The position numbers were made by a program, and so were the translations under genes. Of a DNA stretch of 34,805 nt, positions 1-34,805 are shown piece after piece. The first letter of the stretch is position 1, and every line of letters begins with the position of its first letter. The notes under the pieces are model-generated. The model saw only the letters and a program-made list of their open reading frames with translations. It was not told where the DNA came from and did no database searches. Source of the DNA: Paracoccaceae bacterium (GTDB lineage: Bacteria > Pseudomonadota > Alphaproteobacteria > Rhodobacterales > Rhodobacteraceae); contig WOZM01000292.1 in the NCBI GenBank assembly GCA_011620265.1, forward strand, positions 1 to 34,805, given 5' to 3'.

Positions 1-2457
1 CACCCGCCAGGCCTTGGTGTCCTTGTAGGTCGGGTAGTCGGCGACCAGGTCGCGGCGGGGGGTGTAGAGCGGCTCGCGGTGGATCGGCACCGGGTCGGGG
101 AAGGTCCAGACCACGGCACGCGCCTTGGCATTGCCGAAGGGCGCGCATTCGTGCTTGATCGCGACCCGCTGGATGCCGCCCGAAAGGTCGGTCTTCCAGT
201 TGGCCTTCGGCCCGCCGACCGCCTCGATCGCAGCGCGTTCGTCGGCGGTGAGCTCGCCGTCCCAGCCGAGATCCATCAGCATCTGCATGGTGAATTCCGG
301 GTAGCCGTCCTGAATCTCGGACCCCGCCGAATAGACGCCCTCGGCCAGAAGGTTCTGGCCGTCGCGCTCCACCCCGAAGCGGGCGCGGAAGGTGAGGCCG
401 CCCTGGCTGACCGGCATCGACATGTCGTAGAGGTTCGCGGTGCCGGGATGCTTCATCTCGGGCGTGCCCCAGCAGGGCCAGGGCAGGCCGTAGAACTCGC
501 CGTCGGCCGGGCCGCCGACCGCGCGCAGGGTGGTCTTGTCGAAGGTGTGCTGGTTGGCCATGTGCAGTTTCAGCCGCTCGGGCGACTGTCCGGTATAGCC
601 GACGGTCCACATGCCGCGGTTGAACTCGCGGGTGATGTCCTCCACCACCGGCTCGCCGTCCTTCACCTCGATATTGCGGAAGAGCCGGTCGGCGATGCCG
701 AACTTCTCGGCGAACTTCGCGATGATGATGTGGTCGGGCAGGCTCTCGAAGACCGGGGCCACGACCCGATCGCGCCACTGGAGCGAGCGGTTGGAGGCGG
801 TGACGGATCCGCTCGTCTCGAACTGGGTCGAGGCCGGCAGCAGGTAGACGCCGTCGGTCCGGTCGTGCAGCACTGCCGAGACAGTCGGATAGGGGTCGAT
901 CACGACGAGCGTGTCGAGCTTTTCCATCGCCGTCTTCATCTCGGTGCCGCGGGTCTGCGAATTCGGCGCGTGGCCCCAGAGGACCATGACCTTGATGTTG
1001 TCGTTCTGTTCGATGTTCGCCTTGTCCTCGAGCACCCCGTCGATCCAGCGCGAGACCGGGATGCCGTTGGTGTTCATCAGGCTGATCGGGTTGCCGTCCT
1101 TGTCCTTGACCTCGTTGCCGTCGGCATCCTTCAGCGTCACGAACCGGCCTTTGAGCCAGTCGAGATCCTCGCCCCAGACCCGTGCCCAATGCGCCCAGGC
1201 GCCGGGCGCGAGGCCGTAATAGCCCGGCAGGTCGTGGCTGAGGACGCCAAGATCGGTGGCACCCTGCACGTTGTCATGGCCACGGAAGATGTTGGTGCCG
1301 CCGCCGGCAACCCCCATGTTGCCGAGCGCCAGTTGCAGCACGCAATAGGCCCGGGTGTTGTTGCTGCCGGTGGTGTGCTGGGTGCCGCCCATGCACCAGA
1401 TCACGGTGCCGGGGCGGTTGTTGGCGAGCGTGAAGGCGACGCGGCGGAGCTGGCTGCCCGGCACGCCGGTCACGCGCTCGGTCTCTTCCGGCGTCCACTT
1501 CTTCACCTCGTCGCGGATCTGGTCCATCCCCCAGACCCGGGTGCGGATGAACTCCTTGTCCTCCCAGCCGTTCTCGAAGATGTGCCAGAGGATGCCCCAG
1601 ACCAGCGCCACGTCCGATCCCGGCCGCATGCGGACGAATTCGTCGGCATGGGCGGCGGTGCGGGTGAAGCGCGGGTCGCAGACGATGAGCGGGGCGTTGT
1701 TCTCCTCCTTCGCCTTCAGAAGGTGGAGGAGCGAGACGGGATGCGCCTCCGCCGGGTTGCCGCCGATCAGGAAGATCGCCTTCGACTTGTGGATGTCGTT
1801 GTAGGAGTTGGTCATGGCGCCGTAGCCCCATGTGTTGGCCACGCCTGCGACGGTCGTCGAGTGGCAGATCCGGGCCTGGTGGTCGACGTTGTTGGTGCCC
1901 CAGTAGGCCGCGAACTTGCGGAAGAGATAGGCCTGTTCGTTGGAATGCTTGGCGCTGCCCAGCCAGTAGACGCTGTCCGGCCCGCTTTCGGAGCGCACCG
2001 CCAGCATCTTGTCGCCGATCTCGTTGATCGCCTCGTCCCAGCTGATCCGCTTCCAGACCCCGCCTTCCTTCTTCATCGGGTATTTCAGCCGCCGCTCGCC
2101 ATGCGCATGCTCGCGCACCGAAGCGCCCTTGGCGCAGTGGGCGCCGAGGTTGAAGGGGCTGTCCCAGCCCGGCTCCTGCCCGACCCAGACACCGTTGTCG
2201 ATCTCGGCGATGACGGTGCAGCCGACCGAGCAATGGGTGCAGATCGACTTCACCGTCTGGACCGCGCCCGCGACCGCTTCCTGCGCCTCGGCCCGGCGCA
2301 CCGTGCCGCCGGTCGCGCCGATCGCGGCAAGGCCGCCGATGGCCAGACCCGATCCGCGCAGGAACGCGCGCCGGTCGACGCGGGCCTCCGCGGCACCGGA
2401 CAGGACCGGCGTGCGCGATGTCTGTCGGCCAACTCCGCTCGTCTTCTTCCTGAGCAT
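1..2457 (-). CDS. fdhA: Formate dehydrogenase catalytic (alpha) subunit, partial at its C-terminus
   Basis: Molybdopterin oxidoreductase that oxidises formate to CO2. The frame is open from ATG at 2457 to the window edge, 819 codons; the family is usually near 950-1000 residues, so the C-terminal part is missing. A twin-arginine signal (RRAFL at residues 29-33, then a Gly/Ala-rich hydrophobic stretch) suggests export through Tat. Cys73, Cys76, Cys80 and Cys108 form the N-terminal [4Fe-4S] motif, with Lys110 after the last Cys. RICHS at 196-200 gives Cys198 as the metal ligand, where E. coli FdnG has selenocysteine, followed by the catalytic His199. The start has a purine-rich AAGGGAGAGAAGG just upstream. 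It is the last visible gene of the minus-strand operon; electron-transfer subunits are probably beyond the edge. Identity is strong; the symbol follows usual naming for this cluster type. Confidence 0.95.
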   Translation of the reverse strand, partial: MLRKKTSGVGRQTSRTPVLSGAAEARVDRRAFLRGSGLAIGGLAAIGATGGTVRRAEAQEAVAGAVQTVKSICTHCSVGCTVIAEIDNGVWVGQEPGWDSPFNLGAHCAKGASVREHAHGERRLKYPMKKEGGVWKRISWDEAINEIGDKMLAVRSESGPDSVYWLGSAKHSNEQAYLFRKFAAYWGTNNVDHQARICHSTTVAGVANTWGYGAMTNSYNDIHKSKAIFLIGGNPAEAHPVSLLHLLKAKEENNAPLIVCDPRFTRTAAHADEFVRMRPGSDVALVWGILWHIFENGWEDKEFIRTRVWGMDQIRDEVKKWTPEETERVTGVPGSQLRRVAFTLANNRPGTVIWCMGGTQHTTGSNNTRAYCVLQLALGNMGVAGGGTNIFRGHDNVQGATDLGVLSHDLPGYYGLAPGAWAHWARVWGEDLDWLKGRFVTLKDADGNEVKDKDGNPISLMNTNGIPVSRWIDGVLEDKANIEQNDNIKVMVLWGHAPNSQTRGTEMKTAMEKLDTLVVIDPYPTVSAVLHDRTDGVYLLPASTQFETSGSVTASNRSLQWRDRVVAPVFESLPDHIIIAKFAEKFGIADRLFRNIEVKDGEPVVEDITREFNRGMWTVGYTGQSPERLKLHMANQHTFDKTTLRAVGGPADGEFYGLPWPCWGTPEMKHPGTANLYDMSMPVSQGGLTFRARFGVERDGQNLLAEGVYSAGSEIQDGYPEFTMQMLMDLGWDGELTADERAAIEAVGGPKANWKTDLSGGIQRVAIKHECAPFGNAKARAVVWTFPDPVPIHREPLYTPRRDLVADYPTYKDTKAWRV

Positions 2458-2535
2458 CCTTCTCTCCCTTGGCTGTCCGGCGCCGGGGCCGGTGGCGAGG
2501 TTCATCGCGGGCGGTCGCGGGACCGCCCGCCGGTA

Positions 2536-2727
2536 TCAGAACCGGGCGCTGTCGTAATAGGCGCGGGTATGGGCGGTGTCCTGAAGCCCGCTTCCCTTCG
2601 CCGCCGTGTCGGCCTCGGCCGGCGCGGCGCCGAGCGCGGTCGCGGCCGCCGCGGCAGGTGCTGCGGTCGTGGCGAGTTTCAGGAAATCGCGGCGACTGGT
2701 CTTTTCGGTCTCGGCACTCTTGCCCAT
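2536..2727 (-). CDS. Small Tat-target protein of formate dehydrogenase regions
   Basis: A 63-residue protein with a textbook twin-arginine motif, SRRDFLK at residues 11-17, an Ala-rich hydrophobic segment to about residue 40 and a short tail rich in polar residues. It matches the family known as 'formate dehydrogenase region TAT target' (TIGR02811), whose members sit next to FdhA. The role is not established; a small periplasmic partner or assembly helper of the dehydrogenase is an inference from context. Start chosen at 2727 because GGGAG lies 8 nt upstream. It lies 57 bp after the TorD-like gene and 78 bp before fdhA in the same operon. Confidence 0.88.
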   Translation of the reverse strand: MGKSAETEKTSRRDFLKLATTAAPAAAAATALGAAPAEADTAAKGSGLQDTAHTRAYYDSARF

Positions 2728-2784
2728 TTCTCATCTCCCTTCGATCCCCGGACGCGGGCCACCGGCCCCGTCCGCTTTCATTCG

Positions 2785-3393
2785 TCATCCGCCGCTGAGG
2801 CGGAACCCTTCCTTCTCGATCGCCATGAAGGCGCGGCCGATGGCGCCGACCGGCGCGTAGAAGACCGACCCCTTCGCGCCTTCGAGATCGGCGAAGAAAT
2901 GGCCGGCCCAGGGCGCGATATGGCGGTTGAAGAACTCGCGCTGGCGGGCGACCGGTGCCGGCGCGCCGAAGCGGCCCTCGATCAGCCCCGCCATCATCTC
3001 CATCAGGCTGGCGATGTTGTCCTCCGGCTCGAACACGTTCTCGGCCCGGGCGATGGAGGCCGCCGCCATGTCGCGGCGCAGCTGCGCCAGCGGCTTTTCG
3101 TTGAGAAAGCCGGTCAGGTAGAAGCTCGCATAGGGCAGAAGCTCGCCCCGGCCGAGGCCGATGAAGAGGTCGTTGAACTCGCGCTCCACCGAGGACGGCA
3201 CCGCCGCCTGCGCCAGCTTCGACAAAGTCGCGATGCCGCGGCCGAGCGCGCTGCCGTCGCCGCTCAGCCCCGCGCATTTGCGCAGGAGCCTGAGGTCGGG
3301 CGGGGCCGCGAGAAGCGCGGCGAGGAAGTCGTAGAGATCGGCGCGGAGCTTGTCCTCCTCGGCAATCCCGGTCGTCGCGGCGGCATCGCTCAT
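2785..3393 (-). CDS. TorD/DmsD-family molecular chaperone
   Basis: A 202-residue, mostly helical cytoplasmic chaperone of the family that binds the Tat signal of molybdoenzymes and holds the apoenzyme until its cofactor is loaded. The central EFNDLFIGLGRGELLPYAS stretch (about residues 72-90), the following LTGFLNEKPL and a later EPEDNIA motif are typical. Its ATG overlaps the DUF3306 stop by 4 bp, which suggests translational coupling. Position next to a Tat-exported FdhA makes FdhA the likely client (inference). Length is normal for the family. Confidence 0.9.
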   Translation of the reverse strand: MSDAAATTGIAEEDKLRADLYDFLAALLAAPPDLRLLRKCAGLSGDGSALGRGIATLSKLAQAAVPSSVEREFNDLFIGLGRGELLPYASFYLTGFLNEKPLAQLRRDMAAASIARAENVFEPEDNIASLMEMMAGLIEGRFGAPAPVARQREFFNRHIAPWAGHFFADLEGAKGSVFYAPVGAIGRAFMAIEKEGFRLSGG

Positions 3394-4010
3394 GCGGGCG
3401 CTCCTTCCGTCTCGTCGCCGAAGGCGAACCGCATGTGGCGGCGGGGCGCGGGCGGCCTGTCGTCCGGTGTGACGACAGGCATGTCGGCCGGCGCGTCCGG
3501 CTCCGCCGCATCCGCGATCCCGACCGCGTCCGGCACGTCCTCCGGCACCTCTTCGGCCAGTGCCGCGGGTTCCGCATCCGCGGCGGCCTCGGCGAGGGCC
3601 GTCACGTGGCGGAGCATCCCGCGCCCGACCTGATAGGCGGTCTTCATGCCCGGCACGACCGTCGCGGCATCGGTGAAATCCTCGCCGTGATCGACGAGGC
3701 CGTCGAGATTGGCGAGAACCGGGTTGGTCCGCCAGAGCCGGCGCAAGGCGCGGCGGCGCAGGTGATCGGGCACCGCCGACCGCATGAAGGCGGCGAAATC
3801 GTCGCCCTGTCCCATCGTGTCGGGATCCTTCAGGTCAAGCTCCGCCAGAAGCTCGGCATCGGTCTTGGCCGCCTGCTCGCGCTCCAGCGCGGCGCGCGCC
3901 TCCTCCGCCTCGGCGGCGCGGCGCGCGGCCGCTTCCGCCGCGGCCTCGGCCTCGACACCGGCGCGGCGGCGGGACCAGAAATCGCGCGGACGGGACTCGG
4001 CGGCCATCAC
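3390..4010 (-). CDS. DUF3306 protein of the FDH cluster
   Basis: A 206-residue soluble protein. The N-terminus has the FWSRRR motif (residues 11-16), followed by an Ala/Glu/Arg-rich, probably coiled-coil segment (about 17-50). The conserved core runs from about residue 53 to 115 and includes a LRRLWRTNPVLANLDGL-like stretch characteristic of DUF3306. The last 60 residues are acidic and Pro/Ala-rich and look disordered. Genes of this family regularly sit between DUF3305 and a TorD-like gene in formate dehydrogenase operons; their biochemical function is unknown. It overlaps both neighbours by 4 bp (ATGA). A second in-frame Met directly follows the first. Confidence 0.87.
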   Translation of the reverse strand: MMAAESRPRDFWSRRRAGVEAEAAAEAAARRAAEAEEARAALEREQAAKTDAELLAELDLKDPDTMGQGDDFAAFMRSAVPDHLRRRALRRLWRTNPVLANLDGLVDHGEDFTDAATVVPGMKTAYQVGRGMLRHVTALAEAAADAEPAALAEEVPEDVPDAVGIADAAEPDAPADMPVVTPDDRPPAPRRHMRFAFGDETEGAPA

Positions 4011-4570
4011 GCATCCCCCCGGATCGCGCCGCGCGGCGCGCGGTAGACATCGGCCATCTGCCGCACCCGCGCATCGCCGCGCCCGTCCTCGGAAAGGTCG
4101 ATCCGCTTGCGGTCGCGCTTGCGCTTGAGGAACGGCTCCTCGACGTGATGGGCCGCGACGAAGGCGGCGATCCAGGCGATCAGCCCGGCCGGCATCGGCA
4201 CCAGTTCGATGAGCCCGTCGCCGCTGTCCATGTAGTCCTGCCCCTCATAGGCCGAGGCGGTGACGAGCGCGGGCTTCCACGGCATCGCCGCATCGGCCGC
4301 CTCGTCCTCGCGCAGCACGACGATGAGGCCCGGGCTGCGGGCCGAGAGCGTCACCTGATAGGCCTCGGTATCGGTCGACCAGAGATCGAGCGGCAGGGTC
4401 GCGGCGTGATACTCGACCGCCTCCCCCTCGCGGCGCAGCTCGCGCCAGTCGGCCGGGCCGGCGCCGGGCAACACGCCCGTGACCTTCCAGGCCCAGGCGG
4501 CCCAGCGGGTCACGCCCGGCGTCTTGCGGACGACGATCCCGATCGGCATGGTTGCGCGGACAAGCGCCAT
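4007..4570 (-). CDS. DUF3305 protein, first gene of the FDH accessory operon
   Basis: A 187-residue protein with DUF3305 hallmarks: an early MPIGIVV strand (residues 8-14), Trp-rich segment, the EAVEYHAATLPLDLW region near 50-65, a central ITVVLRE-like strand and a C-terminal AAHHVEEPFLKRKRDRKRID stretch. The molecular role is unknown; the family co-occurs with DUF3306, TorD and FDH. It is the first gene of the minus-strand operon, with GGGGAGGAG about 11 nt upstream of the ATG at 4570. In-frame Met8 is an alternative start that would begin directly at the conserved strand. Confidence 0.87.
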   Translation of the reverse strand: MALVRATMPIGIVVRKTPGVTRWAAWAWKVTGVLPGAGPADWRELRREGEAVEYHAATLPLDLWSTDTEAYQVTLSARSPGLIVVLREDEAADAAMPWKPALVTASAYEGQDYMDSGDGLIELVPMPAGLIAWIAAFVAAHHVEEPFLKRKRDRKRIDLSEDGRGDARVRQMADVYRAPRGAIRGDA

Positions 4571-4655
4571 AGCGACAGAACTCCTCCCCTTGCGGCGCCT
4601 GCGTCTGTCGGGTGGCGCCTTGGCCGGAGCGTGGCCGCATTGCCGGCGCCGTCCA

Positions 4656-4760
4656 AGACAATTCGCGCCGAATCGCCGAATTTGACCGGCGCGGCGGCCG
4701 GGCGGGACATTTTGTCCACTTCGCTCCGGACCCCGCCGGAACGGTCTGGACGAATTGTCC
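4656..4760. promoter_or_regulatory. Cluster of GGAC-N5-GTCC operator-like repeats between divergent FDH genes
   Basis: In the 352-bp gap between the DUF3305 start (4570) and the polyferredoxin start (4923) there are two 13-bp inverted repeats: GGACATTTTGTCC at 4705-4717 and GGACGAATTGTCC at 4748-4760, with centres 43 bp apart, about four helical turns. A third, degraded copy at 4656-4668 (AGACAATTCGCGC) matches the reverse complement of the second site at 10 of 13 positions. A separate 14-bp inverted repeat, CGGGATAAATCCCG, is at 4787-4800. The region is more A+T-rich than its surroundings. A dyad-binding regulator of both operons is inferred; I do not recognise which one, and see no clear -35/-10 pair. 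Confidence 0.5.
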
Positions 4761-4922
4761 CCGCGGCATTCTCCACCTTTTTTGGTCGGGATAAATCCCG
4801 GCCGGAATCCGGCGAATCACCGGGCCGGGCGGGATTTGCCTTGCCGCTGGCGCGACTTTCATGCCTAGCTTCCCTCTGCGACCGGTCCCGACCACAAGAA
4901 CCGCGCCGCACGTCTGGGGAGG

Positions 4923-6881
4923 ATGATGCCCAAACATTTGATTCTATGCGATTGTCTTGGCAGCCAGGCGATCGACCGCGATGCCGTCGCGAAGGCGACC
5001 GGCCTGTCCTGCCCGCGCGTCCACACGGCCCTCTGCACCCGCGAGATCGACCGCGCGGCGGCGGCGATCACGGCGGGCGAGGCGCTGATCGCCTGTACCC
5101 AGGAAGCCGCGCGCTTCGCCGAGCTTGCGGCGGATCTCGACTGTCCCGAACCCGGTTTCGTCGATCTTCGCGACCGCGCGGGATGGAGCGAGGATCGCGA
5201 CACCGGGCCGAAGATGGCCGCGCTGGTGGCCGAGGCGCTGGTGCCGGCCGCTCCGGTGAAATCGCTCGACGTCGTGAGCGAGGGGCTCTGCCTGATCCTC
5301 GGGCGGCCCGACGTGGCGCTTGCCGCCGCCGAACGGCTGGCCGGAACGCTCGCGGTCACCGTCCTTCTCGACGCCGAGGCCGATCTGCCCGTGTCGCGCA
5401 CCTTCGAGGTTGTGCGCGGTCGCTTGCGCGGCGCCACCGGCACGCTCGGCGCCTTCACCCTCCGCATCGACGCGCTCAGGCAGATGGAGCCCGGCGGGCG
5501 CGGCGCCTTCGGCTTCGGCGCGCCCCGCGACGGGGCCGAGACGCGCTGCGACGTGATCCTCGATCTGTCGGGGGGACCCGCGCTCTTTCCCGCGCCGCAC
5601 AAGCGCGACGGCTATCTGCGCGCCGATCCCGGCGATCCGGCCGCCGTCGCCGCGGCGGTCTTCGAGGCGGCCGAGCATGTGGGCACGTTCGAAAAGCCGC
5701 TGCATCTGGCCTTCGAGGAAAGCCTCTGCGCCCATTCCCGCGCCGGCCAGACCGGCTGCACCCGCTGTCTCGACATCTGCCCGACCGGGGCGATCCGGCC
5801 CGACGGCGACCATGTCGCGATCGACCCGATGGTCTGCGCCGGCTGCGGCGCCTGTTCGGCGCTCTGCCCCTCGGGCGCCATCACCTACGACGCGCCGCCG
5901 GTCGCGCATCTGCTGACCCGGCTCCGGGTTCTGGCCGAGACCTTCCGGGACGCCGGCGGCGCAGCACCCCGCCTTCTGGTCCACGACGCGCCGCACGGGG
6001 CCGAGATGATCGCGCTCGCCGCGCGGTTCGGGCGCGGACTGCCGGCGGATGTGATCCCGTTCGAGGTCGCGGCCCTCGCCGGCTTCGGCCATGCCGAGAT
6101 GCTGGCAGCACTCGCGCTCGGCTTCGTGGCCGTCGATATCCTGCCGGCGCCCCGGACCGAACGCGACCCGATCGCGGCCGAGATCGCGCTGGCGTCGGCG
6201 ATGGGCGGGGCCGCACGGCTGCGGCTTCTGGACGTGACCGACCCCGATGCGCTGTCGGACGGGCTTTACGCGCACCGCCCGGACCCGCTCGGCCACGCGC
6301 CGGTCCTGCCGCTCGGCAATCGCCGGCAGGTGGCGAGGCTGGCCGCCCGGTCGCTGCTTTCGGAGGCGGATGCGCCGATCCCCTTGCCCGTGGGCGCGCC
6401 CTACGGCGCGGTGCTGGTCGACACGGAGGCCTGCACGCTCTGCCTTTCCTGTGCCTCGCTCTGTCCCTCGGGCGCGCTTCTCGACAATCCCGACACGCCG
6501 CAGCTCCGCTTCCGCGAGGATGCCTGCCTGCAATGCGGGCTTTGTGCCACGGTCTGCCCGGAGGACGCGATCACGCTCCTGCCGCGCTTCGATCCGACCG
6601 ACGCGGCCCTCGGCCAGACGGTGCTGCACGAGGAGGAGCCCTTCGCCTGCATCGAATGCGGCAAGCCCTTCGGGGTGCGCTCCACGGTCGAGAAGATCAT
6701 GGAGAAACTCGCCGGCAAGCATGCGATGTTCACCGAGACCGGGTCCGGCCGGCTGATCCAGATGTGCAACGATTGCCGGATCCGGGCGCAGGTTCACGGG
6801 GCTTCCAATCCCTTCGCGGCGGCTGAGCGGCCACGGGTGCGGACGACCGACGACTACCTCTCGAAGCGCCGGGATCACTGA
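4923..6881 (+). CDS. 4Fe-4S polyferredoxin of the FDH cluster
   Basis: A 652-residue iron-sulfur protein, predicted cytoplasmic (no signal peptide). The N-terminal 270 residues carry scattered Cys (CDC at 9-11, and CT within the ALIACTQEAARF stretch) that resemble the N-terminus of HdrA-like proteins only loosely. Two adjacent ferredoxin motifs follow: Cys279/282/286 plus an upstream Cys269, and Cys305/308/311/315. Another pair is at Cys504/507/510/514 and Cys535/538/541/545. The C-terminus has two CxxC pairs (576/579 and 615/618), a zinc- or redox-like arrangement. It diverges from the FDH accessory operon, and an electron carrier or assembly factor for that enzyme is inferred. Start is uncertain: GGGGAGG abuts the first ATG, so ATG at 4926 is equally possible. 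Confidence 0.85.
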   Translation: MMPKHLILCDCLGSQAIDRDAVAKATGLSCPRVHTALCTREIDRAAAAITAGEALIACTQEAARFAELAADLDCPEPGFVDLRDRAGWSEDRDTGPKMAALVAEALVPAAPVKSLDVVSEGLCLILGRPDVALAAAERLAGTLAVTVLLDAEADLPVSRTFEVVRGRLRGATGTLGAFTLRIDALRQMEPGGRGAFGFGAPRDGAETRCDVILDLSGGPALFPAPHKRDGYLRADPGDPAAVAAAVFEAAEHVGTFEKPLHLAFEESLCAHSRAGQTGCTRCLDICPTGAIRPDGDHVAIDPMVCAGCGACSALCPSGAITYDAPPVAHLLTRLRVLAETFRDAGGAAPRLLVHDAPHGAEMIALAARFGRGLPADVIPFEVAALAGFGHAEMLAALALGFVAVDILPAPRTERDPIAAEIALASAMGGAARLRLLDVTDPDALSDGLYAHRPDPLGHAPVLPLGNRRQVARLAARSLLSEADAPIPLPVGAPYGAVLVDTEACTLCLSCASLCPSGALLDNPDTPQLRFREDACLQCGLCATVCPEDAITLLPRFDPTDAALGQTVLHEEEPFACIECGKPFGVRSTVEKIMEKLAGKHAMFTETGSGRLIQMCNDCRIRAQVHGASNPFAAAERPRVRTTDDYLSKRRDH

Positions 6882-6889
6882 TGCCGGGA

Positions 6890-7219
6890 TCAGCGGTTGA
6901 CGTTCTCGCCCCCCGGATCGGCGGCTTCGAGGCCGGCGACACGGGCCTGCACGGCCTCCACCTCGTCGATCGACAGGGTGACGGGCACGATCGGCGGCGG
7001 GCGCGCGGGGTCGAAGGGCGGGCCGAGCCGCGCGTCGGCGCCGGCCTCGACCGGCCGCACCCGCCGTCCGGCCTTGAGCGTGAAGCGTGGCAGGATATAG
7101 TCGAGAAGCCCGCTCGTCGCGATTTCGGGCGCGGCGAAGAGGCCGAAGTCCCGCGCCTCCTCCGCCCGGCCCGGCAACGCGCCGAACAGGGCGAGGGCAA
7201 GGGCCACAAGATGCCGCAT
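6890..7219 (-). CDS. Short secreted protein with PBP-like N-terminus, probably internally deleted
   Basis: A 109-residue protein that begins with a Sec signal (MRHLVALALALFG, predicted cleavage after about residue 18). The next segment, SGLLDYILPRF...GRRV (about 33-50), resembles the start of tungstate/molybdate-type binding proteins of the TupA kind. The C-terminal part has a Pro-rich FDPARPPPIVPVTLS segment. From memory, longer FDH-linked proteins in this group carry a binding-protein-like start, a CxxCH cytochrome-like middle and a tail like this one; here the middle is absent. Start at 7219 is supported by GGAGGAACG 7 nt upstream; the longer frame to 7270 has no such site. It converges on the polyferredoxin with an 8-bp gap. 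Function unknown. Confidence 0.6.
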   Translation of the reverse strand: MRHLVALALALFGALPGRAEEARDFGLFAAPEIATSGLLDYILPRFTLKAGRRVRPVEAGADARLGPPFDPARPPPIVPVTLSIDEVEAVQARVAGLEAADPGGENVNR

Positions 7220-7292
7220 CGTGCGTTCCTCCCGGCCCACAGGCTGAGGACGGCATGCCGGGGCGGTCAACCGTCAAGGAAAGGACACTGTC

Positions 7293-7493
7293 ATGGATGA
7301 CGATTTCAACATGTCGCTGCGGAAGTTCCTGAAGCAGGTCGGCGTGACCTCGCAGCAGGCGATCGAGGACGGCGTGCGCAAGGCCGGCGCCGCCGCGACG
7401 GGCCGGACCTTCACCGCGAAGATGGTGCTGACGGTGGACGGGCTCGATGTCGAGCATGTCGTGACCGGGAAGATCGCCGGGCCCGCCGCATGA
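7293..7493 (+). CDS. DUF6494-like small protein
   Basis: A 66-residue soluble protein. The N-terminal FNMSLRKFLKQVGVTSQQAIE segment (from residue 5) is highly patterned and matches what I recall of DUF6494, a small family found next to mrp in Rhodobacterales. The rest has a short beta-rich end (TFTAKMVLTVDGL). No catalytic motif is visible. AAAGGA lies 7 nt before the ATG. Its stop overlaps the mrp start by 4 bp, so the two are probably translated as a pair; a regulatory or adaptor role for Mrp is only a guess. Confidence 0.72.
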   Translation: MDDDFNMSLRKFLKQVGVTSQQAIEDGVRKAGAAATGRTFTAKMVLTVDGLDVEHVVTGKIAGPAA

Positions 7494-8557
7494 GCCTTGG
7501 CCGCGACGACGTGCTCGGGGTCCTGAAGACCGTCGCCGATCCGGTGGGCGGCAAGGATATCGTCACGGCCGGGATGGTGCGGGCGCTGACGGTCGAGAAT
7601 GGCGCGGTGCGCTTCGTGCTCGAGATCGACCCCGCCCGCGCGGCGCGGATGGAGGTGGCGCGGGCCGAGGCCGAGGCGAAGCTGCGCGCCCTGCCGGGTG
7701 TCGGCTCGGTTTCGGTGGTGATGACCGCCCATGCGGCACCGACCCCGCCACCCGATCTCAAGACCGGCGCGCGGCCGAAGCCGCAGGGGCCGGAGAAGAT
7801 CCCCGGCGTCGACCGGATCGTCGCGATCGCGTCCGGCAAGGGCGGGGTCGGCAAGTCGACCGTCGCCGCCAACCTCGCCGCAGCCCTTGCCGCCGAGGGG
7901 CGGCGGGTCGGGCTTCTCGACGCCGATGTCTACGGGCCGTCGCAGCCACGGATGCTCGGCATCACCGGCCGCCCCGCCTCGCCCGACGGCAAGACGATCC
8001 TGCCCCTGCGCAACCACGGCGTGACGCTGATGTCGCTCGGCCTGATGACGCGCGACGACGAGGCGGTGGTCTGGCGCGGGCCGATGCTGATGGGGGCGCT
8101 GCAGCAGATGCTCTTCCAGGTCCAGTGGGGGGCTTTGGACATCCTGCTCGTCGACCTGCCGCCCGGCACCGGCGACGTGCAGATGACGCTGACCCAGAAG
8201 GCCGAGGTGGCGGGCGCGATCATCGTCTCCACCCCGCAGGACATCGCCCTTCTCGACGCGCGGAAGGGCATCGACATGTTCCGCAAGATGGGCACGCCGA
8301 TCCTCGGCATGATCGAGAACATGGCCGTCCATGTCTGCTCGAAATGCGGCAACGAGGAGCATATCTTCGGCCATGGCGGCGTCCGGGCCGAGGCGGAGAA
8401 GCTCGGCGTGCCGCTTCTGGCGGAGATCCCGCTCCATCTCGACATCCGCACCGCGTCGGATGGCGGCGCGCCGGTCGTGGTGTCGAAATCCGCCTCGCCG
8501 CAGGCCCGCGCCTTCCGCGACCTCGCGAAACGGCTGATCGCGGACGGGCTGGCATGA
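7490..8557 (+). CDS. mrp: Mrp/ApbC family Fe-S cluster carrier ATPase
   Basis: A 355-residue P-loop ATPase that binds and delivers iron-sulfur clusters to client proteins. An N-terminal MIP18/DUF59-type domain spans about residues 1-85. The deviant Walker A motif SGKGGVGKST lies near residues 114-123, DVYGPSQPRML near 142-152, LLVDLPPGTGD near 218-228, and the cluster-binding pair Cys283-x2-Cys286 sits in VCSKCGNEEHIFG. Length and layout are those of bacterial Mrp. The gene overlaps DUF6494 upstream and the ligase-like gene downstream by 4 bp each. Placement in an FDH region suggests delivery of clusters to FdhA or the polyferredoxin (inference), though Mrp proteins can also act generally. 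Confidence 0.93.
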   Translation: MSLGRDDVLGVLKTVADPVGGKDIVTAGMVRALTVENGAVRFVLEIDPARAARMEVARAEAEAKLRALPGVGSVSVVMTAHAAPTPPPDLKTGARPKPQGPEKIPGVDRIVAIASGKGGVGKSTVAANLAAALAAEGRRVGLLDADVYGPSQPRMLGITGRPASPDGKTILPLRNHGVTLMSLGLMTRDDEAVVWRGPMLMGALQQMLFQVQWGALDILLVDLPPGTGDVQMTLTQKAEVAGAIIVSTPQDIALLDARKGIDMFRKMGTPILGMIENMAVHVCSKCGNEEHIFGHGGVRAEAEKLGVPLLAEIPLHLDIRTASDGGAPVVVSKSASPQARAFRDLAKRLIADGLA

Positions 8558-9276
8558 GCCAGATCCCGACCTTCCCGCCCTTGATGAAGGGGCTCGCGGC
8601 CGGGCCGGCCAACCCCTTCGCCATCGCCTGCGATCAGGCGCGGCGCGGGGTCGATGCGGGGCTTCTCACCTGGTCGGTCTCGCCCGAGCGGCTGCGCGCG
8701 GCGCTGGTTCTGGCACCCGAGGTGCCGCTCGAGCCGGCGACGGCGGCCCTCGTCGCCTGCGGCGTCGGGCTTCAGAACGCGCTCGGCGTGCTCGCGCCGC
8801 CGGAAACCGCCGTCCACCTCGACTGGTCGGGCGGCGTGCGGGTCAACGGCGCCCATGCCGGCGGCCTCAGGCTCTGGTCGGCGACGCGCGATCCCGCCGC
8901 CCTGCCCGACTGGCTCGTCGTCGGGGTTGAACTCACGCTGACCCTGCCGCCGGAATGGGAACCGGGCGAGACCCCGGACCGCACCGCGCTCGACCACGAG
9001 GGCTGCGGCGACCTCGACCCGGTCGCGATCCTCGAAAGCTGGTCGCGCCACAGCCTCGTCTGGATCAACCGGCTCGACGATCCGGGCGGACGGGCGGAGC
9101 TGAACCGCGAATGGTCGGGGCTGGCCTGGAACCTCGGCAAGCAGGTCGCCCACACCCTGCCCGACGAACGGCTCTGCGGCACCTTCCTCGGCGTCGACGA
9201 GAATTTCGGGATGCTGCTGAAAAACGCGGCCGGGACGCGGCTGATCCCGCTCTCGCGCCTGATCGAGGAGGACTGA
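8554..9276 (+). CDS. Biotin/lipoate ligase-fold protein with C-terminal DUF4444
   Basis: A 240-residue protein of the BPL/LplA-like fold (Pfam BPL_LplA_LipB_2 type) ending in a DUF4444-like domain (about 180-238, with the GTFLGVDENFGMLL segment). Features expected of a working ligase are missing to the eye: there is no GRGRRGR-type nucleotide loop after ARRGVDAGLLTW, and where biotin ligases have a catalytic Lys in a KLAG context this protein reads NGAHAGGL. It may be a binding protein or pseudoenzyme rather than a ligase. The start is ATG at 8554, overlapping the mrp stop by 4 bp; a longer upstream frame lies inside mrp. DUF6505 follows after one base, so it belongs to the same operon. Confidence 0.82.
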   Translation: MSQIPTFPPLMKGLAAGPANPFAIACDQARRGVDAGLLTWSVSPERLRAALVLAPEVPLEPATAALVACGVGLQNALGVLAPPETAVHLDWSGGVRVNGAHAGGLRLWSATRDPAALPDWLVVGVELTLTLPPEWEPGETPDRTALDHEGCGDLDPVAILESWSRHSLVWINRLDDPGGRAELNREWSGLAWNLGKQVAHTLPDERLCGTFLGVDENFGMLLKNAAGTRLIPLSRLIEED

Positions 9277-9277
9277 C

Positions 9278-9757
9278 ATGCATCTCGCCCGCGCGATCCA
9301 TTTCGACGAGAGCGACCGCAACGTCTTTCACAGCCCGGCGCGGACCGGGGAATGGGCGATCTCGGGCGGGTTCGAGTTCTCCAACTGGACCGAGGCCGAC
9401 CTGACCGGCAAGGCGCGGCAGGCCTTCGCCAATGGCTGGCTCGGGGTGGAAACCTTCGGCCGCGTCACCTTCGTCGCCGTCACCCGGATCGAGCCGGAGG
9501 AGGTCGAGGCGCTGACCCAGCGCCTTGCCGCGCATTTCGTCGAGGTCTACGGCGCCCCCTCGCCCGACGCCGCCCGGCCGGTCGCGGCAGAGGAGATCGC
9601 GCAGATGGCCGAGCTTTGCGCCGACCACGCGCCGAACACCGTCCTCACGGTCCTGCGCGAGCTGACCGGGGCGGGTGTGCGCGAGCAGTACCGCTTCATC
9701 GAGCCGTCCGAGGCCGGGCTCGACCAGTTCGCGATCCACGGCGAGGTCGAGGGATAG
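9278..9757 (+). CDS. DUF6505-like protein
   Basis: A 159-residue soluble protein without signal peptide or membrane segment. It begins MHLARAIHFDESDRNVF, continues with alternating strands and a FVAVTRIEPEE segment, and has a helical second half with a single Cys (AELCADHAPN). I recall this family, annotated DUF6505, from Rhodobacterales next to the ligase-like gene and mrp, but cannot name a function. One base separates it from the preceding stop, so it is almost certainly in the DUF6494-mrp-ligase-like operon and probably serves the same process. Confidence 0.75.
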   Translation: MHLARAIHFDESDRNVFHSPARTGEWAISGGFEFSNWTEADLTGKARQAFANGWLGVETFGRVTFVAVTRIEPEEVEALTQRLAAHFVEVYGAPSPDAARPVAAEEIAQMAELCADHAPNTVLTVLRELTGAGVREQYRFIEPSEAGLDQFAIHGEVEG

Positions 9758-9837
9758 GGCGGGCCGCTTGCCCGGTTGCGCCGGGGCGAAAGCCGGTGTT
9801 TGAGTTGGACGACTGATCCGACAGCCAGGGATTCCCG

Positions 9838-11352
9838 ATGCCCGCCGACCGCAACGTCCTTTTCGTCATCATCGACCAGCTTCGCGCCGACTGCCTCTTC
9901 GGCGCCCTCGCCGATCACGTGAACCTGCCGAACCTCCGGGCGCTGATGGCCGACGCGGTGTCGTTCCGCCGCCACTACTCGGTGGTCAATCCCTGCGGCC
10001 CCTCGCGCGCCTCGATCCTGACCGGGCAATATGCGATGAACCACCGCTCCACCCGGAACGGCACGCCGCTGCGCCACGACACGCCGAACCTCGCGACCGA
10101 GGTCCGCAAGGCCGGCTGGCTGCCGCTTCTCTTCGGCTATACCGACACCACCCGGGATCCGCGCGTGCTGCCCCCCGGCGATCCGGCGCTGAAGAGCTAC
10201 GAACAGGTGATGCCGGGCTTCGAGGAAGTCGTCGAGATGCGGCTCGAGGAAAGCCTGCCCTGGCGCGCGCATCTCGCGGCGAAGGGCTACGAGGTGCCGC
10301 CCTACCCCGCGATCTTCCGCCCCGCAGGCCCCCGCCCCGACGATCCCGCACTTTACCGGGCCGAGGACAGCGACACCGCGTTCCTCACCGACCAGATGCT
10401 CGCCGCGCTCAGGGTCCGCAAGCCCGGCTGGTTCGCCCACCTGACCTATATCCGCCCGCACCCGCCCTTCGTGGCACCCGCGCCCTACAACCGGATGTAC
10501 GACCCGGCGGCGCTGCCGCTCCCGGTCCGCGTCGGCCCCGCCGAGGCCGAGCGCGCCCGCCATCCGCTGATCGCGATGAGCCATCTCGGAAACCCCATCG
10601 CCCGCACCGTCGAGGGCTTTCCCGACCTCGAGCCGAGCGACGCCAATGTCCAGATGCTGCGCGCGATCTATCTCGGGCTTGCCACCGAGGTCGATCACCA
10701 TCTCGGCCGCGTCATCGGCTTGCTGAAGGAGACCGGCCAATACGACCGGACGCTGATCGTCGTCACCGCAGATCACGGCGAGATGCTCGGCGACCACCAT
10801 GTCTGGGGCAAGTCGACCTTCTACGATGCCGCCTACCATACCGGGCTCATCATCCGCGACCCGTCGCAGCCCGCCCATTTCGGTCGCGTCGTCGATCACC
10901 CGACCGAGGCGGTGGACGTGACGCCGACGATCCTCGACCGGCTCGGGCTTGCGATCCCGCAGTCGATGGACGGGTGCAGCCTCGCGCCCTTCCTTCGCGG
11001 CGAAACGCCCGCGGCCTGGCGCGACCACACGTTCTCGGAGCTCGATTTCGGCGATCCCCTCGACCCCCACCCCGCGCTCGTCGCGCAGGGGATCGCGCCG
11101 GAAGAGGCGAACCTCGCGATCCTGCGCGGGCCGACGCATACGCTCGTCCACGTCAATGCCGGCCTGCCGCCGCTGCTCTTCGATCACCGCGCCGAGGGCG
11201 AGATGCGCGACATCGCGGCCGAGCCGGAGGCGCAACCCGTGCTGCTGCGGATGACGCGGGCGATGCTCGACCACCGGATGCGCCATGCCGACGCGCTCTT
11301 TGCCCGCACGATGGTCACCCCGGCGGGTGTCGTCACCGTTCCGCGGGGCTGA
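9838..11352 (+). CDS. Phosphonate monoester hydrolase / sulfatase family enzyme
   Basis: A 504-residue alkaline-phosphatase-superfamily hydrolase. The N-terminus has NVLFVIIDQLRAD with metal-ligand Asp13. Cys53-Gly-Pro-Ser-Arg57 is the CxPSR signal for conversion of Cys to formylglycine, and TADHGE gives Asp312 and His313 as further metal ligands. The whole layout, including PCGPSRASILTG, the MNHR segment and YIRPHPPFVAPAPYN, resembles the Rhizobium phosphonate monoester hydrolase more than typical arylsulfatases. These enzymes cleave phosphonate monoesters, phosphodiesters and some sulfate esters. No signal peptide is seen, so it is probably cytoplasmic. It stands alone, 80 bp after DUF6505 on the same strand, with AGGGA before its ATG. 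Substrate in this organism unknown. Confidence 0.85.
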   Translation: MPADRNVLFVIIDQLRADCLFGALADHVNLPNLRALMADAVSFRRHYSVVNPCGPSRASILTGQYAMNHRSTRNGTPLRHDTPNLATEVRKAGWLPLLFGYTDTTRDPRVLPPGDPALKSYEQVMPGFEEVVEMRLEESLPWRAHLAAKGYEVPPYPAIFRPAGPRPDDPALYRAEDSDTAFLTDQMLAALRVRKPGWFAHLTYIRPHPPFVAPAPYNRMYDPAALPLPVRVGPAEAERARHPLIAMSHLGNPIARTVEGFPDLEPSDANVQMLRAIYLGLATEVDHHLGRVIGLLKETGQYDRTLIVVTADHGEMLGDHHVWGKSTFYDAAYHTGLIIRDPSQPAHFGRVVDHPTEAVDVTPTILDRLGLAIPQSMDGCSLAPFLRGETPAAWRDHTFSELDFGDPLDPHPALVAQGIAPEEANLAILRGPTHTLVHVNAGLPPLLFDHRAEGEMRDIAAEPEAQPVLLRMTRAMLDHRMRHADALFARTMVTPAGVVTVPRG

Positions 11353-11431
11353 CGCGGCGGGCCGCCGGCGCGACTTCGGGCGCGCGGCACAACCGCTGCG
11401 CGCACCGCATGGCCGGGGGCGGACCGGACGC

Positions 11432-11457
11432 AAATCCGCTTGACGGATTTTTGTTTG
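11432..11457 (+). terminator. Possible weak intrinsic terminator after the hydrolase gene
   Basis: AAATCCG (11432-11438) and CGGATTT (11444-11450) form a 7-bp stem with a CTTGA loop, followed by TTGTTTG. It lies 80 bp downstream of the hydrolase stop. The stem has only three G-C pairs, so strength is doubtful, and the 3' arm overlaps the -35 element of the promoter called next. Confidence 0.35.
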
Positions 11458-11469
11458 CGATCACATAAT
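11440..11469 (+). promoter_or_regulatory. Sigma-70-type promoter of the first family-5 ABC operon
   Basis: TTGACG (11440-11445) and CATAAT (11464-11469) are separated by 18 bp; each differs from consensus at one position. The surrounding stretch is clearly A+T-richer than the neighbouring coding DNA. Transcription from here would give a leader of about 200 nt before the binding-protein gene at 11678. No other good promoter was seen in the 325-bp gap 11353-11677. Confidence 0.5.
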
Positions 11470-11553
11470 TTCCTCATGTGGCCAACCCGTCCCGACCGAT
11501 CCGGATCGCGACCGTCACCCGTCGCGGGCCGGGTCCGGGAAACGTTGCCTGGC

Positions 11554-11632
11554 CCTATCCGAAAGGACGTACTGGACCTATACGGAGTTACCGGCCCTGC
11601 GTAGCTTTTCTGTTACCGTGGCCGGATAGGTC
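11554..11632 (+). promoter_or_regulatory. Structured leader upstream of the ABC binding-protein gene
   Basis: GACCTAT (11575-11581) pairs with ATAGGTC (11626-11632), and inside it CCGGCC (11591-11596) pairs with GGCCGG (11620-11625). An alternative partner for the 3' strand exists upstream: CTATCCG (11555-11561) can pair with CGGATAG (11623-11629). GTTACCG occurs twice, at 11587-11593 and 11612-11618. Eight A residues follow, then the ribosome site AGGAGAG before ATG 11678. Mutually exclusive pairings are compatible with a leader switch or a processing site; neither is proven. Confidence 0.35.
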
Positions 11633-11677
11633 AAAAAAAACCATAAGCTTCCGGTAAGCAAAACGACAGGAGAGATC

Positions 11678-13717
11678 ATGAAGAGAGTACTGTTAGGCAG
11701 CGTGGCGTTGCTGGTCATCCCGGCCGCATCGTTCGCGAACTGCCCCGGCATCACCGTCGCGGATATGGGCGGCATCGCCGCCGGCGCCTACCCCGAGCAG
11801 TTCGACCTGAGCGAGTTCCAGACCGCCGCCGGCTGCACGATGGAACTGTCCGAAAACCCGGCCATCGCGGATCTCAATGGCCAGATCCGCGCGAACCCGG
11901 ACCTGCCGCCGCTCGCCGAGCGTCTGCCCGAGGATCCGCTCGTCGTCGTGCCCTACGATTCCGTCGGCAAATACGGCGGCACGCTCGACGCGCTGTCGAA
12001 CGCGACCGAAGCCGGCACGTCCGACTTCATGTCGCTGCGCCACGTCAACCTCGTGCGCTACTCGGACGACCTCGAGACGATCGTGCCGAACGTCGCGAAA
12101 AGCTGGGAGTGGAACGACGATTTCACCCAGCTGACCTTCCATCTGCGCAAGGGCCACAAGTGGTCGGACGGCCAGCCCTTCACCTCGGCCGACGTGAAGT
12201 TCTGGTACGACAACCTCGCGCTCGATCCGAACATCAACGAGAAGCCGAAGGATTACGTGACCGTCGCCGGCCAGCCGATGACGGTCGAGACGCCGGACGA
12301 CGAGACGGTGGTCTTCAAGCTGCCGGCGCCGAAGCCGGGCCTTCTGGCCCATTTCGCGACGCACTTCGCCCAAGGATTCCAGCCGAAGCACTTCCTCGGC
12401 AAGTTCCACCCGGCGATCAACCCGGATGCCGACAAGGAAGCCCAGGCGCTCGGTTTCGCCAACGGCTACGAGGTCATCAAGGCCTATTACGGCAACTCCG
12501 ACTGGATGGACACGCCGACGCCGATGCTGAATTCGCCCGACAAGGTCGCGGCAATGCCGGCCGACGCGGCGCCGACGCTCGAAAGCCACATCGTTGTCCG
12601 CGAGACGACCGAGGGACGGCATTTCGTCGCCAACCCCTACTTCTTCCAGGTCGATACCGAAGGCCACCAGCTTCCCTACATCAACGAGATGGACGAGCTT
12701 TACGCCAACGACCAGGAAGTGCGCCTGCTCAAGCTCGTCAACGGCGAGGCGGACTACAAGAGCCAGTCGCTGCAGCTTTCCGACGCGCCGTTCCTGCTTG
12801 AGAACCAGGAAAAGGGCGGCTATTCGGTGCAGTTGAAGCCGAAGATCGCCATGCACACGGTGTCGTTCAACGTCACCTCGACGGATGAAGAGAAGCGCGC
12901 CGTCTTCGGCGACCTGCGCTTCCGCCAGGCGATGTCGGTCGCGATCAACCGCGAGGCGCTGAACGAGACCGCCTATTTCGGCGAAGGCACGATCCAGCAG
13001 TATACCGGCTTCTCGCCGCTGCCGGACTACATCGACGCGAAATGGAAGACCTTCGCGTCCGAGTACGACCCGGACGGCGCCAAGGCGCTTCTCGACGAGG
13101 TCGGCGTCGTGGACAAGGACGGCGACGGCTCCCGCGACCTGCCGAGCGGGGCGCCCTTCGTCCTCAACATGCAGTTCGCGACCCAAGGCATCGCCGGTCA
13201 GGTCGTCGAGCTTATCGCGCAGGACTGGGCCAATGTCGGCATCAAGACCACGGTGAAGGAAATCACGCCGGACGAATACCGCTCGGCGCAGTCCTCAAAC
13301 CAGCTCGATGTCGGCCTGTGGGAGAAAGGCCAGCCCGTCGGCATCATCATGGGCAACAACGAGCTCTGGGTGCCGCCGTTCGAGAACTACTTCGCCCACC
13401 GCACCGGCATGCTCTGGGCCGAATGGGTCGACAGCAACGGCGCGAGCGGGTTGGAGCCGCCGGAATACGTCAAGCAGCTCATGACCGACATCAACATGCT
13501 GCAATCGACACCGTCGGGCACCGACGAGTTCAAGGCGATCGCGAACCGGCTGGTCGAGAACATGACCTCGAACCTGCTCTTCATCGGGACAGCACTGACA
13601 CCCGACCCGATCTACCACCGCAATGCGCTGAAGAACTTCCCGGAGTTCAAGACCGCGTCCTACGAATACTACCGCACCTACCCCTACCGGGCGTCGCAGT
13701 GGTATTTCGACGAATGA
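11678..13717 (+). CDS. ABC transporter substrate-binding protein, family 5 (large type)
   Basis: A 679-residue periplasmic binding protein of the peptide/oligosaccharide family 5. A Sec signal occupies residues 1-20 (cleavage after SFA), leaving Cys22 near the mature N-terminus, not in a lipobox. The family signature region KSWEWNDDFTQLTFHLRKG and WSDGQPFTSADV (about 147-177) and the RFRQAMSVAINREAL segment in the second lobe are clear. It is longer than ordinary dipeptide-binding proteins (about 530), as seen in some sugar-oligomer systems such as Agp. Substrate cannot be read from sequence. It starts a five-gene operon and is followed by a strong stem-loop before the permease gene. AGGAGAG supports the start. 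Confidence 0.92.
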   Translation: MKRVLLGSVALLVIPAASFANCPGITVADMGGIAAGAYPEQFDLSEFQTAAGCTMELSENPAIADLNGQIRANPDLPPLAERLPEDPLVVVPYDSVGKYGGTLDALSNATEAGTSDFMSLRHVNLVRYSDDLETIVPNVAKSWEWNDDFTQLTFHLRKGHKWSDGQPFTSADVKFWYDNLALDPNINEKPKDYVTVAGQPMTVETPDDETVVFKLPAPKPGLLAHFATHFAQGFQPKHFLGKFHPAINPDADKEAQALGFANGYEVIKAYYGNSDWMDTPTPMLNSPDKVAAMPADAAPTLESHIVVRETTEGRHFVANPYFFQVDTEGHQLPYINEMDELYANDQEVRLLKLVNGEADYKSQSLQLSDAPFLLENQEKGGYSVQLKPKIAMHTVSFNVTSTDEEKRAVFGDLRFRQAMSVAINREALNETAYFGEGTIQQYTGFSPLPDYIDAKWKTFASEYDPDGAKALLDEVGVVDKDGDGSRDLPSGAPFVLNMQFATQGIAGQVVELIAQDWANVGIKTTVKEITPDEYRSAQSSNQLDVGLWEKGQPVGIIMGNNELWVPPFENYFAHRTGMLWAEWVDSNGASGLEPPEYVKQLMTDINMLQSTPSGTDEFKAIANRLVENMTSNLLFIGTALTPDPIYHRNALKNFPEFKTASYEYYRTYPYRASQWYFDE

Positions 13718-13741
13718 CGGCGTGACCTGACATAGCCATCG

Positions 13742-13771
13742 GGCCGGGGCGGGTTGCCGCTCGCCCCGGCC
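13742..13771 (+). promoter_or_regulatory. Perfect G+C-rich stem-loop between binding-protein and permease genes
   Basis: GGCCGGGGCG (13742-13751) and CGCCCCGGCC (13762-13771) form a perfect 10-bp stem with a 10-nt loop, 25 bp after the binding-protein stop and 36 bp before the permease start. No U-run follows, so it is not a standard terminator. In importer operons such stem-loops protect the upstream mRNA from 3' exonucleases and raise binding-protein output; that role here is inferred. Confidence 0.6.
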
Positions 13772-13807
13772 TGACGTCGTCTCCGACCGACAGGACGCGC
13801 TTAGACC

Positions 13808-14815
13808 ATGGCCCAATTCGCCCAGTTCGCGCTGACCCGAGCCTTCATGGCCCTGGTGACGCTTCTCACCGTCTCGCTCATCGTCTTCACGCTGATGGAG
13901 CTGGTGCCCGGCACCTGCGCGGAGCGCTACCTCGCGTTCAAGAACACCCAAGGCTCGCAGATCACCATCGCCGACATCGCGGCGGAGGAGAGGCGGCTGG
14001 GTCTCGACCGGCCGTTCCCCGAGCGCTGGGGCAAGTGGGTCTACAATGTCTTCGTTCACGGCGAATTCGGCGACAGCTGCATTCTCCGGCTGAACATAAA
14101 CCAGCTTCTGGCCGACAAGTTCTGGATCTCGCTCGGCATCTGCATGGCGGCGCTGATCCTGTCCTATGCGATCGCGGTGCCGATCGGCATCATATCGGCC
14201 AGCTCCAACAATCCGGTGACCAACAACTCGCTGCGCTTCGTGAGCTATCTCGGCCTCGCGCTGCCGAACTTCCTTCTGGCGCTGATCATCATGCTCTTCT
14301 CGACGGTGGTGTTCGGCGACAGCCTGACCGGGCTCTTCTCGAAGGAATACCGGGATGCGGCGTGGAGCTGGGCGAAGTTCGGCGACTTCCTCAGCCGGGC
14401 CTGGCTGCCGGTCTTCATCCTCGGCTGGTCCGCCACCGCCTTCGCGTTGCAGACGGTGCGGGCGCTGATGCTGGACGAGATCGGCAAGCTCTACGTCACC
14501 GCCGCCGCCGCGCGCGGCGTCTCGGGAACGAAGCTGCTCTGGCGCTATCCGGCCAGACATTCGCTCGGGCCGGTGATCAACTCGCTCGGCTTCGACCTCA
14601 ACCGCATCTTCAACGAATTGCCGATCGTGGCGCTGATCCTGACGCTGACGGAAGCGGGCGCGCTTCTCTTCGAGAGCCTCGCGCGGTCCAACGACCAGCA
14701 ACTGGCCGGCGCGATCATCTTCCTGCTGACCGCCAGCATCGTGGCGCTGAACTTCGCCACCGACATCCTGCTGGCCCTGATCGACCCGCGCGTGCGCCGC
14801 GGCATGATGGGATAG
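13808..14815 (+). CDS. ABC transporter permease (DppB/OppB type)
   Basis: A 335-residue inner-membrane permease. The first membrane segment lies at about residues 11-35 (LTRAFMALVTLLTVSLIVFT), followed by the periplasmic ELVPGTCAERYLAF region and LGLDRPFPERWGKWV typical of the N-terminal domain of this class. Core membrane segments run from about residue 105. The EAA-loop that docks the ATPase is near AAAARGVSGTKLLWRYPA (about 235-252). It ends RVRRGMMG. Four bases separate it from the next permease gene, so the two are co-translated and probably form the heterodimeric channel. Confidence 0.92.
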   Translation: MAQFAQFALTRAFMALVTLLTVSLIVFTLMELVPGTCAERYLAFKNTQGSQITIADIAAEERRLGLDRPFPERWGKWVYNVFVHGEFGDSCILRLNINQLLADKFWISLGICMAALILSYAIAVPIGIISASSNNPVTNNSLRFVSYLGLALPNFLLALIIMLFSTVVFGDSLTGLFSKEYRDAAWSWAKFGDFLSRAWLPVFILGWSATAFALQTVRALMLDEIGKLYVTAAAARGVSGTKLLWRYPARHSLGPVINSLGFDLNRIFNELPIVALILTLTEAGALLFESLARSNDQQLAGAIIFLLTASIVALNFATDILLALIDPRVRRGMMG

Positions 14816-14819
14816 GCGC

Positions 14820-15971
14820 ATGTTCGCACGCAAGACAGCCACCGTCGGCGGGATCGACCAGAAGGCCAAGGAGGCCTATTTCACCGCCTCGCAGGGCCAG
14901 CTCATCTGGGCGCGCTTCAAAGGCAACCGGACGGCGATGATCGCCGCCTGGGCGCTGGTGCTGATGATCCTGATGGGGCTCTTCGCGCCGTTCCTGTCGC
15001 CCTACGACCCGACCATCGCGGGACGTGACGAGAACTACGAGAACGGCGCCCCGCAGTTTCCGAAATTCAAGGACGAAAACGGCTTTTCCGCCCGCCCCTT
15101 CATCTACGCGACCGAACGCGAACGCTCGATCAAGACCAACTTCCGCTGGGTGGTGACCGAGAACCGCGACAAGCGGCTTTATGTGCGGTTCTTCGTCCGC
15201 GACTGGGACTACAAGCTTCTCGGCGTGATCCCGACCAACATCCACCTTTTCGGCGTGGACGAGGGCGGCAAGATCCACCTCTTCGGCACCGATGCGAGCG
15301 GCAAGGACATCTTCGGCCGGACGCTGCACGCGATCTGGACCTCGCTCGCCGTCGGCACGCTCGGCGTCTTCATCTCCTTCGTCCTCGCGCTCGTCATCGG
15401 CGGGGTGGCGGGCTATTTCGGCGGCTGGATCGATTCCGTCCTGCAGATGATCACCGATGCGATCCGGACCGTGCCCTCGATCCCGCTCTTCATGGCGCTC
15501 GCCGCCTTCATGCCCGATCACTGGTCGTCCGAGACGCGGTTCTTCTTCATCTCGATCATCCTCGGGCTGATCGGCTGGCCGACGCTCGCGCGACGCATAC
15601 GCACCCATCTCCTGACCGAACGCACGCAGGAATACGTGCTCGCGGCCGAGCTTTGCGGGGCGTCGTCAAGCCATATCATCCGCCGCCACCTGCTGCCCTC
15701 GTTCACGAGCTACATCATCGTCGACCTGATGATCTCGTTCCCCTACATGGTCCGGTCCGAGACGGCCTTGTCCTTCATCGGCCTCGGGCTGAAAGACCCG
15801 GTCAACTCGCTCGGCGCGCTGATGCAGAACGTCTCGAAGGCGGACGTGCTTCTGAACTATCAGTGGTATTTCATCCCCGTGATCTTCTTCGTGGCGCTGG
15901 TCCTCGCCTTCGTCTTCGTCGGCGACGGGCTCCGCGATGCCGCCGACCCCTACTCGGATACGAAGAAATGA
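14820..15971 (+). CDS. ABC transporter permease (DppC/OppC type) with enlarged periplasmic loop
   Basis: A 383-residue permease. A long hydrophilic N-terminus (1-35) precedes the first membrane segment (about 39-58). Then comes LSPYDPTIAGRDENYENG and a periplasmic insert of about 100 residues reaching HLFGTDASGKDIFGRTL (about 154-170), much longer than in ordinary DppC. Five further membrane segments follow. The EAA loop is near LAAELCGASSSHIIRRHLLP (about 276-295), and SFIGLGLKDP is the usual late motif. The C-terminus reads GDGLRDAADPYSD. It overlaps the next ATPase gene by 4 bp. The insert may contact the large binding protein (inference). Confidence 0.92.
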   Translation: MFARKTATVGGIDQKAKEAYFTASQGQLIWARFKGNRTAMIAAWALVLMILMGLFAPFLSPYDPTIAGRDENYENGAPQFPKFKDENGFSARPFIYATERERSIKTNFRWVVTENRDKRLYVRFFVRDWDYKLLGVIPTNIHLFGVDEGGKIHLFGTDASGKDIFGRTLHAIWTSLAVGTLGVFISFVLALVIGGVAGYFGGWIDSVLQMITDAIRTVPSIPLFMALAAFMPDHWSSETRFFFISIILGLIGWPTLARRIRTHLLTERTQEYVLAAELCGASSSHIIRRHLLPSFTSYIIVDLMISFPYMVRSETALSFIGLGLKDPVNSLGALMQNVSKADVLLNYQWYFIPVIFFVALVLAFVFVGDGLRDAADPYSDTKK

Positions 15972-16966
15972 GCGCCCTGATCGACGTCAGGAACCTGACC
16001 CTGAAGTTCCGCACCGACGAGGGCCTGATCACCGCGGTCGAGGATGTGAGCTTTTCCATCGACACGGGCGAGGTCATGGGCCTCGTCGGCGAAAGCGGCT
16101 CGGGCAAGTCGGTGACGGCGAAGGCGCTGATGCATCTCAATGCCAGGAACGCGGTCTACAGCCCCGAAAGCCGGATCACCCTGCATACCGAGACCGGCCC
16201 GGTCGACGTCCTGTCGCTGAAGACCGCGCGCGAGCTGAAGGTGGTGCGCGGCGGCGCGATCTCGATGATCTTCCAGGAACCGATGGCGAGCTTCGCGCCG
16301 GCCATCACCATCGGCAAGCAGATGGTGGAGCAGTTGCAGCTCCATTCCGACATGTCGAAGGCACGGGCGCGGGAGATCTCGGTCGAAATGCTCGACCGCG
16401 TCGGCATCTCCGACCCGGCGCGGCGGGTCGATCAGTATGCGTTCGAGCTGTCGGGCGGGATGCGGCAGCGGGCGATGATCGCGATGGCGCTTTCCACCAA
16501 GCCGAAGCTCCTCATTGCCGACGAGCCCACGACAGCGCTCGACGTGACGATCCAGGCGCAGGTCCTCGACCTGATGAAGGACCTCGTGAGCGAGTTTCAC
16601 ATGGGCATCGTCTTCATCACCCACGACCTCGGGGTGATCGCCCAGACCGCCGACAAGGTCAGCGTGATGTATCTCGGCCGGTTGATCGAGGAAGGTCCGG
16701 TGCGCGAGGTGATCCGCAATCCGAAGCACCCCTATACGCAAGGGCTGCTGGCGGCCCTGCCGAAGCTCGACGACCTCGAGGCGCCGCTGACCCCGGTCGC
16801 GGGCGACATCCCGTCGCCGCTGGAACGGCCGACGGGCTGCGTCTTTCACACCCGCTGCCCGAAGTTCCTCGGCGACATCTGCAAGACCGCCCTGCCCGAG
16901 GACGCGCGGACCGATCCGAGCCACCGGGTCGCCTGCCATATCCACAGCGCGGAGGTTCCGGCATGA
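15968..16966 (+). CDS. ABC transporter ATP-binding protein (DppD/OppD type)
   Basis: A 332-residue nucleotide-binding subunit. Walker A GESGSGKS is near residues 38-45, Q-loop [11 protein letters not shown] near 99-109, signature LSGGMRQR near 160-167, Walker [13 protein letters not shown] near 178-189, and the H-loop ITHD near 217-220. The C-terminal oligopeptide-transporter domain has the Cys pattern GCVFHTRCP...C...C (about 292 on) that is conserved in this family. Start is ATG 15968, which overlaps the permease stop (ATGA); a longer upstream frame lies within the permease gene. It overlaps the next ATPase by 4 bp, and the two presumably form a heterodimer. Confidence 0.94.
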
Positions 16967-17967
16967 GCGACGATTTCCTCATCTCCGCCCGCGACCTCTC
17001 GGTCGGGTTCAAGATCGGCTCCGGCCTCTTCGGAAAGTCGATCCTGAAGGCCGTCGATCATGTCGATCTCGATATCGAGAAGGGATCGTTCTTCGGCCTC
17101 GTCGGGGAAAGCGGCTCGGGCAAGACGACGCTCGGCCGGGCGCTCCTGAAGGCGGTGCCGATCACCGGCGGCAGCGCGCACTACCGCGACGGCGAGGTCG
17201 ATTACGACCTGACGACCCTGTCGGGTGCGGCACTGAAGGACTACCGCAAGCGGGCACAGCTGATCTTCCAGGACCCCTATGCGGCGCTCAGCCCGCGCAT
17301 GACCGTGCGCGACATCATCGCGGAACCCTTGGAGGTCATGGGCCTGACCAGAACGCGCGAGGAGACCGACGCACGGGTGCGCGAGATCGCGGCGAAATGC
17401 CGGCTCAACCTCGAACATCTCCGGCGCTTCCCGCATGCCTTCTCCGGCGGCCAGCGGCAGCGGATCTCGATCGCGCGGGCGCTTGTGTCCGGCCCGCAAT
17501 TCATCGTCGCGGATGAAAGCGTGGCCGCGCTCGACGTGTCGATCCAGGCCGACGTGCTGAACCTTCTCAAGCAGATCCAGCGCGACATGGGGCTGACCTT
17601 CCTCTTCATCAGCCATGACCTCTCGGTCGTCGCCCATACCTGCGACCATGTCGCGGTGATGTATCTCGGCCGGCTGGTGGAATCGGCGCCGACCCGGACG
17701 CTTTTCGCGGCCCCGCGCCATCCCTATACCCGGGCGCTCTTCTCGGCGATCCCCTCGCTCGATCCCGATGACCGCGGCCGGGCGCAGAAGCTGATCGGCG
17801 AGATCCCCTCGCCGACGAACCAGCCCTCGGGCTGCAAGTTCCACACCCGCTGCCCCTACGCCATCGACCGCTGCAAGGCCGAGGAGCCGGTGCTGGAACA
17901 TCCCGGCGACGGCCACGAGGTCGCCTGCCACCGCTGGCGCGAGCTTCTGGACGAACAGGCGGCGTGA
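16963..17967 (+). CDS. ABC transporter ATP-binding protein (DppF/OppF type)
   Basis: A 334-residue nucleotide-binding subunit and last gene of the operon. Walker A GESGSGKT is near residues 47-54, Q-loop IFQDPYAALSPRM near 105-117, signature FSGGQRQR near 161-168, H-loop ISHD near 219-222. The Walker B region reads FIVADESVAALD, with Ser in the place of the usual Pro in DEP; catalytic Asp and Glu are kept. The C-terminal domain has the GCKFHTRCP...C...C Cys pattern. It converges on the GntR gene with only 4 bp between the two stop codons and no terminator in that gap. Confidence 0.94.
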   Translation: MSDDFLISARDLSVGFKIGSGLFGKSILKAVDHVDLDIEKGSFFGLVGESGSGKTTLGRALLKAVPITGGSAHYRDGEVDYDLTTLSGAALKDYRKRAQLIFQDPYAALSPRMTVRDIIAEPLEVMGLTRTREETDARVREIAAKCRLNLEHLRRFPHAFSGGQRQRISIARALVSGPQFIVADESVAALDVSIQADVLNLLKQIQRDMGLTFLFISHDLSVVAHTCDHVAVMYLGRLVESAPTRTLFAAPRHPYTRALFSAIPSLDPDDRGRAQKLIGEIPSPTNQPSGCKFHTRCPYAIDRCKAEEPVLEHPGDGHEVACHRWRELLDEQAA

Positions 17968-17971
17968 GCGG

Positions 17972-18748
17972 TCAGATGATCCCGGGTTCGGAGAGGAAGC
18001 GCTGGGTGACGGCCGCTTCCTGAAGCCCCATCAGCCGGTGGGCGTTCTTCATGTGCCCCCGCAGCACCTCGCGCGCGGCATCGCCGTCGCCGGCGCGCAA
18101 GGCCGCGACGAGGCGGGACTGGTAGTCCATGCCGCTCTTCCAGAGCTCCGGGTTGGGCGGCGCGTAGAGCTGCCGCGACACGGTGATCTCGCTCAGCATG
18201 TTGGCGATGAAGCGGATGAGGAACCGCAGGAGCGGATTGCCCGACATCTCGGCCAGCACCGCGTGGAAGCGCAGGGACGCGATATGCTGGGCGCGCTCCT
18301 CCTCCGCCGTGCGGGCGGGTTCGGCGTAATCCGCCATCACCGCCTCCAGCGCGGAAAGCTGTGCTTCGCTCAGCCGGCCGGCAAGGCTCGCGGCCAGTTC
18401 CGGCTCCAGCGCCTCGCGGATCTGGTAGATGTCGTCGATGGAAAGCTGCTGGAAATAGAAGTAGTTGCCAAGCAGGGCCGCGGCGCGTTCCTCCGACACC
18501 GGATGGATGAAGACCCCGCCCCCCGGCCCGGTCCGCGACCTCACCAGCCCTTGCGCCTCGAGGATGCGGATCGCCTCGCGGATCGTGCCCTTGGCCATGC
18601 CGAAGCGGTCGATCATCTCGGCCTCGGACGGCAGCCGGTCGCCCGGCTGGCAGCCTTCGGCCATGACCCAGTCCTTGATCGCCTCCGCCACCTGCTGCGG
18701 ACGCGACAGGCGGGGTTCAGGCCGGGATGGGGTTGTGGCAGGCGGCAA
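17972..18748 (-). CDS. GntR-family regulator with FCD domain
   Basis: A 258-residue regulator: winged-helix DNA-binding domain at about residues 15-85 (PQQVAEAIKDWVMAEG, RLPSEAEMIDRFGMAKGTIREAIRILEAQGLV) and a helical FCD effector domain from about 100 on, with LRFHAVLAEMSGNPLLRF as its typical motif. FCD proteins sense small organic acids or similar ligands, often through a metal. I place the start at TTG 18748 because AAGGAG lies 6 nt upstream and no ATG or GTG with a good site precedes the domain; the start lies 32 bp inside the ATPase gene. It is the last gene of the minus-strand importer operon and probably regulates it through the palindromes at 24195-24234. Confidence 0.85.
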   Translation of the reverse strand: MPPATTPSRPEPRLSRPQQVAEAIKDWVMAEGCQPGDRLPSEAEMIDRFGMAKGTIREAIRILEAQGLVRSRTGPGGGVFIHPVSEERAAALLGNYFYFQQLSIDDIYQIREALEPELAASLAGRLSEAQLSALEAVMADYAEPARTAEEERAQHIASLRFHAVLAEMSGNPLLRFLIRFIANMLSEITVSRQLYAPPNPELWKSGMDYQSRLVAALRAGDGDAAREVLRGHMKNAHRLMGLQEAAVTQRFLSEPGII

Positions 18749-19670
18749 ACTGGTCTCCTTCGATCCGCTCGAGGACGGGGCTTTCCCGCCGGCAAAGCTC
18801 CGTTGCCCGCGGGCAGCGCCCGGCAAAGGCGCAGCCCGGCGGCGGGTTCAGGGGGTCGGGCAACTCGCCCTCCGCTGCGCCGCCGAGAGGGCGGCCCACG
18901 ACCGGGGCGCTGTCGGCCAGAAGCCTGGTATAGGGATGGCGCGGCGCTGCAAAGACCTTTTCGGCGGGCCCGCTTTCCACCACCGCGCCGAAGTAGAGCA
19001 CCGCGATCCGGTCGCTGACCGCCTCCACCACCGCGAGATCGTGGCTGATGAAGAGATAGGTCAGGTCCAGCTCCGCCTTGAGGTCGGAAAGCAGGTTCAG
19101 CACCTGCGCCTGCACCGAGACGTCGAGGGCCGAGACCGGCTCGTCGAGGATGAGGATGCGGGGGCTTGCCGCGAGCGCCCGGGCGATGCCGATCCGCTGC
19201 GCCTGCCCGCCGGAAAACTCGTGCGGATAGCGGTCGAGGAATTCGGGGCGCAGGCTGACCCAGTCGAAGATCTCGGCGATCCGGGCGGCGCGCGCGGCCT
19301 TGCCCATGCCGTGAAGCCGGATCAGCGGCACATCCAGGATCTGGCGGACGGTCTTGCGCGGATTGAGGCTCGAGACCGGGTCCTGGAAGACATACTGGAT
19401 GAGCCGCCCGAACGCCGCCGGATCGGCGCGGTCGAGCGCCCTGCCCTCGATCTCGATCCGCCCCGATGTCGGCGGCAGAAGACCCACGAGCATCCGCGCG
19501 AGCGTGGACTTGCCGCAGCCGCTCTCGCCGACGATCCCCAGCGTCTCGCCCTGCGGGACCGCGAGCGTGGTCGGCCGGACCGCGTGGACGAGCGCCTTCG
19601 GCGGACCGAAAAGCGGCTTGCCCACCGGGAAGGTCTTGGCGAGGCCGTCGGTCTTCAGCGCCAGCGTCAT
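18717..19670 (-). CDS. ABC transporter ATP-binding protein (DppF/OppF type)
   Basis: A 317-residue ATPase subunit. Walker A GESGCGKST is near residues 49-57, Q-loop VFQDPVSSLNPRKT near 94-107, signature FSGGQAQR near 151-158, Walker B ILILDEPVSALD near 169-180, H-loop ISHD near 209-212. The oligo-HPY C-terminal domain has the GCAFAGRCP...C...C Cys motif. ATG 19670 overlaps the stop of the upstream permease-ATPase fusion by 4 bp; the longer upstream frame is out of context. It pairs with the ATPase half of that fusion to energise the second family-5 importer. The regulator gene begins within its last 11 codons. Confidence 0.94.
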   Translation of the reverse strand: MTLALKTDGLAKTFPVGKPLFGPPKALVHAVRPTTLAVPQGETLGIVGESGCGKSTLARMLVGLLPPTSGRIEIEGRALDRADPAAFGRLIQYVFQDPVSSLNPRKTVRQILDVPLIRLHGMGKAARAARIAEIFDWVSLRPEFLDRYPHEFSGGQAQRIGIARALAASPRILILDEPVSALDVSVQAQVLNLLSDLKAELDLTYLFISHDLAVVEAVSDRIAVLYFGAVVESGPAEKVFAAPRHPYTRLLADSAPVVGRPLGGAAEGELPDPLNPPPGCAFAGRCPRATELCRRESPVLERIEGDQFAACHNPIPA

Positions 19671-21529
19671 GCGATGACCTCCGGTTTCAGGCAGCGCAGC
19701 TTGCGCCCGGTGCCGGCGAGCGCGATCTCCCCCGCCCGGCACGCCGCGTCGGCCTTCGCGCAGCGCGGGGCGAAGGCGCAGCCCGCAGGGAGCGCATCGA
19801 CCGCCGGCGGCAGGCCGGGGATCGCCTCGAGCCGCCGCCGCCCGCCGCCAAGCTCGGGCACGCAGGCGATGAGCCGCTTCGTATAGGGATGGGCGGGGGC
19901 GGAGAGCACCTCTTGCGTCCGCCCCTCCTCGACGATCCGGCCGGCATACATCACCGCCACGCGGTCGCAGAGCTGGCCGACGACGCCGAAATCATGGGTG
20001 ATGAAGAGGATCGCGAGCCCCCGTTTCCGGCGCAGATCGTCGAGGAGCGACAGGATCTGCGCCTGCACCGTCACGTCGAGCGCGGTTGTCGGCTCGTCCG
20101 CGATGATGATCTCCGGCTCGTTCGCGAGCGCCATCGCGATGCCGACCCGCTGGCGCATCCCGCCCGAAAGCTCATGCGGGAACGCCCGCGCCCGCGCCTC
20201 GGCATTGGGAATACGCACGTCAGCCAGAAGCTTCACCGCCCGCGCCCCCGCCTCCGCGCGGCTCACGGGATGGTGCACCCGGATCGCCTCGGCGAGCTGG
20301 TCGCCGACCCGGTAGAGCGGATGCAGCGTGGCGAGCGGATCCTGGAAGATATAGGCCACCCGGTCGCCGCGCAGCGATCTGAGCCGCCCGTAGGGCGCGC
20401 CGATCAGGTCCTCGCCCTCGAGCCGCACCGCGCCGCCGGTGATGACCCCCGGGGGCGAGGCGACAAGGCCCATGACCGACAAGGCCGTCACCGACTTGCC
20501 CGACCCGCTCTCGCCGATCAGCCCGACGCATTCGCCGGGCGCGAGCGACAGCGACACCCCGCCCACCGCCTTGTAGCGGCGCGGGCCGACGCGGAACTCC
20601 GTCCTGAGGTCCTCGATGCTCAGCAGCCCCGCGCCTTTCGGTTCCGGCACCCCGGCCCGATCCACCAGCGTCGCCGCCATCGGCCGCGACAGCGCGCCCG
20701 AGCGCAGGCGCGGATCGAGCGCATCGCGCACCCCGTCGCCGAGAAGGTTGATCGACATGACGATGAGAAGGATCATCACGCCAGGCACCACCGAGGTATG
20801 CGGCGCGGTGATCAGCGCCGCCCGCGCCTCGCCGAGCATGGAGCCGAGATCGGCCTGCGGCGGCTGGGAGCCGAGTCCGAGGAACGACAGGCCCGCCGTC
20901 TCGAGGATCATCCAGCCGATGGTCGTGGACATGGCGACGACGACGACCGGCAGCACGTTCGGCACGATCTCGGAGATCAGGATGCGGCCATGCCCCATCC
21001 CTGCAAGCCGCGCGGCATCGACGAATTCCTTGTGCGCGATGCCGACCGTGATGCCGCGGATGTTCCGGGCGAAGAACGGCACGTTGACGGCAGCCACCGC
21101 GATGAGCGCGTTCATCAGCCCCGGCCCCAATGCCGCGACGATGGCGAGCGCGAGGAGGATGTAGGGAAAGGCCATCAGCATGTCGACGCCGCGCATGACC
21201 ACATTGTCGATGCTCCCGCCGAAATAGCCCGCGACCACACCGATCGCCGCCCCGATGGAGCCGGCCAGAACCGCCGCCGCGACGCCGACCGCCAGCGACA
21301 GCCGCGTCCCCCAGACGAGCCGCGACAGGAGGTCCCGGCCAAGATGGTCGGTGCCGAGAAGGGGCCCGCCACCGAGCGGCCGCAGGAAGCGGTCGCCGGT
21401 GCTGGTCACATCCGGATCGGCAAGCGGCAGGAGCGGCGCGAGCAGAACCACGAGGACGACGAAGGCCAGCACCGCCGCGCCGAAGACCGCCAGCCGGTTG
21501 CGGGCAAGAAGCGTGAGGAAGAGCCTCAT
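19667..21529 (-). CDS. Fused ABC permease and ATP-binding protein (DppC-DppD type)
   Basis: A 620-residue single polypeptide joining two importer parts. The permease half (about 1-290) has the first membrane segment at 14-38, LGTDHLGRDLLSRLVWG near 68-84, an EAA loop at AARLAGMGHGRILISEIVPN and LSFLGLGSQPPQADLG. A Pro/Ala-containing linker (about 290-305) leads to the ATPase half with Walker A GESGSGKS (about 343-350), Q-loop IFQDPLATLHPLYR, signature LSGGMRQR, Walker [13 protein letters not shown] and ITHD, ending with the Cys-rich oligo-HPY domain. Such fusions are a known naturally occurring type. Start at 21529 overlaps the upstream permease stop by 4 bp. No stop or frame change occurs at the junction, so it is not an assembly artefact. 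Confidence 0.93.
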   Translation of the reverse strand: MRLFLTLLARNRLAVFGAAVLAFVVLVVLLAPLLPLADPDVTSTGDRFLRPLGGGPLLGTDHLGRDLLSRLVWGTRLSLAVGVAAAVLAGSIGAAIGVVAGYFGGSIDNVVMRGVDMLMAFPYILLALAIVAALGPGLMNALIAVAAVNVPFFARNIRGITVGIAHKEFVDAARLAGMGHGRILISEIVPNVLPVVVVAMSTTIGWMILETAGLSFLGLGSQPPQADLGSMLGEARAALITAPHTSVVPGVMILLIVMSINLLGDGVRDALDPRLRSGALSRPMAATLVDRAGVPEPKGAGLLSIEDLRTEFRVGPRRYKAVGGVSLSLAPGECVGLIGESGSGKSVTALSVMGLVASPPGVITGGAVRLEGEDLIGAPYGRLRSLRGDRVAYIFQDPLATLHPLYRVGDQLAEAIRVHHPVSRAEAGARAVKLLADVRIPNAEARARAFPHELSGGMRQRVGIAMALANEPEIIIADEPTTALDVTVQAQILSLLDDLRRKRGLAILFITHDFGVVGQLCDRVAVMYAGRIVEEGRTQEVLSAPAHPYTKRLIACVPELGGGRRRLEAIPGLPPAVDALPAGCAFAPRCAKADAACRAGEIALAGTGRKLRCLKPEVIA

Positions 21530-22473
21530 GTCCGGATCCTCGGATCGAGAAGGCTTTGCGCCACGTCGACGAGGATGTTGAAGACCACGTAGCAGCCCGC
21601 GACGAAGACGACGCCCCCCTGCACCAGCAGGATGTCGCGCTTGAGGATCGCATCGACCAGCATCCGGCCGATGCCGGGCCACTGGAAGACCATCTCGATA
21701 TAGACCGCGCCGGACAGGACGAATCCGGCCTGGATGCCGAGAACCGGGATCACCGAGACCATCGCCGCGCGCAAGGCATGGCCCCAGATCACCCGCCCCT
21801 CGCCCACGCCCTTGGCGCGCGCGGTGCGGATGAAATCCTGCCGGAGCACCTCGAGCATCGCCGCCCGGGTGAGCCGGGCGATGACGCCCGTCGCCACGAC
21901 GGAAAGCGCCAGCGCCGGCATCGCGAGATGGCGCAGGAGGTCCTTCAGATCGCCGCCGCCATAGATCTCGTACATGCCAGAGACCGGCAACCAGCGCAGC
22001 CTGACCGCGAAGAGAAGGATCATCATCATTCCGAGAAAGAAGGACGGCACCGAGATGCCGAGGATCACCGCCACGGTGATCGCCTTGTCCGCCCAACCGT
22101 ATTGCCGCGCCGCCGAAACCACACCCGCCGCGATGCCCGTCACCGCGCAGAGGACAAAGGCCGCCCCGGCAAGCACCAGCGTCGCGGAAAACCGCTCCAG
22201 CACCTCGTCGAGGACCGGCCGGTTCAGCGCGAAGGACCGCCCGAGATCGCCCTGCGCCAGGTTGCCGAGCCAGATGAAATACTGGCTGACGAGCGGCCGG
22301 TCGAGGCCCAGTTCACGGTTCAGCCGCTCCACGTTCTCCGGCGTCGCGTAACTCCCGAGGATCGCCGTCGCCGGATCGCCGGGAATGAGCGCCATGATCG
22401 TGAAGACGATCACGGTGATGCCCACAAGCACCGGAACCGCCGAGACCAGGCGTTTGACGATATAGCCGCCCAT
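21526..22473 (-). CDS. ABC transporter permease (DppB type)
   Basis: A 315-residue permease with the canonical start MGGYIVKRLVSAVPVLVGI, first membrane segment at about 9-30, then MALIPGDPATAILG and LGLDRPLVSQYFIWLGNLAQGDLG-like periplasmic features. Five more membrane segments lie between about 95 and 305. The EAA-type loop is TARAKGVGEGRVIWGHALRA (about 217-236), and FQWPGIGRMLVDAI is the usual late motif. It ends AQSLLDPRIRT. It is followed, with a 4-bp overlap, by the permease-ATPase fusion, its partner in the channel. The 105-bp gap before it holds a stem-loop. Confidence 0.94.
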   Translation of the reverse strand: MGGYIVKRLVSAVPVLVGITVIVFTIMALIPGDPATAILGSYATPENVERLNRELGLDRPLVSQYFIWLGNLAQGDLGRSFALNRPVLDEVLERFSATLVLAGAAFVLCAVTGIAAGVVSAARQYGWADKAITVAVILGISVPSFFLGMMMILLFAVRLRWLPVSGMYEIYGGGDLKDLLRHLAMPALALSVVATGVIARLTRAAMLEVLRQDFIRTARAKGVGEGRVIWGHALRAAMVSVIPVLGIQAGFVLSGAVYIEMVFQWPGIGRMLVDAILKRDILLVQGGVVFVAGCYVVFNILVDVAQSLLDPRIRT

Positions 22474-22542
22474 GCCGTCCCCTTCGCTTCATCTTGCGAC
22501 AAATATCCCCGCCGGAGGCATCCGACCTCAAGGCGAAAGGAA

Positions 22543-22570
22543 GGCCCGGGCGATGCGATCCGCCCGGGCC
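22543..22570 (-). promoter_or_regulatory. Perfect G+C-rich stem-loop after the second family-5 binding-protein gene
   Basis: On the minus strand, GGCCCGGGCG and CGCCCGGGCC form a perfect 10-bp stem with an 8-nt loop, 8 bp after the binding-protein stop and about 70 bp before the permease start. It is followed by TTCCTTT, a weak U-rich tract, so it could act as a partial terminator or as an mRNA 3'-end stabiliser. Either would raise binding-protein level above the membrane parts. Confidence 0.6.
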
Positions 22571-22578
22571 CCCGCGCG

Positions 22579-24156
22579 TCAGTTCTTCGCGACGTTCTTC
22601 AGGAGAAGAAAGAAGGAAGGCTCCAGCGCGAACCCCTGAACCGCTGCACTCGTCACCGCATTCTGCTTCCAGTTCGCGACGAAGACCCAGGGCGCGTCGT
22701 CGTGGACGATCACCTGCATCTCCTTGTAGAGCCGGGCACGTTCGGACTGATCCGTCGAGACCCGCGCCGCCTCCAGAAGCTCATCGACCTTGGGGTTGGA
22801 ATAGTAGCCCGAGTTGAAGCCGCCCTTGTCGGGCCAGGCATCGGTCCGGAGTGCCAGGAACGGCAGCGTGTCGGGATCGTTGGTCATCCACGCCATCTCG
22901 GCCATGTCGGCCTTGCCTTCAAGTCCGGGGTTCACGTTGCCAAGGAAGGTGTTCCACTCGTAGGTCTCGATCTTCACGTTCAGCCCCACGGCGGCGAGGT
23001 CGGCCTGGATCGCCGTGCCCATCGCCACGGGATCGAGCATGCCCGACCCGCCCTCGGTCACGTAGAAGGTCAGCTCCGCGCCTTCCGCCCCGGCCTCGGC
23101 CAGGAGCGCCCTGGCCTTTTCGGGATCGTAGGGATAGGGCTCGAGCGCCTCGTTGTAGGCCCAGGCGAAGGCGGGCGGCGTCGGGCCGGCGGCGACCTCG
23201 GCGGTGCCCTCGAGGACATCGTTGACCAGCGCCTCCTTGTTGATCGCGTAGTTCGCGGCCTGCCGCACCCGCTTGTCGGCGAAGGGGCCTTCCTTGGCGT
23301 TCAGGATCAGGAACCAGACATGGGGGCCGGCCTGCTCCGCGACCTTGAAGGCATCGCCCTGGAACTGCGACAGGGCCGTCGGCGGCACCTCGACCATCAT
23401 GTCGATGCCGCCCGCCAGCATTTCGGCCACGCGGGTATTGGCATCGGTGATGGGGCGGTAGATCACCGCGTCCGAGGCCGCCTCGCCGTCCCAGTAGCCG
23501 GGGTTCCTCTCGACCACCACCGCCTCGTTCGCGCGCCACTCGGCAAACCTGAAGGGGCCGGTGCCCGAGGGGTGGCGGCCGAATTCCTTGCCGTGCTCCA
23601 TCACCGCGGCGGGCGAGACGATGAGGCCGGTCGGATAGGCGAGGTTCGAGAGGAACGGCGCATAGGGCTCGTTCAGGGTGAACCTGACCGTCTTCGCGTC
23701 CACCGCCTCGACCGACTGGACCGCCGAGAAGAAGAACGACAGCGGGAAGGGGCCGGTGTCGTGATAGGGGTGATCGTCCTTCAGCATCCGGTCGAAGTTG
23801 AACACCACCGCCTCGGCATCGAAGGCGCTGCCGTCATGGAAGCTCACGCCCTCGCGCAGCGTGAAGGTGTAGGCGGTGCCGTCCGCGCTGATCTCCCAGC
23901 CGGTCGCGAGCGCCGGCTCCACTTCCAGCGTGCCGGCCTTGTAGCGCACCAGCCCGTCATAGACGTTCATCAGGATGCGGAAATCGTTGACCGCCGTCAC
24001 CGCATGCGGGTCGAGCGATTGCGGTTCTGCGATCTGGCCGACGACGAGGACCCCCGGCGGCGTCTCGGCCAGTGCCGGCACGGTCAGCGACGAGGTCGCC
24101 AGAAGTGCTGCGGTCAGGAGGCCGAAGCCCCGACGGGAAAGCGTGGTGAATGGCAT
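22579..24156 (-). CDS. ABC transporter substrate-binding protein, family 5
   Basis: A 525-residue periplasmic binding protein. Residues 1-30 form a signal with a twin-arginine pair (SRRGFGLL at 7-14) and cleavage after PALA; Sec or Tat export is possible. The PQSLDPHAVTAVNDF start, LATGWEISADGTAYTFTLREG and FHDGSAFDAEAVVFNFDR stretches are the family-5 signature. VRQAANYAINKEAL marks the second lobe. Length is normal for dipeptide- or glutathione-type binding proteins. Start at 24156 was preferred over an upstream Met at 24201 because the signal begins here and AGGGGG precedes it. First gene of the second importer operon; substrate unknown. Confidence 0.93.
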   Translation of the reverse strand: MPFTTLSRRGFGLLTAALLATSSLTVPALAETPPGVLVVGQIAEPQSLDPHAVTAVNDFRILMNVYDGLVRYKAGTLEVEPALATGWEISADGTAYTFTLREGVSFHDGSAFDAEAVVFNFDRMLKDDHPYHDTGPFPLSFFFSAVQSVEAVDAKTVRFTLNEPYAPFLSNLAYPTGLIVSPAAVMEHGKEFGRHPSGTGPFRFAEWRANEAVVVERNPGYWDGEAASDAVIYRPITDANTRVAEMLAGGIDMMVEVPPTALSQFQGDAFKVAEQAGPHVWFLILNAKEGPFADKRVRQAANYAINKEALVNDVLEGTAEVAAGPTPPAFAWAYNEALEPYPYDPEKARALLAEAGAEGAELTFYVTEGGSGMLDPVAMGTAIQADLAAVGLNVKIETYEWNTFLGNVNPGLEGKADMAEMAWMTNDPDTLPFLALRTDAWPDKGGFNSGYYSNPKVDELLEAARVSTDQSERARLYKEMQVIVHDDAPWVFVANWKQNAVTSAAVQGFALEPSFFLLLKNVAKN

Positions 24157-24191
24157 GTGCGAGGCCCCCTGTTGTGTTGTTTGTATCCGCA

Positions 24192-24236
24192 TATTTATCA
24201 TGATAATTTGCCATCGTCAAAATTTTCATGATAAAT
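24192..24236. promoter_or_regulatory. Divergent promoter-operator with two TCATGA palindromes
   Basis: TTATCATGATAA at 24195-24206 is a perfect 12-bp palindrome. TTTTCATGATAA at 24223-24234 is a near copy; the TCATGA cores are 28 bp apart. On the minus strand TTGACG (24220-24215) and TAAATA (24197-24192), 17 bp apart, could drive the importer. On the plus strand TTGCCA (24208-24213) with GATAAA (24230-24235), 16 bp apart, could drive DUF1028. Both palindromes lie on the putative -10 elements, as expected for repression. The FCD regulator encoded at the end of the importer operon is the natural candidate binder (inference). Confidence 0.6.
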
Positions 24237-24262
24237 TGAAACAACTGGAACGGAGCGACCGC

Positions 24263-24925
24263 ATGACCTTTTCCATTCTTGCCCGCGACGAAGGCACGGG
24301 CGCCCTCGGCGGGGCTGCGGCGACGGGCAGCCTCTGCGTCGGCGGCTGGGTGCTGCGCGGCGATTCCCGGGCCGGGATGTCGGCCTCGCAGGGTGCCGCG
24401 CCCTCCACGCTCTGGGGCGAGGAGGTGCTGGCGCGCATGGCCGGCGGCGCCGGTGCGGTGGACGCGGTGGCCGCCGTCACCGGCCCGGATCGTGGCCGCG
24501 ACTGGCGGCAACTCGCCGCGCTCGACCGCGCGGGGGGCACGTCGGCCTTCACCGGCGCCCGGAACACGCCCTGGCACGGATCGCTAGCGGAGGACGGCGT
24601 CGTCGTCAGCGGCAACCTCCTGACCGGCCCCGAGGTTCTGACGGCCATGCTCGCGGGGTTCGGGCGGGCGACCGGCACCTTCACCGAACGCCTCATCGCC
24701 GCGCTTGTCGCGGCCGAAGCGGCCGGCGGCGACAGCCGCGGGCTGCAATCGGCGGCCCTTCTCGTCGTGGCCGACGACAGCGCGCCGCTGACCCTTCGCA
24801 TCGACTGGTCGGAGGATCCGGTCGCCGCCCTCTCGGCCCTCTATGACCGGACGCGCGCCTCGCCCTATGCCGAGTGGTTCCCGACCGTGCCGACCCGCGC
24901 CGATCCCGAACGCGGACACGGTTGA
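24263..24925 (+). CDS. DUF1028 protein (Ntn-hydrolase-like fold)
   Basis: A 220-residue protein with the DUF1028 pattern: MTFSILARDEGTGALGGAA at the start, SLCVGGWVLRG, GMSASQGAAPSTLWGEE near 47-63, RDWRQLAALDRAGG near 84-97 and VVSGNLLTG near 115-123. The family has an Ntn-hydrolase-like fold but no agreed enzyme activity; it often accompanies peptide-type ABC importers, and hydrolysis of an imported amide or peptide is an inference. Start at 24263 follows GGAG; the longer upstream frame would run through the operator region. It diverges from the importer's binding-protein gene and shares its operator. Confidence 0.88.
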   Translation: MTFSILARDEGTGALGGAAATGSLCVGGWVLRGDSRAGMSASQGAAPSTLWGEEVLARMAGGAGAVDAVAAVTGPDRGRDWRQLAALDRAGGTSAFTGARNTPWHGSLAEDGVVVSGNLLTGPEVLTAMLAGFGRATGTFTERLIAALVAAEAAGGDSRGLQSAALLVVADDSAPLTLRIDWSEDPVAALSALYDRTRASPYAEWFPTVPTRADPERGHG

Positions 24926-24978
24926 GCATCGCCTGCCATTTCCCTGATTTCCTGCGAGAAACAGCGACCGCAGCGAAT

Positions 24979-25228
24979 TTCTCCCGGCGTATCCATCCAG
25001 CCGCAATTGATGCCGCTCACCCGGATCCGGTGATGGCGGAGCGGCATTCTTGCGGCATTCTTCGTGACATTCGCCAGCGCCGCCTTCGAGGCCGAACACG
25101 AGGCGGCGGCAAGGTAGCGCATATCGGCCCCGCCCGCCTGCCCGCAAATCCGCTGCCGCGGCCTCGCCCGCCGCACGGTTGCAGTCGGCAATCACCATCC
25201 GCCGGCACCCGTCGGCAATCAGTTCCTC
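24979..25228 (-). pseudogene. Relic of a short-chain dehydrogenase/reductase
   Basis: In one frame (25228 to about 25132) the minus strand encodes EELIADGCRRMVIADCN followed by AAGEAAAADLRAGG, the region after the SDR glycine motif. A frameshift in a G+C-rich run leads to GADMRYLAA in the next frame. This is directly followed by SCSASKAALANVTKN and HRIRVSGINCGWMDTPGE, which hold the Tyr/Ser-x-x-x-Lys helix region and the late substrate-loop of SDRs (Cys stands where the catalytic Tyr is expected). The glycine-rich N-terminus and about 90 middle residues are missing. It is clearly a decayed gene. The rest of the 415-bp gap 24926-25340 holds the inverted repeats listed next and nothing else I recognise. 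Confidence 0.75.
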
Positions 25229-25237
25229 ATGCGCAGG

Positions 25238-25285
25238 CATTTTCCGCACCAGAGCAACGGAAAATGGGACATGATCCGTATCATG
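25238..25285. promoter_or_regulatory. Two inverted repeats upstream of the efflux operon
   Basis: CATTTTCCG (25238-25246) and CGGAAAATG (25258-25266) form a 9-bp inverted repeat with an 11-nt gap. Immediately after, CATGAT (25270-25275) and ATCATG (25280-25285) form a second one with a 4-nt gap. They lie 56-103 bp before the adaptor gene start, a normal operator position. A regulator is not identified. Confidence 0.4.
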
Positions 25286-25340
25286 GCAGGGTGGCCGGGC
25301 TCAGCCTAGACGGAACCCGGTTGCGCGAGAGGACGGGACA

Positions 25341-26585
25341 ATGGCCGAACAGACCGACGACACATCGGCCCTTCTCGAGCGGGAAGGACACGGCCGGCGC
25401 TGGGGCCGGGTGCTGGCGGTGCTCATTCTCCTCGCGGCAGGGATCGGCGGCTGGGTCTTCTGGTCCGGGCGCGACACCGGCGGCGGCGTGACCTACATCA
25501 CCGAGCCCGCGTCGCGCGGCACCCTCACCGTCACGGTGATCGCCACCGGCACGGTCCAGCCGACGCGCCAGGTCGATGTCTCGTCCGAGCTTTCGGGCAC
25601 CCTTGTCGAGGTGGCGGCGGACTACAACGACCGGGTCGAGGCGGGCGCGGTGCTCGCGCGGCTCGACGACACCAAGCTCAAGGCCCAGGTCGCGAATTCC
25701 GAAGCCTCGCTCGATGCCGCGAAGGCGCGGGTCGAACAGGCCGAGGCCAATCTCTACGAGGCGGAAACGAACTACGAGGCGCAAGGCCGGCTCGACAAGC
25801 TTGGCGCCACCTCGCGGCGCGACTTCATCGGCTACGAGACCGCCTACAAGAACGCCAAGGCCGCGCTTGCCATCGCCGAGGCCGACGTGGTGCTGGCCGA
25901 GGCGGCCCTGTCCTCGAACCGCTCCGACCTCGAAAAGACCGTGATCCGCTCGCCGATCAACGGCGTCGTGCTCGACCGCGCCGCCGATCCCGGGCAGATC
26001 GTCGCCTCCTCGCTCTCGGCGCCGACGCTCTTCACCATCGCCGAGGATCTGCGGTCGATGGAGTTGCGCGTCGATGTGGACGAGGCCGATATCGGCCAGG
26101 TCCGGGTCGGCAACACAGCAAGTTTCACCGTCGACGCCTATAGCGGGCGGGCGTTCTCGGCCGAGATCACCCAGGTGCGCTACGCGCCGGAATCGACCGA
26201 GGGCGTCGTCACCTACAAGGCGGTGCTGACGGTGGAGAACGACGACCTCGCGCTCCGCCCCGGCATGACCGCGACGGCGGCGATCACCGTCGACCGGATC
26301 GAGGACGCGCTGCAGGTGCCGAACGCGGCGCTGCGCTACGCGCCGCCGCAGATCGCGGAAGACAGCGGCAACGGCAGCGGCCTTCTCGGCTTCATCATGC
26401 CGCGCCGGCCGTCCGGCTCCGGGTCCGGCACGTCCTCGGGCCGCTCCGTCTGGGTGCTGCGCGCCGGCGTCGCCACCGAGGTTCCGGTCGAGATCGGGCC
26501 AAGCGACGGCAAGCGTACCGTGATCCTGGCGGGCGAGATCGCCGAAGGCGACGCCGTCATCACCGACCAGAGCGAGGCCGGCTGA
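25341..26585 (+). CDS. Efflux periplasmic adaptor (MacA/HlyD family)
   Basis: A 414-residue membrane-fusion protein anchored by one N-terminal membrane segment (about 22-43, VLAVLILLAAGIGGWVF). The barrel-sandwich/lipoyl halves are at GTVQPTRQVDVSSELSG (about 70-86) and VIRSPINGVVLDR (about 201-213). Between them is a coiled-coil hairpin (about 110-190, Ala/Glu-rich). A beta-barrel and membrane-proximal domain follow, including LRPGMTATAAITVD. A Gly/Ser-rich insert lies at about 343-370. It would link an inner-membrane MacB-type transporter to an outer-membrane channel; no TolC-like gene is in view. AGAGGA is 7 nt before the ATG. One base separates it from the ATPase gene. Confidence 0.92.
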   Translation: MAEQTDDTSALLEREGHGRRWGRVLAVLILLAAGIGGWVFWSGRDTGGGVTYITEPASRGTLTVTVIATGTVQPTRQVDVSSELSGTLVEVAADYNDRVEAGAVLARLDDTKLKAQVANSEASLDAAKARVEQAEANLYEAETNYEAQGRLDKLGATSRRDFIGYETAYKNAKAALAIAEADVVLAEAALSSNRSDLEKTVIRSPINGVVLDRAADPGQIVASSLSAPTLFTIAEDLRSMELRVDVDEADIGQVRVGNTASFTVDAYSGRAFSAEITQVRYAPESTEGVVTYKAVLTVENDDLALRPGMTATAAITVDRIEDALQVPNAALRYAPPQIAEDSGNGSGLLGFIMPRRPSGSGSGTSSGRSVWVLRAGVATEVPVEIGPSDGKRTVILAGEIAEGDAVITDQSEAG

Positions 26586-26586
26586 G

Positions 26587-27297
26587 ATGGCCGCGCCCGC
26601 GCTGATCGAGCTGAGCGGCATCTGCCGCACCTACGGCAAGGGAGAGGCCGAGGTGCGCGCCCTCGACGGCGTCGACCTGACGATCCGCAAGGGCGAATTC
26701 GTCGCGATCATGGGGCCGTCGGGTTCGGGCAAGTCCACCGCGATGAACATCATCGGCTGCCTCGACCGGCCGACGGCCGGGACCTACCGCTTCAACGGCG
26801 CCGATGTCTCGCATCTCAGCCGCGACCAGCGGGCGCTCCTGCGCCGGCACTATCTCGGCTTCGTGTTCCAGGGCTTCAACCTTCTGGCGCGCACCACCGC
26901 GCTCGAGAATGTCGAGCTGCCGCTGATCTACAAGGGCCTGCCCCGCGCCGAGCGCGCCCGGCTGGCGGCCGAGGCGCTGGCCAAGGTCGGGCTTCAGGGG
27001 CGCGAGCATCACGACCCGTCGGAGCTGTCGGGCGGCCAGCAGCAGCGCGTCGCCATCGCCCGGGCGCTTGCCGGCGGTCCGATGGTGATCCTCGCCGACG
27101 AGCCGACCGGCAACCTCGACACCACCCGCTCGCGCGAGATCATGGGGCTTCTGGCGGGGCTGAACCGTGACGACGGCATGACAATCGTCATGGTCACCCA
27201 CGAGGAGGACATGGCGGCCTATGCCCACAGGCTCGTCACGTTCATCGACGGCCGGATCGAATCCGACCGCGAGACGGCACCGGAGGCCACGCAATGA
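26587..27297 (+). CDS. MacB/LolD-type ABC ATPase
   Basis: A 236-residue nucleotide-binding protein of the MacB/LolD/FtsE group. Walker A GPSGSGKST is near residues 42-50, FVFQGFNLLARTTALENVELP near 94-114 is the group-specific Q-loop, signature LSGGQQQRVAIARAL near 145-159, Walker B VILADEPTGNLD near 165-176 and VTHEEDMAAYAHR near 203-215. In E. coli MacB this domain is fused to the permease; here it is a separate gene whose stop overlaps the permease start by 4 bp. Works with the adaptor and permease as a tripartite exporter of unknown substrate. Confidence 0.93.
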   Translation: MAAPALIELSGICRTYGKGEAEVRALDGVDLTIRKGEFVAIMGPSGSGKSTAMNIIGCLDRPTAGTYRFNGADVSHLSRDQRALLRRHYLGFVFQGFNLLARTTALENVELPLIYKGLPRAERARLAAEALAKVGLQGREHHDPSELSGGQQQRVAIARALAGGPMVILADEPTGNLDTTRSREIMGLLAGLNRDDGMTIVMVTHEEDMAAYAHRLVTFIDGRIESDRETAPEATQ

Positions 27298-28499
27298 TCT
27301 GGGAAACCGTCCGGCTGGCGTTCCAGGCGATCCTGCGCAATGCGCTCCGTTCGTTCCTGACGGTGCTCGGCGTCGTCATCGGCGTCGCCGCGGTCATCGC
27401 CATGGTGACGATCGGACAGGGATCGTCCGAACAGGTGACGGCGAGCGTCGAGAGCCTTGGCAGCAACGTCCTCATCCTGCGCCCGGGCCGGGCGATGATG
27501 GGCCCCGGCACCCGCGAGGACGCGCCGGCCTTCCGGCTCGCCGACGCGGAGGCGCTTGAGGCGCTTTCGGTGATCGACGTGGCCTCGCCCGTGACCTCTT
27601 CCAGCCTGACGGCCGTCTACGGCAACGCCAACGCGACGACGACGGTGACGGGCACCGACATGAGCTATCTCGAGGTCAACAACTGGCCGATCCTGCGCGG
27701 GCGAGGCTTCACCGCCGCCGAGGAGAAGGCCGGCGCCGCAGTCTGCATCATCGGCGAGACGGTGCGCCAGACGCTCTTCGGCAACACCGATCCGACCGGC
27801 GAGGTGATCCGGCTGAAGTCGATCTCCTGCGAGGTGGCGGGCCTCCTGCAGGCCAAGGGCGCCTCGTCCTTCGGCATGGACCAGGATGACGTCGTCATCG
27901 TGCCGATCCGCATGATGCAGCGCCGCATCGCCGGCAATTCCGACGTCGCCTCGATCCGCGTCGCGCTGGCGCCGAACGTCACCACCGATCGCGGCATCCG
28001 CGACATCGAGGCCCTGATGCGCGAGCGCCGGCGGATCGAGATCGGCAAGGTCGACAATTTCTCCGTCACCGACATGAAGGAGATCTCCTCGATGCTGACC
28101 GGGATCAACAACGTCCTGACCGGGCTCCTCTCGGCCGTCGCGGCCGTCAGCCTTCTGGTCGGCGGGATCGGGATCATGAACATCATGCTGGTCTCCGTCA
28201 CCGAACGCACGCGCGAGATCGGCATCCGCCTCGCCGTCGGCGCGCAGTCGCGGCAGGTGATGACGCAGTTCCTGATCGAGGCCATCGTGCTGTCGCTGAT
28301 CGGCGGGGCGCTCGGCATCATTCTTGGCCTGACACTCGCCTATGTCGGCGCGCAGGTGATGACGATCCCGTTCTCGCCGAGCCTGTCGATCATCGCCCTG
28401 GCCTTCGCCTTCTCGGCCGTTGTCGGCATCGTCTTCGGCTATTTCCCCGCCCGCTCCGCCGCCCGGCTCGATCCGATCGAGGCCCTGCGCTACCAGTGA
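27294..28499 (+). CDS. MacB-type ABC permease
   Basis: A 401-residue permease. The N-terminal segment AILRNALRSFLTVLGVVIGVAAVIAM-like (about 15-40) is the first membrane helix with the typical RSxLTxLG entry. A periplasmic MacB core domain follows (about 45-270). Three more membrane helices occur at about 280-305, 330-355 and 362-385, including VGGIGIMNIMLVSVTERTRE and EIGIRLAVGAQ. The end PARSAARLDPIEALRY is a family hallmark. It operates by mechanotransmission rather than classical import (family knowledge). Last intact gene of the operon; the broken DUF4405 gene follows after 88 bp. Confidence 0.93.
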   Translation: MIWETVRLAFQAILRNALRSFLTVLGVVIGVAAVIAMVTIGQGSSEQVTASVESLGSNVLILRPGRAMMGPGTREDAPAFRLADAEALEALSVIDVASPVTSSSLTAVYGNANATTTVTGTDMSYLEVNNWPILRGRGFTAAEEKAGAAVCIIGETVRQTLFGNTDPTGEVIRLKSISCEVAGLLQAKGASSFGMDQDDVVIVPIRMMQRRIAGNSDVASIRVALAPNVTTDRGIRDIEALMRERRRIEIGKVDNFSVTDMKEISSMLTGINNVLTGLLSAVAAVSLLVGGIGIMNIMLVSVTERTREIGIRLAVGAQSRQVMTQFLIEAIVLSLIGGALGIILGLTLAYVGAQVMTIPFSPSLSIIALAFAFSAVVGIVFGYFPARSAARLDPIEALRYQ

Positions 28500-28587
28500 T
28501 TTTTGCTGCAATGCGGCGAGGGTGCGGCGGCGGTCGCGCGTTCAACGGTCAGGAACCGGAAACGCGCCAGACCGGAAAGGACCGACC

Positions 28588-28952
28588 ATGACCCTGTGCA
28601 GGTGGGCACCCCCCCCCTCGTCATCGCCACGTTTCTTGCCGCCGGCGTGACCGGGATCCTGATGTTCTTCCACCTCGATGTCGGGGTGAACAAGCTTTTG
28701 CACGAATGGATCGGGCCGGCGATGATCGCCGGCGTCGGCGCGCATGTGGTCCTGAACTGGCGGCCCTTCACCGCCGACTTCCGCCGCCCCCTGCCCCGGC
28801 TCGTCATCAGCCTTGGCGTCTTCCTGCTCGCGTTCTCCTTCGCGCCGGATCGCCTGAGCTACGCGCCGCGCGCGCCCCGTCCGCCAAACACCGAAATCAG
28901 ATCGACACCGACGCCGGGTCTGGCCGTCAGGTCGACCCGCTCTTCGATGTGA
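28588..28952 (+). pseudogene. Frameshifted DUF4405 membrane protein (C9 tract)
   Basis: ATG 28588 begins MTLCRWAPP, a start typical of small DUF4405 membrane proteins. The body, LVIATFLAAGVTGILMFFHL, NKLLHEWIG and VGAHVVLNWRPF, continues in another frame. The shift is at nine consecutive C (28609-28617); seven or ten C would restore one reading frame. Two to three membrane helices with in-membrane His (heme b-like ligands) are visible. After the helix ending LAFSFAPD the frame runs 94 bp antisense into the GntR gene and stops at 28952, so the C-terminal region known from relatives seems lost. A sequencing error or slippage-based on/off switching is possible; decay is my first reading. Confidence 0.65.
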
Positions 28953-29587
28953 CGCAGATGCGCAGCCATGATCTCGGACGCGCGCTCCGCATCGGCCTTG
29001 CGCAGGGCGTCGATCAGGTCCGCGTGTTCATCGTCGCGGCAATTGGTGACACCCGGCGCCCCGTAGATGCCGATGATCAGCGACGTGCGGGTAATCAGTT
29101 CCTTGATCATCCGCAGCATCACACCGTTTCCGGCGATCTGCGCGAGCATCGTGTGGAACTGGCCCGAGAGCCGGATCGCGTCACGGCGGTTGCCGCTGGC
29201 ATGGGCCTGCGATTCCAGCTCCAGGTGACGGGCGAGTACCGCGATATCCTGCGCGGTTGCGCGGTTGGCCACCATCCGCGCGACGTTGGGTTCGATTGCC
29301 AGCCGGGCCTCGAATACCTCACGCGCCTGCACGGCCGTCGGCCGCGCGACGAAGGCGCCCCGGTTGGAGTGAAGTTCGACCACTTCGCGGCTCGCCAGCA
29401 GCAGAAGGCTCCGGCGAATGCGCATGCGGCCGACCCCGAACGCCTCGCAGAGCGCCGATTCGGAAAGCTTGGTCCCCGGCGGCAGGCGCTGTTCGATCAC
29501 CGCCTCAAAAATGCGCTCAACGATCTGTTCTTCGGCAACCTCCTCCGCAGTCGAAAGCTGTTCCCTGTTCGGGCCAGGTAGGGTCAT
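28859..29587 (-). CDS. GntR-family regulator with FCD domain
   Basis: A 242-residue regulator: winged helix at about 10-75 (EEQIVERIFEAVIEQRLPPG, LSESALCEAFGVGRMRIRRSL) and a helical FCD domain from about 85 on, with FHTMLAQIAGNGVMLRMI and HADLIDALRKADAERASEIMAAHL motifs; the conserved Asp/His positions for metal binding seem present. Start placed at 29587, where the family N-terminus begins; the ribosome site is weak, and an in-frame Met at 29623 is an alternative. It diverges from the branched-chain-type importer and probably controls it through the boxes at 29663-29708. Its 3' end overlaps the broken DUF4405 frame by 94 bp. Confidence 0.88.
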   Translation of the reverse strand: MTLPGPNREQLSTAEEVAEEQIVERIFEAVIEQRLPPGTKLSESALCEAFGVGRMRIRRSLLLLASREVVELHSNRGAFVARPTAVQAREVFEARLAIEPNVARMVANRATAQDIAVLARHLELESQAHASGNRRDAIRLSGQFHTMLAQIAGNGVMLRMIKELITRTSLIIGIYGAPGVTNCRDDEHADLIDALRKADAERASEIMAAHLRHIEERVDLTARPGVGVDLISVFGGRGARGA

Positions 29588-29662
29588 AGCGCTTGTTTTC
29601 CAAGGTCCAGGGTCGTTTGGCATCAGATATAGTCCGGATCCGTGTCCAACAAGAGCGTAATA

Positions 29663-29708
29663 CTGTCGACAATAATTCAATTTTTTGTTGACTTGATTGT
29701 TAACAATC
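29663..29708. promoter_or_regulatory. Three TTGTYRACAA-like operator boxes
   Basis: GATTGTTAACAATC at 29695-29708 is a perfect 14-bp palindrome. TTGTTGACTT (29685-29694) and CTGTCGACAA (29663-29672) are related half-degenerate copies; centres are 22 and 12 bp apart. They lie in the unusually A+T-rich gap between the GntR gene (29587) and the binding-protein gene (29788). The GT...AC core is the type bound by FCD regulators. AATAAT at 29671-29676 is a possible -10 on the plus strand but lacks a good -35. Confidence 0.55.
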
Positions 29709-29787
29709 CTGCCGAATGCCGGTGCCGCACCGACTCTGGCCTAAGGGAGCGTCGGAAGAAAACCGGATGGCATTCCGGGAGATTCAG

Positions 29788-30975
29788 ATGAAAAGACGCA
29801 CTCTGCTCAAATCAACGGCTCTTGCCGCCGTGACCGGCCTGTCGTTCCTCGGCATGGCCCATGCCGAGAACCCGGTCCTCAAGATCGGCTTCGTCGGCGT
29901 CACCTCCGGCCCTGCCGCAGCATGGGGCATTTCGAACCAGCGATCGATGGAAACCCGCGCGGCGTGGCTGAACGAGCTTGGCGGATACGAGATCGGCGGC
30001 ACCACGTACGACATCGAGATCGTCGCCTTCGACGACCAGAAGGACCCCAAGCGTGCGATCGCCGGCATGGAGAAGATGGCGCAGGAAGGCATCCACTACG
30101 TTGTCGGCCCGAATGTCGACGACGGCGCCGCCGCAGTTCGCCCCGTGGCCGAGCAGAACGGGATCATGTATTTCCCCTACGCCTTCCCGAAAGAGCTTTA
30201 CACCGCGCCCGCGTCGAACGCGGTTCTCGGCATGGTCGCCAACTACCAGTCCGGCCCGGCGATCTACAAATATCTGATGGAAAACAACGGGGTGAAGAAG
30301 ATTGCCTTCGTCGCCGCCAACGAATCCGATCCGCTCAGCCAGCGTGACGGCGGCGTCGAGGCCGCCAAGGCGCTGGGGATGGAGGTCGTCTCGGACAGCG
30401 TGACCTACCAGGTCGACACCACCGACTTCACCCCGGTCCTCTTGCCGGTGATCCAGACCCAGCCGGACCTTCTGGTCCTCTCGGGCGTCTCGCCCGCCAA
30501 CGCGCCGCAGCTGATCCGCTCGGCCCGCGAACTCGGCTATGCCGGGCTCATCTCGACGGAGACCGCGCAGGACGCGGGCGTTCTGGAGGAAGGCGCGGGT
30601 GAACTGGCCAACGGTTTCATCTCGGTCGGCGGTGCGTCGACGGCGGAGCTTGCATCGGACACGATGCGCGAATTCGTCGACCGCTACACCAAGATGTTCG
30701 GCGAGTATAACGACGAGTCCAACACCAAGGTCTATGCGCTCGAATACATCCTCGAGACCATCAAGGCGAACCCCGCCGCGATGACCGATGTCGAGGCGTT
30801 CAAGGCGACGATGGACACGTTCGAGGCGCCGAACCCCTACATGGTGGGCGACGCGAAGCTGACCTATGTCGGCTCGACGTCGTTCGGGCAAAAGCGGCAG
30901 GTCGCGGTGCCGCTCGTCGTGAACGTCTTCAAGGACGGCGCGTTCGAGACGCTGTTCGTGGCGCAGGTCGACTGA
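29788..30975 (+). CDS. ABC transporter substrate-binding protein, branched-chain amino acid (LivK-like) family
   Basis: A 395-residue periplasmic binding protein of the Peripla_BP_6 type. Residues 1-26 are a signal peptide (MKRRTLLKSTALAAVTG, cleavage after AHA); the KRR pair may direct it to Tat. The mature part starts with LKIGFVGVTSGPAAAWG and continues through IEIVAFDDQKDPKRAIAGMEKM, VVGPNVDDGAAAVRPVAEQN and DPLSQRDGGVEAAKALGMEVV. Such proteins bind amino acids, urea, amides or aromatic acids; the downstream hydantoin racemase suggests a hydantoin- or ureide-like ligand (inference). GGGAG 8 nt upstream supports ATG 29788 rather than the longer frame from 29716. First gene of a six-gene run. 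Confidence 0.92.
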   Translation: MKRRTLLKSTALAAVTGLSFLGMAHAENPVLKIGFVGVTSGPAAAWGISNQRSMETRAAWLNELGGYEIGGTTYDIEIVAFDDQKDPKRAIAGMEKMAQEGIHYVVGPNVDDGAAAVRPVAEQNGIMYFPYAFPKELYTAPASNAVLGMVANYQSGPAIYKYLMENNGVKKIAFVAANESDPLSQRDGGVEAAKALGMEVVSDSVTYQVDTTDFTPVLLPVIQTQPDLLVLSGVSPANAPQLIRSARELGYAGLISTETAQDAGVLEEGAGELANGFISVGGASTAELASDTMREFVDRYTKMFGEYNDESNTKVYALEYILETIKANPAAMTDVEAFKATMDTFEAPNPYMVGDAKLTYVGSTSFGQKRQVAVPLVVNVFKDGAFETLFVAQVD

Positions 30976-31000
30976 ACCTTCCAGAACATCGCCTTGCAGG

Positions 31001-31041
31001 GTCCGGCCACTCCCGAACGGGGGGGGGGCGGGGCCCGGCCG
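31001..31041 (+). promoter_or_regulatory. Imperfect stem-loop containing a G10 tract
   Basis: Between the binding-protein stop (30975) and the permease start (31057), CGGCC (31004-31008) can pair with GGCCG (31037-31041), enclosing CTCCC and ten consecutive G (31019-31028). It occupies the same place as the clear stem-loops after the other two binding-protein genes but is less regular. The ribosome site AGAGGA follows. Confidence 0.4.
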
Positions 31042-31056
31042 ATCCAGAGGACTGAG

Positions 31057-31926
31057 ATGGAACAGATCATCGTCAATGGGCTCTATCTCGGCGCCCAGTA
31101 CGCCCTTATTGCGCTCGGGCTCACGCTCATCTTCTCGCTCATGAACGTCCTGAACTTCGCGCATGGTCAGATGTACGTGCTGGGCGGCTTCGTGACCTAC
31201 ACCGTCGTCGCGCAATTCGGCCTGCCGTTCATCGTCGGCCTGATTGCCTCGGCGGTCGTGCTGGCGGTGGTGGGCGCGGCGGTCGAGAAGTATCTCTTCG
31301 CGCCGGTCATCCGGAAGTCGAAGCGCGAGGAATCGACGATGCTCCTCGCCGCCGGGATCGCCTTCTTCCTTGACGCGGTGATCCTGCTCGTCTTCGGCGA
31401 AAAGCAGCGCGGCGTGCCGAAGATCGTGAACGGTGTCCTCAACTGGGATTTCCGCATCATCATGCCTTACGACCGCATCCTGATCGGGGTGCTGGCAATC
31501 GCGATGATCGCGGGGTTCATCCTCTTCATGCAATATACCAAGGCCGGACGCGCCATGCGCGCCCTCGCGCAGGACCGGGTGGCGGCCGAGCTGATGGGTG
31601 TCGACGTGGCGCGCTATTCGATGCTGGGCTTCGCGTTGGGCGCAATGCTCGCGGGTCTTGTCGGCGGGCTTCTGGTCACCATCACCGGCATCAATCTCGG
31701 CATGGGCGGACCGACCTCGATCAAGGCATTCATGATGATCATGATCGGCGGCGCGGGCGTCATTTCGGGCGCCATCGCCGGGGGCTTCATCCTTGGAATG
31801 ATGGAGAGCATCGGCCTGACCGTGCTCGCTGCCTACGGCGATATCACCTATCTCATGATCTTCGCCTCGCTGATGGTCTTCCTCGCCTTCCGGCCGCAGG
31901 GCCTGATGGGCAAGCCGTGGGGATGA
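31057..31926 (+). CDS. Branched-chain amino acid-type ABC permease (LivH-like)
   Basis: A 289-residue polytopic permease. The start MEQIIVNGLYLGAQYALIAL and NVLNFAHGQMYVLGGFV (about 27-43) are LivH hallmarks. About eight membrane helices are seen. The cytoplasmic loop with MRALAQDRVAAELMGVDVAR (about 168-187) is the ATPase-docking EAA-type motif, and GGAGVISGAIAGGFILG is the usual late motif. It ends FRPQGLMGKPWG. ATG 31057 has AGAGGA upstream; a longer frame from 30994 would include the G10 region and is unlikely. Four bases separate it from the LivM-like gene. Confidence 0.94.
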   Translation: MEQIIVNGLYLGAQYALIALGLTLIFSLMNVLNFAHGQMYVLGGFVTYTVVAQFGLPFIVGLIASAVVLAVVGAAVEKYLFAPVIRKSKREESTMLLAAGIAFFLDAVILLVFGEKQRGVPKIVNGVLNWDFRIIMPYDRILIGVLAIAMIAGFILFMQYTKAGRAMRALAQDRVAAELMGVDVARYSMLGFALGAMLAGLVGGLLVTITGINLGMGGPTSIKAFMMIMIGGAGVISGAIAGGFILGMMESIGLTVLAAYGDITYLMIFASLMVFLAFRPQGLMGKPWG

Positions 31927-31930
31927 GGGC

Positions 31931-32902
31931 ATGAACACGCAAAAGCTGGTCGGCGTCGGGGTCTTCCTGATCGCGGTCTTCGGGATCGTGCCGTGGCTCA
32001 TCAGCGTCACCGGACGGTGGGACTTCTACTATACGCTGACCTCGGTGGCGCTTCTTTCCATCGCCTCGGCGGGGGTCTGGCTGACCTTCTATATCGGCCG
32101 GATCAATATCGGCCAGGGCGCCTATGCGCTGGCGGGCGGCTATGTCTCGGCGATCCTGACGACCCAGGCGGGCTTCAGCTTCTGGGCGACGCTGCCGCTC
32201 GCGGGGCTCTTCTGCGCCGGGCTGTCGATCCTGATCGGCCTGCCGATCCTCAGGCTTCGCGGCGTCTATTTCGCGATGGTCACGCTCGTCCTGACCGAGG
32301 TCGGACGGCTCGCGGCGCTCGCCCTGCCGGTGACCAACGGCGCCAAGGGCATCACCTCGATCCCGCTGCCGGGCGAACTGTCGATCTTCGGCCTGACGCT
32401 GATCCCGGACTTCGCGACGCTGGAGAACCCCAAGCTCGCCTTCTATCTGGTCGCTGCTTTCCTGATGGTGATCTGCTACGCCGCGCTCTACCGCATCGTG
32501 AATTCGCGGCTCGGGCATCTTTGCCGGTCCTTGCAGCAGAACGAGGAACTGTCGGCCTCGATCGGGGTGAACACCGCCTATCTGCGCGTCCTCGCCTATT
32601 CGATCTCGTCCTTCTTCGGCGGGATCGCCGGGGCCATGTTCGTGGCGATCTCGCAGTCGATCTATCCGTCGTCCTTCCAGGTCACCGACAGCGTGAACTT
32701 CATGCTGAACTGCTTCCTCGGCGGGCTTGGCTATGTCTTCGGACCCATGCTTGGCACGTTGATGCTCTATTTCGGCTGGGATCTTCTCTTCACCGCAGGG
32801 CGCTTCCAGCTCCTGATCTACTCGTCGCTTCTCATCATTCTCATGCTCTTCCTGCCCAATGGCGTGCTGAGCCTCTTCGAACGCAAGGGAGGCCGCAAGT
32901 GA
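31931..32902 (+). CDS. Branched-chain amino acid-type ABC permease (LivM-like)
   Basis: A 323-residue permease with about nine hydrophobic segments. LTFYIGRINIGQGAYALAGG (about 52-71) and RLRGVYFAMVTLVLTEVGR (about 112-130) are typical LivM motifs. The EAA-type loop is LCRSLQQNEELSASIGVNTA (about 197-216), followed by LRVLAYSISSFFGGIAGA. It ends with LFLPNGVLSLFERKGGRK. Partner of the LivH-like permease in the channel. Its stop overlaps the GTG start of the next ATPase gene. Confidence 0.94.
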   Translation: MNTQKLVGVGVFLIAVFGIVPWLISVTGRWDFYYTLTSVALLSIASAGVWLTFYIGRINIGQGAYALAGGYVSAILTTQAGFSFWATLPLAGLFCAGLSILIGLPILRLRGVYFAMVTLVLTEVGRLAALALPVTNGAKGITSIPLPGELSIFGLTLIPDFATLENPKLAFYLVAAFLMVICYAALYRIVNSRLGHLCRSLQQNEELSASIGVNTAYLRVLAYSISSFFGGIAGAMFVAISQSIYPSSFQVTDSVNFMLNCFLGGLGYVFGPMLGTLMLYFGWDLLFTAGRFQLLIYSSLLIILMLFLPNGVLSLFERKGGRK

Positions 32903-33681
32903 CCCCGATCCTGCAAGTCAAGGGCGTGACCAAGCGCTTCGGTGGGCTGACGGCGAACAACGACATCTCGTTCGACGTGGCCGAACGCGAGATCCTGTCG
33001 GTGATCGGGCCGAACGGGGCGGGCAAATCGACGCTCTTCAAGCTCATCGCCTCGTTCCTCAGGACCACGTCGGGCGAGGTGCTGCTCAAGGGGCGGCGCA
33101 TCTCGAACCTTGCGCCGCACAAGGTGGCGCGTTTGGGCGTGGTCAGGACCTTCCAGGAAACCACGATCTTCCGTTCGATGACGGTGCGCGAGAACATCAT
33201 CGTCGCCCATCACCTGCGCTCCAAAGCGTCGCTCCTCGGCTTCTTCCTCGGCACGAAACAGGCGCGGTCGGACGAAGCGGAGTTCGGCGCCTCAGCCGAC
33301 GAGATCATCGACTTTCTCGGCATGGGCGCGATCCGGGACGAGTTCGCCTCGAACCTGCCGCAGGGGCATCTGCGCGCGCTCGGCATGGCGATCGGTCTTG
33401 CCACCAACCCCACCGTCCTGCTGCTGGACGAACCTTTCGCCGGCATGAACCATGACGAGACGATGCGCATGGTCGCCAATGTCCGGCGCCTGCGCGACGA
33501 GCGCGGCGTGACGGTGCTGCTGGTCGAGCACGACATGCCAGCGGTGATGAAGATCTCCGACCGGATCGTGGTGATCAATTTCGGCGAGAAGATCGCCGAG
33601 GGCACGCCGGCCGAAATCCAGGCAAACGAAAAAGTCATCGAGGCCTATCTCGGCAGCGAAGACGCGGCGATCGGGATGTAG
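32899..33681 (+). CDS. ABC transporter ATP-binding protein (LivG-like)
   Basis: A 260-residue ATPase. The start is GTG 32899 (GTGA overlap with the LivM-like stop, GGGAGG 6 nt upstream); the longer frame upstream lies inside livM. Walker A GPNGAGKST is near residues 37-45, VRTFQETTIFRSMTVRENI near 81-99, Walker B VLLLDEPFAGMN near 174-185 and the H-loop LVEHDM near 210-215. The signature region reads LPQGHLRALGMAIGLA instead of the usual LPYGxQRxLEIARALA, a divergent C-loop. Works with the LivF-like ATPase. Three bases separate it from that gene. Confidence 0.93.
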   Translation: MTPILQVKGVTKRFGGLTANNDISFDVAEREILSVIGPNGAGKSTLFKLIASFLRTTSGEVLLKGRRISNLAPHKVARLGVVRTFQETTIFRSMTVRENIIVAHHLRSKASLLGFFLGTKQARSDEAEFGASADEIIDFLGMGAIRDEFASNLPQGHLRALGMAIGLATNPTVLLLDEPFAGMNHDETMRMVANVRRLRDERGVTVLLVEHDMPAVMKISDRIVVINFGEKIAEGTPAEIQANEKVIEAYLGSEDAAIGM

Positions 33682-33684
33682 GCC

Positions 33685-34407
<723 letters not shown>

Positions 34408-34415
34408 GTGGCATG

Positions 34416-34805
34416 ATGCGCATTCTCGTCATCAACCCGAACACGACCCGGCACATGACCGAAACGATCGGCGCGACCGCGCGACGCGTCGCATCGCCCG
34501 GAACCGAAATCATCGCGGTGAACCCGAAGGAAGGACCGGCGGCGATCGAGGGCTTCTACGACGAGGCGATGTGCGTACCCGGCCTGCTCGAGATCATCCG
34601 GAGGACGGCGGGCTTCGACGCCGTCGTCATCGCCTGTTTCGACGATACCGGCCTTGATGCCGCGCGCTGCCTGACCGACCGGCCGGTGATCGGCATCGGC
34701 GAGGCCGCCTATCACATGGCCTCGATGCTCTCGAACAGGTTCTCGGTGGTGACGACGCTGGCGCGGTCGGTTCCGGCGCTGGAAAACAACCTCACGCGTT
34801 ACGGA
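34416..34805 (+). CDS. Hydantoin racemase / Asp-Glu racemase family protein, partial
   Basis: 130 codons are visible before the right edge. MRILVINPNTT at the start is the strand carrying the substrate-binding Asn/Thr residues, IEGFYDEA follows, and VIACFDDTGLDAAR (about 78-91) carries the first catalytic Cys. GIGEAAYHMASML and FSVVTTLARSVPALENNL are typical of hydantoin racemases. These enzymes interconvert D- and L-5-substituted hydantoins without a cofactor. The second Cys lies beyond the edge. ATG 34416 is chosen because AGGTGG ends 4 nt upstream; ATG 34413 in the same frame is too close to it. Context: last visible gene of the LivKHMGF-like operon. Confidence 0.85.
   Translation, partial: MRILVINPNTTRHMTETIGATARRVASPGTEIIAVNPKEGPAAIEGFYDEAMCVPGLLEIIRRTAGFDAVVIACFDDTGLDAARCLTDRPVIGIGEAAYHMASMLSNRFSVVTTLARSVPALENNLTRYG

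Follow-up and report, generated by a model that had tools for sequence, protein, structure and literature searches.

Four tightly joined genes in a 34,805-nucleotide stretch of DNA from a Paracoccaceae bacterium (hereafter the window, meaning the whole stretch analysed) are best explained, at a probability that we put at about 0.58, as the form taken in Rhodobacteraceae by an alphaproteobacterial accessory module that serves the biogenesis of the formate dehydrogenase (FDH) FDH3; the module would act in the cytoplasm, before export of the enzyme, with an Mrp protein delivering Fe-S clusters. We found a conserved gene order, a phyletic link to this particular FDH, a duplication of Mrp and a loss of ligase motifs in one of the four proteins. 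The process served would be maturation, its clients would be FdhA, FdhB and a polyferredoxin, and the pieces may form a complex.

Results

The unit lies on the forward strand and consists of DUF6494 (7293-7493; 66 aa; Pfam PF20104, E 6.6e-29, 100.5 bits), a P-loop NTPase of the Mrp/ApbC/NBP35 type (7490-8557; 355 aa), a ligase-fold protein resembling biotin-protein ligases (PF16917 plus DUF4444; 8554-9276; 240 aa) and DUF6505 (9278-9757; 159 aa; PF20115, E 3.4e-82, 274 bits), and the DUF6494, DUF6505 and DUF4444 matches score above their family cut-offs. The original prediction was of four genes tightly joined beside an FDH cluster, and this was borne out by the sequence, where the first two junctions are 4-bp ATGA overlaps and the ligase-fold gene is separated from DUF6505 by 1 bp. 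The spacing is conserved in the 80 closest DUF6505 loci, which are not mutually independent because they were found as closest relatives: distances of 20 bp or less were seen in 65/70 measurable pairs for DUF6494 and Mrp, 71/78 for Mrp and the ligase-like gene and 79/80 for the latter and DUF6505. An Mrp and a ligase-like gene accompany DUF6505 in all 80, and FdhA is present in 62 of the 63 that have enough upstream sequence; at one locus (L108) the unit is found with no FDH genes within 10 kb. A promoter/terminator scan returned a single promoter-like site (7074-7101) and no terminator. The downstream sulfatase was discarded as a member of the unit, a homolog being within the flanks of only 2/80 loci.

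The FDH genes sit upstream of the unit. FdhA, the alpha subunit, is an open reading frame on the reverse strand (1-2457) whose 3' end is cut by the contig edge; its homologs in the fetched relatives are about 56-82% identical, and its twin-arginine leader (DRRAFLRGSG) implies that the mature enzyme faces the periplasm. FdhB adjoins FdhA in the relatives' loci examined, and both FdhB and a cytochrome b gamma subunit, present in relatives, would fall past the contig edge in the window. Also on the reverse strand are a TorD-family chaperone (2785-3393), an open reading frame named from annotated relatives and with homologs beside FdhA, DUF3306 (3390-4010; PF11748, E 1.6e-18) and DUF3305 (4007-4570; PF11749, E 4.1e-37). 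According to the annotation of four named relatives' clusters, TorD and fdh3B are found in the same stretch as the module in all four, mobA in 2/4 and fdhD in 1/4. A 109-codon gene remnant (6890-7219, reverse strand) corresponds to a gene that spans 247 codons and encodes a CxxCH motif in the relative L029; the window lacks 138 of these codons, those for CxxCH among them.

The polyferredoxin (4923-6881, forward strand; Fer4 matches in four stretches) has 28 cysteines in 652 aa, arranged in three CxxCxxCxxxC motifs, one variant (C269/C279/C282/C286) and two further quartets, C9/C11/C38/C58 and C576/C579/C615/C618, that are invariant in 12 sequences; a profile search for an HdrA likeness of the N-terminus (C9, C11, C38, C58) did not find one. 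So cysteine-rich a protein, beside the module in 75/80 loci, might suggest that polyferredoxin, Mrp and the small proteins form a redox relay or sensor working with FDH3 in electron transfer or regulation. We consider this improbable, since the leader of FdhA places the mature enzyme on the periplasmic side, and the cysteine lists reveal no Fe-S motif in the ligase-like protein, in DUF6505 (one cysteine, C114) or in DUF6494 (zero).

As the wider test beyond the 80 loci we used a phylum sample of 199 genomes and a class sample of 241 alphaproteobacterial genomes. DUF6505 occurs in 19/199 genomes of the former, all 19 with DUF3305, a marker of the FDH cluster. In the class sample, with FDH scored as this FdhA type only, FdhA occurs in 33/241 genomes, in 21/23 of those with DUF6505 (a count that excludes below-cut-off matches in G263 and G351, 20.5 bits) and in 22/22 of those with a strong ligase-like match, at a cut of 130 bits chosen after viewing the list. 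Seventeen genomes each have one match below that cut (92-129 bits), two of them alongside a strong match; FdhA is present in 8/15 genomes with weak matches only and in 30/37 when strong and weak matches are taken together, at least one weak match being BirA (that of G016 carries BirA motifs, and that of G227 lies on the FDH contig). Fisher values on these co-occurrences ignore genome relatedness. The co-occurrence in both samples supports one process tied to FDH, as originally proposed, and the genes do not occur at a similar rate in genomes without FDH; nor did we find, when looking for it, conservation beside an unrelated enzyme.

The association has exceptions in both directions. DUF6505 is found without this FdhA in G414 and in G287, where the copy has an internal stop. 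DUF3305 is present in 31/199 genomes of the phylum sample, 12/31 of them without DUF6505, and in 9/33 FdhA-positive genomes of the class sample DUF6505 and a strong ligase-like match are both missing (G343 has none of DUF6505, ligase-like gene, DUF6352 and DUF6494); the module is therefore accessory, with no universal need for it. Because the cluster is also carried on plasmids (78 plasmid records with DUF6505) it may move between lineages, and the four genes could have nothing to do with one another functionally and simply travel with an FDH island as chance neighbours. This seems very unlikely to us, as order and spacing are conserved in the 80 loci and the co-occurrence holds where module and FDH lie apart: in G302, G380, G377 and G276 the module or part of it is away from an FDH present in the same genome, and G016 and G317 have a lone DUF6505 apart from FDH.

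The proposal that the four genes form one set holds in Rhodobacteraceae. Elsewhere a fifth family, DUF6352, joins, and the set becomes ligase-like gene, DUF6505 and DUF6352, with or without DUF6494, the cluster Mrp being mostly missing. DUF6352 was detected in 25/33 FdhA-positive against 1/35 FdhA-negative class genomes examined (1/39 when pooled with G131, G160, G164 and G177, which were classed by their lack of DUF3305), and in G204 it is present where this FdhA type is not. The corresponding figures for DUF6494 are 23/33 and 3/47; this family also occurs unlinked, and in genomes without DUF3305 (G107, G166), and was rejected as an FDH-only family. AlphaFold2 predicts for DUF6494 a long helix (3-35) and a beta hairpin (39-62) (mean pLDDT 92.9) with no clear fold match, and the DUF6505 model (mean pLDDT 74.2) has no fold match; neither model gave a functional hint, and profile searches of both families against PDB sequences returned chance matches only.

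The window Mrp is a second, cluster-specific copy. It was rejected as the housekeeping copy, another Mrp being encoded on contig C201; a second Mrp was found in 7/7 same-family genomes with the module and a single one in 5/6 without it. Among other DUF6505-positive alphaproteobacterial genomes examined a second Mrp is present in 2/9. Well-supported tree branches force at least two recruitments of the cluster Mrp, which is missing from most clusters examined outside Rhodobacteraceae. The window protein combines FeS_assembly_P (PF01883, E 5.9e-20) with a NUBPL-type NTPase domain (PF10609, E 1.7e-98), and has the Walker motif GKGGVGKS and CSKC at 283-286, the CxxC pair being present in 53/53 Mrps compared. 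With 339.4 bits it falls below the NCBIfam ApbC equivalog cut-off of 348 and is therefore classed as Mrp-type by domain, not as an ApbC equivalog. Domains and CxxC motif make it a putative carrier that would bind and transfer an Fe-S cluster. Matches to the cluster copies of families f39 and f8 start only after the FeS_assembly_P domain, which is missing from the one such copy scanned.

The ligase-fold protein matches PF16917 (BPL_LplA_LipB_2) with E 6.8e-64 and 215 bits, against a cut-off of 27, and PF14563 (DUF4444) with E 4.1e-13. It has a full-length homolog in PDB 3bfm (E 1.1e-74), titled 'biotin protein ligase-like protein of unknown function', and its profile finds BirA chains, the DUF4444 part aligning with the BirA C-terminal part. 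Fold and family thus agree with the original label of a ligase-fold protein, but the ligase motifs are missing. His101 occupies the position of the catalytic lysine in the window protein, and among 93 homologs, 80 of which come from the 80 closest DUF6505 loci, a lysine is found there in 4/93, GRG of the adenylate-binding loop GRGRRG in 1/93 and W[PF]ND in 0/93; control BirA from five loci keep the lysine and WPND (KWPND) in 5/5 and GRGR in 3/5. To judge from its motifs, this relative of BirA is therefore probably a pseudo-enzyme. The strong PF16917 score and the recovery of BirA structures would be expected of a working lipoate- or biotin-type ligase whose target is a lysine of the polyferredoxin or of one of the DUF proteins, an activity that the motif counts make highly improbable.

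Discussion

FDH3 would be a respiratory, Tat-exported, molybdopterin-containing formate dehydrogenase, and the module would serve its building. The name comes from the NCBI annotation of relatives, the only ground on which the enzyme is likened here to FDH3 of Methylobacterium (fdh3DABC), which is periplasmic (PMC12180729); the available part of that paper makes no mention of the module's accessory genes. Another study places cofactor insertion before Tat export (PMC10924467). We saw no export leader in any of the four proteins, which would therefore act in the cytoplasm while FdhA and FdhB are still there. In this the module would share the stage, cytoplasmic and prior to Tat export, of FdhD, FdhE and TorD/NarJ-type proteins, which are maturation factors of molybdoenzymes; searches of Pfam and NCBIfam returned no match to these families for any of the four proteins. 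In dmsD-fdhGHI operons, DUF3305 and DUF3306 have been described as the upstream genes (PMC4464133), the same kind of FDH neighbourhood as here, and term counts in the available text of that paper gave no mention of DUF6494, DUF6505 or DUF4444. The open-licence literature searched (subscription papers are mostly outside this scope) held no published description of the module and no function for DUF6494, DUF6505, DUF6352 or DUF4444, and we found no mutant or biochemical evidence for the module's role in the literature searched.

In eukaryotes, NUBPL/Ind1, a relative of the bacterial Fe-S carrier Mrp/ApbC/NBP35, serves complex I. The window Mrp shares with the bacterial carriers PF10609, the Walker A motif and the C-terminal CxxC pair, and differs in being encoded inside the FDH3 cluster, with the housekeeping copy elsewhere; like NUBPL/Ind1, it appears to be dedicated to one cluster-rich respiratory enzyme. 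On the model of NUBPL/Ind1 and respiratory complex I, Mrp, with NTPase and CxxC motifs intact, could supply [4Fe-4S] clusters to FdhA, FdhB or the polyferredoxin. The ligase-fold protein, which is homologous to BirA and 3bfm but has neither catalytic lysine, GRGR loop nor WPND and has FDH3 as its neighbourhood, may form with DUF6505, usually its neighbour, an adaptor holding a client or cofactor, and DUF6494 may be a small auxiliary subunit. Clusters lacking an Mrp would rely on the housekeeping copy, and there DUF6352 would be added to the adaptor. A more specific form of the proposal, a machine for loading Fe-S clusters and cofactor into FDH3 in which a dead BirA-derived ligase and DUF6505 (with DUF6352 where present) hold the apo-enzyme or cofactor while a dedicated Mrp loads the clusters, is put forward only tentatively.

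The ligase-fold protein and DUF6505 could instead handle molybdenum or tungsten, receiving or protecting bis-MGD or the metal for FdhA, with Mrp attending to another step. The ligase fold class binds nucleotide-linked cofactors, and the module is flanked in S. meliloti by molybdopterin genes with an ABC transporter on one side and mobA on the other, lies near mobA, mobB, glp and fdhD in Salipiger, and is beside a PBP_like_2 protein and an HTH_17+PBP_like regulator at locus L161; moreover, the ligase-like/DUF6505 pair occurs in genomes without a second Mrp. Molybdenum genes, however, also adjoin FDHs without this module, we found no signature of cofactor binding, and the recruitment of Mrp points to Fe-S, so we regard this reading as rather unlikely, although it is the most plausible of the functions proposed other than Fe-S delivery for FDH3 biogenesis.

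FDH3-type enzymes are found in many alphaproteobacteria (a share of the sampled genomes given above) and on plasmids, and an Fe-S carrier gene has been captured repeatedly by the same kind of cluster. If the tentative loading machine were real, it would be a bacterial counterpart of NUBPL/Ind1 for a molybdoenzyme and would account for four DUF families together. Our survey ties DUF6494, DUF6505, DUF6352 and DUF4444 to one enzyme, and suggests that one of them belongs to a repurposed pseudo-ligase; all four can therefore be tested together by one set of knock-outs in a host that grows in culture. The genes listed here may also be accessory genes needed for the expression of FDH3 in another host.

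Results

The four genes of the module lie on the plus strand of the window, which comes from a draft genome, and the positions given for them in the original prediction were recovered unchanged when the sequence was read again: DUF6494 (7293-7493), Mrp (7490-8557), a ligase-fold protein (PF16917 plus DUF4444; 8554-9276) and DUF6505 (9278-9757). At each of the first two junctions the genes overlap by 4 bp, at the third they are 1 bp apart, and all four have Pfam matches well above cut-off. From the left end of the window they are preceded by FdhA, the alpha subunit of a formate dehydrogenase (minus strand, 3' end lost at the contig edge), a TorD homolog, DUF3306 and then DUF3305 (all three minus strand), a 652-aa polyferredoxin (4923-6881, plus strand) and the remnant of a small gene (6890-7219, minus strand). 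Directly after the module comes a sulfatase-family gene (9838-11352; best NCBIfam match a PehA-type phosphoric/sulfuric ester hydrolase, below cut-off), with homologs inside the flanks of only 2 of the 80 closest DUF6505 loci, and further right an oligopeptide/nickel-type ABC importer (11678-17967; two permeases and a binding protein, along with an ORF of 676 aa that matches ATPases) and a DUF1028 protein (23975-24922).

An alignment scan with DUF6505, taking one genome per species, found at least 514 relatives, and the best 80 were analysed; all are titled as Rhodobacteraceae, Paracoccaceae, Rhodobacterales or roseobacter-type genera, except four metagenome-assembled genomes titled only as Alphaproteobacteria. 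Among these best 80 loci, Mrp and ligase-like genes are present in all, the polyferredoxin in 75, DUF6494 and DUF3305 in 70 each, and FdhA in 62. Gaps of at most 20 bp separate DUF6494 from Mrp in 65/70 measurable pairs, Mrp from the ligase-like gene in 71/78 and the latter from DUF6505 in 79/80. Of the 18 loci that lack FdhA, 17 extend for less than 7.4 kb on the FdhA side, leaving one real exception, in Rhodobacteraceae bacterium IMCC 34051. This locus keeps Mrp, ligase-like gene and DUF6505 and includes 10 kb of upstream sequence, but FdhA, the polyferredoxin and DUF3305 are all missing from it.

The proposed tie between the unit and formate dehydrogenase, scored for this FDH type only, held in two genome samples of at least 90% completeness. 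At phylum level (n=199), all 19 genomes with DUF6505 fall within the 31 carrying the FDH-cluster marker DUF3305 (one-sided Fisher 8.7e-19, a value that ignores relatedness), and DUF6505 was not found in the other 12. At class level (n=241; FdhA called at E <= 1e-150), FdhA is present in 33 genomes, DUF3305 in 34 and DUF6505 above cut-off in 23, and 21 of these 23 also carry FdhA (Fisher 9.6e-20, ignoring relatedness). With the threshold set at 130 bits, a cut-off picked after the list had been viewed, the ligase-like protein occurs in 22 genomes, all with FdhA (Fisher 2.3e-23, ignoring relatedness); matches of any strength at E <= 1e-25 occur in 37, 30 of them with FdhA. Neither DUF6505 nor a strong ligase-like match was found in 9 of the 33 FdhA-positive genomes. 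Both DUF6505 copies in genomes without FdhA are orphans, one standing alone (G414) and one with an internal stop (G287).

Module and enzyme also co-occur without linkage, which speaks against the genes simply travelling together on a single island. In G377 a ligase-DUF6505-DUF6352-DUF6494-polyferredoxin cluster lies about 580 kb from FdhA on the same contig, and three FDH-positive drafts have FDH on another contig, outside the stretches around Mrp-ligase-DUF6505-DUF6352 (G302), Mrp-ligase-DUF6505-DUF6352-DUF6494 (G380) and ligase-DUF6352-DUF6494 (G276). In two further genomes (G016, G317) DUF6505 stands by itself at a distance from FDH.

Outside Rhodobacteraceae, DUF6352 (PF19879, about 335 aa) follows DUF6505 or the ligase-like gene in most loci read. 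In the class sample it was detected in 25/33 FdhA-positive against 1/35 FdhA-negative genomes examined, and DUF6494 in 23/33 against 3/47; DUF6352 was absent from all seven same-family genomes with the module and from the two genomes of family f39 examined for it. Of the 33 FdhA-positive genomes, 32 carry one or more of DUF6505, a strong ligase-like protein, DUF6352 and DUF6494, and none was found in the remaining one (G343). In seven loci the module ends with a small protein (about 83-117 aa; L147:7224-7577, L148:10941-11291, L153:9479-9793, L154:10853-11140, L155:6253-6504, L158:9855-10142, L160:9440-9766) that has a single hydrophobic segment at its N-terminal end and, in most cases, two cysteines; the four scanned (L148, L153, L158, L160) gave no Pfam match.

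Plasmid records with DUF6505 number 78, 61 of them from Pseudosulfitobacter or Sulfitobacter. All four annotated plasmid regions examined (Tateyamaria, Salipiger, Sinorhizobium meliloti and Bradyrhizobium) hold an FDH3 cluster, annotated as FDH3 subunit beta (fdh3B), TorD, DUF3305 and DUF3306 together with a 'biotin/lipoate--protein ligase family protein' and DUF6505; DUF6494 is annotated in three of them, DUF6352 in the two rhizobial ones, mobA in Salipiger and S. meliloti, and fdhD also in Salipiger. At L161, a regulator (HTH_17+PBP_like; 13619-14518) and a binding protein (PBP_like_2; 14522-15349) adjoin the module, with possible roles in regulation in response to Mo/W and in the uptake of oxyanions; a similar position in S. 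meliloti is occupied by an HTH regulator and an ABC transporter.

The twin-arginine leader of the window FdhA agrees with the periplasmic FDH3 of Methylobacterium extorquens described in PMC12180729. The four module proteins should act in the cytoplasm, since no export leader was seen in them by eye and hydropathy, scanned over 19 residues at a time, nowhere exceeded 1.60. In the polyferredoxin, where inspection likewise showed no leader, a single internal stretch reaches 1.82. Beyond its ferredoxin motifs this protein carries two cysteine quartets invariant in 12 sequences (C9/C11/C38/C58 and C576/C579/C615/C618); the N-terminal one is, to our eye, reminiscent of HdrA, and a profile search for this resemblance gave no match. 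The nearby remnant retains an open frame of 109 codons, 138 fewer than its 247-codon counterpart in L029, whose CARCH heme motif it has lost. CxxCH is present in 53 of the 57 products of such counterparts called in the best 80 loci; on inspection these products resembled a substrate-binding protein in their N-terminal part, but the one scanned (L018) had no Pfam match.

The ligase-fold protein is homologous over its full length to PDB 3bfm (E 1.1e-74), and its profile retrieves chains of the biotin protein ligase BirA (e.g., 3l1a, 1bia). The position aligned with the catalytic lysine of BirA is His in the window protein and Lys in 4 of the 93 homologs compared, a set that includes 80 from the best 80 DUF6505 loci; GRG is kept in 1/93 and W[PF]ND in 0/93. 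BirA at five control loci, one in the window genome, has KWPND and the lysine in 5/5 and GRGR in 3/5. The ligase-fold protein is thus a relative of ligases and very probably not itself a ligase.

The window Mrp is 61% identical to a second Mrp on contig C201 of the same genome. An extra copy is present in all seven same-family genomes with the module, one of which has three; five of six without it have a single Mrp, and G160 has a second one of another type. A second Mrp lies within the cluster in 3/3 genomes of f39 examined and in 2/9 other DUF6505-positive genomes (G174, G185). The window Mrp aligns with these cluster Mrps from about residues 85-96 onward; that of G185, the only one scanned, has the NTPase domain only, and the Mrp of G070 has a longer open frame with an uncertain start. 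By their well-supported branches, the trees require cluster Mrps to have arisen independently at least twice, on the Rhodobacteraceae side and in genus g21, and GKGGVGKS and the CxxC pair are kept in all 53 Mrps compared. The strongest rival reading is that the pseudo-ligase pair handles the Mo/W cofactor; we prefer an Fe-S role, mainly because an intact Fe-S carrier has been captured repeatedly by one kind of cluster.

Discussion

Our literature search found no paper naming DUF6494, DUF6505, DUF6352 or DUF4444; PMC4464133 names DUF3305/DUF3306 beside dmsD-fdhGHI. Knock-outs of the membrane-bound FDHs of C. necator are described in PMC11540253 as having no significant fitness effect on formate, and mutant tests therefore depend on a host where FDH3 matters.

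The association of the module with FDH3 is close to certain, and the process served is likely maturation, as originally predicted. The best-supported reading is that of an accessory biogenesis module for FDH3, acting before export. As to the division of labour among its proteins, we propose that Mrp would be the cluster donor and that the pseudo-ligase/DUF6505 pair would serve as adaptor.
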